64,000 bases of DNA, from the NCBI GenBank assembly GCA_016192455.1, contig JACPUC010000007.1, positions 194,720-258,719 of the forward strand. The letters are read 5' to 3'. The notes beneath the pieces were generated by a model. That model saw only the letters and a list, made by a program, of their open reading frames with translations, had not been told where the DNA came from and made no database searches. How positions within the stretch are numbered: the first letter of the stretch is position 1; every line of letters begins with the position of its first letter. This stretch comes from Candidatus Tectimicrobiota bacterium (GTDB taxonomy: Bacteria > JACPUC01). Positions 1 to 64,000 of the stretch are shown here, piece by piece. The position numbers and the translations under genes were made by a program.

Positions 1-243
1 GAAGTACACCGCCCAACCGGTCAAGGCGCCGCCCAGCATGCCCCACAGCGCTCCCGCCAGGTTCAGGTTCCGGTGCGGTTGCCCCGAAGAAAGCACCATG
101 TAGAGGACCACGCTGAAGTAGCCGACGTACCCCATCAGGAAGACCGACTTCGCGGTGATATGCTCCACCGCGAGCTTCCCGACGATTCCCCACAACCCCC
201 AGAAGAGGATCACCAGCAAGCTGTAGAGAAGCCAGGTTTCCAT
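1..243 (-). CDS. EamA/DMT-family transporter, N-terminal part (runs off the window)
   Basis: The minus strand encodes 81 codons from an ATG at 243 to the window edge. A strong Shine-Dalgarno (AGGAGAGGTGAAT) lies directly upstream. The start METWLLYSLLVILFWGLWG, a following GKLA and several hydrophobic helices resemble the first half of small EamA/DMT-type inner-membrane permeases. About three membrane segments are visible. The 3' end lies outside the window, so length, substrate and partners cannot be judged. It reads in the same direction as the genes that follow, but about 400 bases separate it from the next one, so a shared transcript is unlikely. Confidence 0.6.
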   Translation of the reverse strand, partial: METWLLYSLLVILFWGLWGIVGKLAVEHITAKSVFLMGYVGYFSVVLYMVLSSGQPHRNLNLAGALWGMLGGALTGWAVYF

Positions 244-647
244 ATTCACCTCTCCTGCGTCCCGGCTTGCGTCTGCTCGAAGCACGCGAGTTCGCGCGCG
301 CGGCCTGCCCCAGCAATGGAGCTGGAACGATAGCGCGACCAAACCGTCGCCCCCCTCAAATCCACATCACGTCTCTCCCATCAGAGCTGCCCGCCGATGC
401 GCCAACGGCAGCGCTCCCAACCTTTTTCCGGACCTAGCGCGCAAAGAGACGGAGCCGAGAGGGCTTCTGGAGTGCCCAAGGCGAGTGGCCGCGGAATCGC
501 CGCCGGGCGCAGAAGCAGACAGGCCGACCCGTGGCCCGGATCGGCCTGCCCGCGCTGCGCTGGAGCTTTGTTCTCCTGCGTCGCCGTGCCGGCGCGGGAA
601 CGGCGTGGTGGAACTCTCATCCCCGCCCCAACGTGGCCGCCGCCTGT
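244..647. other. Intergenic stretch, 404 bases
   Basis: No convincing gene is seen; the open frames are short and overlap GC-rich shadows. It holds the hairpin at 520-548 and, presumably, the promoter of the transporter gene that begins at 243. I could not find clear -35/-10 elements. Confidence 0.4.
520..548 (-). terminator. Candidate terminator of the large Ig-repeat gene
   Basis: CAGGCCGA at 520-527 pairs perfectly with TCGGCCTG at 541-548 across a 13-base loop. It lies 100 bases past the stop codon at 648. On the minus strand the hairpin is followed by a weakly T-rich stretch and not by a proper T-run, so Rho-independent action is only plausible. Confidence 0.35.
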
Positions 648-3600
648 TTACTGCAGGGTGATCACCCGCGAAGCGACAGCGAGCTGGTTGGCGCGGACCA
701 GCGGGTCGGTGCCCGGCGGAGTGATGACGCTCACCACGTTGAACTGCCCCCGCACCGGCAGTGGCGCCGGCAAAGGGATGGCAATCACCGGAAGGGAGAC
801 ACCGGCGGGGTTGAGGAGCGTGCCGCCACCGCGATACACCGAGAGCACCCCGATCTCCCCGGCGACATTCACGTCGGTGAAGAGGGCGAAGAAGTTATCG
901 GGGAAGATGATGGCGGCATAGACGTCGACGACTCCCTCGCCGCTCACCTGCAGGTTCACCCGCAGAAAGTCACCGCCGGTGAAGCTGTTCGCATCGTTCG
1001 CGGTGGTGATGCTGACCTGCGCATTGCCGAGCACCTCTACCTCGGTCTGGGCGCTGTTACCGGCTGCATCGGTCACGGTGACAAAGTAGGAGCCGCGCAG
1101 GCTGGCGGCGGTGTGCTGGACCGTCGCCCCGGCTGTGGCGCTGAGGTTGCCGGCGTCGGCCTGCCACGAGTAAGGCGACACGCCGCCGGCGACGTTGAAA
1201 CGCACCGTCTCGCCGGCCGCCAGGGTGGCCCGCCGCGGCGTCGGCCGGGGGACCTCGCTGACGGTGACGACCGCCACCCCGGTGCTGCCCGCGGTATCGG
1301 TGACCACGAGGTTCGCCGTTCCGGTCACCGTCGGAGCTGTGTAGGTGATGCGCGCCCCGGTGGTGGGGCTTACGCTGCCGGCGGTTGCCGACCAGACAAA
1401 GGAGCCGGAGCCGCCGGCGGCAAAGAAGGAGGCGGTGTCGTTCGTCGCCACCACCGCCTGCGCGGGCGAGATGCGGATGCGCGAGTTCACGTTGATGTTG
1501 ATGATCGCCTGATTGCCGGCGTTATCCGCCACCCCGACGTTGAAGACGCCGGCCAGGGAGGGGGCGGTGTAGGTGATCGCCACATTCTCGGCGCTGGTGG
1601 TGGCGCTCAACTCGCCGCGCTCGGCGGTCCAAGTGTACGGCGGGGTGCCGCTGAGCGCGCGCAGCTCGCCGCTGCCGCCGAGATCAAGGCGCAGCACGGC
1701 GGGGCTCACCCGGATCGTGCCGCTGGCCACGCTCACCTGGCCGAAGGCGCTGTTGCCGGCGGAGTCGGTGACGATGACCGTCTGGTTGCTGATCTGGGCC
1801 GGGGCGGTGAACGTCGTCGTCTCGCCGGTGATGGGACTGACCTGGCCGGCGGAGGCGGTATAGAAGTAGGTCCCCGTGCCCCCACTGGCGGTGAACGTAG
1901 CAGTCGCCCGCGGCTGCACGTTCGCGGTCTGCGGCGTGAGCGCCAGCGGTTGCGTGACGTTGATCGCCGCCATCACCTCGCTGCCGCTCGAATCCCGCAA
2001 CCGCACGCTGTCGCGCCCAGCCACCCCGGCCGCCGTGTAGGTCGTCTCCGTTCCGGAGGTCGGCTCAACGGTTCCGGTTCCCGCCGACCAGGTGTAGGGC
2101 GGTGAACCACCGATCGCCGTGAAGGTCGCCGTGCCCGCAAATGGCAGCGTGGCCGATGCCGGCGTCAACACCAGGGGACGGGACACCTCGACCTTCGCGG
2201 TCACGATTCCGCCCGCGGTGTCGGAGAGGATCACGAAGTGCGTGCCGGCGACCCCCGGGGCGGTCAGGACGGTGCTGGGACCGGTGAGACTGCTGAGATC
2301 GCCGGAGGTGACCTCCCAGCGGTAGGTACCGGTGCCTCCCGCCGCTTGGAAGGTCTGCATCCCACCGGCGGTGAGCCGGGCGCTCTGCGGCGTCAGGCTG
2401 AGCGGGGTCAGCACCGGCGGCTGCTCGGGCAAACGGGGGAAGAGGACGAAGTCCACCGTGCGGGTCTGCCCCGCTTCGGCCTGCACGCCGTCACGGCGCA
2501 CCTCCACGAACGGGATGAGCCCCGGCTTCGGCACGCCGCTCGGGGCGCTGGCCTCGGCGCTGAATGTCCCCGGCACCACGAAGCGCGAGCTCACCACCAG
2601 CCGGTAAGTCCCCGGCTCGGTCTCGAAGGCGTACGTGCCGCTGCCGAACGTAGTTGCGGCATCGATCCGGGCGCCCTGGAGGTTCTCCAGCGTCACCTCC
2701 GCCCCGGGCAGCGGCGCGCCGCCGGCGGTTACGCGCCCGACGATGCGCGCCGGCGCCTGGAAGAGGTTCAGGTGCGGCCAGCTCGCGGTCTGCCCCCGCG
2801 CGTCGGTCACGTCGATGCGCATCGCTTCGGGAAAGAACTCCCCCGCCGACGCCGGCAGCGACAAGCCCGGCAAGCCCGTGAGCTGCGCCGTAAAGACGCC
2901 GTCGCCATCCTCATCCGTCAGCGTGGCGAATGGGCCCGGGGCCGCCGTAGCGGTCACCTGCAGGGGTGGCGTGCCGCCGCGCACCGTGGCCTGCAGGGTG
3001 ATCGCGCCTCCCGTGAGCGAGAAGGTGAACGGCGACAGCCCCCACCCCGCCCGCAGGATGATGGGTCGCTCGCTCTCGATGGTCGGCGCCGGCAACTGCA
3101 CGACCATCGGCGCCGGCGGTTGACGCTCCAGGAGGTTCAACGAGGGCCAGGTGGAACGGTTTCCAACGCGGTCCGTGACCACGATCTTGAACCCCGGCAG
3201 GGGGTTCTCCCCCGCTTGCAGCGTTGTCGGCAAGGTGCTGAGCTGGGCGTCGAAGATGCCGTCTCCGTCACCGTCCCGAAGCTGGGCGAACGCCCGCTCG
3301 ACCGTCAGGCCAAACGGCGTCGGGACGAGGGTGAAGGCTTCCACCAGGAGCGGCGGTTCGCCCCCGATGATGCTCGCCTGCAGCGTCAAGCGTCCCCCTT
3401 CGTTGAGGTCGAAGTCCTTGGGCGAGGTGCCCCAACCCGCCTCCAGGATGACCGGCAGGTTCGGGAACGAGCGCGTCAGACTGAAATCGACCGTCGTGGT
3501 CGCTCCCTCCATCACCGCCACCTGGGTCTGCATGGCGGCCTGAAAGTTTCCCGCCGTCACGCTCACCGTGTAGCTGCCTACCGGCACGCGCTCGATGGTG

Positions 3601-5252
3601 TAGGAGCCTGCCGCGCTGGTGGTGGCGCTGAAGCCCGCCACGTCCAGGCTGACCGCCGCCCCCTGCACCGCCGTGGCGTCATCGCTCGCCACCACCCGGC
3701 CGCTGATGGTTCCCGTGGCCCGATCGAGGGTCAGGTTCGCCTGCGCGGTTTGCTGGCTCGCCACCGTGATGTCGGCGAGCCTGGCGGTGACAAAACCCTC
3801 GGCGCTCGCCTGCACCGTGTAGGTCGCCGCCGGCACATTGCTCAGGGTGAAGGTCCCATCGGCGGCGGTCGTTGCCGACTGGGTTGCGGGATCGGTTGTT
3901 ACCGTCGCGTTGGCAATGGGATCGCCGGTGGCGCGGTTTCGGACCGTGCCGCTGATGATCCCGGCCAAAGCCGAGAGCGTGATATTGGCGGTCGCCGGTT
4001 CGCCGGCGACGACCCGCACCCCGGTGACCTGGCCGAGACCAAACCCCGCCGCCTGCGCCCGCACCGTGAAGGTGCCTGGGCTGAGCCCCGTCAGGCTGAA
4101 GGTGCCATCCGTGCCGGAGGTGGCCTGGATGCTTGCCGGCACGGTGGTGATGGTCGCCCCGGCGACCGGCCGGCCGGCGCTCGTGGTGATCGTGCCCCTG
4201 ATCGTCCCTCCGGCGCTGACGGTAAAGGAGCCAGCCGTCACCGGGGGAACGAACGACGTCGGTTGGCGGTTGGTATCACCACCTGGGAAAATCTCGAACC
4301 TTGCGATCGACATGGTCACGGGCGTTTGTGCCGCAAGGGCCGTCGCATTGACATTGAAGGTAAGCGTTGCGAGCACGCCGCCGGCCGCGACCCGGGCGCC
4401 GGTGGCCGTGGCGCAGTTCACGAAAATCCGCCCGGCAAGCTCGAGGTTCGACACGCCGCCGCAGCCTTGGGGTCGCGTGGCGTCCGTGGCGGTTAAGGCC
4501 GTGGCGTCGTACGTCACCGTGAGTTCAAAGCTGGCGATGGTGAGGGTTTCGTTCTCCAGCGTCACGGGCACGGTCACCCGGCTTTGCCCCGGCACGCCGG
4601 ACCCGGTGCCGACGCTGATGCGGGCGGTGCTCACGTTCACCGTCGCGGCGGCGGATTGCTGGGCGCTGTTGGTGGCGGTGATCGTGACCGTCTGCGCGGT
4701 CGTGGGAGCCGTATAGGTGGTGAGACCGTCGCTGGAAGCCGTTGGGGAGAACGAGCCAACCCCCGCCGGGGTGGTGCTGAAGATGTACGGCGGGCTGGGG
4801 AGGCGCGCCTGGAACTGCTGCGTGCCGCCGGGGGCGATGGTGACGTTGGTGGGCGAGATGCCGGCGGTGATCGTGAGTTCCACGGTCGTGCTGGAGAGCG
4901 TTACGAACGTTGACGTTGGATCATCGAATCGCTTATCTGCAATGAGCAGCCTCACGACGGGGTTTGTCGGTACTTGCGAACCGGCGGTGTAAGTCACCTG
5001 CGTGACGCCCGATCCGCCGGTACATGTGCCGCCGCTGATGCCAGGGCCGGTAAATTGAGGAGTGCATTCGAGAAATTCACCGGCAGTGTTGGCGATGGGA
5101 ATATCGATCGTTTCGAAGACCGTGAGCGTTGTCTTCGGCGGGGTTGCCGTAATCTGCGCCGCGGCAGGTCCGGCCAGCAGTCCCAGCGAGAGAATCAGGA
5201 TACTCACGAGCATCGCACGACGCAGGATGCTGCGTCCCGTTCTGTGCCTCAT
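648..5252 (-). CDS. Large secreted protein: cohesin-like, carboxypeptidase-regulatory-like and Ig-like repeat domains
   Basis: A 1534-residue exported protein. The ATG at 5252 was chosen because GAGGGAAG precedes it and a signal peptide follows (MRHRTGRSILRRAMLVSILI, then a hydrophobic run ending near AAAQ33). In order: an Ig-like segment (about 34-205), a cohesin-like beta domain (about 211-346), three carboxypeptidase-regulatory-like repeats (about 350-594), and two related segments of about 110 residues carrying DGDGDG or DEDGDG, possibly calcium-binding (about 597-810). Then come a fourth regulatory-like domain, six Ig-like repeats with the GG-x-PPY/GTY-xW and T-xP-x-AG signatures, and a C-terminal domain of about 115 residues. 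No sortase, PEP-CTERM or beta-barrel anchor is visible. The repeats and C-terminal domain match the neighbouring gene module by module. The role is probably surface or extracellular binding; the ligand is unknown. Confidence 0.8.
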   Translation of the reverse strand: MRHRTGRSILRRAMLVSILILSLGLLAGPAAAQITATPPKTTLTVFETIDIPIANTAGEFLECTPQFTGPGISGGTCTGGSGVTQVTYTAGSQVPTNPVVRLLIADKRFDDPTSTFVTLSSTTVELTITAGISPTNVTIAPGGTQQFQARLPSPPYIFSTTPAGVGSFSPTASSDGLTTYTAPTTAQTVTITATNSAQQSAAATVNVSTARISVGTGSGVPGQSRVTVPVTLENETLTIASFELTVTYDATALTATDATRPQGCGGVSNLELAGRIFVNCATATGARVAAGGVLATLTFNVNATALAAQTPVTMSIARFEIFPGGDTNRQPTSFVPPVTAGSFTVSAGGTIRGTITTSAGRPVAGATITTVPASIQATSGTDGTFSLTGLSPGTFTVRAQAAGFGLGQVTGVRVVAGEPATANITLSALAGIISGTVRNRATGDPIANATVTTDPATQSATTAADGTFTLSNVPAATYTVQASAEGFVTARLADITVASQQTAQANLTLDRATGTISGRVVASDDATAVQGAAVSLDVAGFSATTSAAGSYTIERVPVGSYTVSVTAGNFQAAMQTQVAVMEGATTTVDFSLTRSFPNLPVILEAGWGTSPKDFDLNEGGRLTLQASIIGGEPPLLVEAFTLVPTPFGLTVERAFAQLRDGDGDGIFDAQLSTLPTTLQAGENPLPGFKIVVTDRVGNRSTWPSLNLLERQPPAPMVVQLPAPTIESERPIILRAGWGLSPFTFSLTGGAITLQATVRGGTPPLQVTATAAPGPFATLTDEDGDGVFTAQLTGLPGLSLPASAGEFFPEAMRIDVTDARGQTASWPHLNLFQAPARIVGRVTAGGAPLPGAEVTLENLQGARIDAATTFGSGTYAFETEPGTYRLVVSSRFVVPGTFSAEASAPSGVPKPGLIPFVEVRRDGVQAEAGQTRTVDFVLFPRLPEQPPVLTPLSLTPQSARLTAGGMQTFQAAGGTGTYRWEVTSGDLSSLTGPSTVLTAPGVAGTHFVILSDTAGGIVTAKVEVSRPLVLTPASATLPFAGTATFTAIGGSPPYTWSAGTGTVEPTSGTETTYTAAGVAGRDSVRLRDSSGSEVMAAINVTQPLALTPQTANVQPRATATFTASGGTGTYFYTASAGQVSPITGETTTFTAPAQISNQTVIVTDSAGNSAFGQVSVASGTIRVSPAVLRLDLGGSGELRALSGTPPYTWTAERGELSATTSAENVAITYTAPSLAGVFNVGVADNAGNQAIININVNSRIRISPAQAVVATNDTASFFAAGGSGSFVWSATAGSVSPTTGARITYTAPTVTGTANLVVTDTAGSTGVAVVTVSEVPRPTPRRATLAAGETVRFNVAGGVSPYSWQADAGNLSATAGATVQHTAASLRGSYFVTVTDAAGNSAQTEVEVLGNAQVSITTANDANSFTGGDFLRVNLQVSGEGVVDVYAAIIFPDNFFALFTDVNVAGEIGVLSVYRGGGTLLNPAGVSLPVIAIPLPAPLPVRGQFNVVSVITPPGTDPLVRANQLAVASRVITLQ

Positions 5253-5402
5253 ATCGTTCTTCCCTCGCAACACGGAGAGTCGTAGGCCAGGGTGATGGAC
5301 TGTTCCGTGATGGCCTCGACTTTGAGGTGAGGTGATCATGGCCTCAAACCCAGCGGCTTCACCGGCGGCGCCAGGCCGCCGCGGGCCGCAGCCTGTGGCC
5401 CT

Positions 5403-7622
5403 CTAGCGGACGCTCACGGTCCGAGCCCGTAAGGCCAAGTGGTTGATAAACACGAGGGGGTCGGTCCCCGGCGTATTCAATACCGCCACGAAGGTGTACG
5501 CCCCGGCGGGCAGCGCCGGCAGCGGCACCGTCAGGAGGTTCATCGTCTCATCGCTGATCGTGGCGTCGCGCGCGTAAGGCTCGATGGTGTTGAGCGGGCC
5601 AATGAGGTTCGTGCCGGTGATGGGAAGGAAGATGCCGTTCGGCAAGACCATGATGAGAAACTTATCCGCTCTGCCGCGACCGGTCGTCACCACATCCACC
5701 TGCAGCGTCTCCCCTTCCCGGAAGCTCTCCTGGTTCGTCTGCACCTCCACGCTCGCGGAGACCACCTGGACCGTCGCCTGCGCCTGGCTGCCGGCGCGAT
5801 CGGTGATCAAAATGTTGTAGGCGCCGACGAAGCTCGTGGCGCTGTGCTCGTTCGCCACCCCCTCGTCGGTGGTGGTGGCCGCAAGCTCGCCGGCATCCGC
5901 CTGCCAGATGTACGGCGGGCGACCGCCGAACACGGTGAACTCCACCGACTCACCCGCCCCCACCACCGCCGTCGCGGGGGTGAGGCGAGGACGCTGCGCT
6001 ACCTCTATGGTGGCGGTGGCGCTGTTGCCGGCGGTATCCGTGACGATGACATTAGCGGTGCCCGCCACGTTCGGCGCGGTATACATGACGGTTGGCCCGC
6101 TCGTGGGCGCCACCTGGCCGTTGCTCGCTGACCAGATGTACGAGCCGCTGCCGCCGGTCGCCGTGAACTCCTGCGTCCCCTCGAGGGCAACCGACGCCGT
6201 CCCAGGCGTCACCTGCACGTCGAGGTTCACGTTGACGTTGACCACGGCCTCGTTCTCCGAGCTGTCAGAGACCGTGATCGTGAAGATGCCGGCGGTGTCG
6301 GGAGCGGTGAAGGTGGTGCGCTCATTCTCCGTGGTCTGGTTGAGACTCAACGAACCCTGCTGGGCGGACCAAATGTAGGGGGGGGTGCCGCGGAAAGCGA
6401 AGAAGCTCTGGGTAGCGTTGAAGTCGAGGTTGGCGGTGGCGGGGGTCACCCGGATGGCGCCGCGCGCCACGTTGATGGCTGCCGTGATCGAGTTCCCGGC
6501 GCTGTCGGTCACGACCAGCGTCTGGTTGCTGACGAGGCTTGGGGCCGTATACGTGACGGTGGCGCTGCCGGAGGTGGGCGACACGTCTCCCGCCGAGGCG
6601 GTGAAGGAGTACTCACCCGTGCCGCCGCTGACGACGAACTCGGTGCTCGCTCCGAGATCGAGGGTGGCGGAGGTGGGGGAGATCGCCAGCGGCTGGATTA
6701 CCTGCACGGTCGCCTGCGCTTGGTTGCCGGCGGCATCGCTCAGGGTCACGCCCACCTCGCCCGAGGTTGCCGGCGGCGTGAAGGCGCTCGACTCCCCTGA
6801 GGTGTCGCTCAGGGTTCCCGCGTCAGCCTGCCAGGCGTAAGGTTGAACGCCACCGAGGCCGCGGAAGCGCTGCGACCCTCCGAACGGCAGGGTGGCCGTG
6901 GCGGGGGTAACGGCGAGAGGGTTCGAGACCAGGACGGAAGCGGTGCGCACGTTGCCGGCGGTGTCGCTGAGGATGACGAGGTGATTCCCCGCCACGTTCG
7001 GCGCGGTGTACACCATGAGCGGCCCGATGGTCGAGCTCTGCGAGCCGGTCGTCACTTCCCAGAAGTAGGAGCCGGTTCCCCCCGAGGCGTTGAACGCCTG
7101 GGTGCCGCCGGTCGGCAGAATGGCGCGCCGCGGCAGGATGGCGAGCGGCACCGGCGGGGGCACATCGCCGCCGGCCAGAATCGGCGTCAGGGCCACTTCC
7201 AGGAGCGTCGTTTCGCCCTCCACCACCTCCACCCCCACGAACTCCGCGGAGAGGAAGAAGGCGATGCCCTCCTCGGCAACGCTCTCCCTTTGTGATGCCG
7301 TCACTCGGTAGCTCCCGGCAGCGAGCTCGAGCTCGAAGGCCCCGTCAGCACCGGTAATGACGGTGATTCCGCTGGGCTCGACGGCAACAGTCACCCCCCC
7401 AATCCCCACCAGGGTGAGGGAGTTCACCACCGTCCCAACGAGGAGTGTGCGCCCCCCGCCGGCGGGCGGAGTCTCCTCCTGGGCCAGGGCCGCCGCCGTG
7501 AGCGACAGGGACGAATCCGGCGCAGCCGCCCGAAACAGCCCAGGCAGGAGCGCCGGCGCCACCAGCAGGGCCGCCAGGAGCACTGCCCCAGCAAAGGCAG
7601 ACGGCGAAGTACGATGAGGCAT
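5403..7622 (-). CDS. Secreted Ig-like repeat protein, paralogue of the adjacent large gene
   Basis: A 739-residue exported protein. The ATG at 7622 follows GGGGAG at good spacing and opens a signal sequence (MPHRTSPSAFAGAVLLAALL, alanine-rich to about 48). One carboxypeptidase-regulatory-like domain (about 55-145) is followed by six Ig-like repeats (about 155-630) and a C-terminal domain that shares TPGTDPLV near its end with the upstream-lying paralogue (NTPGTDPLV here, TPPGTDPLV there). The six repeats are collinear with those of the 648-5252 gene (GTGSYFWEV with GTGTYRWEV, GTPPYIWSA with GTPPYTWTA, and so on). This indicates duplication of the whole array. It is probably co-transcribed with that gene, whose start lies 150 bases further on. 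Function beyond cell-surface or secreted binding cannot be read. Confidence 0.78.
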   Translation of the reverse strand: MPHRTSPSAFAGAVLLAALLVAPALLPGLFRAAAPDSSLSLTAAALAQEETPPAGGGRTLLVGTVVNSLTLVGIGGVTVAVEPSGITVITGADGAFELELAAGSYRVTASQRESVAEEGIAFFLSAEFVGVEVVEGETTLLEVALTPILAGGDVPPPVPLAILPRRAILPTGGTQAFNASGGTGSYFWEVTTGSQSSTIGPLMVYTAPNVAGNHLVILSDTAGNVRTASVLVSNPLAVTPATATLPFGGSQRFRGLGGVQPYAWQADAGTLSDTSGESSAFTPPATSGEVGVTLSDAAGNQAQATVQVIQPLAISPTSATLDLGASTEFVVSGGTGEYSFTASAGDVSPTSGSATVTYTAPSLVSNQTLVVTDSAGNSITAAINVARGAIRVTPATANLDFNATQSFFAFRGTPPYIWSAQQGSLSLNQTTENERTTFTAPDTAGIFTITVSDSSENEAVVNVNVNLDVQVTPGTASVALEGTQEFTATGGSGSYIWSASNGQVAPTSGPTVMYTAPNVAGTANVIVTDTAGNSATATIEVAQRPRLTPATAVVGAGESVEFTVFGGRPPYIWQADAGELAATTTDEGVANEHSATSFVGAYNILITDRAGSQAQATVQVVSASVEVQTNQESFREGETLQVDVVTTGRGRADKFLIMVLPNGIFLPITGTNLIGPLNTIEPYARDATISDETMNLLTVPLPALPAGAYTFVAVLNTPGTDPLVFINHLALRARTVSVR

Positions 7623-8043
7623 CACAGTTACTCTCCCCAAAAGGAGCATGACCGCCGCCCGAGGGCTTCCTCCTGCGGGATTGCTCTGCACGTGGCTCTT
7701 CCGACCACGAGCACAACCGCCGCATAGCGAACAGGGGACGGTGCGAAGGGTGCGTTCACCCTAGCAAAAGACCATCCACGTAGCAACCATATTTACCATT
7801 TTTCATGTCCGAAGTCCGAAAGGGGCGTCCGGTTGCAGCGCCGCATGGCGTTGAGAGGAGAACGGAACAGGCGCGCCTGAGCAGGCCGCGCGCCCTGCTC
7901 ATTCTCATAGGTTTCCCCTCGCTCGGGTCCCCCCTGCCGGCAACCCTGCCTCCCTGTGCGGAGCAGACAGACAGGCACCCCCCCCGGTCATAGCGCCGTT
8001 CCAGGTGCGCGAGGTCGGCGCAGCGCCGCTTCTCCTGAGTCGT
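7623..8043. other. Intergenic region with AT-rich island
   Basis: An AT-rich island at about 7755-7810 stands out in this GC-rich window and probably holds the promoter of the Ig-repeat gene starting at 7622. A weak minus-strand pair, TTGCTA and TAGGGT 17 bases apart, can be drawn. A small GGGTG-CGTT-CACCC hairpin overlaps its -10 side. Neither is strong enough to call as a site. Confidence 0.35.
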
Positions 8044-9136
8044 TCACTCCGGCACGATGACAGCCTTGATGGGATACGTCCCTTCCAGCTTGCCGGCGAT
8101 GGCGAGGATGCACTCTTCGGTCTGCTCGAGTCGATAGCGGTGGGTCACCATCTCCTCGACCGGGTAGCGGCCCTTCTCGAGCAAGTTGCGGGTGGCGAGA
8201 ACCGCCTCCGTCGGCTTGCTCATCGCCCCCACCATGGTCATCTCTTTGAGCACGAACTCGTCCATCGGAAACGGGGTGAGGGTTTGCCGTCCGGTAAGTC
8301 CCGCGCTCACCATCACGCCTTGGGGCTTCGTCAGGCGCATGGAGGTGACGAGCGCCGCGGGGCTGCCGGTGACATCGAGCACCACGTCCGGGAGCTCCCC
8401 CTCCCGTCGTCTCGAGTAGACGTTGCGTCAGGTCCTCGTCTTCCACGTTGATCACCACGTCCGCTCCGAAGCGGCGGGCCAGCTCCAGGCGCCGGGCATC
8501 GCGCCGCAAGCCCGTGGCGATGATGGTCGTGGCGCCCGATTCCCTGGCGCCGACAATGCACGACAGCCCCTGCTGTCCGACGCCCTGCACGAGGACGGTA
8601 TCGCCGATCTTCACCCTGCCCAGCCAGCGGGCCCAGTAGACGCCGTTGGAGATCACCGCGGTGATCATGCAGCCGGCCTCGGGCGAAAGCTTCTCCGAAA
8701 CCGGGTGCACGAGCGATCCCGGCGCCAGGTACATATACTGCGCGAAGGCGCCCCAGAGGTGCGGCGGCTCGGCGCAGCCGTGGCGCACGCCATAGCCTTT
8801 GTTCTCTTTGCAGAAGCGGTAGTTGCCGGCGCGGCAGTTGGCGCACATCAGGCAGCCGACGGAGCCCTCCACGACAACGCGGTCTCCTTCCCTCACCCGC
8901 CAGCGCTTCGCGGCGTTGGCCCCAAGCCTGGCAATGCGTCCGAGAATCTCGTGCCCCATGATGATGGGCAGGGGCGCCATGGCGACGCGACCGTCGTAAA
9001 TTTTGTAGTCAGTGCCGCAGGCCCCGGCCATCTCGATCTTCAGCAGGCCCTCATCGGCGCCGATCTCCGGCAAGGGAAACTCCCTGAGGGCGATGTGATT
9101 GGGCTTTTCAACGACGGCTGCGAGGCAGGTCTCCAT
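8044..9136 (-). pseudogene. Zinc-dependent medium-chain alcohol dehydrogenase, frameshifted
   Basis: The ATG at 9136 follows GGGAG and opens METCLAAVVEKPN. The protein carries the catalytic zinc ligand region AGACGTDY (Cys40), GHE at 62-63, the structural zinc cysteines of GCLMCANC...FC (95, 98, 101, 109) and a Rossmann GVGQQG. Reading continues until a run of five C (plus strand 8397-8401). There the frame is lost, and the rest of the domain (VLDVTGSPAALVTSM to KAVIVPE) continues in another minus frame to a stop at 8044. Removing one base restores TTGGELPDVVLDVTG and a normal-length 363-residue enzyme. A homopolymer run makes a sequencing or assembly error as likely as a true mutation. Substrate unknown; likely a sorbitol/threonine-dehydrogenase-like NAD(P) oxidoreductase. 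Confidence 0.8.
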
Positions 9137-9548
9137 GAGCGTTTCTCCCGTCATCAAGGGCGACGACAGCCCGCGCGCCAAGCGGGATGAGATGAAGGCC
9201 CCAGGCGCAGGCTGCGGCCCGAACAGCGACATCAGCACCGTGCGAAAGCCGCTGGCGCCGCGGCAACGTAAGCCGGTCCCATGCTCGTGTGCACATGGTA
9301 CGCTCGCTGACTCGCCTGCCGCAACTGGCCCCTGCGCCGGTCCTGAGGATGCGGTGGGCTTTCCAGGGCCGGCCGGCCGCTTCCAGGAGAACGCGCCTGA
9401 TCGCGTCACCGCTCCACCCTCCTTTGCGCCCGCCTGGAACTCGGTGCATTCCTGAGATACATTCATGTGGGCGGCCTTGCTTGATGCGGCGGGCCAGCTT
9501 GCGGTGCGGAACGGGGTGCGGGATTCCGCCAGGTTGGAAAGGGAGGTC
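9137..9548. other. Divergent intergenic region, 412 bases
   Basis: Lies between the divergent dehydrogenase (minus) and methyltransferase-fusion (plus) genes, so promoters for both should be here. The only AT-richer patch is near 9450-9475 (TGAGATACATTC). No -35 partner at proper spacing was found, and no SAM or SAH riboswitch core was recognised. Confidence 0.35.
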
Positions 9549-11303
9549 ATGGGCAAGTCAACCAGCGCAGCCTATGAGCGCGTGGAGCAGCTCCTGGGGC
9601 GCCAGGAGTGCGTCATCCTCGATGGCGGCGTGGCCACCGAGCTGCAGCGCGTGGGCATGCGCGACCAGCGTCTCAGCGATAAGGCGCTGTGGGGAACCTG
9701 GGCGCTCTTCCAATCGCCGTACAGCGTGCTGGAGGTGCACCGGCGCTACGCCGGGATCGGCTGCGATGTGATCTCCACGAACACCTGGGCGATCATGAGC
9801 GCGCCTGAGTTTGAGGCGCAGAACACCATGGGCCGCAGCGGCATCAGCCATTGGATGGACGCCGCCCGCCTCGGCATTCGCCTGGCGCGACGCGCCATCC
9901 AGGAGGCCGGCAGGAGCGGCGAATGCGCCGTGGCCTTCAGCGTCAACGGAGATATCGAGAAGCCGCAGCAGCAGGAGACGCTGCACCTTCTGACGCGCAT
10001 CTTCGAAGAAGACCCCCCCGACCTCATCCTGATGGAGACGCTCACCCTCATCCGCGACAACCTCACTTACCCCGCCATCGAGCGCATGCTGCGGACGGGG
10101 CTGCCGGTGTGGTTGAGCTTTCGTCGCTGCCTGCACGGCGTGTGCGGCGTCTTCGGGCAACACTGGGGCGGACCGGAAGGCGACCTCTTCGGGCGAGCCA
10201 CCCAGCGCTTCGAATCGCTCGGGGTGCGCGCCGTTCTCCTCAATTGCCTGCCCGCGGATCACGTGCCAGGCATGCTCACCTGGCTGCGCGATTTCACCGA
10301 TCTACCCCTGGGCGTCTACCCCAACCTGGGACGCTACCTCGATCCGGGGTGGCAGTTTGATGAGCGCGTTGGACCGGAGGAGTACACGGCCCTCGCTCTC
10401 CAGTGGCGGGAAGAGGGCGCCCAGCTCATTGGCGGCTGCTGCGGCGTCACCCCGGAACACATCGCAGCCGCCAAGGCCAGCCTGAAGGGAACCAAGCCCG
10501 GACACCGCCGCGGCCTCAGCGCCGCGTTCTCGGCAACGCACCTCGATCCCCTGCTCGCCCCCGCGCACACGGCCAGGGCGCCGAAGCCGTGGATGGACGA
10601 GCAGAACCGCGTCATTTCGCCGCTCCCTTTTCCCGACCTCGTCTGCGATCCCGGCGTGTTTTTGCCCACCCAGGGAAGCTACCTCCTGTGGAAATTCATC
10701 TTCCGCGGCGGCATCGGCAGAGGCCAGCGCTGCCTCGACGTCGGCTGCGGCACCGGCATCCTCACCGTGCAGCTCGCCCTCAATGGCGCCGTGCAAGTCC
10801 GCGCCATCGACATCCAGAGAGAGGCCGTCGCCAACACGATGACCAATGCGTACCGCAACGGCATCGCCGATCGGGTGGTCGGTTCCGTGGTGGACCTCTA
10901 CACCTACCTCCCGACGGAGACCTACGACGTCGTCGCGGCCAGCCTCTTCCAGATGCCCGTCGATCCGTTCAAGGAATCGAGCGGGCATCGCCCCGTTGAT
11001 TACTGGGGAAGGAACCTGCTCGACCACTTCATCAGGCTGCTGCCCGACCTCCTCAACGAAGACGGGGTGGCGTACTTCATGCAAGTGTCGATGCTCAGTC
11101 AGATGCGCACCGCCGAGCTCTTGGACGAGGCGCATTTGGACTTCCGGGTTCTCGATTTCAGCTTCTATCCCTTCAGCTCCGTCTTCTATGAGAACATGGA
11201 GCAGATTCGCCGCGTGGAAGAGCTCTCCGACGCCTACCACCTGAATCTCGGAGCCGACCACGTCATGGTCATGTACCTGGTCGAGGCCCGCCGCCGCAGG
11301 TAG
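9549..11303 (+). CDS. Fusion of homocysteine S-methyltransferase domain and SAM-dependent methyltransferase domain
   Basis: 584 residues from an ATG at 9549 with GGGAGG close upstream. Residues about 10-315 form a homocysteine S-methyltransferase (Pfam S-methyl_trans) barrel. It starts at ILDGGVATEL and carries the zinc-binding cysteines, LLNC at 233 and GGCCGVTPEH at 297-298. This family transfers a methyl group from S-methylmethionine, betaine or a protein-bound donor to homocysteine. Residues about 365-580 form a class I SAM methyltransferase with motif I CLDVGCGTG (395-403) and the motif II-like acid in RAIDIQ. The two domains are joined by a proline/alanine-rich linker. One domain could make methionine while the other uses SAM. 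Substrates of both halves are unknown. No neighbouring methionine gene is present. Confidence 0.82.
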   Translation: MGKSTSAAYERVEQLLGRQECVILDGGVATELQRVGMRDQRLSDKALWGTWALFQSPYSVLEVHRRYAGIGCDVISTNTWAIMSAPEFEAQNTMGRSGISHWMDAARLGIRLARRAIQEAGRSGECAVAFSVNGDIEKPQQQETLHLLTRIFEEDPPDLILMETLTLIRDNLTYPAIERMLRTGLPVWLSFRRCLHGVCGVFGQHWGGPEGDLFGRATQRFESLGVRAVLLNCLPADHVPGMLTWLRDFTDLPLGVYPNLGRYLDPGWQFDERVGPEEYTALALQWREEGAQLIGGCCGVTPEHIAAAKASLKGTKPGHRRGLSAAFSATHLDPLLAPAHTARAPKPWMDEQNRVISPLPFPDLVCDPGVFLPTQGSYLLWKFIFRGGIGRGQRCLDVGCGTGILTVQLALNGAVQVRAIDIQREAVANTMTNAYRNGIADRVVGSVVDLYTYLPTETYDVVAASLFQMPVDPFKESSGHRPVDYWGRNLLDHFIRLLPDLLNEDGVAYFMQVSMLSQMRTAELLDEAHLDFRVLDFSFYPFSSVFYENMEQIRRVEELSDAYHLNLGADHVMVMYLVEARRRR

Positions 11304-11534
11304 GGCGTGCCTGCTGGCGAGACTTCGCCTTGCCGGGTGTGGTCCCGCTGCCTGCCGCCGAGCTTCCGGCTGCCGACGCCAGGGGGAGGAAGCCAGCGCG
11401 GCGGACCGCGGCAACGACACCCCCCCAGTCCCTGCGTGTCGTGAGTCGCGCGCCGGCTGGGCCTGTCGCAGGGTAGGGTGGTGAGCGCACTTCCCGGCCG
11501 GTGGCGACGGCGCCAGGCTGGGTGAGGAGACCTC

Positions 11535-12752
11535 ATGATCCGCGCTGGAGCCGCGCTCTCCAGGGAGGCGGACAGCGCTTCCGCCGCTCGCCAAGCCACC
11601 CGCCAGGCGCTGCGCCAGGCGGGTCTCCGTCGCGCCGACGCTGTCCTTCTCTTTGCCACGTCCAGCCATGCGCGCAGCTACGACGTGCTGCTCCAGGAGG
11701 TGAGCCGCATGGCTGGCACCCGGAAGATCGCGGGCGGCAGCGGGCAGAGCGTGCTGGGGCCCGATGAAGAGATCGAGAGCGGGCCAGGGGTAGCGCTGCT
11801 CGTCCTTGGGTCGGAGGAGCTGGAGCTGCGCGCGGGCGTCAGTGGGGGGCTGCGCGACCGGGCCGCCGGCTGCGGACGCGAGGTGGCTCAGGGAGCAGGG
11901 CTTGGGCCTGCCGCGCAGCAAGGGCTCGTCCTTGCCATGCTGGATACCATGAACTGCGATCCGGAAGCTTTCCTTGCCGGCTTTCAGGACCTCGCGCCTG
12001 GGGTGCCGCTCTGTGGCGGCGGCACCTCGGGGGATGCGGGCGGCTCGTCGTTTCAGCTTTGTGGCGGCGAGGCGCACACCAACGCTGTGGCCTACCTTGC
12101 TCTGGGCGGCCGATTCAGAGTGGTCCATGGCATTACCCAGGCCTGTTTCCCTGTTGCCCCGCCCCTCGTCATCACCCGCGCCGCCGGCCGCCTGGTTTAT
12201 GAGCTTGGGGGCAAGCCCGCCTACGCGCTCCTCGCCGAGCTCCTGCGCGGTCCAGTCTTTCACGGCCCGCAACGGCCCCATGCCCTGTTCGCCGGAATCT
12301 CCGTCGATCCGTCGCAAACCTTCGAGCGCGGGCAGTACCTCATCCGCCACCTCGCGGCGGTGGACCCGCGGCGTGGCGTCATCGGCCTGTCCGCGCCGGT
12401 CGCCACCGGCCAGTCCCTTGCCTTCATGGTCTTCGAGCCGGCCAGAGCGCGTGACGACCTGCTCAGCATGCTGGACGACCTGCGGCGTCACCTGGCCGGC
12501 GCGACGCCACGCTTCGGCCTCTACTTCAATTGCTGCAGCCGCGGCAGCACGCTCTACCACGAGGCCGGCGTTGATCCCCGCCTGCTGAAGCAGGCCTTCC
12601 CGGAGCTGCCGATCATCGGCTTCACCACCGGGTTCGAGCTTGCTCCCATCGGCGCGCGGAACTTCCTCCACCTCTATTCCGGCATCCTGGTGGTGGTGGC
12701 CGAGGAGAGCAACGGCCCTCCTCTCCGTCCGCGGCACGAGCAGCCGCTCTGA
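11535..12752 (+). CDS. FIST domain protein (FIST_N plus FIST_C), small-ligand sensor
   Basis: 405 residues from an ATG at 11535 preceded by GAGGAG. The N-terminal half (GLRRADAVLLFATSSH, then KIAGGSGQSVLG, and later GVPLCGGGTSGD) matches the FIST_N fold. The C-terminal part (about 220-395) has the FIST_C features RGVIGLSAP, FNCCSRGS and IIGFTTGFELAPI. FIST domains are predicted ligand-binding sensory modules often tied to chemotaxis or two-component proteins. Here it stands alone, cytoplasmic, with no kinase or receptor domain. It follows the methyltransferase fusion by 230 bases on the same strand. Ligand unknown. Confidence 0.8.
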   Translation: MIRAGAALSREADSASAARQATRQALRQAGLRRADAVLLFATSSHARSYDVLLQEVSRMAGTRKIAGGSGQSVLGPDEEIESGPGVALLVLGSEELELRAGVSGGLRDRAAGCGREVAQGAGLGPAAQQGLVLAMLDTMNCDPEAFLAGFQDLAPGVPLCGGGTSGDAGGSSFQLCGGEAHTNAVAYLALGGRFRVVHGITQACFPVAPPLVITRAAGRLVYELGGKPAYALLAELLRGPVFHGPQRPHALFAGISVDPSQTFERGQYLIRHLAAVDPRRGVIGLSAPVATGQSLAFMVFEPARARDDLLSMLDDLRRHLAGATPRFGLYFNCCSRGSTLYHEAGVDPRLLKQAFPELPIIGFTTGFELAPIGARNFLHLYSGILVVVAEESNGPPLRPRHEQPL

Positions 12753-12786
12753 GAGACAATCTCCGCGACCGAGAGAGGTACGCCAC

Positions 12787-12803
12787 GGGAGCAGCCGGCT
12801 CCC
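12787..12803 (+). terminator. Weak hairpin after the FIST gene
   Basis: GGGAGC (12787-12792) and GCTCCC (12798-12803) form a 6-bp stem over a 5-base loop, 35 bases after the FIST stop codon. There is no T-run, so this is only a possible terminator. Confidence 0.25.
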
Positions 12804-12903
12804 CTGCTCAGCCGGTTATGCTGGCGAGGTGGTCGGGGGGCGTCGCCGCCGCGGAGGCATTTGCCGCGCCGGGAGAAAATTCCGCCAGGGACGCCTTTCC
12901 CCA

Positions 12904-12931
12904 TTGACAAGCCATTTTCTCCTCCCATAAG
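12904..12931 (+). promoter_or_regulatory. Sigma-70-type promoter for the CNB-FHA gene
   Basis: A perfect TTGACA at 12904-12909 is followed after 16 bases by CATAAG at 12926-12931, in a locally AT-richer stretch. Transcription would begin near 12938, about 97 bases before the GTG start at 13035. The -10 matches four of six positions. Confidence 0.55.
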
Positions 12932-13034
12932 TTTGGTAGCCGTTGAAAGAAAAGGGAACGGCAACCCAGGAACTGGGTGGGGAATCGTGGTGGCAGGCGG
13001 GAGAGGGAGCAACCAATTGGGGGGAGCCTGAGTC

Positions 13035-13862
13035 GTGGCCGGCAAACGAATCTATGCGCCTGGCGAGGTCATTATTGAAGAGAAGAGCCACGGCACCACG
13101 GCGTACATCATCGAACGCGGCAGGGTGGAAGTCTCGGCACAAAGCAGGCGCGGCAAGGTGATCCTCGGCCGCCTCGGCAAGGATGAGATTTTCGGCGAGA
13201 TCGGCTTACTCGAGGATACGCCGCGCACGGCAACCGTCGCGGCGGTCGACGAGGTCGTCGCCATCGAGCTGGATCGCGACGATTTCAATGAGGCCCTGCT
13301 GAAGAACCCGCGCTTGATCCTGCCGCTCATGAAGGCCTTCTTCGAGCGCCTGAGGCAATTGAATCGACGAGTCGTGGAGGCCAGCGCCAGGGAGTCGCGG
13401 CCGCAGGCGGCGTTCCCTCAAGGAGCGGAGCTGCAACCCGAAGCCCCCTTCGGAGAGGAATCCCCCTTCGCAGCGGAAGCCCCCGTCCCCGGGAAAGTCA
13501 TCCTGAGCGGCGTGAGCAAGCCCGCGCAGGATGCGCTCGAAGGCCACGAAATGGTGATTGACCGGTTCCCGTTCAAGGTGGGTCGACAATCACGCGATTC
13601 CTCCGTCGATGCGCTGAGCCACAACGACCTTTACCTGTCAGATCACGCCCCCTACAACGTCTCCCGCAACCATTTCTCGATCAATCAGAGTTTGGGGCAG
13701 CGCTACCTCGTCGATCGGGGAAGCAAGCTCGGAACGCTCCTGAATAACCAGCGACTTGGCGGCGGGGGTGGGGCCGACCGCGTGAAGCTGAACCAGGGTG
13801 AGAACATCATCGTCGTCGGCTCGCCAAGCTCCCCCTTCCGCTTCCGGCTGATGCTGCACTAA
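13035..13862 (+). CDS. Cyclic-nucleotide-binding domain fused to FHA domain
   Basis: 275 residues from a GTG at 13035 (GGGGAG ten bases upstream). Residues 1-120 are a CRP-type cyclic-nucleotide-binding domain with the phosphate-binding cassette FGEIGLLEDTPRTATV, including the conserved Glu and Arg. A charged proline-rich linker (about 120-160) leads to an FHA phosphothreonine-binding domain (about 165-275) with FKVGR, SRNHFSIN and GTLLNNQRL, the usual GR, SxxH and N signatures. There is no helix-turn-helix or catalytic domain, so it looks like a cytoplasmic adaptor. It would sense cAMP or c-di-GMP and dock to a Thr-phosphorylated partner. No kinase is encoded nearby. Confidence 0.82.
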   Translation: MAGKRIYAPGEVIIEEKSHGTTAYIIERGRVEVSAQSRRGKVILGRLGKDEIFGEIGLLEDTPRTATVAAVDEVVAIELDRDDFNEALLKNPRLILPLMKAFFERLRQLNRRVVEASARESRPQAAFPQGAELQPEAPFGEESPFAAEAPVPGKVILSGVSKPAQDALEGHEMVIDRFPFKVGRQSRDSSVDALSHNDLYLSDHAPYNVSRNHFSINQSLGQRYLVDRGSKLGTLLNNQRLGGGGGADRVKLNQGENIIVVGSPSSPFRFRLMLH

Positions 13863-14281
13863 GGGGAGGTGGAGCGCGAGCCTGGAGGCCCATCCGCCAA
13901 TGCGAGCTTCCGCGAAGGCTGCACGTCAGCGCGGCGCGCCGTGGAGGGGCCGCGTGCCCGGGTCAGGAAGGGGACGGCAGACGAGGAACGCTTGGGGAGC
14001 GCACCGATGTGCCCCCAGCTCCGGCGGCCAGCGGTCCGCCGCCCCCGCGTCCACCGTTTTGGGGGAGGGTTTTCCGGGAAAGACGTTCGAAGGGGAAGGT
14101 GGAGGCGCCGGCGCCAACGCGTAGGGGGCGGCGGGGCGGGTGGTCTGTTCCCCGCGGCATCGCCGGGTGGGGCCGCGGAGCAAGGTGCGTGGCGCGCGCC
14201 GCAAGGTTCGGGGAAGTTGTCGGTCGCCGGTGCGGTTGCCGGCGGGAATCTGTCAGCTACACGAAGCGCAGCGAGGAAGTC
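13863..14281. other. Intergenic stretch, 419 bases, very GC-rich
   Basis: Open frames on both strands are GC-driven and lack ribosome sites or recognisable domains. I see no promoter match and no strong hairpin. It should hold the promoter of the zinc-ribbon gene. Confidence 0.35.
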
Positions 14282-14533
14282 ATGGCGGGCGGAAGCTATA
14301 GTGTGCGTTGCCCAAAATGCGGGCGACGGGTGGCGGTTCGTCACGAGATCGACATCGAGTTCATCGAAGAGAACGGCTGCCCCGCGTGCGCGGATCCCGA
14401 AGACGAAGAACTTGGTGAAGCCGACCAGAGCGGCCTCGATGACGAGACCGACGAAGAGTTCATCGAGGAACTTGATGGCGACGACGAGGAGGACGTCGAC
14501 CCCCTAGATGACGACTATGAAGACTACAACTGA
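14282..14533 (+). CDS. Small acidic zinc-ribbon protein
   Basis: 83 residues from the ATG at 14282, with GAGGAAG just upstream; longer in-frame versions have no ribosome site. The N-terminal third carries two CxxC knuckles (CPKC and CPAC, about 22 residues apart), a classic rubredoxin-like zinc ribbon. The C-terminal half is almost entirely Asp and Glu and ends DDDYEDYN. Such proteins may touch nucleic-acid-binding or ribosomal partners, but no function can be assigned. It is convergent with the PilZ gene. Confidence 0.7.
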   Translation: MAGGSYSVRCPKCGRRVAVRHEIDIEFIEENGCPACADPEDEELGEADQSGLDDETDEEFIEELDGDDEEDVDPLDDDYEDYN

Positions 14534-14660
14534 CTCGGAGGCGTAACCCGCCGCCCAAATCCCACGCGCGGCGAACGAGATGGTGCCGTGCAAGGGAAGA
14601 GGGAGGCGGCCTGCCGGAGCGACGCTCTCCCTGCGCTGGCAATGGAGGGGAGGGGTGGAG

Positions 14661-14682
14661 GACGGGAGCGAAACGCCCCGTC
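14661..14682. terminator. Candidate bidirectional terminator between convergent genes
   Basis: GACGGG(A)GCG at 14661-14670 pairs with CGCCCCGTC at 14674-14682 around an AAA loop, nine paired bases with one bulged A. It sits between the ends of the convergent zinc-ribbon (14533) and PilZ (14766) genes and is followed on the plus strand by TTGT. Confidence 0.45.
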
Positions 14683-14765
14683 TTGTCGGCGCTCGGGGTT
14701 TGATCGCGCTCCACGATGGCGGGGCGGTGGGAGAGTATAAGCTGGTGCCGCGCTCTGTAACCCGC

Positions 14766-15368
14766 TCAGGAGGTTAAGTAGTTGCGACGCACGAGCTCGC
14801 GCTGACGTTGAAACGTGTAGCGCACCAGGAGGTCCCGGTCGTCCTCGTGTATCTCCTCGAAGTGGACGGAGATGGCGAAGAGACGATCACCCGTGGGCGC
14901 TTTCTGTGAGTGCGCGACTCGCGTCACCCTCCCCAGAACGAGCAGTTCGCTGGGCGGGAACGTCGGCAGCGTGACCGTCAACGCCAGGCGACTCCCGGTC
15001 TGATAGCTCACCTGGGTTGCAAAACACATCCCCGAGCCGCTGATCTCGACCTCCCCCGTCTCCTCAAACTCGTCCTCGTTCAGGGCTGGCTGTTTGAGAA
15101 GCCGCAGAAGTGCATCAAGCTTCTTATCGATGCCGACGAGCAGCTCAATCAAGAGCGGCGAGACGCCGAGTTCCTGCTGCAGCTCGCTGGCGCGGTGCAT
15201 CGATCCCTGCAGGAGCTTCTCCATGCTGCCGCGATTGCCGCGCGGAACCGTCAGCAGCCCGCGCCACCCTTCAACCTCGGCAGGTTTGAGGAGCCGATGG
15301 CGGAGGCGCAGAACATCCTTCACACGGACATACTGACGCCGTTGCCGTTGTTGCTCAGACGCTGGCAC
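14766..15368 (-). CDS. PilZ domain protein, probable c-di-GMP effector of the flagellar locus
   Basis: 200 residues from a GTG at 15368. An N-terminal helical part (about 1-95, including the RxxxR motif at Arg11-Arg15 in RRQYVR) precedes a PilZ-like beta barrel (about 100-195). The second PilZ motif appears as EISGSGM, where Glu replaces the usual Asp/Asn of (D/N)xSxxG. PilZ proteins bind c-di-GMP and can alter motor output or expression (YcgR-type). The gene lies downstream of fliD, fliS and the FliT-like gene on the same strand, though 478 bases separate it from the last, so it may have its own promoter. Binding of c-di-GMP is inferred; the Glu substitution adds doubt. Confidence 0.72.
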   Translation of the reverse strand: MPASEQQRQRRQYVRVKDVLRLRHRLLKPAEVEGWRGLLTVPRGNRGSMEKLLQGSMHRASELQQELGVSPLLIELLVGIDKKLDALLRLLKQPALNEDEFEETGEVEISGSGMCFATQVSYQTGSRLALTVTLPTFPPSELLVLGRVTRVAHSQKAPTGDRLFAISVHFEEIHEDDRDLLVRYTFQRQRELVRRNYLTS

Positions 15369-15846
15369 AGTGCTTCGTCCCTTCCCTCAGAGGAGGCCGA
15401 TCTCACCGCCGCCACCGGGCAGCAGGCAGGGAGAGCGTCGCGCTTCCTCCTTTCCAGCTTCGGGCGCCTGCCCCTCTTGCGATCTGACAAGCACGACCCG
15501 TACCACGCACGGCGCCCGGCCCCAGCCTTCCCGCCGCGCCGCCCCCTCCGCCCGCCGCGGCGCGCCGCAATGCATCACGTGACGGTGCTCCACCGGTCAA
15601 CCGACAGCCTCGGGCGCCGCGAGGTCAACCCCGCATCCCACGACAGCGCCAACCAGTAGACAGCCCTCGTCAGCTCATTGACATGCTTGCCTGGCTGCTG
15701 CTGGGTGCCTCAGCTCCGTCTCCGCGGGAGGGCCGCGCGACGAAGTCCACGCCTCGCAGACCCGCGGTCGGTGACTTTATTGGTCAAAGCGCTTCGTTGA
15801 TCAGGCAGGGAGAACGAGCTGTCCGCGCGCCGTTGCCCCTCCGGGA
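15369..15846. other. Intergenic stretch, 478 bases
   Basis: Lies between the FliT-like gene and the PilZ gene. The stretch around 15770-15795 is less GC-rich. The sigma-54-like and sigma-28-like words I tested here do not meet spacing or consensus. No gene is supported. Confidence 0.35.
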
Positions 15847-16329
15847 TCAGCCGCATCGCTGCAGAAACGCGGGAGGCGCGTTGGCGGGAGCTGCGCGGTA
15901 GCTCTTCAAGGTGCGGCGACCACGCGCAAGCTGCTCGATCTCCCGCTGCACCTCGGCTTGCATCTGCTGGAGCTGACGAATCGAGCGCTGCTCAAGCGCG
16001 AGCATCTCCTCCACAACCTGGGTGAGAGGTTCAACCAGCCGACGCACGTCTGGCGCCGCGAGGGTTGGCTGCACCAGCATGTCGCTGAACTTCACGAGAG
16101 CTGGTCGCTGGTCGTCAAGGTCTGGAGTATCGAGGATCTCGTGCAGGCGGCGCAGCTCAGCCACCCTTCGCTCCTTCGCATTGACGATGTGGCAGAGGCG
16201 TCCCAGGTCTCGCGCCTGGATCGCCTCGAGCTGCTGCTCGAGAAGTGTGCGCAGCGCCGCGTAGCCGGCGCAGAGCTGTTTGATCTCTCGCGGCCCACTG
16301 CGGAGACCAGCCGAGGGAACCGATGCCAT
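15847..16329 (-). CDS. FliT/FlgN-like flagellar chaperone
   Basis: 160 residues from an ATG at 16329 with GGAGAG at good spacing. The sequence is almost wholly alpha-helical with long heptad-like stretches (LRTLLEQQLEAIQARDLG, then VVEEMLALEQRSIRQLQQMQ), typical of the FliT/FlgN export-chaperone class. Family sequence conservation is low, so the call rests on helical make-up and on its place directly after fliD and fliS. FliT proteins cap the FliD C-terminus and deliver it to the export gate. A second, separate FlgN candidate lies beside flgK at 43015, which supports this one serving FliD. Confidence 0.6.
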   Translation of the reverse strand: MASVPSAGLRSGPREIKQLCAGYAALRTLLEQQLEAIQARDLGRLCHIVNAKERRVAELRRLHEILDTPDLDDQRPALVKFSDMLVQPTLAAPDVRRLVEPLTQVVEEMLALEQRSIRQLQQMQAEVQREIEQLARGRRTLKSYRAAPANAPPAFLQRCG

Positions 16330-16416
16330 GAACAGCTCTCCAGGAGTGCGTCAGACTCGCCGGCAGGCCGCGGCGCGCCCCACCTCCGGGGCTGCGAGCG
16401 GCGGCACGCTCGGCCT

Positions 16417-16866
16417 TCAGCCGCACAGGCTGATCGACGGGGACCGAGGGGGCACGGCTGGCATTGCGGCGGCGGGCGGCATCCCCGCCCCCTGGCGCGG
16501 CGGTTTCATCAATGCTTGCCACCACGCCTCGCGGAGGTCGCGCAGCATCCGACTCACCTCCTGCAAGGCCTCGTCGTCCCGCTTCGTCGTGCCCTCGAGG
16601 AGGCGCCGCAGCATATACAGGTAGAGCTGATCGAGTCGCTGCGCCAACTCGCCGGCTCCAAAGTCGATGCCGCCGCGGAGCTCGAAAATGATGTCCTGGA
16701 CCTTGGTGAGGTGCTCGCACTTTGCCGCGAAGTCGCGGCGTTGCTCGGCTTCATCGGCTTGCGCGAGGTGCCGCAGCGCGGCATCGTACAGAAGCAAGAG
16801 GAGCTGGGCCGTATCGGCGGTTCGAACCTGCGTCTCCGCGTAGGCTCTGGCATGCTGCCCAAGCAC
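16417..16866 (-). CDS. fliS: Flagellin export chaperone FliS
   Basis: 149 residues. The GTG at 16866 is preferred over the ATG at 16884 because AAGGAGGGAG lies seven bases before it. The protein shows the FliS hallmarks: YAETQVRTADTAQLLLLLYDAA near the start, an acidic/basic helical middle and LDQLYLYMLRRL in the last conserved helix. FliS binds the C-terminal helices of flagellin in the cytoplasm and prevents premature polymerisation. A proline-rich tail of about 25 residues (ending SISLCG) extends beyond the usual 125-130. It follows fliD by about 60 bases and is presumably co-transcribed. Confidence 0.93.
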   Translation of the reverse strand: MLGQHARAYAETQVRTADTAQLLLLLYDAALRHLAQADEAEQRRDFAAKCEHLTKVQDIIFELRGGIDFGAGELAQRLDQLYLYMLRRLLEGTTKRDDEALQEVSRMLRDLREAWWQALMKPPRQGAGMPPAAAMPAVPPRSPSISLCG

Positions 16867-16927
16867 TCGAACTCCCTCCTTCATCTGCGCTCGGCGCCTG
16901 AGGCTCGTCTCGGTGACGCCTTTATGA

Positions 16928-19921
16928 CTAGCCCAGGAGGCGCTGGCTCAAGAAGCTGCTCTGGGCATTGAGCTTCGCAATCGTCACCTCCAGCGCCACG
17001 AAGCGGTTCAAGAGAAGCTGACGACGCTTGGTCAGTCGTGCTTCCATGTTTTCGATCTGCTCGGCGATATCATCGGTGGTCGTCTCGAGTGAGAGGATGC
17101 GGCTCGGCACCGTGCCGGTGTTGGTGAGGGTGATGTAGTCCAACGCGCTGGCCATCTGCTCGCCCACGCCGAGGGTCAAGGTCACGGTGCCCCGCGAGCC
17201 GGTGGTGCTCCCCTTCACGAGCAACGCGAGACCCGCGATGCTCGTCGAGGTGCCGGCATCGCCGGTGAGCATCTGGCCTTTCCCCGTGGCGGCCTCGCCG
17301 TTGATGGTGCCGGCGACATCCGTGCCTTGCAGCGTGGCGGTGTTGGTGCCGGTCTTGTTGGCCCCCGAGCTGACGCTGAAACCATTCGCGCTGCCATACA
17401 AGTCGTGGGTCAGCACGAGCTGGTTGCTGCCGTTCTTCGTGGCCGTGATCTCGATGGCGTAGCGCCCCTCCTCGCCGGTGAAGTTCGTCGAGCTGTTGGC
17501 CGTGCTGAGCGTGCCGAAATCGAGCGAGCCGGGGAGCGACGTGAAGCTGAGGCTCATCTGGCTGTTCCCCGACCGCGCATCCTGCAACACCAGGTAGCCA
17601 TTATCGAGGAAGGCGTGCACCGTGTTCCCGTAAGCCGTCTCAATGGCGGTGAGGAGCAACTGCACGGTGTCCGTGCTTGAATTGCTGTAACTGTAGCTGC
17701 CGCTCACCTCGCCGCCGAGGCGGTCCGTCCCTTCGAAGGTGATGGTGCCACTCGTCGCCGGCGTGATGCCGGCGCCGTTGATACCGGCAAAGGTGGTGGA
17801 GTTGGTGATGGCGGTGGACCCGTCCGTGGTGTTGCGAACGGAGCCGACCTCCGTCTCTGTCTGCTCCACACTCAACTCGCCGTTGATGGCGCTGACGATC
17901 GTATCAATCGTGTCCCCCGCCGAGAGGGTGACGGTTGCGGCGCCGCCGCTGGCAAAGTCGGTGATGGTCACCGTTTCGCCACCGGCGGAAATGGGATTCG
18001 TCAGCAAGTTCACCGTGCCGGTCACCGCCGCTTTCGCGGCGAGCTGCGTGATGTTGATGGCGTAGGTGCCGGATTTCGTCTGCTTAGTGTTGGAGACGAA
18101 GTCGATGTTGGCATCCGTCGTCGTCCCCTGGGCCGTAAAGAGCTTCAGCACATCGTTGAAGTTCGACTCGATGACGGACCTCAACGTCGAGCTGTTGATC
18201 GACAGGATGCCGTCGCGGTCCGACGTGATGCCGACGCGCGAGAGGGAGTTATAGTCTCCGGCGACGCCGCTCACGGTGCGCCCGATGATCGTGGTGAGGG
18301 TGCGGCGCACACCCAACAACGTGCTATCGCCGAAGAGTGCCCCGCCTTGCTGGGTCTCTTCATCGAAGGTGTTCTGCTCGTTGATGAAGGAAAAGACATC
18401 GTTATAGGCATCGACGAACGCCTCGATGTCCTCGATCATGGCGTCGCTGTCGTGACCGATGCTGACGTTGATCGTCGTGCCGGAGGCCGCGGCTTTCAGG
18501 TTCAGGGTCACGCCGGCGGCCACGTCGGAGATGGAGTTGCTGGAGCGCGTCATCTCCAGGCCGTCAAGCACGATGGTGGCATCCCGCCCCGCCACCAGCT
18601 CGCGATCGCTCCCCGTCGTCGTCACCGCAAACGTGCCGAAGTTGAGCGCGCCACCGCCTTGGTTGTTCGCGGTGAGGGTGAGAGCAAGCTGACTGTCCCC
18701 CGCCGTGGAGTCGGTCAGGACGATCTTGCCGCTGCTGACCGAGGCCGTGACGGTGCTGTTGAAGGTCGTCCGGATGGCATCCAGGAGGTTTTGGATCGTA
18801 TTGGCACTGGGGTTCGTGATGGTGTAGCTGCCGCTCACCTGGTTGCCGTTGTGGTCCGTGCCGCTGATGAGGATCGTGTCATTGGCAGTCACGTTGGCGT
18901 TGAAGATTTGGTTGAACTTCGTCGTGGCGACGACGTTCTGCGACGGATCGGCGGCAAGCTTGTTGCTCTGGCTGCCGGTCAGGACCTGGGTGGTCACCGT
19001 GGCGAAATCGCCATCCAAGACGCCGAGCGTCTCCAGGATGTTGTTGACGTCGGTGTAGCTCGTCTCATTGATGCGCAAGTAGTAGCGGGTGCTGCCATCC
19101 TCCGTGACGGACTCGACACTGGCGGTGCCCGCGCCGAGGGCGGAGTTGTTGATCGTGGTGGCGATGGCGGTGAGCGAATCGGTGCCGAGATTGATGGCGA
19201 TGCCGACGCCGTTGATGGTCACGGTCCCCGCCTGGGAATCGCTCAGGTCGAGCAGGGTGCCGACCGCCGTCACCGAGCTGCTCAGCGTATCAGAGTCCGC
19301 GCCCCCGGTGAAACTGTTCTTGATGGAGGTGGTGGCGGCGTGGATGCCGAGCTCCTGCAGGACGCTATCGTTCGCCGCTTCGAGCAAGCTCATCCCATCG
19401 GCCCCGGTCGCCTCGCTGGTGAGAATGAGGCGCTTATCCGTGGATGAGACGCTCAGGATGCTCGCCGTCACGTTCGACGGTGAGCTGCCGGAGTTGACCG
19501 CGTTGATCTTGTCGCGCACGTCGGTGAGGCTGTCGGTGGCTTCCAGGAAAACCTCGCGCCCATTCACGAGGATATAGCCGCCGTTGAAGGTGGTGAGGCT
19601 GTTCAACGACGTGGTGGTGTCGCTGAACGAGCTTGAGGAGACCTTCTGGGCCTCCGCCAGGTTCTTCACTTCCACGGCCATGGTGCCGGGGCTGGCGCTG
19701 CTGGAGGTGGTCACCGAGAGGACGTTCTCCGCATCCACCGCGGCATTCGAAGAGGCAAGCGAACTGGTAAAGACGTTGAACGTATCGGTCTTCTGCAGTG
19801 TTTGAGCCGCGGTCTCAAAGCTCAGGAGCTTCGTGTTGAATTCTTGGAATGCGACAATCTTCCCTTCGTAGGAGAGTTTGCGCCGCCCCATCACATCCAC
19901 GGAGCGTCGTTCAACGGTCAT
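16928..19921 (-). CDS. fliD: Filament cap protein FliD, unusually large, start uncertain
   Basis: At least 997 residues, against 450-700 for most FliD proteins. LMTVERRSVDVMGRRKLSYE...FNTKLLSFETAAQTL matches the FliD N-terminal helix, and the end (LETTTDDIAEQIENMEARLTKRR, then a helical tail) matches the C-terminal domain. A conserved FliD core (AYNDVFSFINEQ, GALFGDSTLL) lies mid-protein. Several flagellin-IN-like repeats (for example TVTITDFASGGAATVTLSAG) are added before and after it. The first in-frame ATG (19921) falls inside the conserved IISKLM helix and has no ribosome site. The frame is open upstream, but with GPAGPRRPG where GLASGLD is expected. An AGGAGG lies at 19993-19998 without a usable start. 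FliD caps the growing filament and guides flagellin folding. Confidence 0.85.
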   Translation of the reverse strand: MTVERRSVDVMGRRKLSYEGKIVAFQEFNTKLLSFETAAQTLQKTDTFNVFTSSLASSNAAVDAENVLSVTTSSSASPGTMAVEVKNLAEAQKVSSSSFSDTTTSLNSLTTFNGGYILVNGREVFLEATDSLTDVRDKINAVNSGSSPSNVTASILSVSSTDKRLILTSEATGADGMSLLEAANDSVLQELGIHAATTSIKNSFTGGADSDTLSSSVTAVGTLLDLSDSQAGTVTINGVGIAINLGTDSLTAIATTINNSALGAGTASVESVTEDGSTRYYLRINETSYTDVNNILETLGVLDGDFATVTTQVLTGSQSNKLAADPSQNVVATTKFNQIFNANVTANDTILISGTDHNGNQVSGSYTITNPSANTIQNLLDAIRTTFNSTVTASVSSGKIVLTDSTAGDSQLALTLTANNQGGGALNFGTFAVTTTGSDRELVAGRDATIVLDGLEMTRSSNSISDVAAGVTLNLKAAASGTTINVSIGHDSDAMIEDIEAFVDAYNDVFSFINEQNTFDEETQQGGALFGDSTLLGVRRTLTTIIGRTVSGVAGDYNSLSRVGITSDRDGILSINSSTLRSVIESNFNDVLKLFTAQGTTTDANIDFVSNTKQTKSGTYAINITQLAAKAAVTGTVNLLTNPISAGGETVTITDFASGGAATVTLSAGDTIDTIVSAINGELSVEQTETEVGSVRNTTDGSTAITNSTTFAGINGAGITPATSGTITFEGTDRLGGEVSGSYSYSNSSTDTVQLLLTAIETAYGNTVHAFLDNGYLVLQDARSGNSQMSLSFTSLPGSLDFGTLSTANSSTNFTGEEGRYAIEITATKNGSNQLVLTHDLYGSANGFSVSSGANKTGTNTATLQGTDVAGTINGEAATGKGQMLTGDAGTSTSIAGLALLVKGSTTGSRGTVTLTLGVGEQMASALDYITLTNTGTVPSRILSLETTTDDIAEQIENMEARLTKRRQLLLNRFVALEVTIAKLNAQSSFLSQRLLG

Positions 19922-20387
19922 CAGTTTGCTGATGATCCGGCCAGGCCGGCGCGGCCCTGCCGGCCCGCGCCACGCGGATTCGTTCCCGACGCCCTCCTGG
20001 AGCGTGGCCGCGGCCTTTCGGCCGCCAGGACGAGCAGCGCGGCGCGCCCCGCAACGCCCCCTCGCCGCGCCGGCAAGGACGCCTCCTTGTCGCCTGGCGT
20101 GGCCAACTTTGCCCTGTCGGGCAGGATTTTCCCCGTCATGCCTCAGGCAGTCGAAGCGAGCGCCGGGCGCGCGGCGGCGCCTGGCACAAGCTCTGCCGGC
20201 GCGCCAGGGCTGCCAGCTTCGCCGCTTTGCGAGCGGCCGCGGAGGCGTCATGCCTCCCTCCCGTCGATCGCTCTAAGGCGACGATGGCCCGGCGTGCGAG
20301 CCCAGTTCAAACGGGGGAACTGTCGCCAGCTCCCCCGTTCGGAAGGGTTCCCCTGTGAGTTGGGTGTCGGTCCGTCGGCTTCCCGCG
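19922..20387. other. fliC-fliD intergenic region
   Basis: Holds the fliC terminator hairpin (20310-20339) and an AGGAGG ribosome site (19993-19998, minus) that suits a fliD start now not evident. No sigma-28 or sigma-54 site was found in the minus direction, so fliD may depend on read-through from fliC. A plus-strand sigma-54-like word at 20182 points away from the genes. Confidence 0.4.
20310..20339 (-). terminator. Terminator hairpin after fliC
   Basis: AACGGGGGA at 20310-20318 pairs with TCCCCCGTT at 20331-20339. After one mismatch, CTG pairs with CAG around a TCGC loop. It is one of the strongest hairpins noticed in the window, about 50 bases past the flagellin stop. No T-run follows, so termination could be partial and allow read-through to fliD. 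Confidence 0.55.
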
Positions 20388-21533
20388 CTACCGCAGCAGC
20401 GGCAGCACCGACTGCGCCGACAGGTTGGCTTGAGACAAGATCGACACACCCGCCTGCACGAGGATTTGCGCCCGGGTGAAGTTGGTCGTCTCCTCCGCGA
20501 TGTCCGCATCTCGAATGACGGACTCGGCGGCCGCCGTGTTCTCGATTGCCGAGGCCACGTTGCCGGATGCGAACCCGACGCGGTTCTGGAAGGACCCGAG
20601 GTCTCCCAGGGCCGTGTTCAGGTCGCTGATCGCGGTGTCGATGGTGTCGATGTACGTGTTGGCGTTGCTCTGGGAGGTGACATTGCCGGTGATGCCCAGA
20701 CCGCTGACGCGCAGATCCAGATTCGTGCCCGAGAGCGTGATGCGGTTGTTGGCGCCGCTGTTCGCACCCACCTGGAAGAGGGAGCTGCCGGTCGCCGTCA
20801 TGCCGAAGTCCTTGTTCGCGGCGGTGGCCGCGGCAACCGCGTCGCCGTTCGTGTACGCCGCACTCAGTTTGACCTTGATGCCAAGGTCGGAGAAGTTCAG
20901 GGTCCGGAACTCGCCGATGCCCAGACCGCTGACGGCCGAGAAGGTGACCACCTGGGTGGAGCTCGCGCCTTGCAGACTCAAGCTGGTGGTGGTGGCGCCG
21001 GTCACCGTGAAGATCGCCGCAGCGCTCGCGCCACTGGCCTGGATATCAGCGACACCGTTCGTGGCGCTCAGCGCCGAGCCGAGGGTGGTCGCGTTGACGC
21101 TGATGCCAAGGCTGCCGTTCACCAGCACGGTGCCGTTAAACTCCGTGCTGTTCGCAATACGGTCGACTTCGCTCTCCAGGGCGCTGCGCTCATTGTCGAG
21201 TGCGGTGCGCGCCGCGGCGTCGTTCTGGTCCGAGGCCGACTGCACGGCGAGCTCGCGGAGTCGATTCAGGATGTTGCCGATCTCGGTGGCGGCCCCTTCC
21301 GCCGTCTGGCCAAGGGCGGAAGCCTGTGAAGCGTTCCGGGAGGCGACCCGCAAGCCTGAGACCTGGGCGCGCAGGTTGTTGGCGATGGACAGGCCCGCGG
21401 TGTCGTCACTCGCCTGGTTGATGCGGAACCCTGACGACAGCCGGCTGAGGGAGCGACCGAAAGCGCCTTGCGATTTCGCAAGGTTCCGCGCCGCGTTCAT
21501 GGCTCCAACGTTGGTGTTAATTCTCAAGCCCAT
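20388..21533 (-). CDS. fliC: Flagellin
   Basis: 381 residues from the ATG at 21533, with AAGGAGG eight bases before it. The N-terminal D0/D1 region starts MGLRINTNVGAMNAARNL and contains LSSGFRINQASDDTAGLSIA. The C-terminal D1/D0 region has TNFTRAQILVQAGVSILSQA and ends VLPLLR. A serine/threonine/alanine-rich variable domain (about 140-290) lies between, a likely surface for O-glycans. Flagellin is exported by the type III gate and polymerises into the filament. The gene is led by a sigma-28 promoter (21796-21822) and a leader of about 256 bases whose end can fold into a CsrA-type hairpin. This is the only flagellin in the window. Confidence 0.97.
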   Translation of the reverse strand: MGLRINTNVGAMNAARNLAKSQGAFGRSLSRLSSGFRINQASDDTAGLSIANNLRAQVSGLRVASRNASQASALGQTAEGAATEIGNILNRLRELAVQSASDQNDAAARTALDNERSALESEVDRIANSTEFNGTVLVNGSLGISVNATTLGSALSATNGVADIQASGASAAAIFTVTGATTTSLSLQGASSTQVVTFSAVSGLGIGEFRTLNFSDLGIKVKLSAAYTNGDAVAAATAANKDFGMTATGSSLFQVGANSGANNRITLSGTNLDLRVSGLGITGNVTSQSNANTYIDTIDTAISDLNTALGDLGSFQNRVGFASGNVASAIENTAAAESVIRDADIAEETTNFTRAQILVQAGVSILSQANLSAQSVLPLLR

Positions 21534-21535
21534 GT

Positions 21536-21554
21536 CTCATTCCTCCTTGAAGAG
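21536..21554 (-). promoter_or_regulatory. Possible CsrA-binding hairpin over the fliC ribosome site
   Basis: On the minus strand CTCTTC (21554-21549) can pair with GAATGAG (21542-21536), with one bulged T. The loop is AAGGAG, which contains the GGA core and the Shine-Dalgarno of fliC. CsrA recognises GGA in hairpin loops, and CsrA with its antagonist FliW is encoded 17 kb away. This mirrors the known CsrA-FliW control of flagellin translation in Bacillus. The stem is short and the site is a prediction. Confidence 0.4.
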
Positions 21555-21795
21555 CTTTGCGCGAGGTGCCTAGCAACGCCACCCCGCATGTCACGGCGCC
21601 CCGGCCTCCGTGCCGAGGGCGTGGTGAACGGCCCATTTCCGTGGCGCATCCACCTGCCTCCCACCGCTTGGCGGGAACTCTGGCCCGACCAGCCTCCGAC
21701 CAAGAACCATCACCTCCCTGCGTGGTCACTGCTTTGCATCCCATGGACACATCGTTGACGCCTGGCAGGCGCCTTCTTGTACCCGGTTATTCCCT

Positions 21796-21822
21796 CTATC
21801 GGCTTGCAAGAGGAGAACTTAA
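21796..21822 (-). promoter_or_regulatory. Sigma-28 (FliA) promoter of fliC
   Basis: Minus-strand TTAAGTTC (21822-21815), an 11-base spacer and GCCGATAG (21803-21796) match the sigma-28 consensus TAAAGTTT-N11-GCCGATAA at 6 and 7 of 8 positions. An A/T-rich stretch (about 21823-21845) lies directly upstream like an UP element. Start of transcription would be near 21789. Confidence 0.85.
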
Positions 21823-22195
21823 GGAAAAAAGAGGAAAATTTGGGCCCTGGAGCAGCGAAGTCGGCAAGGTTGCGGACGCCGCGAGGTGAAGTGAAGCGCG
21901 AGGAAGGGGAGGAAGACGCGAGGGATGGTGCGGGAAAGTCGCGCGGCTTCTTGCGGCCCCTCACCGCGGGGGACCCGGAGGATAAGGCTGCGAAGCGCGG
22001 CCGTGGGGACCGCGCTGCTCCTGGAGCGCCCTGACGGGCTCACCCCCGCCGGCGCGGCGGGGCTGCCAAGATTACGGGAAGTGGTACAGGAGTCGAGAGG
22101 AACCGCCAGGTCTCACCCTGGACGAGGCGATCCGCCGCGCGCCTCGGCGGGAGGCACGGCGCCAACCGTCCGCCGCTCGCGCCGAGATGTGCGGC
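21823..22195. other. Intergenic stretch between the glycosyltransferase operon and fliC promoter
   Basis: Beyond the AT-rich patch next to the fliC promoter, only a small GCCTC-GGCGG-GAGGC hairpin (22141-22155) was noticed, about 40 bases past the stop of the last glycosyltransferase gene. It could be a weak terminator. The open frames here are not supported. Confidence 0.3.
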
Positions 22196-25183
22196 TCACG
22201 GGTGGCTGGCGCGACGGGTGCCGGCCTCCTCCATTTCGTAGCAGAGGGCGGCGGCATCCGGCACGCCGAGCGCGGCATAGGTCTTGCCGAGAAGTTCGAA
22301 GGAGCCCATATCGCCGCCGCACCCCTGCCGCAGCGCTGCTTCCAGGTGCTGTCGGGCGGCGTGGTACTCGCGGCGAAGAAAACAGAGGCGCCCCAGCTCG
22401 CGATGCGCCCCCGCATGCGCCGGGGCGATGAGCAGGGCGGTCTCCGAGGCGGCCTTCGCGGCGGCGAGGTCGTGGCGCGCGCCAAGCCGCCGCGCCAGCG
22501 TGAGGTAGAGCTCGGCAAGCTCCTCCAGGGTGGTGAGGGGCGCGCGCGTTCCCACTTCGAGCCGCGCGCAAAGCTGCTCAAGCTGCGTCAAGCAGGCGTC
22601 CAGCTCGCCACCCTGCAGGCAGAGGCCGCTGAGCCGCAGGCGCGCCTCCAGGCACTCCGGGAACAGCGCTACGAGGTGCTCGAAGGCCTGTCGCGCCGCC
22701 TCGGGCTGTTCCTGCATGAGGTGGAGGTAGGCGAGGTTGAGGTGCGCCTCCATGAAGGTGGGATCGAGCGCCAGCGCCGCCCGGTAGTAACGCTCCGCCT
22801 CCGCCACCTCCCCGTGACGCACCGCCACTAACCCCAAGTTGAAGGAGAGGGGCGCACTTTCGTAGCCGGCGGCTTGCGCCGCGCGCAAGAAGGTGGAAGC
22901 CGCGTCGATCTCATTCGCCCGCATCGCCAGGGTTCCCCGGATGAACGTGGCGAGGCCCGGCGCGCGCGGATCGCGGGCCAGACGCTCCACCAGCTCCTCG
23001 ACCGCAGCTTCCTGTCCCGCCTGCAGGAGGCACTCGACGTACCAGAGGTGGAGCTCGGCATCGCAGGAGTTGAGAGTCGCGGCGGCGGCGTAGTGGCTGA
23101 TCGCTGTCGCATACTCCTGCGCGCGCTGCAGGCAGCGCCCGTACGCCGCATGGTAGCGGAAGCTCACCTCGGCGACATCGACGGGGATGAGCGAGACGCT
23201 GAAGTCAACCCGCGCCAGGCGCTCCAGGCACTGGCGCGCAGTGGCCAGCTCGCCGCGGCGAAATGCCAGGAGGCCCGCCTGGTACTCCACCAGCCAAAAG
23301 GCCGGGTCGATCCGGCGCACCTGGTCAAATTCACGCCGCGCCTCCTCCATGCGGCCCGCCTGTCCATACGCGGTGCCCAGCCAGACCCGCGCGTGCAGCG
23401 CCCACGCCATCTCCTCCTGCTCCTCCGGCAGCGCCGCCAGGAGGTCCTCGAAGAGCCGCATGCAGGCCTCGCTGCGCCCCCACTTCAGCTCGTTCATCCC
23501 CAGCATGTAGCGCGTGTAGTGGTCGTCGGGCGCCGCCTCGAGCCGCGCCCTGAGGAGCGCCTCGTTACGCGCCAGCTTGCGCTCCCCCGCACCCTTGTCC
23601 GCGTAGCCCAGGTGCTCAATCGTGGCCTCGATCGAGGCGGTGGGGATGCCCAGCCTCTGCAGCGACGGCAGAAGCTGCTCGTGGATGATTCCCGAAAAGG
23701 CGACGCCTGCAACATTCGGTACGATGCGGAGCTGGTAGGAGACGGTGCTGCGGTCATCGGCTTGGCGATTCCGCAGCTTCACGAAATAGGCGACGCGCTC
23801 GCCCGGCACGAGCTCGCGGCGAAGACGCGCCGCATCATCCGGGCTGATGCGATCATCGGCATCCACCCAGATGATGAAGTCCCCGGCTGCATACCGCAGG
23901 GACGCATTCCGCGCCGCCGCGAAATCATCGCACCAGGCGAAGCGCTCGACTCGCGCCCCCTCCCGCGCCGCCAGCTCGGCGGTGTCGTCCCGCGAGCCGG
24001 TATCGACGACGATCATCTCGTCGGCCAAGGCAGCGAACGACCGCAGGCAGGGCACGATATGCCGGGCCTCATCGCGCACGATCATGCAGAGGGAGAGCCG
24101 CGCGGGACGCGCGCGACGCTCCTCCATGCGGCGGAGATTGCGCCGCGCCTGAGCATTCGCCGGATCGAGCTGCAGCGCGCGGCAGGTCATCTCCTTGGCT
24201 TCGGCCACCTGGCCGAGGCGCTCGAGCGCCACGCCCAGGTTCAGGAATGTGTCGCTCTCATCGCCGCGCAGGGCGATGGCACGCCGCAGCAGGGTCGCCG
24301 CGGCCTCGAACTCCCCCGCCCCCATGCGCAGCGCGGCGAGGAGGGTGTGCGCATCGGTGAACGCCGCGCTCGGCGCCCGTCGCCCCGCGGCAAGCTCTTC
24401 GTCCTGGAGGTCGATGGCGCGCTCGCAGGCGGCCGCGGCCGCGGCGAACTCCTGGAGTTCGTAGTGGTGCAGCGCCGCCTCGAGGAAGGCGTGCGGATCA
24501 CGCGGGGCGTTGCGAATCTTCTCCTGGCTCGCCGCCAGGTAGCGCGCCGCCTTGGCGCGCCGGCGCCGCGGGTTGAGCGCTCCTCCGTGGTGCACCGGCA
24601 CGGGCGCCTCGGCCAGGCGCGCCCCCAGGGCCGCGAGGGACACCTCCACCGTTTCGTGCACCTGGCCAGCGAAGCGGACGCGCCGGTCGTTGCGGAACAG
24701 GCGCACCTTGACGCTGGGGAACCACCCCCGGTAGCCCTGCTCGTGCTGCGGGTACTCCCCCACGCAGTCGTGCCACTCCGCCACCTCCGCCGCCCGCGCC
24801 TCGACGCAGTAGTTGCGCGTCACCACCCGGTAGGCGTCAAGTCCGGGCTGCTCGAGGAGCGCTCGCAGCACACCGTGGTCCCGCGGCGCAATTGTTTCAT
24901 CCGCATCGAGGCTGAGGACCCAGTCGCTCGTCATGTGCGCCAGGGCGGCGTTGCGCGCGGCGCTGAAGTCCTCCTCCCAGGCGACCTCGAAGACCTTCGC
25001 GCCGAACTCCCGCGCGATCTCCCGCGTGGCATCGGTGGAGCCGGTATCAACGATGACGAGCTCATCGGCGAGATCGGCAACGCTCTCCAGGCAGCGCCCC
25101 AGGCACTCGGCCTCGTCCCGCACGATCATACTGATGCCGAGCCTCGGATGTCCCGCCCGCCCCTTCGTCGCTCCACCCTCCAT
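22196..25183 (-). CDS. Giant glycosyltransferase: two GT2 domains with TPR arrays
   Basis: 995 residues from the ATG at 25183; GGGAGCAACC precedes it, unlike the GTG at 25207. Residues about 16-230 form a GT2 (GT-A) domain with LGISMIVRDEAECLG, the nucleotide-binding VDTGSTDATRE and the DxD-type LSLDADE. TPRs follow (about 235-370). A second GT2 domain spans about 370-590 (RLSLCMIVRDEARHI, VDTGSRDDT, IWVDADD). Eight or more further TPRs run to the end. Both GT2 domains keep their metal-binding acids, so both could be active. No membrane segment is present. It is the last gene of the sigma-54-led operon and lies directly before fliC, so flagellin or filament glycosylation is the leading guess. 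TPRs would hold the protein substrate, as in O-GlcNAc-type enzymes. Confidence 0.85.
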   Translation of the reverse strand: MEGGATKGRAGHPRLGISMIVRDEAECLGRCLESVADLADELVIVDTGSTDATREIAREFGAKVFEVAWEEDFSAARNAALAHMTSDWVLSLDADETIAPRDHGVLRALLEQPGLDAYRVVTRNYCVEARAAEVAEWHDCVGEYPQHEQGYRGWFPSVKVRLFRNDRRVRFAGQVHETVEVSLAALGARLAEAPVPVHHGGALNPRRRRAKAARYLAASQEKIRNAPRDPHAFLEAALHHYELQEFAAAAAACERAIDLQDEELAAGRRAPSAAFTDAHTLLAALRMGAGEFEAAATLLRRAIALRGDESDTFLNLGVALERLGQVAEAKEMTCRALQLDPANAQARRNLRRMEERRARPARLSLCMIVRDEARHIVPCLRSFAALADEMIVVDTGSRDDTAELAAREGARVERFAWCDDFAAARNASLRYAAGDFIIWVDADDRISPDDAARLRRELVPGERVAYFVKLRNRQADDRSTVSYQLRIVPNVAGVAFSGIIHEQLLPSLQRLGIPTASIEATIEHLGYADKGAGERKLARNEALLRARLEAAPDDHYTRYMLGMNELKWGRSEACMRLFEDLLAALPEEQEEMAWALHARVWLGTAYGQAGRMEEARREFDQVRRIDPAFWLVEYQAGLLAFRRGELATARQCLERLARVDFSVSLIPVDVAEVSFRYHAAYGRCLQRAQEYATAISHYAAAATLNSCDAELHLWYVECLLQAGQEAAVEELVERLARDPRAPGLATFIRGTLAMRANEIDAASTFLRAAQAAGYESAPLSFNLGLVAVRHGEVAEAERYYRAALALDPTFMEAHLNLAYLHLMQEQPEAARQAFEHLVALFPECLEARLRLSGLCLQGGELDACLTQLEQLCARLEVGTRAPLTTLEELAELYLTLARRLGARHDLAAAKAASETALLIAPAHAGAHRELGRLCFLRREYHAARQHLEAALRQGCGGDMGSFELLGKTYAALGVPDAAALCYEMEEAGTRRASHP

Positions 25184-25327
25184 GGTTGCTCCCTTCCCCG
25201 GGTTCACTTGCGCACCCCTGCACCTGCTGGGGCAACGCCAGCGCCTGCGTTCGCTTTCGTGGATGGACTACTCCGACCCGCCGCCGGCGGGAATGATGTC
25301 CGACGCGCTCCCAGGCGGCCTCTCCGT

Positions 25328-28300
25328 TCACGGCTTCCCCGTCCCGGCGGCGCACCCCGCCGTGGGAGGGGCCTTGCTTTGTTCGAGGCTGCGCAGGCCG
25401 GCGAGGGCATCGCGATGCAGCGGATTGCTCATGAGGACCTCCTCCCAGTGCTGGCGGGCTTCCTCTCTCGAGCCGCGCGCCAGACAAAGCTGCGCTAACG
25501 CGGCATGGTGCGTCTCCTCGCCCTTCCCGGCGGCAAACACCTCACGCAGCTTCACCGTGAGATCCTTGCGCCGCGCCGCCGTGCCGGCCGAACGAAGGAG
25601 CATGGCAACCACCTCGGCATCCTGGGGATTAATGGACCAGGCGCAGCACAGGGCCTCCCAGGCTTCTTCGCCGTGCCCCAGCCGGTGCAGGGCAAGGGCA
25701 AGATCACGCCAGGCGTCGCTGCACCCCCGCTGACGCGCCAGGGCCTGGCGAAACAGACGCGCCGCCGCCGGCATGTCACCGCGCGCGTGCAGCACCTTCC
25801 CGAAGAGGTGCCACGCCTGCCAGGCGGACGCATCGGCGCGCACGGCTTGCTCGCAGAGTTCCTGCGCCGCCTCGACGTCCCCTCCTTCCAGGAGGAGCGA
25901 GGCGAGTTCCCGACAGGCGGCGCTGCGCTGGGCGGGCTGCACTCCTTCCGACACCTGTGGGAGCTTCACCGCCGACGCGATCATGGACGCCCCGTACGCA
26001 GCGCCCTCCGGGGCGCGGAGGTGCCAATGCTCAGCCAGCCCCGGAGGGAGAGCCGCAACCAGCGCGGTGGCAAGCTCGCGGTCGCTGCCTGCCACCGCCG
26101 CCTTGATATTGCGCGCCACGGCAGCCGCGCAGCGATCCCTGACCACCTGGCGATCCAGCACCGCAAGCTTGCGTTCCCATGCCGCGGCGATGTCGCGCCA
26201 CTGATACCGGCAGCGGCTCCGCTGCCAGCCGCACTCGCTGAGACGCGCCCAGGCGGCGTCATCCTCGATGAGCTCGAGCGTGGCGGCGAGGAAGGCGTCG
26301 CGGAAGGCATCACTCGCCGGCTCGCCGGGAATGAGGCGGCCGGCCTCCCCCACGGTCTCCGGCAGGGCCCCGCGGGTCGAGGTGACGACCGGCGTACCCG
26401 CGGCCTGCGCCTCCAAGACGGCGTTGCAGAAGGTCTCGGGCCACGTGCAGGGGTAAACGAGGAGACGTGCCGAGGCGAGTTCGCGGTAGAGCTCGACCTT
26501 GCGCACCGTGCCCTGCACGATGATGCCAGGCTGCGCCAAGCCGGCAGCCAGCGCCTGCACTTCGGCATCCTCGGCAAGCGAGGCCGCCGTGGTGTAGGTA
26601 AAGACGTGCAGCTCCAGCTTCGGACAAGCCTTCCGCAGCAGCGGCCACCAGGCCAGCAGCAGCGCCAGGCCGCGCGAGGGGCGACTGGTGTAGAGGAGCT
26701 TATAGCGTTGACGCGGCGGGCGCTCCTCGAACTCCTGCGGCCGGATACCATTCTTCGTCACCCAAATCTGCTCCGGCGGGATGCTGAAGTGTTCCGCCCA
26801 GCTCGCCGCGTGGTCGGCGCTCTTGGTGACGAAGTAGTCGATGCCGAGATCATGCAAATCCTCGTTGCAGAGGAACTCCGACCGCACGTCATCGCAGTTG
26901 AAGAGGAGCGCGAGCCGCGCCCGCACTCCCCACTTGAAGGGTTCGAGCCGGCGCACCGCGATGAGGCTGGGCCATTCGGCGAAGTAGCTCGTGAGGTAGA
27001 AATCGGTCACGTTGCGATAGGTCACGCCGTCAATGGTGCGACCGCCGGCGGCGTGCGTGTACACCGCGACGCGCCGCCCGCGTGCCGCAAGCTCCCGCGC
27101 CAGGTGGATGAGCGAGCTCTCGGCGCCGCCGAGGCCGCGCTGCTCCAACGAGGCGCCGTCGAAAACACCGTGCGTGTAGAACACGATCTCCTCGTCGACA
27201 CGTCCCGGGTCGCGGCCGAGCTGACGCATGAGGCGGCCATAGTCCTCGTAGGCGGTCCAGTAGATGAGGTCAAGGCCGACGGCGGCGCGGTACGCCGTTA
27301 GCGCCTCTTCCCAGCGGCCGGCGGCTTCGAGCGCGTGGCCGAGCTGACGGCGCAGCGGGGCGGAGGCCGGCTCTTCCTCGATGGCGCGCACCGCCGCCTC
27401 GACGTCGCGCTGCCGGCGGAGGAGCGTCCCTTCCCCGCCGGCATCGCCGCCGCGCAGGCGCAGTCGCGCCACAAGCTCGGCCGCCTCGCCATGCCGCTCA
27501 TCCCAGCGCAGCGCCAGCTCGCACGCCTGCAACGCCGCTTCCTCGTCGCCAAGCCGCTGCAGGCAGAGCGCCCGGAGATAGGCAAGCTCCGCATTCCCCT
27601 CGTGGTGGCGCAGCGCCTGCCGCAGGAGGAGCGCCACCGCCTGGTAGGCTTCCAGGGTAATGCCGAGCTCGACGAGCATCTGCAGAATATCAAGCCGCTC
27701 AGGATGCGCCGCGGCCGTCGCCATGAGCTTGCGCCAGGCGCTCAGCCAGTCGCCTTGACGCTGGGCGCAAACGGCCAGGTTGAGCGACGCTTCCACGAGG
27801 TCCGGCTGTTGCGCCAGCGCCTTGCGGAAACAATGCTCGGCATCGCCCGTCCTCCCCTCCTCCAGGAGGAGCCGCCCCAGCAGGGTGTGCGCGGGCGCGT
27901 GCGTCGTCGCCAAGCGCAGCGCTTCGTGAAGGCGCACCAGCGCGGCGTCACGCTCACCGTGCTCGACGTGCTGGAGCGCCTGCTCGTAGGCGCGCTGCGC
28001 GGCGTTCTCGGGAGGAGCCGAGCTGGCCGGCTGGTGGGGCGCCGCCGCTGTTTCCCCCCGCCCCGAAGCCCGCGGCCGGGCGTTGCTCAGGAGCTGCTGG
28101 AGGGTGGCATCCCACTCCGTGGCGATGCGGCGCCAGTCGTGCCAGGTGAGCACTTTGCGTCGGCCCGCGGAGCCGAAGCGCTGCCGCCGCGACGGCTGCC
28201 TAAGGAGGGAGACGGCGTGCTCCACGAAGGCATCCTGGTAGGCGGCGCTGCGCGCATCCCCGTGGATGAAGATGCCCCCCTCTCCCACAGTCTCGGGCAG

Positions 28301-30364
28301 GGCCCCGAGGGCGCTCGTCAGCACGGGAAGCCCCGCGGCCATTGCTTCCAGCGCCGCGATGCAGGAGGTCTCCTCGAAATGGTTCGGGTAGGCGAAGAGG
28401 CTCGCCTGCTGCAGCGCCTGACTAAGCGTCTCCTGGTCGACGCTGCCGAAGAGCGTCACCCCCGGCTGCTGCGCCTGGGCATAGAGCGGGCCGAACTGCT
28501 CCTGCTCCAGCCGCGGATCGAGCTGGTAGACCGCCATGCTGCTGTACACGTGCAGCGTCGCCTCGGGCGCCGCCGCTCTGATGCGGGGAAAGCAGGTAAG
28601 CAAGACATCGAGGCCCCGAAAGGGGGTGCTCGTGTAGATGAGGCGGGCCTCGTGGCGCTGCGCCGGGTTGTGCGTGAAGCGCTCCGTATTGATGCCGTTG
28701 CGGCTGACGCAGAGCTTCTTGCGGGGGAAGGCGAAGCGCTCCATGAAGGTCTCGGCCTGCCAGTAGCTGACCGTCCAGAGGCCGTCGATGCGCTCTTGCA
28801 CTTGCGGGTCCCGCAGCGCCTGCACGTGCGGCTGGTCGCAGGCGTCACCGGTCCAGAAGCAGCGCACCCGGGCGGGCACATCCGCGGCAAAGGGCTCGAG
28901 GGTGCGCACCGCAATGAAGATGTCGAGACCGCCGCGCTTGAAGTGCTCGAAGATCTCCTCGCGTCGCTGGTAGGTGACGCCATCGTAGACGCCCGGCCGA
29001 TCACAGTTGTTGAAGACGAAGACCTCATAGCCGCGCTGCGCCAGCTCGCACGCCAGGGAGATGAGCGCCGTCTCCATGCCCCCCAGGGGCTGGTTGCGCA
29101 GGGTATCGCCGTTGAACGTCAGGCCGTTGTTAAAGAAGGTGATCGTAGGCCGCGCCGCGAGGGCGCCGACGGGGCTGGGACTCCTGGGTCCTTCGTCCGC
29201 CGCCGGTCCCAGCGCCGCGAGGAGCTCCTGGGCCGGGGTGAAGCTCGGATCGAGGCGCAGGGCGCACCGCGCGGCGGCGCGGGCGGCCTCGACCTCTCCC
29301 ATGCGGCGCAGGATGGCGGCGACGTTGTAGTGGCCGAGGGGACGCTGCGGGTGCGCCGTGGTCGCCCGCGTGTAGGTCTGGATCGCCGCCCCATACTCCT
29401 GCGCGGCGGCGAGATTCGCCCCGAGGTTGCAGAGGGCGCCGAAGTGCTCCGGCACCAGCTCGAGGGCGCGCTGGTAGGCGCTGTTCGCCGCCTCGCGCTC
29501 GCCCAGGGCGCCCAGCGCCACGCCGAGGTTGAAATGCCCCTCGGGGTCAGCGGGAGCCAGTGCCGCGGCCCGCCGGAGCGCCGCCGCCGCGCCCTGGGCA
29601 TCCCGCAGCTCGAGGAGCTGCTTGCCGAGGTCGAGGTGGGCCCGCGGGTCGTTCGCCTCCTCCTCCTGCTTCTTCGTTCCCAGGCGGCGGTAGAGCTCCG
29701 CCTTGCGTCGCAGGTAGCGCGGGGCGCGCACCTTGCCGTAATGGTGCAGGGGGAGGTCGGTGATCCCGATCGTCCAGCCCAGCGCCAGGATGGACGGCTC
29801 GACGACTTCGTGGACGCGGCCCGTGAAGCGCACCTCCGGGGCGCGCCGGAAGAGGCGCACAAGCGGGTTCTCGAGGTAGCCGGGGTACCCACGACCCTCC
29901 GCGTAGTCGCTCGAGTTCGGCAGCCAGTGCTCGCTGGTGCGCTCCAGGGAGTAGGTGCGCTGGACGAGGCGGTAGGCCTCGATGACGGGATGCGCGAGGA
30001 GGCCGCGGAGGCGCGCGAGGTCCCGTCCGGCGATCACTTCATCGGCATCGAGGACGAGAATCCAGTCGCCCCGCGCCTGCTCGAGGGAGACGTTGCGGGC
30101 GGCGGCGAAGTCGTCCTGCCAGGGCAGCTCGAGGAGCACGCCTCCCAGGCGCTGGGTGAAGGCCCGGGCGATGTCGCGCGTGCCGTCGCGGGAGCCGGTA
30201 TCGACGACAATCAGCTCATCCACGATCGCCGCCACGCTCTCCAGGCAGACCGGCAGGTAGGCCTCCTCATCGCGCACGATCATGCACAGGGAGAGCCGCG
30301 GCGCCCCCGATGCCGAGCCGAGCGCACCGCGGCCTTCCTCGTCGGGGCGGTTCTCCTTGCTCAT
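25328..30364 (-). CDS. Giant tri-catalytic glycosyltransferase: GT2-TPR-GT4-TPR-GT4-TPR
   Basis: 1678 residues. The ATG at 30364 overlaps the stop of the preceding gene (ATGA). Residues about 22-235 are a GT2 domain (LSLCMIVRDEEAYL, VDTGSRDGT, LVLDADE). TPRs span about 240-385. A GT-B/GT4 domain spans about 405-790, with PLGGMETALISLACELAQRG, SRNGINTERF and FEETSCIAALEAMAAGLPVL. TPRs follow (about 800-1010). A second GT4 domain (about 1070-1425) has GLGGAESSLIHLARELAARG, TKNGIRPQEF and ETFCNAVLEAQAAGTPVV. A last TPR array runs to about 1660. The Glu of the EX7E donor-site motif is kept in both GT4 domains. Three active sites on one soluble chain suggest stepwise assembly of a short glycan on one bound target. 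Donor and acceptor are unknown. Confidence 0.85.
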   Translation of the reverse strand: MSKENRPDEEGRGALGSASGAPRLSLCMIVRDEEAYLPVCLESVAAIVDELIVVDTGSRDGTRDIARAFTQRLGGVLLELPWQDDFAAARNVSLEQARGDWILVLDADEVIAGRDLARLRGLLAHPVIEAYRLVQRTYSLERTSEHWLPNSSDYAEGRGYPGYLENPLVRLFRRAPEVRFTGRVHEVVEPSILALGWTIGITDLPLHHYGKVRAPRYLRRKAELYRRLGTKKQEEEANDPRAHLDLGKQLLELRDAQGAAAALRRAAALAPADPEGHFNLGVALGALGEREAANSAYQRALELVPEHFGALCNLGANLAAAQEYGAAIQTYTRATTAHPQRPLGHYNVAAILRRMGEVEAARAAARCALRLDPSFTPAQELLAALGPAADEGPRSPSPVGALAARPTITFFNNGLTFNGDTLRNQPLGGMETALISLACELAQRGYEVFVFNNCDRPGVYDGVTYQRREEIFEHFKRGGLDIFIAVRTLEPFAADVPARVRCFWTGDACDQPHVQALRDPQVQERIDGLWTVSYWQAETFMERFAFPRKKLCVSRNGINTERFTHNPAQRHEARLIYTSTPFRGLDVLLTCFPRIRAAAPEATLHVYSSMAVYQLDPRLEQEQFGPLYAQAQQPGVTLFGSVDQETLSQALQQASLFAYPNHFEETSCIAALEAMAAGLPVLTSALGALPETVGEGGIFIHGDARSAAYQDAFVEHAVSLLRQPSRRQRFGSAGRRKVLTWHDWRRIATEWDATLQQLLSNARPRASGRGETAAAPHQPASSAPPENAAQRAYEQALQHVEHGERDAALVRLHEALRLATTHAPAHTLLGRLLLEEGRTGDAEHCFRKALAQQPDLVEASLNLAVCAQRQGDWLSAWRKLMATAAAHPERLDILQMLVELGITLEAYQAVALLLRQALRHHEGNAELAYLRALCLQRLGDEEAALQACELALRWDERHGEAAELVARLRLRGGDAGGEGTLLRRQRDVEAAVRAIEEEPASAPLRRQLGHALEAAGRWEEALTAYRAAVGLDLIYWTAYEDYGRLMRQLGRDPGRVDEEIVFYTHGVFDGASLEQRGLGGAESSLIHLARELAARGRRVAVYTHAAGGRTIDGVTYRNVTDFYLTSYFAEWPSLIAVRRLEPFKWGVRARLALLFNCDDVRSEFLCNEDLHDLGIDYFVTKSADHAASWAEHFSIPPEQIWVTKNGIRPQEFEERPPRQRYKLLYTSRPSRGLALLLAWWPLLRKACPKLELHVFTYTTAASLAEDAEVQALAAGLAQPGIIVQGTVRKVELYRELASARLLVYPCTWPETFCNAVLEAQAAGTPVVTSTRGALPETVGEAGRLIPGEPASDAFRDAFLAATLELIEDDAAWARLSECGWQRSRCRYQWRDIAAAWERKLAVLDRQVVRDRCAAAVARNIKAAVAGSDRELATALVAALPPGLAEHWHLRAPEGAAYGASMIASAVKLPQVSEGVQPAQRSAACRELASLLLEGGDVEAAQELCEQAVRADASAWQAWHLFGKVLHARGDMPAAARLFRQALARQRGCSDAWRDLALALHRLGHGEEAWEALCCAWSINPQDAEVVAMLLRSAGTAARRKDLTVKLREVFAAGKGEETHHAALAQLCLARGSREEARQHWEEVLMSNPLHRDALAGLRSLEQSKAPPTAGCAAGTGKP

Positions 30365-33297
30365 CGGATCACCTTTTCCCGCACTCCGCTGGCGACCGTC
30401 GTGGGCGCTCCTTCCCCGGCTCGTCGGGAGGCGGGGGTGTCGGGTGCGCCCGCGGCGAGGGCCGCGGCCTCCGCGGAAGGTGGATCGGTCGCCGGCGATC
30501 GCCCGGCGCGCACCCTGCTCAGCCGCCGGCGGACGTCCTGATCATGGGGAGCGAGCGCCAGCAGACGCTCGTAGCAGGTGGCAGCGGTGCGCAGGTCACC
30601 GCTTTGTTCGGCGAGGATGCCGAGGTTCGCCAGGGCGTCCCCATGCGCCGGTTCGAGGCGCAACACCTGGGCGAAGATCTCGCCGGCCGCTCCGAGGTTG
30701 CCCTCCTGCCAGCGGACCATGCCGAGGTTGTTCATGGCGGTGGGATGGCGCGGATTGATGGCGAGGGCCTGTTCGAAGTGGTGCGCCGCCCGCCCTACGT
30801 CGCCGTCGAGGAAGAGGGACTGCCCGTACTGCGTTTGCAGGTCGGCGTCGCGCGGCGCCGCGGCGAGGGCGCGCTCGAGGTAGAGACGGGCGCGACGCGG
30901 CTCCTGCTGCTTCAGGAAGAGCTGGCCGAGCGCGGCGAGCGCCCAGGCATCCTGGGGCTGCTGCGCCAAGATCGCCTCTAGGGTGCCCTGGAGTGCCGTG
31001 AGGTCACCTGCCTCTGCCTGCCGCTGCGCCTGCAGCCGCAGCTCCTCGAGGGTCGATGGAGAGGGACGACGCGCCCGCCGGTGGCCGTTCGCTGCCTCCG
31101 CGGTCCGCCGCCGCGCTGCTCGGCCTGGCGCCGCCCGCAGCGACCGGAGACGTTCGAGGACGAAGCGGGCCGAGCGCTCCCAACTGAGCTGGGAGAGAAC
31201 GTGGGCGCGCGCCGCGGCTCCCTTCCGCCGGCGCTCCTCGTCGTTTCGGTACACCCGACGCAGGATCTCGGTGAGCGCCTCGACATCCGGCTCGAGCAGC
31301 CACGCGGGGCGCACCGTCGGCTCGCGGAGGTCGAGCGTGCGCCGGCTCGTTGGGATGAAGTAGGACCCGGCGTCGGTGCAGAAATCATCGCAGGCCCCGC
31401 CGCGGCTCACGAGGACAGGGAGGCCGCTGGCCATCGCCTCCGCCACGGGCAGACCGAACCCCTCGCCGCGGTAAGGGTGCACGAGACAGTCGCAGGAGGC
31501 GTAGAGTCGCGCCACCTCCGCCTCGCTGAGGGTGCTCCCCAGGTACAGGATTTCCGGCGCGCCCGCATCGGCTTGCAGCGCCTCGATGCTCGGCCCGGCC
31601 CCCTGGCCGCGGTAGAAGCTCTCCTGCCCGAAGTCCTTGATGACGAGGCAGACGTCATCCTGGCGGCTGAAGGCCGCGGCATACGCCTCGAGGAGGAGAT
31701 CGATCCCCTTGCGGTGGATGGCCCCGCCGACGAAGAGGAACTTCACCCGTTTGCGCGTCGCCTGAGCGACGGCGGGGAGCGGCTCCTGGTTGGGGTGGAA
31801 CCGGCTATGATCCACGCCGAGCGGAATGACATGCACGCGGGACGGTTCGAGGCCGTCTTCAAGGTAGCAGGCGCGGTTATGCCTCGAATAGACCCACACC
31901 TCGTCCACCCTTGCAAGGGGCTCCTGCCAGCTTCGTAGCATGCTGCCGAACTCCCAGGGCTGCATGAGCACCCAGGCGCCGCGGGCGGGGCGCTCGAAGC
32001 TCGGCGGCCACTGGTGGCGCACATGGAGGTGGGCGGGGCCGCTGAGCCCGCGGCGCATGGCCTCGGCGAGGAGACCTTCGCGCTCGGGATCGCGGCGCGC
32101 ATCGAACTCGTGCGGCTCGTAGGGAAGAATCTGCAGCTCGCACTCGCCGGTGCGCTGGAGCGCCGCGCAGAGACGCCGGTTCACGAGGGCCAGGCTGTGG
32201 TCGACGAACTGCGTCCCTTCCCAGATGAGGCGCAGCGGTTCGCCCCGCCGGTCTCCGGCGGGAGCGCCGCCACGCCGAGCGGGTGCGGAAGCTGGCCGTT
32301 CCTCAGGCCGCAGCAGGCCACGGAGATCCTGCCGCGCGGCCTCGAGGTCAAGCCGGCGGAGGAGCGAGGCGCGCCCGGCCTGACCGATGGCCCGCGCCTG
32401 CTCGGCGGCCGCGAGGATGTCGCCGGCCCGCGCCCGCAGCATGCCCACATCGTTGCTCGCGAAGCAGTTCACCCCGTCTTTGAGGCCGGCCCCGGCGAAC
32501 GTCAGGCAGAGGGTCGGCGTTCCCGTCAGGCGCGCTTCCCACCACTGGTAGGTCGGCGCGCTGTTCATGCCGCGAGCCGGCAGATGGAGGAGCGCGGCGT
32601 ACGCCTGAAGGGCCGCAGTCCAATCTTTCCAGGAGCGCGGCCGGCGCGCGTTTGGGACATCGGGGAAGTCTCCGAGCAAGAAGTGCGGCGTCGGCCCAAG
32701 GGCGTGCCGGCGCACGGCGTCGCGCTGCTCAATGCCGTCATGCCTTGCATCGCCCGCGTAGAGGATCGCCGCCACGCCGCCGCGATGCGGCGTGTAGCGC
32801 TCCGGCAGGAGCGGCGGCATGGTGAGGAAGACGTGCCGCGCCTCGGGGAACCGCTGGTAGCCGTAGGCCGTCCCCTGCTCCCGCAGGTGCACGAAAGTGG
32901 CGCCCCGCAGCCGCGGGCGGAGACTGGCAAGGGCGGCGGCTTGCTGCGCGTCCTCCAGGAGCTCGTCAAACCCCGACCACGGCAGGATGAAGGCGCCCCG
33001 CTGCGGCATGGGCAGGGTGCGCAGCGCCGTCGGGGTGCCGAAGAGCACGACTTCATAGGAACCGGCCTTGATCGCCTCGGCGGCCGTCTTCGGCTCGATG
33101 CCGGCAAGGCGCCCCGCAGCTCCGTTGAGGCTCTCTCCACGCGCCGCTGTCACCTCTTGGGCGGAGGGCTCTCCGACAGTGGGGACAAAGAGCGGATCGC
33201 CCGAGCAGTTCACCGCCTCGACGCAGTCCCACAACGGAGCCAGAATCTCGCCGAGGGGGAAGTAGAGGTCGCAGAAGAGAGCGCGGCGTTCACGCAC
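30361..33297 (-). CDS. GT4 glycosyltransferase with TPR array and a second, degenerate GT-like N-terminal region
   Basis: 978 residues if it starts at the GTG at 33297, which has AAGGGGG nine bases upstream and clears the previous gene by 67 bases. The open frame continues further into that gene without a good start. The N-terminal part (about 1-340) holds alternating alpha/beta sequence (YEVVLFGTPTAL, AAILYAGDARHDG, WWEARLTGTPTLCLTF). It resembles a GT-B or CgeB-like fold without clear catalytic motifs. Residues about 375-770 are a full GT4 domain (FLFVGGAIHRKGIDLLLEAY, HPYRGEGFGLPVAEAMASGL with the EX7E motif). About four TPRs follow (790-930). It overlaps the start of the next glycosyltransferase by four bases, so the two are translationally coupled. 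Confidence 0.82.
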   Translation of the reverse strand: MRERRALFCDLYFPLGEILAPLWDCVEAVNCSGDPLFVPTVGEPSAQEVTAARGESLNGAAGRLAGIEPKTAAEAIKAGSYEVVLFGTPTALRTLPMPQRGAFILPWSGFDELLEDAQQAAALASLRPRLRGATFVHLREQGTAYGYQRFPEARHVFLTMPPLLPERYTPHRGGVAAILYAGDARHDGIEQRDAVRRHALGPTPHFLLGDFPDVPNARRPRSWKDWTAALQAYAALLHLPARGMNSAPTYQWWEARLTGTPTLCLTFAGAGLKDGVNCFASNDVGMLRARAGDILAAAEQARAIGQAGRASLLRRLDLEAARQDLRGLLRPEERPASAPARRGGAPAGDRRGEPLRLIWEGTQFVDHSLALVNRRLCAALQRTGECELQILPYEPHEFDARRDPEREGLLAEAMRRGLSGPAHLHVRHQWPPSFERPARGAWVLMQPWEFGSMLRSWQEPLARVDEVWVYSRHNRACYLEDGLEPSRVHVIPLGVDHSRFHPNQEPLPAVAQATRKRVKFLFVGGAIHRKGIDLLLEAYAAAFSRQDDVCLVIKDFGQESFYRGQGAGPSIEALQADAGAPEILYLGSTLSEAEVARLYASCDCLVHPYRGEGFGLPVAEAMASGLPVLVSRGGACDDFCTDAGSYFIPTSRRTLDLREPTVRPAWLLEPDVEALTEILRRVYRNDEERRRKGAAARAHVLSQLSWERSARFVLERLRSLRAAPGRAARRRTAEAANGHRRARRPSPSTLEELRLQAQRQAEAGDLTALQGTLEAILAQQPQDAWALAALGQLFLKQQEPRRARLYLERALAAAPRDADLQTQYGQSLFLDGDVGRAAHHFEQALAINPRHPTAMNNLGMVRWQEGNLGAAGEIFAQVLRLEPAHGDALANLGILAEQSGDLRTAATCYERLLALAPHDQDVRRRLSRVRAGRSPATDPPSAEAAALAAGAPDTPASRRAGEGAPTTVASGVREKVIR

Positions 33298-33364
33298 GAA
33301 GGAGGTCCCCCTTGCAGCCCTGAGGTCCAGCGCGGCTTGGGCTGCGTACTTATGAGACTCACGG

Positions 33365-34831
33365 CTAGGCCGCGGCGCGCGCCCGCAGCCCCTTGAAATC
33401 GAGCAGGTGGCCGACGACCGGCCTGACGCCGCGCAGGAGGTAGCGCACGTCATCGACGGTGCGCACCTTGCTGAGCTTGCGCGCCAGGAAGCGGACATCG
33501 AGGAAGCCGCGGTAGAGCCCGCGGCACATCGCCATCACCTCATCGGGCGTCATATCGGGGGTAACGAAGACCGGCTCCCGCATGTCGAGGCGCTCGTACT
33601 CGGTCGGCCCGATCCGCAGCCAGCCGTTCGCCACGGCGTCGCGAAAGAGCGGCGTCCCCGGGTAGGGCATCACCACGGTGGCCTGGAGCATCTCCGCGTA
33701 GCCTTCCGCCATGAGCTGCCGGGCCAGGGCCAGGGTGCGCTTGGCATCCTGGCGCGTCTCCCACGGGTAGCCCACCATGGTGGTGAGGTGGAGATCGAGG
33801 CCGGCCGCCTTGGCGATGCGGCAGCCCTCCCAAATCTGCTCCACGGTGATCCCCTTCTTCAGACGGTCGAGGGTTGCCTGGTTGGCCGATTCCAGGCCGA
33901 TCTTCATGAGCCGGAATCCAGCCCGCTTCATAAGCTCCGCGTTTCGTTCCGTCAGCAGGTCGAAGCGGAAGTTGAGGTCGAAGAGAATCTGCCGGTGCAG
34001 CCCTCTCTCGATGAGCCCCTCGCAGAAGGTGCGCAGCCAGCCGCCGGCGGGGAAGGTGCCGGTGTCATCGAAGACCTCGCGCACCCCGTAGCGGCTCACC
34101 AGCATCTCGATCTCATCAAGGAGGCTCTTGGGCGAGCGGCTGCGGAACTTCGGGAAGAGCGTGGTCCAGGAGCAGAAGGTGCAGGCGTTCTTGGCGCAGT
34201 CGCGGCCGACCATGGTGCGGATGAAGGGGGCGCGCTTGTAGAACTTCTCGCCATAGTTGAACCACTTCGTGAGGTCCCGGTCGATGAGGGGCAGGCTATC
34301 GAGGTCGTAGTCCTGCTCGAATCCGCCGCTGCTCTCGATCTCCCCCTGCCTGCGATGCCAGACGCCGGACGGCAGGGCGGCACGCCCTTGCAGGGCCTCG
34401 ACCAGCCCTTTCAGTTGGAAGTCGAAGTAGCCGCCGGTGATGACGAAGTCCACGGGCGAGGCCCGCAGCGATTCTTCCGGGAACGCCGTGACGTGGTCGC
34501 CCATGAGTACGAGGCGCGTCTCGGGGAGCTCCGCCTTCAGCCTGGCGATGATCCCCCAGTGCTGCTTCACCACCGGGGATTTCGTCTCCATGGCGACAAG
34601 CTGGGGGCGCACCTCGAGAACGTGGGCCATGAACTGGTCAAAGGACCAGCGCTCGGCCAGGCCGTCACTCCAGAGCACCTCATGGCCGGCATGCTTGAGG
34701 AGCGTCGCCGCGCTCGCGGGCACGACGGGGTAGAGGAAGGTGGGATTGTGGAACCACTGGAACTGGCGGTTCTGTCCCAAAAGCGGTGTCCCCTCCCCCT
34801 GCAGCGGGGGATAGGCGATCATGATCTTCAT
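33365..34831 (-). CDS. B12-binding-domain radical SAM protein with unusual CX4CX2C cluster motif
   Basis: 488 residues from the ATG at 34831, with AAGGTG upstream. An N-terminal cobalamin-binding-like Rossmann region (MKIMIAYPPLQGEG, ASAATLLKHAGHEV, RLVLMGDHVTAFPEE; about 1-150) is followed by a radical SAM barrel (about 195-420). The iron-sulfur motif reads GRDCAKNACTFCSW, that is CX4CX2C and not the usual CX3CX2C. GLESANQATL and TTMVGYPWET are typical later strands. Such enzymes often methylate unactivated carbons or phosphinates. The position inside a glycosyltransferase operon suggests modification of a sugar or of the glycosylated product. No B12-binding DxHxxG is seen, so the N-terminal domain may not bind cobalamin by the canonical histidine. 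Confidence 0.82.
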   Translation of the reverse strand: MKIMIAYPPLQGEGTPLLGQNRQFQWFHNPTFLYPVVPASAATLLKHAGHEVLWSDGLAERWSFDQFMAHVLEVRPQLVAMETKSPVVKQHWGIIARLKAELPETRLVLMGDHVTAFPEESLRASPVDFVITGGYFDFQLKGLVEALQGRAALPSGVWHRRQGEIESSGGFEQDYDLDSLPLIDRDLTKWFNYGEKFYKRAPFIRTMVGRDCAKNACTFCSWTTLFPKFRSRSPKSLLDEIEMLVSRYGVREVFDDTGTFPAGGWLRTFCEGLIERGLHRQILFDLNFRFDLLTERNAELMKRAGFRLMKIGLESANQATLDRLKKGITVEQIWEGCRIAKAAGLDLHLTTMVGYPWETRQDAKRTLALARQLMAEGYAEMLQATVVMPYPGTPLFRDAVANGWLRIGPTEYERLDMREPVFVTPDMTPDEVMAMCRGLYRGFLDVRFLARKLSKVRTVDDVRYLLRGVRPVVGHLLDFKGLRARAAA

Positions 34832-34962
34832 CGCGCACCTTTACCTTGTGATCCCGCGAACCTCCGCGTCCGGCGCGGGGAACGCCGCCGCGGCATCGCC
34901 GGGGGTTGCCTCGTGGTGGACGCACCCATTCAGGGTGACCCCGCGCACGCAGCCTGCCAGGG

Positions 34963-37755
34963 TTAAGCAAGGTCCTCGATTTCCGGCCGGGCCGGCGCCG
35001 GCGGGCTGGTCTCCCTTGCCGGCCGCGACTGCGCCGCCGCGCGACGTGGGCCGTCGAGGTGCTTCCGCCGGCGCTGGCGGGCGTCATCGAGGTCGCGCGC
35101 CAGCAAACCGCGCAGGAAGTAGAGGCCGTAGGTCCAATGCGTCGCCAGGCTGCCGGCCATCACCAACAGGGAGGACGAGAGGCTGAGGGTGCTCAGTCCC
35201 GTCAGCGCGGCGGCCGCGGCGTAGGCGGCGAGCATGCCGGCGTAGCCCCACCAGCCAACGGGGTGGACGAGCCCGGCGAGCCAGCCAAAGGCGCACGCCG
35301 CCGTGAACGCCGAGGGAAGGAAGTAGCCGGCGCGCCGGGAGGTTGCCGGGAAGCGCTTCACGAAGAAGCCCCGGTGCAGGGCATAGCGCCGCACCTGCCG
35401 AAGGTGCGCCCGGAAGAGCGCCCGGCGGTGATGGAAGACGACCGCATCGGGATCGTAGATGATGCGCTGCCCCAGCTCGTGGACGATGCGGCTGCAGAGG
35501 ACGGTATCCTCGCCGGGCCAGTAGTCGCACTGGCAGCCGCCGAGGGCCGCCAGGACGCCGGCGCGCACCAGGAGGTTGCAGGTAGGGAAGTCATCCACCT
35601 CTTGGTAGGTGCCAGGCAGGTAGCGGTAGCGGTAGGGCCCGCTCACCAGGCGCGAGGCGAAGAGGACGCCGCTGAGCCGCTGCCGGCGCGAGTCGCTGCT
35701 GGGGGTCACCCCCGGCCCGCCGACCGCCGCCACGTCGGCAAGCTGGAAGTTGCGCACCGCCATCCGCAACCAGTCGCGACGCGGGTAGGCATCGTCATCG
35801 AGGAAGGCGATGATCTCGCCGCGGGCGCTGCGCCACCCCTGGTCACGCTTGGCCGCCGGCGAGAGCGGCCCGGTGGGGATGATGCGCACGTTCGCCTGCG
35901 CCGTCGTTATCGGCTCATCCGGCAGGACGATGATCTCCACGTCCGGATAGTCAAGCTGGGCGCAGTGCCGCAGGCACTCCTCGAGGTACGGCGAGGCGCC
36001 CCCCGCGGCAATCACCACGGAGACCGACGGAGACGCCAGGAGGGGCAGACGCGGGCGCTCGTAGTAGCGCAGGTAGCGCAACCGATAGTAGATGCCAAGG
36101 GTGTCGAGGGCGGTGCGCAGCACATCCTGCATGCCGATGCGGCTGCGAGCCCGGGAGAAGTTCAGCTCGATGGGCGCCTCGGCGATGCGGTAGCCGAGCT
36201 GCCGGGCCACGACGAGCAGCTCGACGTCGAAGGCGTACTGCTTCTCGATCAGGCGCGGCAGCACGTCCTGGAGCACCTGCCGCTTGAAGAGCTTCAGCCC
36301 CGTCTGGGTATCGCGCACCGGCAGCCCGAAAAGCAGCTTCAGCACCGCCGCGTAGAGCGTGCTGAGGAGGCGGCGGCGCAGCGGGTAGTGGAGGCGTGAT
36401 TGCGGATGCCGCTTCGAGCCCACGACGATGTCGGCCCCCTCGCGCTCCATGGTGTCGAGAAGCCCGGCAATAAGCCGGGGGTGGAGCTCGAGATCGGCGT
36501 CGAGGAAGACGACGAGGTCGCCGCTCGCTGCCTGGCTCGCCCGCCGCAGGGCCATCCCCTTCCCCTGGTTCTCGCCGTTGCCCCAGACGTGGACGTTGTC
36601 CAGGTTGTGCGCCAAGAGCTCGGCCACCGCCTTGGTGTCGTCCTTGCTCCCGTCATCGGCCACGATGATCTCGAAGTCGCAGCCGAGGTCCCGCAGGACG
36701 CGCTCCGTCTCGCGGATATTGCTGAGGAGGTGGGCGCACTCGTTGTACGCCGGCATGAGGACGGAAATCTTGCGCCCAGGCCTGCCGGCGCGCGGGGGCG
36801 TCAGAGGCGACGGCCGGCCGGGAAGGCCGGTCCACCTCTCCTGGCCAGCCGCCACGGGCTGAGGCTGGAGAGACGCGCCCTCCTCGTGCCAGAGCTGACG
36901 GGCCCGCTCCACCATGCCGCGGCGAGCGTAACAGGCGGTGAGGCCATGCTTGGCGGCGGCATGGGCGGGCTCGATGTCGAGACAGGCGGTGAACGCTTCG
37001 CTGGCGGCCTCCAGGTTTCCAAGGCTGAAGAGCGCGGCGGCAAGGCTGTAACGGTACGCCGCGTTGCGGGGTTCGAGGGCCACCGCTTCCCGATATGCAG
37101 CCGCCGCTGCCTCCGCCGCGCCGTGCTCCGCTTCCAGGGCGCCGCGCAGGTGGTGCGCCAAAGCGTTGCGCGGCTCGAGCTCCGTGACCCGCCGCAGGTG
37201 CTCGAGCGCCGCCGCCGGCCGCCTCGTCTCCATGGAGAGGACGCCGAGGTTGAAGTGCGCATCAGCGGAGTTCGGCTGGAGCTGCAGCGCGCGGGCAAAA
37301 TGGTCCTCGGCTTTCCGCAGCTCCCCGACGAGTTGGCAGAGGACGCCGAGATCATTGGCGAGGGAGCAGTCATCAGGGTTGCGACGGCTGGCGCGCTCGA
37401 GATAGGCCCGGGCGCGTTCGAGGTCATGTTGGTGGTAGGCGATCTGCCCCAGGGCGCAGAGGAGCTCGGCATCCTCAGCTGCATCCTGGAGCAGCCCCTC
37501 ATAGAGCCGCGCCGCGGCCTTGAACTGAGCACGGTGCAGGTAGAGCTTCGCCAACACGCGCCGCACCTCGCGATCCGCGGGCTGCGTCGCAAGCGCCGCC
37601 TCGAGGTGCTCGCAGGCGTCGTGCACATCACCGCGCGCCATGGCATGCCACCCCAGGGCGAGGTGCGCCTCGCGGTGCTGCGGCTGGCGCTTCAAGATAC
37701 GTTTGGCGCGCTTCAGCTTGGCGTGGGAGAGAGCTTGACCCATTGCTTGCCCCAT
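34963..37755 (-). CDS. TPR protein with two GT2 domains and C-terminal membrane segments
   Basis: 930 residues if it starts at the ATG at 37755. The frame is open to 38145, but the added residues are low-complexity, and a sigma-54 promoter (37904-37919) lies inside that extension. This argues for the shorter form. Residues about 20-290 hold eight or so TPRs. A dolichol-phosphate-mannose-synthase-like GT2 domain spans about 329-565 (KISVLMPAYNE, IIVADDGSKDDT, VFLDADLELH, SRIGMQD). A second GT2 domain spans about 577-825 (VSVVIAAGG, AFLDDDAYPRRDW, EDTVLCSRI). Two or three membrane helices follow (about 825-890). The first domain could charge a lipid carrier, and the helices tie the protein to the inner membrane. 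It is the first gene of the five-gene operon. Confidence 0.82.
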   Translation of the reverse strand: MGQAMGQALSHAKLKRAKRILKRQPQHREAHLALGWHAMARGDVHDACEHLEAALATQPADREVRRVLAKLYLHRAQFKAAARLYEGLLQDAAEDAELLCALGQIAYHQHDLERARAYLERASRRNPDDCSLANDLGVLCQLVGELRKAEDHFARALQLQPNSADAHFNLGVLSMETRRPAAALEHLRRVTELEPRNALAHHLRGALEAEHGAAEAAAAAYREAVALEPRNAAYRYSLAAALFSLGNLEAASEAFTACLDIEPAHAAAKHGLTACYARRGMVERARQLWHEEGASLQPQPVAAGQERWTGLPGRPSPLTPPRAGRPGRKISVLMPAYNECAHLLSNIRETERVLRDLGCDFEIIVADDGSKDDTKAVAELLAHNLDNVHVWGNGENQGKGMALRRASQAASGDLVVFLDADLELHPRLIAGLLDTMEREGADIVVGSKRHPQSRLHYPLRRRLLSTLYAAVLKLLFGLPVRDTQTGLKLFKRQVLQDVLPRLIEKQYAFDVELLVVARQLGYRIAEAPIELNFSRARSRIGMQDVLRTALDTLGIYYRLRYLRYYERPRLPLLASPSVSVVIAAGGASPYLEECLRHCAQLDYPDVEIIVLPDEPITTAQANVRIIPTGPLSPAAKRDQGWRSARGEIIAFLDDDAYPRRDWLRMAVRNFQLADVAAVGGPGVTPSSDSRRQRLSGVLFASRLVSGPYRYRYLPGTYQEVDDFPTCNLLVRAGVLAALGGCQCDYWPGEDTVLCSRIVHELGQRIIYDPDAVVFHHRRALFRAHLRQVRRYALHRGFFVKRFPATSRRAGYFLPSAFTAACAFGWLAGLVHPVGWWGYAGMLAAYAAAAALTGLSTLSLSSSLLVMAGSLATHWTYGLYFLRGLLARDLDDARQRRRKHLDGPRRAAAQSRPARETSPPAPARPEIEDLA

Positions 37756-37903
37756 GTCGCGCTCGGCGTCCGCCGCGGCCGCAGCAGCCAGCGGGCGGGC
37801 GCGCCTCCTCCGTCCTCGGTCCGCGGGGCGCACGCTGGCGCGGCGGCGGCGTTGCGGCGCGCCAGCAGCAGCCCCCCGCGCGGACGGCTCCGCTCTGACG
37901 AAG

Positions 37904-37919
37904 AGCAAAGGGCATGCCA
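37904..37919 (-). promoter_or_regulatory. Sigma-54 promoter of the glycosyltransferase operon
   Basis: The minus-strand word TGGCATGCCCTTTGCT matches TGGCACG-N4-TTGCW at 11 of 12 fixed positions, with the required GG-N10-GC spacing. The start of transcription would be near 37893, about 138 bases before the ATG at 37755. Flagellar middle genes in this window carry the same element, so the operon is probably in the flagellar regulon. Confidence 0.75.
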
Positions 37920-38681
37920 GGCCGCGCTGGCCTCGGCGCTTCGCCGCCTCGAGTGTCATTACGGGGAACCGCGCCTCAGGCACGGCGTCCAGGAGGATGT
38001 ACCGCTTGGAGCCGTTGGCGCGGGGTGTGCGCAGCGAGGCGGCGAGGATGCCGTCCCCGGCAACGACGGCCTTGAGGTTGCGAGGCGGGAAAGGTGTTGT
38101 GGCGAGCTCCTGGCAATTGTCCTGAGGTTTTCCCAAGGGAGGCACGGAACGTTTGACGCCGGCGCGGTAAATCTTGCCGATTCGGCGGGGAGCGGGCGGC
38201 GCGGCATGCTGCCGAGAGCGCGTCTTCCTGCGCTGGACGTTACGACTTGGGGAGGGGGGTACGGGAGGTCCGGATCGCCGCAGAGTGTGAGGCTGAGGAA
38301 CGCGAGGGGGCGGGAGAACGGCTGGCAGTCAAGGGTGGGCGCGCCTCTGCGGCTGGGAGATGCGGCGCGCTGGGCGCGCCTGGGGCAGCTTCGGTCTGAA
38401 CCTGTCGCCCCGGTCCCCACCGCAACCACCCTTGTGGGAACTCTGCCGTTGAGCGCCAGGTGGAGAAAGGAGGCGGCGCCAGACTGCCGAGATTCACCGT
38501 TGGGCAACGTGCCAGCATGCCTGCTCTTGCTCGCTGGGGCGACGCTGTCTCAAACAACCTGCGCCAAACTCCATCGCGCTCCAGGTACGGCGGCATTCCA
38601 CCGGGCACCACGAGGCCCCAGATTTGTCAGGCCGGCGGGAGCTCCTCGCGCGGCGGCGGACCATCACCCCGCCAGTGCGGG
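37920..38681. other. Intergenic stretch upstream of the glycosyltransferase operon
   Basis: About 760 bases with no supported gene; frames are proline/arginine/alanine-rich and lack domains. A 5-bp hairpin (CCCGC at 38668-38672 with GCGGG at 38677-38681) touches the fliW stop codon and may end the csrA-fliW transcript. Enhancer sites for a sigma-54 activator would be expected here, but I could not recognise them. Confidence 0.35.
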
Positions 38682-39128
38682 TCAGACATTCACGAGCTCG
38701 CGCATCTCCCGCAGGATGTAGTGCCGCGTGGTGTACTGGCTGTCGCTGAGGACGATCTGCTTGCCAAGCAGGGTGCGGTGGTTGAACAGGAGCGGTCCCT
38801 GGAGGTTCGCGCTGATGTCCTCCGGAGCCTCCCGAACCGTCACGATGACCGCCAGCACGAGGTCGCTCGACTCCGTCACACCCAGCTCCCGCCGCAGCGC
38901 CTCGGTCAGCGCCACGTGGTAATCGGGTCTGAACAGGAGGGGATCGATGATGATGAACGCCAGGTGCGGGTCATCGACCGACTGCAGCCACTTGAAGGGA
39001 GAGTCGTCGGCGTAGTTCAGGACGACAAAGCGGTGGACCTGGGGGAACCCCAGCAAGCCCTCCGGGAAGGAAAAAAGCTTCTGCTCTCGCAGGTCAATCT
39101 CACCAAGTCGTTTCGTGGACAGCTTCAT
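38682..39128 (-). CDS. fliW: Flagellar assembly factor FliW
   Basis: 148 residues from the ATG at 39128 (AAGGAGATGCGGAC upstream). It shows the FliW signatures [39 protein letters not shown], and the late [20 protein letters not shown]. FliW binds CsrA allosterically and is itself displaced by flagellin, so flagellin translation is tied to secretion. It overlaps the csrA stop (ATGA) and is co-translated with it. The glycosyltransferase operon follows after about 920 bases. Confidence 0.96.
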
Positions 39129-39394
39129 GTCCGCATCTCCTTCGTGGCGCGCCGCTGCGGCCGGGTCGACTGCACCATCAGCCGATGCACCGCATCGAGC
39201 CCGAGCGAGCTCGAGGCGGCGGCGAGGCGGTTCTCCTCTTGAATGCGTTCGTAGATTTCCTCGCGGTGCACCTTGACGTGCGGCGGCGCCTCGATGCCGA
39301 GGCGAATGTTGCCGCCGCGGATGTCAAGCACCGTCATGGTAATCTCGTCGCCTATCCGAATTCGTTCTCCGACGCGGCGCGTAAGGATGAGCAT
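39125..39394 (-). CDS. csrA: Carbon storage regulator CsrA
   Basis: 89 residues from the ATG at 39394 (GGGAGGGTGATCA upstream). It begins [20 protein letters not shown], with [11 protein letters not shown] and [11 protein letters not shown], the complete CsrA fold. Its C-terminal tail of about 35 residues is longer than in the roughly 61-residue E. coli protein. Such extended tails are common in FliW-partnered CsrA, where FliW contacts the C-terminal extension. CsrA dimers bind GGA in mRNA hairpins and repress translation. The likely target here is the fliC leader (21536-21554). Confidence 0.96.
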
Positions 39395-39505
39395 TGATCA
39401 CCCTCCCTGGTGTGCGCGTTGCATCCCTGCTTCACCGCACGACAAGCGCGCCCGCCCTCCGCCGTCGTGGCGCCGCCGCACGGGCGCGCAGCCGGCTCGC
39501 CCGCC

Positions 39506-40402
39506 CTAGCGCAAGAAGTCCAGCAGGCTCAAGGGCAGGACCTGCGCCGCCACCGCCATCGACACCTCCAGGTTCGACTGCTGGCTGGCAAGGTCCGACA
39601 AGGCCTTCGTAAGATCAACATCCTGCGTCTCCGAGAGCGCGGTCTGCAACGTCAGCTCCACGTCGTTGAGGCCTTGCTCCATCACCTCAAGAAGCGCCAT
39701 GCGCGAGCCGACGCTTGAGACTTCGCGCTCCACCTGCTCGAAGCTCTCCGTCATCCGATCAATCTGGGCTTCAATACCCGTCACATTGTTCGAATTCAGG
39801 GCTGTGATCAGGGTCTGGATCTCCGTGAAGATATCCACCTCCCCGCGCGTGGATTGGAACACCCGGCTTCCCGGCGAGGTGCCCGCGATGCGCGTCGAGT
39901 CGCCGACCTGGAGCTCGATCGCGCCGTCGTCTCCGGCATAGGAGACCGTCCCGTCGGCCTGCAGGCTGAAGGGGACCACATCGGTCCGGCGCCCGGCGAA
40001 AAGGGAGTTGCCGCCAAACTTCGCATTGGCGAGCTGCAGCAACTGGTCGCGCAGCGCTTGCACCTCGTTGGCCGCGATCGTTCGCTCGTTGCTCGTGAGC
40101 GCCGAGTTCGACTGGGCGATCGCCAGGCTGCGCACCCGCTCGATGAGGCTGGAGGCGCTGGTCAGCGTCCCCTCCGCGGCGCGGAGCTGCGCGTTCAGGT
40201 GCGACACATTGCGGAGGTACTGGCGCGTGCGATCCAGGCCGGCGCCCTGGGTGACCACCTGATCCGCCGCCACGGGATCATCGGACGGCTTGGTGACCCG
40301 CTTCTGCGTCACGGCCTGGGTCTGCAACGCATCCAAGCGCCGCCGCTGCGCCTGCAAGGCACTCACCAGGCGATCCTGCATCATCTTCTGGGTAACCCGC
40401 AT
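39506..40402 (-). CDS. flgL: Hook-filament junction protein FlgL (HAP3)
   Basis: 298 residues from the ATG at 40402 with GGAAGGATC upstream. It starts MRVTQKMMQDRLVSALQ and contains VTKPSDDPVAADQVV and the D0/D1 helices of the flagellin superfamily. The C-terminus reads LSDLASQQSNLEVSMAVAAQV, ending LLDFLR. FlgL joins FlgK to the first flagellins. It lies 173 bases after flgK and 111 before csrA in the same direction. No internal sigma-28 or sigma-54 site was found in those gaps. Confidence 0.95.
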   Translation of the reverse strand: MRVTQKMMQDRLVSALQAQRRRLDALQTQAVTQKRVTKPSDDPVAADQVVTQGAGLDRTRQYLRNVSHLNAQLRAAEGTLTSASSLIERVRSLAIAQSNSALTSNERTIAANEVQALRDQLLQLANAKFGGNSLFAGRRTDVVPFSLQADGTVSYAGDDGAIELQVGDSTRIAGTSPGSRVFQSTRGEVDIFTEIQTLITALNSNNVTGIEAQIDRMTESFEQVEREVSSVGSRMALLEVMEQGLNDVELTLQTALSETQDVDLTKALSDLASQQSNLEVSMAVAAQVLPLSLLDFLR

Positions 40403-40575
40403 CTGCCGATCCTTCCCGCGTCGCTCCCCAGCCTGGTGTGCGACCCCCCGGCAGAGAGCCTTCCCCGGCCAGGCTCGCCCGCGGGCTTGCGTGCCCGCGC
40501 CAGCCCCGTCCCCCGAGGACGCTCACAGGTGCGTCCACGACGCGCCACGCCTCATCTTCGAGAACCACTCAGTCG

Positions 40576-42975
40576 CTAGATCGACACCAACACCTCCAGG
40601 AGCCGATCGACGATGCTGAGGAGACGGGCCGCGGCCTCGAAGGAACGCTGGTACTTGATGAGCGACAGGAACTCATCCTCCAGGGAGACCCCGGCAACCT
40701 CCTCGCGCCTCTGTTCCAGGTGCTCGACGATCCCCTGCCGAAACGTCAGGTCCTGGGTGATCCCCCGCGCCGCCGCCCCGATGCCGCCGACGAGCGCGCC
40801 GTAGGCCTCATGGAGCGTCGAGGCGCCGTCGTTCATCGACCGCGCCATGGTAAGCGCGCCGATCTCCAGGGCCACCGCGTTGTCTCCGGCGGCATTCGGG
40901 CGCCCGGCGGCCGCGATCGCCAACGCATTGGCGAGGAGCGTGTCGTTCATTGCCAGGTGGGCGGCGGCGTCACGCACGGTCTCGATGGCGAAGGCGTCGC
41001 CGGCCCGCGGACCGCTCGTCGCGAGGTCGCTGGTCCAGGTGCTGCCGGGGGCCAAGGCCGCCGCTGTCGCACCGGCAAAACCGAGCACCTGCGCGGCCGT
41101 GGAGGAGGCATTCTGGAAGCTCACGGTCAACGAGCTCGTATTACCGCCGTTGTTGGTGATGGCGAACCGCTGCGTCGCCGCGTTGAACGTCACGCCGTAG
41201 GTATCATCGCTGCCATTGGCGGCTTCGAGCTGCGTCTGGAGGTGCGTGGCGAGTTCGCTGCCGGTGTAGACGCCGGCCTGGAGCGTGATGGTGGTCGCAC
41301 CCGCTCCCGCATCGACGACAAGCTGATCATTCACGCCGCTCACGATGGTGAAGACATCGGCGCGCGAAGCGATGACCGTGCTGATGCCCGCGAAGCTGAT
41401 GACCCCGCCGGACGTGTACGTCTGGTTCGGCGTGCCGACGAGGGCATCCGCGGAGCCGCTCGTGCTGAGCACGCTGAAGAGCGCCTCCTCGCGGCGCGCA
41501 CTGTTTGAGGTGATGCTGGCCGCCGCGCTGGGGGCGCTGGTGAAACCGAACGTCTCATCGGCCGTTCCCTGCGCGGGATCGAGCGTGAGGTTGATGCCGC
41601 CGCCCGTTTCGGTGATCGTGAAGGTGCCGGCGGCGGCATCGTAGGCCACCTGGTAGGTGCCGTTGAGCGTTGCGCTGGCGTTGAGCTGGGTCTGCAGGTC
41701 CGCGGCCAACGCCACGCCGGTCCGCCCGTTCAGGTTGGCGCCGAGCGTGATGGTGTCGGCGGCGCTGCTGCCGCCGCTCTCCACCACGCGCAGGGTATCG
41801 TTCACGCCGCTGGCGATGACGAAGCCGAAGCGCACCTCGTAGCTCTCGCCGGTGACCGCGGAGCGGCTGCTGATGCGGCTGGCCACGACGCCGGCGCCGG
41901 CGGGGTTCGCATTGCCCGAGGCGCTCCTGGCAACCACGGAGAGGGTGCTTGGATCAGCGACGATGCCGTCAACGGGGGTGAGGGACTCGAAGAACGTCGT
42001 CCCGGTCGTCCCATCGAGGCCGTACCCCAGCACGTGCTCGCCGTTCACCCTGGCGATGAGGGACGCGGCGAGATCGTTCAAGGTCGCCTTGTAGCTCGGG
42101 ATGAGGCTGTCGCGCACCTCGAGGTAGCCGCCCACGTCTCCCCCGGTGATCTCACTCGTGATGAGGCCGACGAGGCCGTTGGAGTCGTTGAGGTTCACAT
42201 CCTGCACCAGGAGCGTCCCGGCGGCGCGGTCCGAGCGGCTCAAGCTCCCCGCCGCCCCTCCCGTCACCAGGGGCCTGCTGTTGCCGATGAGGATATTGAT
42301 GTTGCCGGAGCCGTCCTCGAAGGTGGTGATGTTCACCAGCCCGGCCAGCTCGCGCACGCGCGTATCGCGCTCGTCGCGCAGGCTGGCAGCCTGGCCGTTC
42401 ACTTCTTGGGTAACGATCTCGCCATTGAGCCGGGCGATCTGCTGGGCCAGCCGATTGACCTCGGTGACCGCGGCTGCCACGGCGTTGTTCGCGGCGCGCT
42501 GGATGTCGGTGAGCGTCTCGTAACTGGTGCGAAACTGCGCCGCCACGCGCATGCCCTGCTGCTGCACGTTGGTCCGCGCTCCGTAGTTCCCCGGCGCCGC
42601 GGCCAGCTCCTGGAAGGCGTTGAAGAAATCGCTCAGCGCCTGCCCGATCCCCGCCGCCCCCGACTCGTTCACCAGCGCCTCGATGCGGTTCAAGAGGCCC
42701 TGCATCGTCTCGGCCCGCCCTTTCTGTCCGAGGGCCGCCTCGAGCTGCGCGTTGAGCGACTGGTCATAGAGCCGGCGCACCTCCGTTACCTTGACGCCGG
42801 CGCCAAGGAGGTTCCCCCCCACGGAGAGCGGGCGCGCCGCCTCAAGCTGCACCTCCTGGCGCGAGTACCCCGGCGTATGCGCATTGGCGATGTTGTTCGA
42901 CGTCACCTGCAAGGCGGTCTGGTTCGCCAGGATCGACTGCCGTGCAATATCGAGTACGCTACTTAGGCCCGACAT
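40576..42975 (-). CDS. flgK: Hook-filament junction protein FlgK (HAP1), long form
   Basis: 799 residues, longer than the usual 450-650, from the ATG at 42975 (GAGAGGACAG upstream). The N-terminus has SSVLDIARQSILANQTALQVTSNN and HTPGYSRQEV. The C-terminus has VEHLEQRREEVAGVSLEDEFLSLIKYQRSFEAAARLLSIVD. The central region (about 330-640) is expanded with two similar blocks of about 130 residues (SGVNDTLRV...LQTQLNAS and SGVNDQLVV...LQTQLEAA), so the outer domain was probably duplicated. FlgK sits between hook and FlgL. It lies in the flgN-flgK-flgL order. Confidence 0.95.
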   Translation of the reverse strand: MSGLSSVLDIARQSILANQTALQVTSNNIANAHTPGYSRQEVQLEAARPLSVGGNLLGAGVKVTEVRRLYDQSLNAQLEAALGQKGRAETMQGLLNRIEALVNESGAAGIGQALSDFFNAFQELAAAPGNYGARTNVQQQGMRVAAQFRTSYETLTDIQRAANNAVAAAVTEVNRLAQQIARLNGEIVTQEVNGQAASLRDERDTRVRELAGLVNITTFEDGSGNINILIGNSRPLVTGGAAGSLSRSDRAAGTLLVQDVNLNDSNGLVGLITSEITGGDVGGYLEVRDSLIPSYKATLNDLAASLIARVNGEHVLGYGLDGTTGTTFFESLTPVDGIVADPSTLSVVARSASGNANPAGAGVVASRISSRSAVTGESYEVRFGFVIASGVNDTLRVVESGGSSAADTITLGANLNGRTGVALAADLQTQLNASATLNGTYQVAYDAAAGTFTITETGGGINLTLDPAQGTADETFGFTSAPSAAASITSNSARREEALFSVLSTSGSADALVGTPNQTYTSGGVISFAGISTVIASRADVFTIVSGVNDQLVVDAGAGATTITLQAGVYTGSELATHLQTQLEAANGSDDTYGVTFNAATQRFAITNNGGNTSSLTVSFQNASSTAAQVLGFAGATAAALAPGSTWTSDLATSGPRAGDAFAIETVRDAAAHLAMNDTLLANALAIAAAGRPNAAGDNAVALEIGALTMARSMNDGASTLHEAYGALVGGIGAAARGITQDLTFRQGIVEHLEQRREEVAGVSLEDEFLSLIKYQRSFEAAARLLSIVDRLLEVLVSI

Positions 42976-43014
42976 GGGTGTCTGTCCTCTCCCCGCGCCC
43001 GGGGCCCCCCCTGG

Positions 43015-43542
43015 TTACATCCGACTGCGGATGAAGACCCCTGAGCGCTCGGCGCCCCCCAGCGCGCCCGACGGCCCGTACGTGGCGCCCGGTGCGCTTG
43101 CCTGCGTGAGAAGCTGCAGCGAGTCCTTGATGCTGCGAAGTGAGTAATCGATGTAGGCGCGGTTCTCGGCGATCAGCTCACGAATGCCGCCGCTGAGGGC
43201 GCGCAGGACACTCGCCCGCTCCTCCAGGGCCGCGCGGCAAGCGTCCGGCACCCAGCCGCAGAGGTCGCGCAGCGTGACACCGTGCGCCTCGCAGCCGACC
43301 GCCGCCGCCACCTGCTCAACGAGCACCCCGCGCGTCTCCTCCAGCATGCGCAGCCGAAGCGCCACGGTCTCCTTCCGCTTGTTGCACGCTTGCAGTGCCT
43401 CCAAGGCGAAGGAGAGGTAGACCCGCTTCTCCTCCTGGAGGAGGCCAACCAGCTCTCGGAGCTCCTCCTCCTCCTCGCGCAGCAAGGCGACGAGGTCGAG
43501 GCATCTCACTTCCAGGGTCTGCTCATGATCGGTTGAGTGCAT
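43015..43542 (-). CDS. flgN: FlgN-type export chaperone for FlgK/FlgL
   Basis: 175 residues from the ATG at 43542 (GCGAGGATAC upstream). It is mostly helical with a strong coiled coil (LVALLREEEEELRELVGLLQ), a GCEAHGVTLRDL loop and the conserved FlgN end helix RAYIDYSLRSIKDSLQLLTQ. FlgN keeps the two junction proteins soluble and brings them to the export gate. It lies directly before flgK, its expected client. No flgM gene is found beside it. Confidence 0.88.
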   Translation of the reverse strand: MHSTDHEQTLEVRCLDLVALLREEEEELRELVGLLQEEKRVYLSFALEALQACNKRKETVALRLRMLEETRGVLVEQVAAAVGCEAHGVTLRDLCGWVPDACRAALEERASVLRALSGGIRELIAENRAYIDYSLRSIKDSLQLLTQASAPGATYGPSGALGGAERSGVFIRSRM

Positions 43543-43559
43543 GGAAGATGTATCCTCGC

Positions 43560-44579
43560 TTACGCTTCACGATCCACGCCGCCACGCTCCGCACCGTCAC
43601 CCTCCAGGTAGACGAGGGGATTGACGGCCCGGCCAGCGCGGCGCATCTCGAAGTGCACATGGGGGCCGGTGGAGCGACCTGTGGAGCCTGCCTCGGCAAT
43701 GACCTCTCCCTGCGCCACCCGCGCCCCCGGCCGCACATGGTTGCTCGCATTGTGGGAGTATTGCGTCGTGTAGCCGTCGCCATGGTCGATGATGATGGTG
43801 TTCCCGTGTCCCGGCTGCGCGCCGCTGAAGACGACGGTCCCGGCCTTGGCGGCGCGCACGCGCGCGCCCTCGGGCGCCGCGAGATCGACCCCTTGATGGA
43901 ACGCCAGCTTCGCCGTGTAGGGATCGTGGCGGACACCGAAGGCGGAGCTGATGGTGCCCTGCACGGGCAGGCGGTAACTCTGCGGCGGCGGGCTCACCTC
44001 GCCCGCGGCGGCTGGGGAGTGCGGCTCGTACGGCGGTTCCCCGGCCTCGCCCGCCGAGACTCCCTGTGGCGGCTCGGTCCAGGGCTCGGCTGGGAGGCCG
44101 GCCGGCGGCAGGGCGCCGCTGGCATGCTGGCGTGGCGCCGCGGCCCGGGACCCCTGCTGGAGCTGCTGCAGGAGGCGCTCTCCCAGCCCGAGACCGCCTT
44201 GCTTCGCCACCTCGGTGGCAACTTCCTGATCGAGGAGCGACTCGTAGATTTCCATCGACTGCCCCTGGCCGAAGAGGCTGCTGCGCTCGATCGTGGCGCG
44301 CATCTGCTGCAGCATGAAGTGGACGAAGAGCGCCTCGAACTTGTGGACCGCCTCGCGCAGCTCGGCGTCGTCCCCGCCTCCCTCCCGCCTTTGCAGTGCC
44401 TCGCTGAGATTGCGGCTGATCTCGTCGCCGCGGCTCGCGTCGAGCTGCTGCGCGAGGCCCCGCAGGTCGAACGAGCCGTTCTCCATGGTGGCAAGGTTTG
44501 CCACGCCTCCGCCTCCAGCCGCCGCCGGATCGCGGGGCCAGGCGCCGGGGTATGCCGCGCTTGCCTCGATGCGCGTCAT
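43560..44579 (-). CDS. FlgJ-type rod-binding domain fused to M23 (LytM) peptidase
   Basis: 339 residues from the ATG at 44579 with GGGAGG upstream. Residues about 65-145 are the rod-binding domain (LREAVHKFEALFVHFMLQQM, SMEIYESLLDQEVATEVAK). A proline-rich linker (about 150-200) leads to a LytM/M23 metalloendopeptidase (about 205-325) with the zinc ligands of FHQGVDLA (HxxxD) and GPHVHFEM (HxH). In enterobacterial FlgJ the partner domain is a glucosaminidase, which cuts glycan strands. Here an enzyme that cuts peptide crosslinks takes its place. The role is to open the wall for the growing rod. It has no signal peptide, as expected for export through the flagellar gate. Gene order flgI-flgJ-flgN is kept. 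Confidence 0.9.
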   Translation of the reverse strand: MTRIEASAAYPGAWPRDPAAAGGGGVANLATMENGSFDLRGLAQQLDASRGDEISRNLSEALQRREGGGDDAELREAVHKFEALFVHFMLQQMRATIERSSLFGQGQSMEIYESLLDQEVATEVAKQGGLGLGERLLQQLQQGSRAAAPRQHASGALPPAGLPAEPWTEPPQGVSAGEAGEPPYEPHSPAAAGEVSPPPQSYRLPVQGTISSAFGVRHDPYTAKLAFHQGVDLAAPEGARVRAAKAGTVVFSGAQPGHGNTIIIDHGDGYTTQYSHNASNHVRPGARVAQGEVIAEAGSTGRSTGPHVHFEMRRAGRAVNPLVYLEGDGAERGGVDREA

Positions 44580-44636
44580 GCGAACGTCGCCTCCCTGCCT
44601 CGTGGCGCCGGCCTCAGGCGCTCCGCCGCACCTGCG

Positions 44637-45893
44637 CTAGAGGACTTCGAGCTCGGCCTGCAGCGCCCCTGCGGCCCGAATCGCCTGGAAGACCGCGATC
44701 AAGTCGCGCGGCGTGACGCCGATGGCATTGAGCGCCTGCACAACCTCCGCGATAGTGACGCCGCGCGGCACCACCAAGAGGCGGGCATCCTGCTCTTTCA
44801 CCTCGATCTGGGTATCGGGTTTCACCTCGGTGGTCCCTTGCGAGAAGGGCAGCGGCTGCGACACCCGCGGCTGTTCCTTGATCTGGATGCTCAGGTTGCC
44901 GTGCGACACCGCCACGGTGGAGACGCGCACGTGCTCGCCCAGGACGACGGTGCCGGTGCGCTCATCGAGGATCACCCGCGCCCGCGAGTCGGGATCGCCC
45001 TCCAGCGCCTCGAGCTCGGCCAGGGTGCGGACGAGATCGCTGCGCATCGGCTCGGAGAGCGCCACCGTGATGGTCCCTGCATCGGCCGGCTGGGCCACCT
45101 CACCCTTGAAGCGCCGGTTGATGCTGCGGGCGATGCGGTCGGCCGTCGTGAAGTCGGGATCCCGCAGAGTCATCGTGATGGCGCGGCGCTCCGTGAACCC
45201 CACGCCGACCTCACGCTCGACGATGCCGCCTTGGGGAATCGTCGCCACGGTCGGATGATTCTTCGTTGCGGTGGCGCCCTGGCCACCGAAGGCGAAACCG
45301 CCGCCGATCGACAGCGGCCCCTGCGCCAGGACGTAGACGTTCCCATCGTGGCCGCGCAGCGGCGTTACCAGGAGGGTGCCTCCTTGCAGGCTCGTGGCGT
45401 TGCCGATGGAGGAGACCAGCACGTCAAGGCGCGTTCCCGCCTTGGCGAACGGCTGCAGCTTTGCGGTGACGATGACCGCGGCCACGTTGTCGGTGCGGAT
45501 CAGGTTCGGATCGATGCTCACGCCTTGGCGCTGCAGCATGTTCGCGAGCGTCTGGAACGTGAAGCCGGTGCTTCGGTCATCGCCGGTGCCGTTCAAGCCG
45601 ATGACGAGGCCGAAGCCGTTAAGCTGGTTCAGCCGCACCCCCTGGATGTCCACGAGGTCCTTCAAGCGCGCCGCCCAGGCCCCCCTCCCTCCCAGGAGAA
45701 CGAGCATGAGGAGGAGCGCGGTGCAGGCAGCCACACCTGGGCGCAGCGGCAGGTGAAGGAAGGCCGCCGACGCCCTGCGTCGCCGCTGCGTCGCCGGCGG
45801 CAGCGACCGCGTTGCGCGCGGCGGCTCCGCGGCGGGGCCCGCTCCGCGAGTCCCAGCGTCGTTAGAACGGCCAGATCTTATCGAAGAGCACAT
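44637..45893 (-). CDS. flgI: Flagellar P-ring protein FlgI
   Basis: Up to 418 residues. The ATG at 45893 lies inside the 3' end of flgH (32-base overlap) and gives a long basic leader before the membrane-crossing signal (VAACTALLLMLVLLGG, cleavage near AWA-ARL). A GTG about 50 codons later is an alternative. The mature protein starts RLKDLVDIQGVRLNQLNGFG and contains VIGLNGTGDD, FQTLANMLQRQGV and DARLLVVPRGVTIAEVVQALN, all FlgI landmarks. FlgI forms the periplasmic bushing in the peptidoglycan layer and is secreted by Sec. Cysteines are absent from the mature part, as far as I can see. Confidence 0.95.
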   Translation of the reverse strand: MCSSIRSGRSNDAGTRGAGPAAEPPRATRSLPPATQRRRRASAAFLHLPLRPGVAACTALLLMLVLLGGRGAWAARLKDLVDIQGVRLNQLNGFGLVIGLNGTGDDRSTGFTFQTLANMLQRQGVSIDPNLIRTDNVAAVIVTAKLQPFAKAGTRLDVLVSSIGNATSLQGGTLLVTPLRGHDGNVYVLAQGPLSIGGGFAFGGQGATATKNHPTVATIPQGGIVEREVGVGFTERRAITMTLRDPDFTTADRIARSINRRFKGEVAQPADAGTITVALSEPMRSDLVRTLAELEALEGDPDSRARVILDERTGTVVLGEHVRVSTVAVSHGNLSIQIKEQPRVSQPLPFSQGTTEVKPDTQIEVKEQDARLLVVPRGVTIAEVVQALNAIGVTPRDLIAVFQAIRAAGALQAELEVL

Positions 45894-46686
45894 GCAGGAA
45901 CCCCGGCTTCTGCTTGTCCGCTAGGAGACCCGCACCCGAGTAAGTGATGCGGGCATCGGCGATGGAGGTGGAGAGGATGCTGTTATCCGTCAGGACGTCC
46001 TCCGGGCGCACCATCCCACTCAGCATGATGTACTGCGTCTCCTGGTTGACGGTGATCTCGCGGTATCCCTCGATATAGAGGTTCCCGTTCGGGAGCACGC
46101 GGCGCACCGTGGCGCTGATCGTCGCCGTCAAGTTGTCGGTGCGCGAGGTGGCGCCGTCGCCCTCGAAGTCATTTTCCGTCTGGGCGCCGAGGAGCTCCTG
46201 CGCGGAAAGGTTGCGGTTCTTGCGCCGCAGCGACTCCATGAGGCCGAAGAGATGCGCCACCTGCAACGACTGCGAGGATTTCCGGCTGAGGTTCGTGCTG
46301 GCGCTCTTCGAGGCGCTGGAGGTCTCCACGATGCGCACCCTCAGGACATCCCCCACCCGGCGCGCCCGGATGTCTTCGAAAAGCACCGAGGTGCGGTTCT
46401 CGCCCCGCCAGAGCGACCCTTCGCTCGCCGCCGGCTGGGCGGGAGGCGCTTCTTGCGACATGACGAGGGGCGCCGGCCGCGGCAGGGCAGCCTCATTCAG
46501 ACCGCTCGTGAGACAGCCGGACGTGCCCACGAGGAGCGCCAGGAGGAGTCCGAGGAGCAACGCCGAGCGCGGGGCTCGATCAAAGGCCGCAGGCAGTCGT
46601 CCCGGGCCGGCCGGCGTGCCCAGGCTCCGCCGCCGCAATCGGCGCCACCGGCGCTGGAGCTCCGCGTTGAGTGGTCTTGTGTCCAT
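45862..46686 (-). CDS. flgH: Flagellar L-ring lipoprotein FlgH
   Basis: 274 residues from the ATG at 46686. A long basic N-region leads to the hydrophobic core ALLLGLLLALLVGTSGC, with a lipobox-like end and Cys58 as probable lipidation site. The mature part holds SLWRGENRTSVLFEDIRARRVGD, TISATVRRVLPNGNLYIEG, SGMVRPEDVLTDNSILSTSIADARI and YSGAGLLADKQKPGF, near-universal FlgH motifs. FlgH builds the outer-membrane ring, so this organism has an outer membrane. The signal N-region is unusually long (40 residues), so a later start is possible, but no better ribosome site was found. Confidence 0.95.
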   Translation of the reverse strand: MDTRPLNAELQRRWRRLRRRSLGTPAGPGRLPAAFDRAPRSALLLGLLLALLVGTSGCLTSGLNEAALPRPAPLVMSQEAPPAQPAASEGSLWRGENRTSVLFEDIRARRVGDVLRVRIVETSSASKSASTNLSRKSSQSLQVAHLFGLMESLRRKNRNLSAQELLGAQTENDFEGDGATSRTDNLTATISATVRRVLPNGNLYIEGYREITVNQETQYIMLSGMVRPEDVLTDNSILSTSIADARITYSGAGLLADKQKPGFLHVLFDKIWPF

Positions 46687-46692
46687 GCTGGG

Positions 46693-47802
46693 CTAGAACT
46701 CCACAACCACGGTCTTGGCATCGAGGACCTTGCCGATGACCTCGCGCTGCGAGCTGAGATTCACCGTGCGCACCTGTTCGCCGCGACGCGCATCGCCGAG
46801 CACCTTGCCGCGGGTGCGGACGGTTAACCCCGGCTTCTGGGCCAGGAGCGTCACGAGGTCGCCCCGACGCACCAGCGGCGGCACCTCGAGCATGTCGCGC
46901 CGTAGGATGACGAAGCTGCTGAGGGGTCGTTTGGCCTGCTGGCCGATGACCTCCTGGGGATCGTTGAAGACGCCGTTGGGCAGCGCGGCAAGATCAGCCT
47001 GCTCCACCCGCAGCATCTCCGCCCCGACGATCTCGCCCCGTTGCAGCGGCCGCAGCAAACGGACGACCTTGGCGCGCACGGTGATGGCGAGATTGACGTT
47101 GAAGCGCTTCACCGCCACACCATCGACAAGGGTGGCGACGGTGAGGGTGGTGGGCCCGCGGAAATCCTCCAGACCGCTCGCCGCGATCCGCAGCTCCACC
47201 TCGCCGTCCGGCAGGAGGATGGGCGTCGGCGCCGAAATCGGTCCGATCTCCACCTGCTCGGGTGCCCAGGGTATGGTGCGACGCAGAAAATCGCGCACGG
47301 CCTGTTCAAGGTCGTTCTGCTCGATCGTGGTGTAAGCCCGCAGCACCTCGATGTGCTCGGGAACCTCGAGGCTCGTGCTGTCCAGGGGGAAGCCGGCGCC
47401 GCGCAGGCGTGCCTCAACCTGCCTGCCATCGAAGCGCCGCGTCTGCCCCGGCAACGGCGCCTGGCCAAGTACTAAGCTCTGCCAGCGCTCGGCGCGCGCC
47501 GGCGTGCCCGCCTCGATCTGCGCCACATCGCCAAGGCGCACCTGATCACCCATCACGATGGCCGCTGCATTGACGGTGATCTTTGCCGCGGCCGTCGGCG
47601 CGGCCTGCGGCGCGGAGGGCGGCGCGATGGCAGCGCGGAGCGGCGGTGGCGGGGCGGGGCTCGGCGCGCCCGCCACCTCGCCGGCCGAGGCAGGGGCGGG
47701 CAGCAGCGCGAGGCCCAGGAACGCCGCCAGGGCGATCAGGGCGCCGAGGCGCAGGCGGCGCGGCTCCTTCCCGGCGGTCGCGTGCAGTTCGAGTGCGTGC
47801 AT
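46693..47802 (-). CDS. flgA: P-ring assembly chaperone FlgA
   Basis: 369 residues. The ATG at 47802 has AAGGG at better spacing than the ATG nine bases earlier. A signal peptide (RRLRLGALIALAAFLGLALL, to about ASAG) is followed by a proline-rich spacer and the FlgA/SAF region. Landmarks are RRFDGRQVEARLRGAG, the SAF domain RPLQRGEIVGAEMLRVEQADLA and the end GDARRGEQVRTVNLSSQREVIGKV. FlgA helps FlgI polymerise in the periplasm. It lies between flgG and flgH, 7 bases before flgH. Confidence 0.92.
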   Translation of the reverse strand: MHALELHATAGKEPRRLRLGALIALAAFLGLALLPAPASAGEVAGAPSPAPPPPLRAAIAPPSAPQAAPTAAAKITVNAAAIVMGDQVRLGDVAQIEAGTPARAERWQSLVLGQAPLPGQTRRFDGRQVEARLRGAGFPLDSTSLEVPEHIEVLRAYTTIEQNDLEQAVRDFLRRTIPWAPEQVEIGPISAPTPILLPDGEVELRIAASGLEDFRGPTTLTVATLVDGVAVKRFNVNLAITVRAKVVRLLRPLQRGEIVGAEMLRVEQADLAALPNGVFNDPQEVIGQQAKRPLSSFVILRRDMLEVPPLVRRGDLVTLLAQKPGLTVRTRGKVLGDARRGEQVRTVNLSSQREVIGKVLDAKTVVVEF

Positions 47803-47852
47803 AGGCTTCATCCCTTAGACGCCCGGCCCGAAGCATGGCGGGACTGCACCGG

Positions 47853-48635
47853 CTAGGTGCGGTTGCTGTACTGCAGCATCTCATCCGCCACGCGGATGAC
47901 GCGGGCGTTGAGCTCGTAGGCGCGCTGCGCCGAGATCATGCTGACGAGCTCCTCCGCGATGTTGACGTTGGAGTTCTCCAGGAACCCCTGGGCGACCGTC
48001 CCCAAGCCGTTGTTCCCCGGCGTCCCATTGACGGGCTGGCCGGAAGCCTCGCTCTGCTTATAGAGGTTGCGCCCCAGCGACAGGAGCCCAGCCGGGTTGA
48101 GGAAGGAGACGAGGGTGATCTTGCCGATCTCGGTGGGGCTGATCTGCCCGGCCTGGATGACGGAGACCGTGCCATCAGGACCGATGGCGACCTGGACGGC
48201 GTCGCCAGGGATCGTCAGCTCGGGCTGCAGGAGATAGCCGTCCGAGTTCACGATGCGCCCCTGCGAGTCACGCTTGAAGGCCCCGGAGCGGGAGTAAGCG
48301 ACATCGCCGCCCGGTTGCAGAATCTGGAAGAAGCCGCGCCCCTCGATCGCCAGGTCGAGCTCATTCTTCGTCTGCATGAAATCACCCTGGCTGAAGAGCT
48401 TCTGCGTGGCCACCGGACGTGTCCCCTGCCCCACCTGGATGCCGGTCGGCACCTGGGTGTCGCTCGAGGACGCGGTGCCGACGGCCCGCTCGGTCTGGTA
48501 GAGGAGGTCCTGGAAATCGCCGCGCACCCGCTTGAACCCCGTGGTGTTCACGTTCGCCAGGTTGTTCGCGATGATATCCACCCGAAGTTGCTGGGCTTCG
48601 ACGCCCGTGGCAGCGCTGAAGAGAGCTCGAATCAT
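47853..48635 (-). CDS. flgG: Distal rod protein FlgG
   Basis: 260 residues from the ATG at 48635 (GGGAGGTGTGAGCAG upstream). It has the rod/hook family N-terminus MIRALFSAATGVEAQQLRVD with NNLANVNTTGFKR, the central LDLAIEGRGFFQI, and the C-terminus EELVSMISAQRAYELNARVIR. The extended loop FQDLLYQTERAVG and overall length mark FlgG and not FlgF. FlgG forms the distal rod that crosses the P and L rings, encoded next door. Confidence 0.96.
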   Translation of the reverse strand: MIRALFSAATGVEAQQLRVDIIANNLANVNTTGFKRVRGDFQDLLYQTERAVGTASSSDTQVPTGIQVGQGTRPVATQKLFSQGDFMQTKNELDLAIEGRGFFQILQPGGDVAYSRSGAFKRDSQGRIVNSDGYLLQPELTIPGDAVQVAIGPDGTVSVIQAGQISPTEIGKITLVSFLNPAGLLSLGRNLYKQSEASGQPVNGTPGNNGLGTVAQGFLENSNVNIAEELVSMISAQRAYELNARVIRVADEMLQYSNRT

Positions 48636-48649
48636 CTGCTCACACCTCC

Positions 48650-49414
48650 CTAGCCGACCTTGCCGACCTCGTTGACGGTGCCCGAGGTGATGCCGTTGTT
48701 GCCGAGGATTTGCTGAATGCTCTTCTGGTACGTCTCGTAGGCCCGCTGGTACTCAATGAGGCGCACCATGCCCTGGATGGCATTGACATTGGAGCGCTCC
48801 AGGTAGCCCTGGTGCACGGTGATCCCCTTGGCTTTCTGCGTCGCGCGCTGGCTGGCGGGGAGGTAAAAGCCGTAGCTGGATTTGGCGGCTTGGTTGGGCT
48901 GGTTCAGGCTCACGAGCGCCAGTTTGGCGCGCTCCTCGCCATCCACCCGCAGGCGCCCATCGCGGTCGACGCTGATCTTGCTCCCGTTCACCGCCACGGG
49001 GCCGGAATCGCTCAGGAGTGGAAATCCCTCCTGGGTCACGATCTGACCTTGCTCATTGAGGCGGAAATTTCCGCCGCGGGTGTACTGCACCCCTTTCGGC
49101 GTCTGCACCGAGAAGAACCCTTCGCCTTGCAGGGCGAGGTCGAAGGCATTGCCCGTCTGCATCAGGGCGCCCTGGGAAAAGTCGATGAGCATCCTCGAGA
49201 AGCGCACGATCGTGGCCCGGTCGTTCCAGACTGCGCTCTGGGCGGCCTCGGGGCTGGCATCCGCCCGAACCGCGTCGCTGACGTAGAGGTCGAAGAGCGG
49301 GCGCTCCTCTTTGAAGGCGATGGTGTTCACATTGGCAAGATTGTGCGCCAGGATTTCCAGGTTGACCTCCTGGGCCATGCTGCCTGAGACTAAGGCGTAG
49401 AGACCTGTATCCAC
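48650..49414 (-). CDS. flgF: Proximal rod protein FlgF
   Basis: 254 residues from a GTG at 49414 with GGGAG eight bases upstream; earlier in-frame codons form a proline/arginine shadow. The start VDTGLYALVSGSMAQEVNLE with NNLANVN-like HNLANVNTIAFKE, then FDLALQGEGFFSVQTPKGV and the end YLERSNVNAIQGMVRLIEYQRAYETYQ are typical FlgF/rod motifs. It is the first gene of a flgF-G-A-H-I-J-N-K-L order and is led by a sigma-54 promoter at 49593-49608. Confidence 0.93.
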   Translation of the reverse strand: MDTGLYALVSGSMAQEVNLEILAHNLANVNTIAFKEERPLFDLYVSDAVRADASPEAAQSAVWNDRATIVRFSRMLIDFSQGALMQTGNAFDLALQGEGFFSVQTPKGVQYTRGGNFRLNEQGQIVTQEGFPLLSDSGPVAVNGSKISVDRDGRLRVDGEERAKLALVSLNQPNQAAKSSYGFYLPASQRATQKAKGITVHQGYLERSNVNAIQGMVRLIEYQRAYETYQKSIQQILGNNGITSGTVNEVGKVG

Positions 49415-49592
49415 CCAAGGTTCTCCCACCGCTGGAGGCCGGTCGTCGTATCGCGGGGCACGCGCCCCACTCGTCAGCCCCAAGCCGGCAACACGCTCCA
49501 CGATGTGCAGCGAACGGACGACGTGGAGGACCCTGGTAGGGTGTGGCCGGTGGCCCTGCGCGGGGCGCGTCCCTCTTCTCCTCGGAGCGGGT

Positions 49593-49608
49593 TGCAAGGC
49601 AGGTGCCA
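49593..49608 (-). promoter_or_regulatory. Sigma-54 promoter upstream of flgF
   Basis: Minus-strand TGGCACCTGCCTTGCA matches TGGCACG-N4-TTGCW at 11 of 12 fixed positions with exact GG-N10-GC spacing. Start of transcription would be near 49582, leaving a 168-base leader before flgF. It lies in the 475-base gap 49415-49889, which otherwise shows no gene. Confidence 0.8.
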
Positions 49609-49867
49609 AAGACGGGCCGGGAAGTGCGACTCGGAGCCGGGCGCGGTTTGGCAAGCTGGGCGGAGGGCTGTGGCGCCGGCTGCAACGGCTGCGGCGTCCG
49701 GGCGGAGCGCCTCGCGCCGGTGCCGCCTGGCGCCGCAGCGCGGGGGGGGACGGGGCGGGGGATGTCGTCTCCACCCGGGCCGCGTCAAGGCAATCCGCGG
49801 CTGCCTTGACGCGCCTGTGTCGGAGGGAGGATCGGAACCGTCTACCGCTGCCGCGGATCACGATCTC

Positions 49868-49885
49868 TGCCTAGCGGCCTAGGCA
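49868..49885 (-). terminator. Weak hairpin after flhB2
   Basis: TGCCTA at 49868-49873 pairs with TAGGCA at 49880-49885 around a 6-base loop, a few bases past the flhB2 stop codon at 49890. There is no T-run. It could separate the fliK-flhB2 and flgF transcripts. Confidence 0.3.
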
Positions 49886-49889
49886 TTTC

Positions 49890-50213
49890 TTACCTGTCGG
49901 GGGGAGCGAGAGCACTGACGATGGTCCCTGGTGCGAGACGTTCGACAAACTCGCCCAGCGAGCCCAACACAACGATGGTAAGGGCCACGAGATCCTCGGG
50001 AAACTCGCCGTTTGCCCCCGCCGCGAGGAGAAGCCGCAGGAGGTCCAGGTCAGCCGCAACAGGGATGCCGCGGGCGCCGGCTCGGCGGGCGAACTCCGCC
50101 GCGTTCTCCGTTTCCCCTCGTCCTGCGGAGGCTGCTCCGCCCGAGGCGCTGCCTGACGCGGCGCGCCCGTCCGGGGGGGCGGCGCGAGGGGTATCATAGC
50201 GCTGGCTCGGCAT
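49890..50213 (-). CDS. FlhB-like C-terminal domain protein (FlhB2/FhlB-type)
   Basis: 107 residues from the ATG at 50213, four bases after the fliK stop. It opens MPSQRYDTPRAAPP and has ARRAGARGIPVAADLDLLRLLLAAG followed by FPEDLVALTIVVLGSLGEFV. This matches the globular cytoplasmic half of FlhB after its cleavage site (RYD..AP, G-(I/V)-P-V, LA..LL, IP.EL). It lacks membrane helices and the NPTH autocleavage motif. Such short FlhB homologues sit behind fliK in many proteobacteria and some other phyla, where they are thought to bear on hook-length or substrate switching. A full FlhB is encoded at 61127-62194. Confidence 0.8.
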   Translation of the reverse strand: MPSQRYDTPRAAPPDGRAASGSASGGAASAGRGETENAAEFARRAGARGIPVAADLDLLRLLLAAGANGEFPEDLVALTIVVLGSLGEFVERLAPGTIVSALAPPDR

Positions 50214-50217
50214 CGGT

Positions 50218-51372
50218 TCACACCTTCAGGTTGATCAGTTCGAGCCCGGCCTGGGCGACAGCGGCAGGGCCGCGCCGCGCCAGACTCTCCTCCTCGAGCA
50301 CCTCCACCCGCACCTCCCCAAGCTGCAGCTCCAGGCTCTCCAGGCGTCGCCTCAGGATGCCTACGAGCGCCTGCAAGGGGACGAGGAGCCGCACCGAATC
50401 CGTGGCGACCCGGCCGCTGAGCTGACGCCGCGCGAAATCGACCCGCAGCTCCACGACGACGCGGCCGCTCCCCTTCAGCTCGAGGCTGAAGAGGAGGTGA
50501 TAGGCGCGCCCCGCACGGCTCTCGTCGAGCGGCGGCGCCTCTTCTCCTGGCGGTTCCTCAACCTCGATCGTGACGCCGATGAGCTGATCGAGGAGGCCAA
50601 GGGGCACCTGGAAGCGACGTCTCCTGCCCCCGCCGCGCTCCCGCCCCAAAGCATCGAGGAGCTGCTGGGCCTGCAACGCCTGGAGAAATCCATCAACCGC
50701 GAACATCTGCCGCTGCAGCGCAAGCTGGGCAAGGGCATCACGCTCTTCCAGGGAGGCGCGCATGAGCAAGAGGAGGCCCTTGAGATCGCTCTCGACCAGC
50801 GCTCGCGCCGCCGCGGCATCCGCATCGCCTCGCAGCAGCGCCGCAAGCCGCGCCTCGTAGTGCATCCCCGAACCCAGGAGGAGCTGGCGGAACTTCGCCG
50901 GCGTCATGTCCCCTGACGTTGAGAAGATGAGGGAGTGGAGGAGCGCTGAGAGCTTGGCAACCTGCGCGGCGAGGTCGGGGGGAAGCCTGGCTGGCTCCAC
51001 CGCACGAAGCTGGGCGGCAAGCTGCTGCAGGATTTCTTCGTGGGGACGCCAGGCCGGCAAGCTGGTGCGCAGCGCCTGGATGAGAGGCTGGAGCAGCGGC
51101 ACGCCCGCCGCGCCGTTCGGCGTCACCAGGCGCAGGAGGATCGTCGGCTGGAGCTGAACGACCTGCAGCTTGATCTGCTCGCCCTGCCGCAAGGCGACCA
51201 GGGACTGCGCCGGAACCGTCAGCCCCTTGATCTCCAGGCTTACGGCGCCGGACTCGTCCGCCTGACGGACGACCGCCGTAAACTCCTCCGCCGGGCGCAG
51301 GGAAGCCTGGCGCCCGTCTCGCATGAGGAGGAGCGCCGTTGCCGTGGTGCTTGCGGAGATGCCGTCGAGCAT
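50218..51372 (-). CDS. fliK: Hook-length control protein FliK (divergent)
   Basis: 384 residues from the ATG at 51372. The N-terminal half is low in conserved motifs and helix-rich. The last 110 residues (LLFSLELKGSGRVVVELRVD, RQLSGRVATDSVRLLVPLQALVGILRRRLESLELQLGEVRVEVLE) match the Flg_hook domain that contacts FlhB to stop hook growth. The usual long Pro/Ala/Thr ruler is not obvious. The adjacent flhB2 supports the assignment. The hook genes flgD and flgE, often next to fliK, are not in this window. Confidence 0.82.
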   Translation of the reverse strand: MLDGISASTTATALLLMRDGRQASLRPAEEFTAVVRQADESGAVSLEIKGLTVPAQSLVALRQGEQIKLQVVQLQPTILLRLVTPNGAAGVPLLQPLIQALRTSLPAWRPHEEILQQLAAQLRAVEPARLPPDLAAQVAKLSALLHSLIFSTSGDMTPAKFRQLLLGSGMHYEARLAALLRGDADAAAARALVESDLKGLLLLMRASLEERDALAQLALQRQMFAVDGFLQALQAQQLLDALGRERGGGRRRRFQVPLGLLDQLIGVTIEVEEPPGEEAPPLDESRAGRAYHLLFSLELKGSGRVVVELRVDFARRQLSGRVATDSVRLLVPLQALVGILRRRLESLELQLGEVRVEVLEEESLARRGPAAVAQAGLELINLKV

Positions 51373-51611
51373 GCCGAGCCCCGCTCAGGTTGGCGGTGCC
51401 ATCGGGAGCTGCTTAGCCGGAGCCTGGCGGGAGCGCGCGGGACCGAGGCGCAGCACCACGAGGCGCGCCTGGCACGCCGAGGGAAGAGTGCCCCGGCCGC
51501 CTCGGCGCCGCCTCAGCACCGGAAGCTCCTGGCGGGAAAACGGCGCAGAAGGAGAGGCTGGCGTGCCCGGACGCTCCTGGAGCGAAGCCCGCGGCGACCC
51601 TCCCCGGCACC

Positions 51612-51875
51612 TCAGGCAACGAGGTTGATGCCAGCGGCATGGCCTGGAGCCGCTTGCTGCTCCGCAGCGGTGGGCGGTGGAGAGGCAGTCGAAGGGGAGT
51701 CCCCCTCCTTGCCGGCGCCCGGCGCCTGCTGCTCTTCCCGCTCCTGCTCCTCATCCTCCAGGGTCTCGAGCACGAAGCGACGATCGGGGCGTGTTTCGCG
51801 CTTCTTCTCGGCGGAGGTGACGCGCTGGTCGCGGGGCGGAGGAGGAATGACCTCACGCTGGATGCCACTGATCAT
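51612..51875 (-). CDS. Small uncharacterised protein upstream of fliK
   Basis: 87 residues from an ATG at 51875 with AAGGGAG ten bases upstream. The sequence is charged in the first half (DQRVTSAEKKRETRPDRRFV, then a Glu/Asp/Gln-rich run) and Ala/Pro/Ser-rich after. It is probably disordered and has no known domain. A sigma-54 promoter 197 bases upstream makes it the first gene of the fliK transcript. The tyrosine-free, basic-acidic pattern recalls small flagellar-operon hypotheticals, but no family is recognised. About 240 bases separate it from fliK. Confidence 0.5.
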   Translation of the reverse strand: MISGIQREVIPPPPRDQRVTSAEKKRETRPDRRFVLETLEDEEQEREEQQAPGAGKEGDSPSTASPPPTAAEQQAAPGHAAGINLVA

Positions 51876-52082
51876 GGTTCTGGCACTCCCTTCGGCGCCG
51901 TGGCTGCCGCAGCCCTCCTGGGGGAGGCTGGATCAGCCGGGCGCCTCGCTGCATGGGGAGGAGCGCCACTCGTCGGGTCACACCATCCATCTCTTGCAGC
52001 ACGCCGGCGCGGGCCGGGCGGAGCCTGCTACCGCCCTCTCCCCCTGCCGTGTGGCGCACCCTCTTCGTTTCAAGAGTACCTT

Positions 52083-52098
52083 AGCAAATTCCATTCCA
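52083..52098 (-). promoter_or_regulatory. Sigma-54 promoter upstream of the fliK gene group
   Basis: Minus-strand TGGAATGGAATTTGCT matches TGGCACG-N4-TTGCW at 10 of 12 fixed positions with exact GG-N10-GC spacing. It stands in a notably AT-rich patch (about 52070-52105) of the 479-base gap 51876-52354. Start of transcription would be near 52072. No gene is supported in the rest of that gap. Confidence 0.65.
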
Positions 52099-52354
52099 TT
52101 TGCGCCGCAACTTACCTCCCGCCAGCCACCCGACAGGGGCTGCGTCTCTTTGCCGATGAGCGTGCCGACTTGGGGAGCCTGCCGCCGCCCCAGGCTTGTC
52201 GCGCCGCCGCAGGCGCGGCCGACATGCTGGCCGCCGGCGTGGAGGGGAAGTGCCGCCGGCGCGCGCCGCGTCCCGCCTGGCTGGGCGAAGCAGCGGCTTG
52301 CTGACGGGCCCGGGAGGCCCGCGGCTGTCGTTCGCGCCGCTACGACCCCGACGC

Positions 52355-53710
52355 TTACGAGGGAGCGGCGAGCGAGGCAGCAGCCTCTTCGCCCGGCGCC
52401 TTCTGCCGCCCAAGCAGGAGCTTCAGCAGGGGGGGCGTGATGAAGGTGGTGATGATGACCATCACCAGAATGGCGGAGTAGAGCGAGGCGTCGATGATCT
52501 GGTTCGCCAGGCCATAGCCGGCAAAGATCAGCCCCACCTCGCCGCGCGGGATCATCCCCACGCCGACGATGAGCTTGTTAAGGAGGGGACCGGGCTGGGC
52601 GACGCCACACACCAGCTTGCCGATGACGGCGAGAACGGTGATGAGGAGCGCAATGCCCAGGACTTCGGGGCGCAGGAAGGAGCGCAGATCAACCAGCATG
52701 CCCATGTGCACGAAGAAGAGCGGCACCAGGAGGTCTGCCACCGGCCGGATGAGCTGTTGGAGATTGATCTTCTCGCGGAACCCTGCCAGGTTCACCCGCT
52801 CCAGCAGGAGCCCCGCCGCGAACGAGCCGACGATGGTGGCCAGGCCGATCCGATGGGAGATGAATGAGAGGACGAACGCCATGACCAGCACCGTCACGAT
52901 CATCATGCCGCGAACGCGCAGCTTCTGGGCCACATTCACGAAGGGCTGGGCAAAGTAGTTGCCGGCGACAAGCGCCCCGACGAGGAAGAGGAAGGCGGTG
53001 ACTGAAATCTTCGCCACCGTCATCGCCTCGAAGCCGCCGCTCTTGATCAAGCCGACAATGATGGCAAGCAGCATCAAGCCGAGGACATCGTCGATCACGG
53101 CGGCCCCCAGCACCACGCGGGCCTCGTCGGTTCGCAGTCTCCCCAAGTCGGTGAAGACGCGCGCCGTGATGCCGACGCTGGTCGCCGCCAGCGTCGCCCC
53201 CATGAACAGGTGGAGCACGAAGTTCTCGCCGCCGATGTTCAACCAGGTTGTGGCCAGGATGCCCAGGATCATCGGCGTCACCACGCCGATGACCGCGACG
53301 AGCAACGAGCGCGCCCCCACCTTCATCAGCTCCCCCAGGCTCGACTCAAGCCCAACTTCGAAGAGGAGGATGATGACGCCGATCTCGGAGAGAATCTCAA
53401 TCACCCCGTCAATCTGCACGAGGTTGAGGACGCTCGACCCGATGAGCACCCCGCCGATAAGCTCCCCCAGGACGGCCGGCTGGTGGAACCGCGCCAGCAC
53501 CGCGCCGCAAATCTTCGCGGCGGCGAGCATGAGGATGATTTTCAGCAGCACGCTGCCGATATCGAAGTGAACCGCCCCGCCGGCTGGCGGCGCTTCCGCC
53601 CCCAAGGCCACGCGGCCGAGCAGCACACCCGCCGCCAGAGCCCCAGCCCAGAGCGCCCAGCGCGGTTGCAGACGAGTTCCGCCACCTGAGGTGAATCGAT
53701 GGCTGCGCAT
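52355..53710 (-). CDS. CPA2/Kef-type cation:proton antiporter
   Basis: 451 residues from the ATG at 53710 (AAGGAGGGATC upstream). After a signal-like segment (about 18-38), a Pfam Na_H_Exchanger domain with 12 or so membrane helices runs to about 440. Landmarks are QPAVLGELIGGVLIG, FEVGLESSLGELMKVG, TSVGITARVFTDLG, VVLGAAVIDDVLGLML (the ion-binding DD pair) and RGEVGLIFAGYG. No TrkA-N domain is present. It should exchange Na+ or K+ for H+ across the inner membrane. It lies between two flagellar gene groups and could affect the ion gradient that drives the motor, but this may be simple proximity. Confidence 0.88.
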   Translation of the reverse strand: MRSHRFTSGGGTRLQPRWALWAGALAAGVLLGRVALGAEAPPAGGAVHFDIGSVLLKIILMLAAAKICGAVLARFHQPAVLGELIGGVLIGSSVLNLVQIDGVIEILSEIGVIILLFEVGLESSLGELMKVGARSLLVAVIGVVTPMILGILATTWLNIGGENFVLHLFMGATLAATSVGITARVFTDLGRLRTDEARVVLGAAVIDDVLGLMLLAIIVGLIKSGGFEAMTVAKISVTAFLFLVGALVAGNYFAQPFVNVAQKLRVRGMMIVTVLVMAFVLSFISHRIGLATIVGSFAAGLLLERVNLAGFREKINLQQLIRPVADLLVPLFFVHMGMLVDLRSFLRPEVLGIALLITVLAVIGKLVCGVAQPGPLLNKLIVGVGMIPRGEVGLIFAGYGLANQIIDASLYSAILVMVIITTFITPPLLKLLLGRQKAPGEEAAASLAAPS

Positions 53711-53782
53711 GATCCCTCCTTGCCAAGCGGACTCAACTCGGCACGGGGCCGGCTGCAGAGCTCCGCCGCCGACCCGTCACGC

Positions 53783-53800
53783 GCTGCACCGCGGTGCAGC
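53783..53800. promoter_or_regulatory. Perfect 18-bp palindrome upstream of the antiporter gene
   Basis: GCTGCACCGCGGTGCAGC is its own reverse complement and lies 73-90 bases before the antiporter ATG. This suits an operator for a dimeric repressor. No regulator gene is adjacent. A second inverted repeat in the same gap, TTGAGCT-GGAG-AGCTCAA at 53933-53950, lies next to a minus-strand TATGAT (53916-53921). The rest of the gap 53711-54144 shows no gene. Confidence 0.4.
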
Positions 53801-54144
53801 TCCTCCCCGCAGCAGCAACTTCAACCCGATGAAGCGTAGCTGAAGCGCGGGCCGCAAGCAAGCAGACCTTCCGCGGCCCGTCATCACCCGAGCTGGTTCG
53901 CCCGCAGCGCCGCCTATCATAGGAAGGATGGATTGAGCTGGAGAGCTCAACGACTGACACCAATGAGGGGGAGATCTCGGCCACCGCGGAGGAAGCAGCC
54001 GATCTCAAGCCCCCTGCTCCCTGCCCGGCTGTTTCAGATGCCAGGGGCTTGTTCGCCACGCCGCCGCCTCCGGAGCGAGGCTCCCATGGCAGGGCGCAGG
54101 CGGGCCGTCCAGGGAGGCGCGCCGTCCGGACCTGGCAGGGACCG

Positions 54145-54756
54145 TTACTGCACGACGAACTCGGTGAAGTAGAGTTGCTTCACCTCCCCCCGCGGCAGGA
54201 GCTTATTCAAACGCGCGATGAGCTGGCTGCGGAGCTGATTCTTGCCGAGTGAGGTGCTGATATCGGCGTAGCGTTTACTGCTGAGCAGCACCAGGATGCT
54301 GTCGCGCATTTGGGCTTGGCGTTGGTCGATCTCCTTCTGGAGTTCCTTGTCGGAGATTTCGATCTCCATGTTGAGCTTGAGGTAGCGCTTGCCGCTGGTG
54401 TCGGCAAGATTCACGATAAAGGTCTTCATGGGGATGATTGGCCCAGGCTCGTTTCGGTTCCCCTCCTTCCCGGCTGGTCGTGCGCTCGCTTTCGCTTCCG
54501 AGGTGGGGCGCGCCAAGAAGGTCGTGTAGGCGACGTATCCACCCGCAAGCAGAACGAGGACGAAACCACCCAGCAGGATCATTGTCATCAGCCCGCGCTT
54601 TTTCGAGCTTGAAGCAGTCTCGTCCCCCGTCTCCCCGGCGGCCGCATCGCCTCGCTTCTTCCGGGCAGGTCCTTTCGCTCCTCCCTTCTCGGCCTCTCGG
54701 TCGACCCCTTTCTCGACCCCTTTCGCGGCCCCTTTCTCAACTCCTTTCTCGACCAT
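54145..54756 (-). CDS. fliL: Flagellar basal-body protein FliL
   Basis: 203 residues from the ATG at 54756. A lysine/glutamate-rich cytoplasmic leader with repeated VEKG/AKG units (1-30) precedes one membrane helix (LMTMILLGGFVLVLLAGGYVAY, about 56-77) and a periplasmic FliL domain. That domain holds MKTFIVNLADTSGKRYLKLNMEIEI, QRQAQMRDSILVLLSSKRYADI and the end LLPRGEVKQLYFTEFVVQ. FliL stabilises stator units at the motor. It follows cheY by about 70 bases in the same direction. Confidence 0.93.
   Translation of the reverse strand: MVEKGVEKGAAKGVEKGVDREAEKGGAKGPARKKRGDAAAGETGDETASSSKKRGLMTMILLGGFVLVLLAGGYVAYTTFLARPTSEAKASARPAGKEGNRNEPGPIIPMKTFIVNLADTSGKRYLKLNMEIEISDKELQKEIDQRQAQMRDSILVLLSSKRYADISTSLGKNQLRSQLIARLNKLLPRGEVKQLYFTEFVVQ
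54701..54753. repeat. Imperfect tandem repeat in the fliL start region
   Basis: Four to five copies of a 12-15-base unit around CCCTTTCTCGAC encode the EKG/AKG repeats at the start of FliL. The unit is in frame, so copy-number change would lengthen or shorten the cytoplasmic tail without a frameshift. Confidence 0.6.
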
Positions 54757-54823
54757 GGATGGCGTCTCCCTGCGATCCCCGAGGCGTCACGGCGCGGCTC
54801 CCCGCCGACGCGCCGAGGCTGCA

Positions 54824-55204
54824 TCAGCTGGTGAAAATCTTCTCAATCTTGTCCTTCAACGTCTCCGCAGTGAAGGGTTTGACGATGTAGTTGTTCGCGC
54901 CTGCCTTGGCCGCCTCGATGACGTTCTGGCGTTGCGCCTCCGCGGTCACCATGAGGAGGGGAATCTGCTTCAGGCTCTCATCGGCGCGGATCGCCTTGAG
55001 GAGCTCGATGCCCGTCATCTTCGGCATGTTCCAGTCCGAGATGACGAAGTCGATCTTCTCCTTCCGCAGCATCTCCAGCGCCGCCATGCCGTCGTCGGCC
55101 TCGACGACATTGTGGAAGCCAAGCTGCTTGAGGATGTTCTTGATAATTCGACGCATCGTCGAGAAGTCGTCGACGGAGAGAATCCGCATGTTGGTATCGG
55201 GCAT
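54824..55204 (-). CDS. cheY: Chemotaxis response regulator CheY
   Basis: 126 residues from the ATG at 55204. A stand-alone receiver domain with acidic pair VDD (12-13), phospho-acceptor Asp57 in [11 protein letters not shown], switch Thr in MVTAEAQ and Lys in NYIVKPF. The [17 protein letters not shown] and [16 protein letters not shown] segments are those of true motor-binding CheY. It would bind FliM when phosphorylated by CheA. No other chemotaxis gene is in the window. Confidence 0.95.
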
Positions 55205-55384
55205 CCCTGCGTTCCTCTAGGCGCTGATCCGTGAGCTGGGCGCTGGGCCATGTTCCTGGTGCGCGTCGCACCCTGCCTCCCCGTGGTGCAGCGCGGGGCG
55301 GCAGCACTCTCTCCTCTCCCAGGCCAAGCGCGGGCCGCGGATCCCCTGCACGACCCCGGTCGGGCAGGAATCAGGCCACGCTCC

Positions 55385-56143
55385 CTAGTCGAACGTCCTG
55401 CGCAGGCGTCCGCGCAGGGTGAGCATCGCCTTGGAATGGATCTGCGAGACCCTCGACTCGGTAATCCCGAGGACCTCGCCAATCTCTTTCATTGTCAACT
55501 CTTCATAGTAGTAGAGCGTGATCACGAGGCGCTCCTTCTCGTTCAGCTCGTCGACGGCCTTGGCCATCACGCCTTGCAGCTCCTGCTGATCGAGCTGCCG
55601 TTCCGGCTGCGGTGCGTCGTGGCCCGGCGCGGCGCCGCTCGGTTCGCGCTGGTCACCCGGTATGACGCCTTTGCCAAGGTCCTCCAAGCTGACGAGGAGG
55701 GAGCCATGCACCTCGCCGAGCAGTTCATGGAGCTCGTCCATCGGCAGGGCGAGGTGGGCGGCCAGCTCCTCCTCGCTCGGCTCGCGTCCAAGACTCTGCT
55801 CGAGGTGGAAGTAAGCGGTCTCGAGTGCGTGGGCCTTTTGGCGCACCGAGCGCGGCACCCAGTCCATGGCGCGCAGATCGTCGAGGATGCTGCCACGGAT
55901 ACGGAACTCCGCGTAGGTCTTAAACTTGATGTCCCGGCTTGGATCGAAGCGCTCGATCGCTTCGATCAGCCCGATGACCCCGGAGTTGATGAGGTCGTTG
56001 AGCTGCACGTGCGCCGGCAAGCGCGAGGCGATGCGATGCGCGATGTACTTGATGAGGGGGGCATAGGCCACGATCAGCTCCTCGCGCTCCTGGGCGCTGA
56101 GCCGACGCTTCGTAGAGACGCCCCCTTGAGCCAGCCCTGCCAT
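55385..56143 (-). CDS. fliA: Flagellar sigma factor FliA (sigma-28)
   Basis: 252 residues from the ATG at 56143. Region 2 reads LIVAYAPLIKYIAHRIASRLPAHVQLNDLINSGVIGLIEAIERFD and FKTYAEFRIRGSILDDLRAMDWVPRSVR. Region 4 is NEKERLVITLYYYEELTMKEIGEVLGITESRVSQIHSKA. These are diagnostic of FliA/WhiG-type sigma factors. It reads late genes such as fliC, whose promoter at 21796-21822 fits. The anti-sigma factor gene flgM is not found in its usual places here. Confidence 0.96.
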   Translation of the reverse strand: MAGLAQGGVSTKRRLSAQEREELIVAYAPLIKYIAHRIASRLPAHVQLNDLINSGVIGLIEAIERFDPSRDIKFKTYAEFRIRGSILDDLRAMDWVPRSVRQKAHALETAYFHLEQSLGREPSEEELAAHLALPMDELHELLGEVHGSLLVSLEDLGKGVIPGDQREPSGAAPGHDAPQPERQLDQQELQGVMAKAVDELNEKERLVITLYYYEELTMKEIGEVLGITESRVSQIHSKAMLTLRGRLRRTFD

Positions 56144-56188
56144 GCTGACACCCCGCTGCTTGCAACGAGCTCGGCCTCATGGGCCGGG

Positions 56189-56362
56189 TTAAAGCAATCG
56201 GCTGAAGACACCCCCGACGAGCACGCCGAACGCCGCAAAGAGCGCCCCCGCGGCGACGCCCGTCAGGAGGGCTGTGGAGAGTGGATGCCCGGCCAAGAGT
56301 TGGCCGCCGAGCCCCACCAGGAGAGCCAGCGCAAAGAAGGCCAGGGCGGTTCGTCGCAGCAC
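56189..56362 (-). CDS. Small two-helix membrane protein between flhG and fliA
   Basis: 57 residues from a GTG at 56362 with AAGGA upstream; the frame opens at a TTG only seven codons earlier, right after a stop. It has two hydrophobic helices (LAFFALALLVGLGGQLLAG and ALLTGVAAGALFAAFGVLVGG) and ends SRLL. It is in line with flhF, flhG and fliA and separated by short gaps, so it is probably translated in that operon. Function unknown. Confidence 0.6.
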   Translation of the reverse strand: MLRRTALAFFALALLVGLGGQLLAGHPLSTALLTGVAAGALFAAFGVLVGGVFSRLL

Positions 56363-56530
56363 CGTTGCTCGTCCTTTCTCCAACTAGCCGCTGGTCGGGA
56401 AAGCGGCGGCCCTGCCGCGAGTCCCAGGAATCCCCCCGGAGATCGCGACGGCCCGCTCTGTCGCACTCAGCCGCGGCGCCCGGCCGCCGGGGCACTCCTG
56501 CTCTTTGCTTTCTCCACGCGGCGGGGGGCG

Positions 56531-57517
56531 CTACGCCCGTGCGTCTCGGTTCACCCCTCTTCCTGACGGCGGCTCAGTTCCAGGGGAGGAGGCGTTCTCG
56601 AGGAGCTGCCGCCAGAAGAACTGCAAGCTCCCCTTCGGCTCGAAGCTCGGCGTCATCTCCAGGAGGCGCTCGCCGAGGGAGACGAAGCAGAGGCTGGCGC
56701 TGCTCGTGGGGTAGCGTTCCAGCACCGCGCACTGCTCCTTGACCGCCTGGACGACCTTCTCATCGCGCCGCACGTAGCCCAGGTACTCGAGGCGCACGTT
56801 CAGGTAGCGTCCAATGACCCGCAGGAGACGATGGTACACCGCCTCAGCATCCTCGGAGCTTTTGACCCAGTTCACCACGAGCTTGAAGGAGCGCTCCGCA
56901 TAGCGCATCGAGAGCACCTTCATCATGGCATAGGCATCCGTGATCGAGGTCGGTTCAGGTGTCACCACGATGATGATCTCCTGCGCCGCCACGGCGAAGT
57001 AGAGGACGTTTTCCGAGATGCCGGCGCCGGTATCGAGCAGGAGGAAATCAAAGCGCTCACCCAACTGGTCAAAGGCATCGAGGAGCATCAGCCGCTGCGC
57101 ATCGCTCAGCTCGGTGAGCTCCTGGATGCCGGAGCTGGCGGGCAGGACCCGCATGCCACCAGGGCCGCAGATGAGGACGTCGCGCAGGCGCTTCTCACCC
57201 CGCAGAACGTGTTGCAGGGTAAAGCGAGGTGTTAAGCCGAGCAGCACGTCAAGGTTCGCCAGGCCGAGGTCGGCGTCACAGACCAGCACGCGCCGGTTCT
57301 GACGTGTCAGCGCGTAGGCGAGGTTGGCCACCAGGTTCGTCTTCCCCACCCCTCCCTTGCCACTCGTCACGGCGATCACCCGGGCCGGTGGAGCCGGCGC
57401 GACCAGCCCATCCCGAGGTTCAACAAGGGCGCTGGGGGAGAGCCTCGTCGGCGACAGCCGCATCGCGGCGCTCTGTCGCTCCCGCGCTAACTCTCGCAGC
57501 CGCTTCGCTTGATCCAT
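56531..57517 (-). CDS. flhG: Flagellar number regulator FlhG (MinD-like ATPase)
   Basis: 328 residues from the ATG at 57517 (AAGGAAGGGGC upstream). The N-terminus MDQAKRLRELA is the DQAxxLR motif that stimulates the FlhF GTPase. The ParA/MinD fold follows with deviant Walker A SGKGGVGKTNL, VCDADLGLANLDVLLG, LLLDTGAGIS and TSITDAYAMMKVL. FlhG limits flagellar number with FlhF. It follows flhF by about 70 bases. The membrane-targeting C-terminal helix is less clear. Confidence 0.95.
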   Translation of the reverse strand: MDQAKRLRELARERQSAAMRLSPTRLSPSALVEPRDGLVAPAPPARVIAVTSGKGGVGKTNLVANLAYALTRQNRRVLVCDADLGLANLDVLLGLTPRFTLQHVLRGEKRLRDVLICGPGGMRVLPASSGIQELTELSDAQRLMLLDAFDQLGERFDFLLLDTGAGISENVLYFAVAAQEIIIVVTPEPTSITDAYAMMKVLSMRYAERSFKLVVNWVKSSEDAEAVYHRLLRVIGRYLNVRLEYLGYVRRDEKVVQAVKEQCAVLERYPTSSASLCFVSLGERLLEMTPSFEPKGSLQFFWRQLLENASSPGTEPPSGRGVNRDARA

Positions 57518-57590
57518 GCCCCTTCCTTCGAATCGTCTCGTGGCTGGTTCGCCCGGCGATGCTCGAGGCGCCGCGGCCTCGTGGTCGGCG

Positions 57591-59033
57591 TTAGGCCGCA
57601 GCCAGCACGCCGCTGAGGTTCAGGATGAGATCGGCGAAACGCTCCGCCGTTGCCACCTCGATGTCCTCCGGAACTCGCTGCCCCGTGGCCAGGTACGAGA
57701 CCGGCTTCGCCGCCCCCACCGCGAGGTTGAGGAGCGTGCCGAAGCTTTCCGCCTCGTCGAGCTTGGTGAAAAGGAGACGGCTGTACCCCAACCGGCTGAA
57801 CCGGCGCACCGTGCCGTGCAGATTGGCGTCGCGCGTGGTGCAGCTTAGGACAAGGTGCACCTCGATGGCGGGAACTGCCGCAAAGCAGGCCTCCAGCGCC
57901 TCCAGTTGCTGATCATCCCGCGGGCTGCGGCCGGCGGTATCGACGAGCACCAGGTCGCTCCCCGCGGCGGCCCGCAGCGCATGCTGAAACTCCGTGACGT
58001 TGCCCACCACCGCGACGTCAAGCCCCATGATCTCCGCAAAGGCGCTCAGTTGCTCGGCCGCGGCGATGCGAAAGGTGTCCACCGTGATGAGGGAGACGCG
58101 CTGGCTCTGCTGCAGGTGGTACTCCGCCGCAAGCTTCGCCACGGTCGTCGTTTTCCCCACTCCCGTCGGCCCCACCAGGGCCACCACGCGCTGCTGCTTC
58201 GGGCGCAGGGCAATCGGCCCCGACACCGCCACCAGCTTCATCACCTCCTGGGCGAGGAAGGCCTTGCCATAGACGTCGCCGAGCCAACCGCGCTCGCCAT
58301 GAGCCTGGTAGGCACGGCTGAGCCGATCGAGGAGCTGCTCCGCCAGGTTCGCCTCCACGCCCTGCTCAGCCAGGAGGCTGACAAACGGCTGCACGAACGG
58401 CTGCACGAACGGCTGGCGACCCCCGGCAGGCTCAGCACGGCCGGCGGCGGGCGCCACGGCAGCATCGTCACGCCGCTGCACCCCGGAACCGCCCACCGGG
58501 AACTCCAGCCGCTCGAGCCGCGCGATGACCTCCTGCGAGAGCGCCTGCCGTCTCCCCTTGCGGCGTGCCAGGGAGATTTCCTGCACCAGGCCCGTAAGCT
58601 GCGAGACTTCATCCTGGAGGCGTGGGGCTTGGGATGCCGCAGCGCCTGGAGTATCCAGCAGCGGCTGGCGGGCGTGCTCCGGCGGGGGGAACGCCTCCGG
58701 CAGGCCGCGCCGCAAGGTCGGACCTTCCGACAGGGTGGCCAGGGCAGCCCGGCTGACGAGGCGCTTCTCGGTTTCCCCTCGGCCGCCGGGTGCGGGAGGC
58801 CGCGCCGCTGCCACCTTCGGCCGCGCCTCGGCGGTCGGTGAGGGCGTCCTGGCGGTCGCCTCCTTATCAACGGCGGCGGTGACCTCAACGCGAGGCTTGC
58901 CAAAAATCCCCAGCCCCAGGGGGGTGCCGCGGGAGGTGCGAGAGGAAAGGATCACCGCATCCTGGCCGAACTCAGCCTTCACCAGGCGCAACGCTTCCTG
59001 CATACTCGACGCGCTAAATTTTTTGACGTGCAT
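57591..59033 (-). CDS. flhF: Flagellar biosynthesis GTPase FlhF
   Basis: 480 residues from the ATG at 59033, one base after the flhA stop. The start MHVKKFSASSMQEALRLVKAEFGQDAVILSSR is typical of FlhF. A basic/proline-rich B-domain runs to about 215 and holds a QPFV repeat. The N and G domains (about 215-480) carry GPTGVGKTTTVAKLA, VDTFRIAAAEQL, VLVDTAGRSPRD and LLFTKLDEAESFG. This SRP-type GTPase marks the cell pole for flagellar assembly. Polar flagellation is therefore likely. Confidence 0.96.
   Translation of the reverse strand: MHVKKFSASSMQEALRLVKAEFGQDAVILSSRTSRGTPLGLGIFGKPRVEVTAAVDKEATARTPSPTAEARPKVAAARPPAPGGRGETEKRLVSRAALATLSEGPTLRRGLPEAFPPPEHARQPLLDTPGAAASQAPRLQDEVSQLTGLVQEISLARRKGRRQALSQEVIARLERLEFPVGGSGVQRRDDAAVAPAAGRAEPAGGRQPFVQPFVQPFVSLLAEQGVEANLAEQLLDRLSRAYQAHGERGWLGDVYGKAFLAQEVMKLVAVSGPIALRPKQQRVVALVGPTGVGKTTTVAKLAAEYHLQQSQRVSLITVDTFRIAAAEQLSAFAEIMGLDVAVVGNVTEFQHALRAAAGSDLVLVDTAGRSPRDDQQLEALEACFAAVPAIEVHLVLSCTTRDANLHGTVRRFSRLGYSRLLFTKLDEAESFGTLLNLAVGAAKPVSYLATGQRVPEDIEVATAERFADLILNLSGVLAAA
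58384..58415. repeat. 12-base tandem repeat within flhF
   Basis: Two and two-thirds copies of AACGGCTGCACG encode three QPFV units in the linker of FlhF. The unit is in frame and lies in a low-conservation region, so it is likely neutral. Confidence 0.7.
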
Positions 59034-59034
59034 C

Positions 59035-61092
59035 TTAGAGACTCACCACCCCAAGGGTTTGGACCTTCGCCGACGGTGCGACCTCATGATGTGAGAGGAT
59101 CGCCAGGTTCGGCAGGAACCGCTCTGTCAGTCGCTTGAGCTGACTACGAATCGTGGGGGCGGAAAGGATGACCGGTTGCGCCTGCAGCCCGGAGAACTGC
59201 TCGAGCGCCTGGGAGAGTTTCCAGATGAGCTGTTGCGCCACCGCCGGCTCGAGCGCCAGGTAGGAGCCGTGCTCGGTGCGCTGAATCGCCTTGGCGATCG
59301 TCGTCTCGAGCTTCGGATCCAGGGTGAGGAGGTGCAGGTTCCCGTCCGTCGCCTCGTACTGCTTCGTGATGCTCCGCGACAGCGCCTGGCGCGTGCACTC
59401 CGTGAGGAACTCGGCATCCTTCGAGGTCAGCGCCACATCGGCGAGGGTCTCCAGAATCGTGCCGAGATCGCGAACGGAGACCCGCTCCCGCAGCAGGTTC
59501 TGCAACACTTTCTGCACCTGCCCCAGGGTCAGGAGGTTCGGGATCAGCTCCTCCACGACCTTGGCGTTCTCCTCGCGGAGGCGGTCGATGAGCCGCTGCA
59601 CGGCCTGGCGATCCAGGAGCTGATGGGCATGCTGCCGGATGAGCTCGGTGATGTGGGTCGCCAGCACCGTCGAGGCGTCCACCACCGTGTAGCCGACAAG
59701 CTGCGCATGCTCTTTCTGTGCCTGGGTGATCCAGTAGGCGGGGAGACCGAAGGCGGGCTCCGTGGTGGCGAGCCCGTCAATGGCGCGCGCCCCGGCGCCA
59801 TGGTCCATGGCCAGGTAGTGATCGGCGAGGAGCTCGCCCCGAGCGATCTCGGTAGCGCGCAGATTGACGCAGTACTCATCCGGGCGCAGGCGCAGGTTGT
59901 CGCGAATGTGGATGGGCGGCACGACGAGACCCAGGTCCTGGGCGAACTGGCGCCTGATCGATTTGATGCGCTCAAGGAGATCACCGTGTTGCTGCGCATC
60001 AACGAGGGGGATCAGGGCGTAGCCGATCTCCAGGGCGAGGACATCGATCCCCAGCAGGGTTTCCACCGCCTCCGGAGCCTGGGCCGGCGCCGCGGCGCGC
60101 TCCTTCGCCCGCTGCAGCGCGGCCTGCCGCTGGCGCTGATGCAGGAAGTACGCCACGCCGCCGGTCACCGCGGCCAGGCCGAGGAAGGGCACCTGGGGCA
60201 GGCCGGGCACCAAGCCCACCGCCGCCAGGACGCCCGCCGCCACCCCCAACGCCCGCGGCTGGACGAGGAGCTGACCGATGATATCCTGGCCGAGGTTCGA
60301 CTCGGAGGCCGCGCGCGTCACCACGATGCCGGCCGCCGTCGAGGTGATGAGGGAGGGAATCTGGCTCACCAAGCCGTCGCCGATGGTCAGGATCGTGTAG
60401 TTCGTCGCCGCTGTGGCAAGGCTCAGGTTGTGCTGCAGCACCCCAACGATGAGGCCGCCGACAATGTTGATGACGGTAATGACGATGCCGGCGATGGCGT
60501 CGCCGCGGACAAACTTGCTCGCGCCATCCATGGCGCCGTAGAACTCCGCCTCGCGGCTGATGGCGCGCCGACGCGCCCGGGCTTCGTCCTCGTTGATGAG
60601 GCCGGCGTTGAGGTCCGCATCGATGCTCATCTGCTTGCCGGGCATGGCGTCGAGGGTGAAGCGCGCCGCCACTTCGGCGATCCTGCCGGCGCCTTTTGTG
60701 ATGACGACGAAGTTAATGATCACCAGGATGGAGAAGATGATGAAGCCGACGATGTAGTTGCCGCCGACGACGAACTGCCCGAAGGACTGGATGACGTGGC
60801 CGGCGGCGCCCACCCCCTCATTGCCGCGCAGCAGGATGAGCCGCGTCGAGGAGATGTTGAGGGTCAGCCGGAAGAGGGTGACAAGGAGGAGGACCGAGGG
60901 AAAGACGGAGAAGTCGAGCGGCTGATTCACGTACATCGCGATGAGCAGGATGAGGAGGCTCAGGGTGATGCTGAACGCCAGAAAGGCATCGAGCAGGAAC
61001 GGGGGCATCGGGATCACCATGAGCAGGAGGATCCCAATAACCCCGATGGCTATCACTGCGCCGCTGTAGCTGGAGACGCGTGAGGTGGCCAT
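59035..61092 (-). CDS. flhA: Flagellar export gate protein FlhA
   Basis: 685 residues from the ATG at 61092. The N-terminal half has eight membrane helices with FHIPEP signatures: NISSTRLILLRG, GNYIVGFIIFSILVIINFVVITKGAGRIAEVAARFTLDAMPGKQMSIDADLNAG and FYGAMDGASKFVRGDAIAG. The cytoplasmic half (about 340-685) has the ring-forming domain with YWITQAQKEHAQLVGYTVVD. FlhA forms the nonameric ring that receives chaperone-substrate complexes and couples export to proton flow. It is followed by flhF with one base between. Confidence 0.97.
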   Translation of the reverse strand: MATSRVSSYSGAVIAIGVIGILLLMVIPMPPFLLDAFLAFSITLSLLILLIAMYVNQPLDFSVFPSVLLLVTLFRLTLNISSTRLILLRGNEGVGAAGHVIQSFGQFVVGGNYIVGFIIFSILVIINFVVITKGAGRIAEVAARFTLDAMPGKQMSIDADLNAGLINEDEARARRRAISREAEFYGAMDGASKFVRGDAIAGIVITVINIVGGLIVGVLQHNLSLATAATNYTILTIGDGLVSQIPSLITSTAAGIVVTRAASESNLGQDIIGQLLVQPRALGVAAGVLAAVGLVPGLPQVPFLGLAAVTGGVAYFLHQRQRQAALQRAKERAAAPAQAPEAVETLLGIDVLALEIGYALIPLVDAQQHGDLLERIKSIRRQFAQDLGLVVPPIHIRDNLRLRPDEYCVNLRATEIARGELLADHYLAMDHGAGARAIDGLATTEPAFGLPAYWITQAQKEHAQLVGYTVVDASTVLATHITELIRQHAHQLLDRQAVQRLIDRLREENAKVVEELIPNLLTLGQVQKVLQNLLRERVSVRDLGTILETLADVALTSKDAEFLTECTRQALSRSITKQYEATDGNLHLLTLDPKLETTIAKAIQRTEHGSYLALEPAVAQQLIWKLSQALEQFSGLQAQPVILSAPTIRSQLKRLTERFLPNLAILSHHEVAPSAKVQTLGVVSL

Positions 61093-61126
61093 AGCCTCAT
61101 CTCTCGTGCTGCAACGCCGGCAAGGG

Positions 61127-62194
61127 TTAGGAGACGGCCTTGCGTTTCAGGCGGTAGACGTACGCGATGACTTCGGCAACCGCCTTGTAGAGGTTCACCG
61201 GAACGGCGTGATTCAGCTCGGTGCTGTCGTAGAGCGCCCGGGCGAGGGGTTGATTCTCCACGATGGGGACCCCGTGCTCCTGGGCCACCTCCCTGATCCG
61301 CAGGGCGAGGTGGTTGCGTCCCTTCGCCACCACCTGGGGCGCTTCCATCTTGCCGCGCTCGTAGAGGAGCGCGACCGCGACGTGGGTGGGATTGGTGACG
61401 ACCACGTCGGCTTTCGGCACCGCCGCCATCATCCGCCGTCGTGCCATGTCACGTTGCAAACTGCGTACCCGTGCCTTGATGTGGGGGTCGCCTTCGCGCT
61501 GCTTCGTCTCGTCCTTGACCTCCTGCTTGGTCATCTTTAGGCCGCGCTCGAATTCCCAGCGGCGCACGCCGTAGTCGAGAATCCCAAGCAGGAGGAGGAG
61601 GGCGCAGACGCGCCAGATCAACTGCGAGGAGACCGTCACGATGTAGCGCGCGATCTCGGTGACCTCGAGCATCGGCAGCGTTGGGATTCTGTCGATTTCG
61701 CCGCGCACCGTCACGTAACCGACATAGCCGATGATGAGGATTTTGATGAGCGACCTGCCCAGTTGGAGGAGCGCTTCCTTCGAGACGATGCGGCTGAACC
61801 CCTTCAGGGGATTGATCCTGTCGAAGCTCGGGGCGACAGCCTGGGTGCTGAAGAGGAGCCCGACCTGGAGGAAGTTGCTGCCCATCGCCGCCACGGTGAC
61901 CGCCGCCAGCACCGGCGCCAGCATGATCGCCAGTTGCAGGAGGAGCGTGTGCATCAGCTCGTTCGTCTGCGCGGCGCCGAGCTGCATCGAGGCCAGGTTG
62001 CCGAAGAGCTGGCGCCAGAGCTCGCCGAGTCTGCCGACCAGGTGATCGCCGTAGGCAACAAGGACGGCGAAGCCGGCGGTCAGCACCAGCGCCGAGTTCA
62101 ACTCGAGGCTCTTGGCAACCTTCCCCTTGCGATGGGCTTCCTCCCGTCGTTTTGGAGTAGGCGCCTCGCTCCTTGCCTGATGCTCATCTGGCAC
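61127..62194 (-). CDS. flhB: Flagellar export switch protein FlhB
   Basis: 355 residues from a GTG at 62194 with GAGGGG upstream. It starts with the conserved APTPKRREEAHRKGKVAKS. Four membrane helices follow (to about 225), then a linker KMTKQEVKDETKQREGDPHIKARVR and the autocleavage motif TNPTHVAVAL. The C-terminal domain (KGRNHLALRIREVAQEHGVPIVEN) controls the switch from hook to filament substrates. It lies between fliR and flhA. Confidence 0.97.
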   Translation of the reverse strand: MPDEHQARSEAPTPKRREEAHRKGKVAKSLELNSALVLTAGFAVLVAYGDHLVGRLGELWRQLFGNLASMQLGAAQTNELMHTLLLQLAIMLAPVLAAVTVAAMGSNFLQVGLLFSTQAVAPSFDRINPLKGFSRIVSKEALLQLGRSLIKILIIGYVGYVTVRGEIDRIPTLPMLEVTEIARYIVTVSSQLIWRVCALLLLLGILDYGVRRWEFERGLKMTKQEVKDETKQREGDPHIKARVRSLQRDMARRRMMAAVPKADVVVTNPTHVAVALLYERGKMEAPQVVAKGRNHLALRIREVAQEHGVPIVENQPLARALYDSTELNHAVPVNLYKAVAEVIAYVYRLKRKAVS

Positions 62195-62348
62195 TGCGAC
62201 TCATCCCCTCGCCTGGGCGGCATGCCGCTTCCCCGCCGCGGCGAACGACGATGCGCGCTCGCGGGCCCGCGGACGCGGCTCGAGGCGTAGCGCCCGGCCG
62301 CGCCGCCGCACCTCCTTCCCGTCCTCTCTCCCCGCGCCTCCCCGCCGG

Positions 62349-63140
62349 TTACGTCACCCTCCCCATGAGGTGGAGGAGCAGGGAGAACTGTTCTCCGAGG
62401 TTCTCGTAGAGGCGCTGGATGAGGCCCATGATCATCGGCAGCGAGGCCCCGAGTACGAGGAGCCCGACAGCGATGTTGAGCGGCATGCTCATGATGAAGA
62501 CGTTGATCTGCGGCACGGTCTTCGCCAGCAGTCCCAAGGCCACCGTGGTGAAGAGCAGCGTCGCCATGAGGGGGGCGGCAAGGTGCAGGCCGATGAGGAA
62601 CATCGCGCCGCTCAACCGCACCAGCGTTTCCATGAGCGGCTCAGACAGGCTCAACCCGAAAGGCGGGACGAGCTGAAAGCTCCGCACCAGGGCGTAGATG
62701 AACCAGTAGTGGATGTTCAGCGTCACGAAGAGGAGCATCGCCAGGACGTTCTTGGCCTGGCTGAGCACCGAGACCTCGCGCTGCGTCAGCGGATCGATGA
62801 CGTTCGCAATGGCCAGGCCCATCTGGAAGCCGGCGAGCTCGCCACCGAGCTGCACGGCCGCGAACAGCAGGCGCACGGTGAACCCCAGGATCGCGCCGAT
62901 CAGCAGCTCGGCGACCAGCGCGGGGACGAGCGCGAACGCCGATTGTTGCAGCGGCCACGCCGGAACCTCGATGATGGGGAGCAGCACGAGGCTGAAGATG
63001 AGGACAAACCCAAGCCTGACGTTCATCGGCATCTCGTTGCTGCCGAACACCGGCGCCAGCAAGAGAATCGCGCCAACCCGCGTAAAGACGAAGAGGAAAG
63101 TCAGGAGCTGAGCTGGTGAGAAGGTGAGCACATCCGCCAT
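62349..63140 (-). CDS. fliR: Flagellar export gate protein FliR
   Basis: 263 residues, the family length, from the ATG at 63140. The frame is open for 113 more codons, but that part is arginine/proline-rich and a sigma-54 promoter lies in it. Six membrane helices are evident, with LTFLFVFTRVGAILLLAPVFG, FQMGLAIANVIDP and KTVPQINVFIMSMPLNIAVGL. FliR joins FliP and FliQ in the export pore. The gap to fliQ (401 bases) is unusually long for this pair and is explained by the promoter at 63209-63224. Confidence 0.95.
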   Translation of the reverse strand: MADVLTFSPAQLLTFLFVFTRVGAILLLAPVFGSNEMPMNVRLGFVLIFSLVLLPIIEVPAWPLQQSAFALVPALVAELLIGAILGFTVRLLFAAVQLGGELAGFQMGLAIANVIDPLTQREVSVLSQAKNVLAMLLFVTLNIHYWFIYALVRSFQLVPPFGLSLSEPLMETLVRLSGAMFLIGLHLAAPLMATLLFTTVALGLLAKTVPQINVFIMSMPLNIAVGLLVLGASLPMIMGLIQRLYENLGEQFSLLLHLMGRVT

Positions 63141-63208
63141 CGTTGTTCCGTTGCTCCCGAGCGCCATCCCAGAGCGCGCGGCACCCAACATGCCCATCCC
63201 CACGCTGG

Positions 63209-63224
63209 AGCAAGTCCTATGCCA
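63209..63224 (-). promoter_or_regulatory. Sigma-54 promoter upstream of fliR
   Basis: Minus-strand TGGCATAGGACTTGCT matches TGGCACG-N4-TTGCW at 10 of 12 fixed positions with exact GG-N10-GC spacing. Start of transcription would be near 63198, 58 bases before the fliR ATG. It lies in the 401-base gap 63141-63541, where no gene is supported, and would drive fliR-flhB-flhA-flhF-flhG-fliA and perhaps cheY-fliL. Confidence 0.7.
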
Positions 63225-63541
63225 GGGGGAAAGCCAGCGGGCCCGCCACGAGACACCGGGGGCAACCACCGGCTGCCGGGGGGACGAGCACTTCCCGCCC
63301 CCGGCTGAGGGCGAGGACAGGGGCCGGAGCATGATTTGCCCACCCCTCGGTAATTTCCTCCCTCGCCCTTCGACCCCCTGGGGGCGATGTCGCGGCCGGC
63401 GCCCGCCCGGCGGCCCCGCGCACCGATCGCCAGGCGGCGGAGGTCCCGGCGTAACCCCGGCTCGAGGAGGCGCAGGCAAACCCCGCTGTGACGCCCCTCC
63501 AGGCGCCGGACAGAGGCGCCACGCCGCCGGGCTTGCCGGCC

Positions 63542-63811
63542 TCAGCGGATGTAGAGCGGGATGTTGGTGATGAGGTTGGCGGTGAAACTGGTGAGGAGGG
63601 CGAGCATCCAGGGGAGGAAGATCACCAGGGCGATCATCACCGCGATGATCTTGGGAATGAAGGTCAGCGTGATCTCCTGGATCTGCGTGACCGACTGGAG
63701 GATGGCAATCACCAGGCCCACAAGCAGGCCGGCGCCCAGGAGCGGCGCCGCGAGCAGGAGCGTGAGCTGCATCGTGTCGCGACCCAGGCTGACAACAAAA
63801 TCAGGCGTCAT
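63542..63811 (-). CDS. fliQ: Flagellar export gate protein FliQ
   Basis: 89 residues from the ATG at 63811 (GGGGAGTGCCG upstream). It has two membrane helices and the family features DTMQLTLLLAAPLLGAGLLVGL, ILQSVTQIQEITLTFIPKI and a final helix near LPWMLALLTSF. Four copies surround the FliP-FliR core of the export gate. It follows fliP by about 140 bases. Confidence 0.95.
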   Translation of the reverse strand: MTPDFVVSLGRDTMQLTLLLAAPLLGAGLLVGLVIAILQSVTQIQEITLTFIPKIIAVMIALVIFLPWMLALLTSFTANLITNIPLYIR

Positions 63812-63953
63812 CGGCACTCCCCACAGCAGGAACAGTCGCCGCGCCTTGCGGTGCGCCATGCGGCGCCGGCGCTTCATGTCGCCTCCCCGCCTCTGACCTC
63901 GGCCGCCGGTCTCTCCTGCGGAGAGGCCCCCGGCTGCCCCGCGCCCTGGAGCC

Positions 63954-64000
63954 CTAGCCGAAGCTTCGCACCAGCGAGCCGACGATGAGGTTCCACCCAT
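63954..64000 (-). CDS. fliP: FliP C-terminus (runs off the window)
   Basis: The last 14 codons and the stop of a gene that enters from beyond the window read GWNLIVGSLVRSFG. This is the conserved end of FliP (GWxLxVGSLxxSF), the core of the export gate. Its position before fliQ and fliR is the normal one. Only the tail is visible. Confidence 0.85.
   Translation of the reverse strand, partial: GWNLIVGSLVRSFG

Follow-up and report, generated by a model that had tools for sequence, protein, structure and literature searches.

Glycosylation of flagellin takes place in the cytoplasm, ahead of export, and to our knowledge the building of an ordered multi-sugar glycan on a cytoplasmic protein is poorly understood. 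GmaR of Listeria monocytogenes transfers GlcNAc onto flagellin, and its TPR domain was proposed to recognise flagellin (PMC9638930). In type B strains of Clostridioides difficile the flagellin glycan is made stepwise: GT1 adds GlcNAc, two rhamnoses follow through GT2, and the terminal group has been linked to GT3 (PMC5207246). FlmG of Caulobacter is a TPR and GT-B protein with TPR-dependent flagellin binding (PMC7591256), and Geobacillus carries flagellin glycosylation islands inside flagellar loci (PMC5109656).

The stretch of DNA analysed here (the window, 64,000 nt; G000:C3:194720-258719) belongs to a genome of 4.46 Mb in 31 contigs that is 88% complete. It contains a minus-strand flagellar cluster with the order flhB, flhA, flhF, flhG, fliA, fliL, flgG, flgA, flgH, flgI, flgJ, flgN, flgK, flgL, csrA, fliW, five genes, fliC, fliD and fliS; several of these gene names were assigned from position and translation only. 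The five genes occupy positions 22196-37755 and encode four TPR-containing proteins with multiple glycosyltransferase (GT) domains, A to D, and one radical SAM protein; all features given below with coordinates are on the minus strand. Gene A (22196..25207; 1003 aa), which adjoins fliC, has the Pfam architecture GT2-TPR-GT2-TPR (PF00535 twice, with TPRs). Gene B (25328..30364; 1678 aa) is GT2-TPR-GT4-TPR-GT4-TPR in Pfam, its GT2 being GmaR-like. Gene C (30361..~33297; GTG start, ~978 aa) has a divergent N-terminal region followed by Pfam-supported GT4 and TPR; a longer ORF of 1045 aa would overlap the radical SAM gene (33365..34831; 488 aa). Gene D (34963..~37755; ATG start, ~930 aa) is TPR-GT2-GT2 in Pfam, with a hydrophobic C-terminus on the last GT2.

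Genes B and C overlap by 4 bases, and the remaining intergenic gaps of the set are ~67 to 131 bp. On one side the set is separated by ~930 bp from fliW (38682..39128; PF02623, 135.7 bits), which shares a 4-base overlap with csrA (39125..39394; assigned from sequence and translation); on the other side ~660 bp lie between A and the flagellin gene fliC (20388..21533; 381 aa; PF00669, 123 bits). No evident gene was seen inside either gap, and the codon-position GC pattern of all five genes is of the real-gene type. The operon has no polymerase, flippase or export gene. An earlier note on this DNA had described five same-strand genes between csrA-fliW and fliC, two of them with a four-base overlap, and at least seven GT domains over four TPR chains. 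The open reading frames confirm this layout, and the domain count rises to about nine: eight domains supported by Pfam and one divergent GT-B-like domain at the N-terminus of C.

Upstream of fliC we observed a sigma-28-like promoter, TAAGTT-N12-GCCGATA (21797..21821), the sole exact match in the window to a pattern that was taken from the promoter site itself once the known consensus was recognised. Generic sigma-70 and terminator scans gave nothing above shuffles.

Judged by homology, the GT2 domains of A and B are members of the GmaR/SunS family of protein glycosyltransferases. In protein A, a GmaR-like GT2 (residues ~20-235) is followed by TPRs, a second GmaR-like GT2 (residues ~370-590) and further TPRs; a search of PDB sequences gave GmaR (PDB 22ao) and then SunS as the solved structures nearest to these domains. 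The second GT2 of A matched the GT domain of GmaR with E-value 2.7e-22 over query-domain residues 7-175, nearly the full length, and identity between the GT2 of B and those of A is 40-47%. When the second half of A was modelled (pLDDT 85), a GT-A fold and then a helical TPR superhelix were seen, with the GT-A+TPR enzymes SunS and ThuS as the best fold matches. Gene A combines three features of the GmaR type, i.e. a homologous GT2 of GT-A fold, TPRs behind the GT and a genetic link to flagellin. GmaR is known to be bifunctional (PMC9638930), and one could suppose that A acts on flagellar transcription instead of by catalysis; we regard this as very improbable, as the catalytic D-A-D motifs of the GT2 domains are intact in both A and B, and the presence of several GT domains per protein points to catalysis.

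S-glycosylation of the SunS/ThuS type was rejected for the flagellar axial proteins FliC, FlgE, FliD, FlgL and FlgK because they contain no cysteine, and O-linkage is the natural reading; the NCBIfam SunS score is far below the cut-off. A Maf-type nonulosonic-acid system was also set aside, the PF01973 score in this genome (88% complete) being 24.6 bits versus a cut-off of 34.6. As a separate observation, NeuB is encoded on another contig, C7.

When the whole genome was searched with A, three genes proved to be truly GmaR-like: A, B and one linked to flgE. The latter overlaps the 3' end of flgE, 11.7 kb outside the window, and encodes a GmaR-like GT2-TPR protein of 531 aa. The remaining weak match to A is an LPS-type GT without TPR among heptosyltransferase-like genes and further genes of LPS type. 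In two scans a TPR array was found in 0 of 44 distinct other GT2/GT4 ORFs (all PF00535 and the best 30 PF13692 matches of the genome, that is, all but five weak GT4 matches, after removal of the operon genes and the one linked to flgE). The scans have their limits: repeats of the operon itself served to train the first TPR model, the 1.5-kb flanks truncated some of the ORFs, and the consensus-only scan was insensitive, missing the flgE-linked protein and C as well. Five of the 44 ORFs were also checked with Pfam and had no TPR match. As far as examined, only flagellar GTs carry TPR arrays in this genome.

The four GmaR-like domains of this genome were turned into a profile for a search of 386 genomes; most families were represented by one to a few genomes, and flagellin was present in 154 genomes. 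Stretches of up to 20 kb were considered around 80 strong matches, with 20 weak matches as control. Flagellar genes were present in 34 of the 80 strong loci (26 of 40 among the best) and in none of the 20 control loci; as the search was seeded from a flagellar locus, this enrichment describes the GmaR-like subfamily and not all GT2s. Twenty-five of the 80 strong matches had fliC at a distance of no more than 1.5 kb. Not every member of the family is tied to flagella: 46 of the 80 loci had no flagellar gene in the stretch covered, some of the contigs being short.

When only ORFs of at least 250 aa were counted, the one nearest to fliC on its upstream side was GmaR-like in 23 of 28 fliC-bearing loci (23 genomes, 19 families). 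Several loci have csrA and/or fliW before and fliD after, as here (L114, L117, L123, L135, L146, L151 and L156), and the two-domain form of A is found directly upstream of fliC also in L121 and L133, both from one family. The hypothesis of a unique system, for which the earlier note had known no described counterpart of the same make-up, was rejected given similar loci in 19 families. The same note had proposed to look whether the five-gene set always sits beside fliC; pieces of A, B and C do recur in fliC slots, but relatives of D and of the radical SAM protein are found in non-flagellar loci.

That A, B and the flgE-linked paralogue, all GmaR-like, have a flagellar acceptor is a prediction strongly backed by their membership in the GmaR family, by the restriction of TPRs to flagellar GTs in the genome and by the recurrent slot upstream of fliC in 19 families. 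Enzymes of the GT2, GT4 and radical SAM families work on polysaccharides too, and a cassette related to D and the radical SAM gene (see below) usually does, so it could be proposed that the operon makes capsule, EPS or LPS and lies near fliC by chance. Against this are the strong positional enrichment with a control of zero, the polysaccharide GTs of the genome having no TPRs, and an operon with no polymerase, flippase or export gene; the probability of this explanation appears to be very small, and for A-C a capsule/LPS operon was rejected on account of positional enrichment and TPR restriction. Another question is which axial protein would be modified. The overlap of a GmaR-like GT-TPR gene with the 3' end of flgE, along with a long FliD rich in Ser/Thr (264 of ~1000 residues), would fit main acceptors other than FliC (hook FlgE, cap FliD, junction FlgK/FlgL), alongside or in place of it. 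This is unlikely in view of the slot directly upstream of fliC in 19 families, in whose genomes fliD comes after fliC, and FliC stays the presumed acceptor.

A GT-like protein of at least 1000 aa was present in the locus in 13 of the 23 genomes with a GmaR-like gene upstream of fliC. Giants in the fliC slot include a protein of 2466 aa in L110, with six GT domains in Pfam, and others that reach 1915 aa (L108) and 1840 aa (L112). Both GT4 domains of B have counterparts, at 42-44% identity, in the giants upstream of fliC in L110 and L108, where the order of B-type GT4 domains relative to GT2 differs. Some giants carry other modules: a methyltransferase in L143, a fused radical SAM domain (C-x3-C-x2-C) in L112, and sulfotransferase domains in L119, where the gene is preceded by flgK and flgL and no fliC was detected. 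In L133 a different radical SAM protein is encoded in the adjacent position.

The GT4 domain of C shares 50% identity with a protein encoded in the L109 fliC slot, and a separate gene of 333 aa in L109 matches the N-terminal region of C. This region is likely to be a divergent GT-B-like domain, as suggested by a 29%-identical homologue that matches Glyco_trans_1; it has no clear E-x7-E motif, and in a comparison with PDB sequences the matches of the N-terminal part were at chance level only. A single-sequence structure model of this part was set aside (pLDDT 38).

In a quick tree of 110 GmaR-like domains we saw two clades, with weak support (71%) for the split. One clade holds the first domain of A and the domain of B, and 3 of its 46 rows are adjacent to fliC; the other, with 21 of 64 rows adjacent, holds the flgE-linked GT and the second domain of A. 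Because of this division by fliC adjacency, our guess would be that the second GmaR-like domain of A starts the glycan.

D and the radical SAM gene form an exception to the flagellar pattern. The earlier note had called the radical SAM protein B12-type; its radical SAM domain is clear (PF04055, 63.7 bits; motif C-x4-C-x2-C) and its best NCBIfam relatives are the B12-type enzymes HpnJ and BchE, but the B12-binding match is below the Pfam cut-off (26.3 versus 32.1 bits). Relatives of this protein are numerous, with more than 500 candidates in bacteria and archaea and 50-60% identical ones in many phyla. In 36 of 82 radical SAM loci we found a homologue of the second GT2 of D, usually adjoining the radical SAM gene and in many cases with a homologue of the first GT2 of D in front of it; the resulting GT2-GT2-radical SAM cassette is often located beside a Wzx-type flippase and other polysaccharide genes. 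D and the radical SAM gene have the homologous GT2a, GT2b and radical SAM in cassette order, here with flagellar genes as flanks and no neighbouring flippase or polysaccharide genes. For the first GT2 of D the PDB matches are dolichol-phosphate-mannose synthase and ArnC (polyprenyl-phosphate GT-like).

Fused GT2-GT2 relatives of D in G086 and G355 are 50-55% identical, have no visible TPR and overlap the radical SAM gene by four bases. Both lie on short contigs without visible flagellar genes and with a further GT2; in G086 a flippase is near, and in G355 the gene is cut by the contig end. Among the sampled matches, D is fused to a TPR array in this genome only; the other D matches had no open frame longer than 770 aa, one relative being truncated by a contig end. 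The D and radical SAM pair looks as if it was recruited from a lipid-linked surface-polysaccharide pathway.

With six flagellar queries no flagellar gene was detected in the 80 best loci of radical SAM and D relatives, many of which have flippases. The occurrence of homologues mainly away from flagella, which the earlier note had named as evidence against its own proposal, thus applies to D and the radical SAM gene, and its placing of all five genes in one flagellin pathway is not borne out for this pair by the homologous loci. It is possible, if not the reading we favour, that only A, B and C act on flagellin and that D and the radical SAM protein work in a separate lipid-linked or surface-polysaccharide pathway, the operon being merely common. 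The three-gene cassette far from flagellar genes, the resemblance of the first GT2 of D to polyprenyl-phosphate sugar transferases and the loci of G086 and G355 agree with such a separation; the D-TPR fusion seen only here, in a genome whose TPRs mark flagellar GTs only, the lack of a flippase in the operon and the different radical SAM proteins in other fliC slots (fused in L112, adjacent in L133) do not. Since TPRs mark flagellar GTs here and other radical SAM proteins occupy other fliC slots, we lean to the view that the pair now serves the flagellin glycan.

Overall, we characterize the locus as one that probably, and in our view with good support, carries out GmaR-type flagellin O-glycosylation expanded into TPR-tethered multi-GT proteins. 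The TPR superhelices would hold cytoplasmic flagellin, and one of the GmaR-like GT2 domains of A would put the first sugar, from a nucleotide sugar, on Ser/Thr of FliC. Extension of the glycan before export could then fall to the remaining GT2 of A, to B with its GT2 and two GT4 domains, and to the GT4 and divergent GT-B-like domain of C. The D-radical SAM pair, presumably taken from the GT2-GT2-radical SAM cassette and fitted with TPRs, would add or modify a sugar. The flgE-linked GmaR-like GT-TPR gene probably glycosylates the hook likewise. The own sigma-28-like promoter of fliC counts against this explanation with regard to co-expression with the operon.

The idea of an assembly line on flagellin, put forward in the earlier note, is plausible for the fused multi-GT proteins, as such proteins of 1000-2466 aa recur in the fliC slot, some with methyltransferase or radical SAM domains. 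One could speculate further that flagellin glycans in many families are built by true assembly lines, in which TPR-tethered GT and tailoring domains (radical SAM, sulfotransferase, methyltransferase) act in a set order before export and the domain set determines the glycan, the line here including a module borrowed from a lipid-linked polysaccharide pathway; we put this forward tentatively, and consider it rather doubtful in this strong form.

The presence by fliC, in many unrelated families, of proteins of 1000-2500 aa with up to six GT domains and TPRs suggests a modular solution, and the glycan product might be readable from the gene in a polyketide-synthase-like manner. The split of GmaR-like domains into those often and those rarely adjacent to fliC gives a testable guess at the glycan-starting domain. 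An unusual sugar modification is indicated by the presumably recruited GT2-GT2-radical SAM cassette, which is itself widespread and, it seems, without a name.

Compared with known systems, the operon proteins share with GmaR, which acts on flagellin, a homologous GT2 followed by TPRs; however, GmaR combines a single GT domain with an anti-repressor domain, whereas here there are two to three GT domains per protein on four chains. As in the type B locus of C. difficile, GT genes lie beside fliC; sugars are added stepwise to C. difficile flagellin, and because of the several GT domains we infer that sequential sugar addition to flagellin would take place here too. The C. difficile enzymes, though, are separate proteins encoded downstream of fliC, with other tailoring genes and no TPR-linked giants described. 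FlmG of C. crescentus likewise has a TPR module that binds flagellin and a fused GT, but its GT is a single GT-B domain, transfers pseudaminic acid and is not GmaR-like. The S-glycosyltransferases SunS and ThuS, close in fold to the second half of A, modify a cysteine of a small peptide, in contrast to the cysteine-free axial proteins checked here. The polysaccharide GT2-GT2-radical SAM cassette matches D and the radical SAM gene in both domain content and domain order, yet it usually lies by a flippase, without TPR and without flagellar genes.

In the open-access literature we found no description of TPR-GT fusions at fliC, hook glycosyltransferases or radical SAM in flagellin modification of such make-up. 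With GT genes clustered with fliC in a flagellar locus, the locus is of an already known kind, a flagellin glycosylation island, little described but recurrent. Within the scope of that literature, the new elements are giant chains that join many GT domains to TPRs and recur widely, a cassette apparently recruited from elsewhere, and a GmaR-like enzyme linked to the hook gene.

About 11.7 kb past the end of the window, on contig C3 of the source genome, lies a gene for a 531-aa GmaR-like GT2-TPR protein (positions 814-2409 of L101, the locus that carries flgE), i.e. one with a GT2 domain homologous to the Listeria flagellin O-GlcNAc transferase GmaR. Because this gene and the 3′-end of flgE share a 38-base overlap, its product is suggested as a candidate glycosyltransferase for the hook protein; no description of a hook-acting counterpart of the GmaR-like GT2-TPR enzyme was found in the open-access literature searched.

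Giant fusion proteins were seen at flagellar loci elsewhere. In genome G086, a gene for an 1840-aa fusion protein of GT2 domains and a radical SAM domain (L112:163-5685; radical SAM motif CPYRCIFC) sits two genes upstream of a GmaR-like gene and fliC. Giant TPR-glycosyltransferase proteins carry sulfotransferase domains in one locus (L119:4063-9621) and a methyltransferase domain in another (L143:2801-7771), pointing to flagellar glycans that would be sulfated or methylated, respectively.

A contig with many glycosyltransferase genes encodes a NeuB (nonulosonic acid synthase) domain (G000:C7:157856-158554) as part of an open frame of 702 aa, so the source organism may make nonulosonic acid sugars, even though its Maf match scores below the cut-off.

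Within the window, about 13 kb beyond fliC, two neighbouring minus-strand genes encode large, probably secreted proteins of 1563 aa (648-5339) and 762 aa (5403-7691), in which carboxypeptidase-regulatory-like, cohesin-like and PKD/BiPBP_C-like domains were recognised. Within the flagellar cluster, fliL adjoins a gene of the Na+/H+ exchanger family (PF00999; 52355-53710, minus strand), for which a role connected with the motor ion is only a guess.

Around relatives of the operon's radical SAM protein (33365-34831, minus strand), the gene order flippase, GT2, GT2, radical SAM, GT2 is conserved across several phyla (L019-L098, e.g. L024, L035, L047 and L064), with NHL-repeat-like and large probable membrane proteins ahead of the block in several loci; it seems to be a surface-glycan cassette so far without a name. 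The cluster motif of this radical SAM family (GRDC-x4-C-x2-CSW, in 71 of the 87 readable members of its cluster; loci L016-L098) is unusual, being C-x4-C-x2-C, whereas the typical radical SAM motif is C-x3-C-x2-C.
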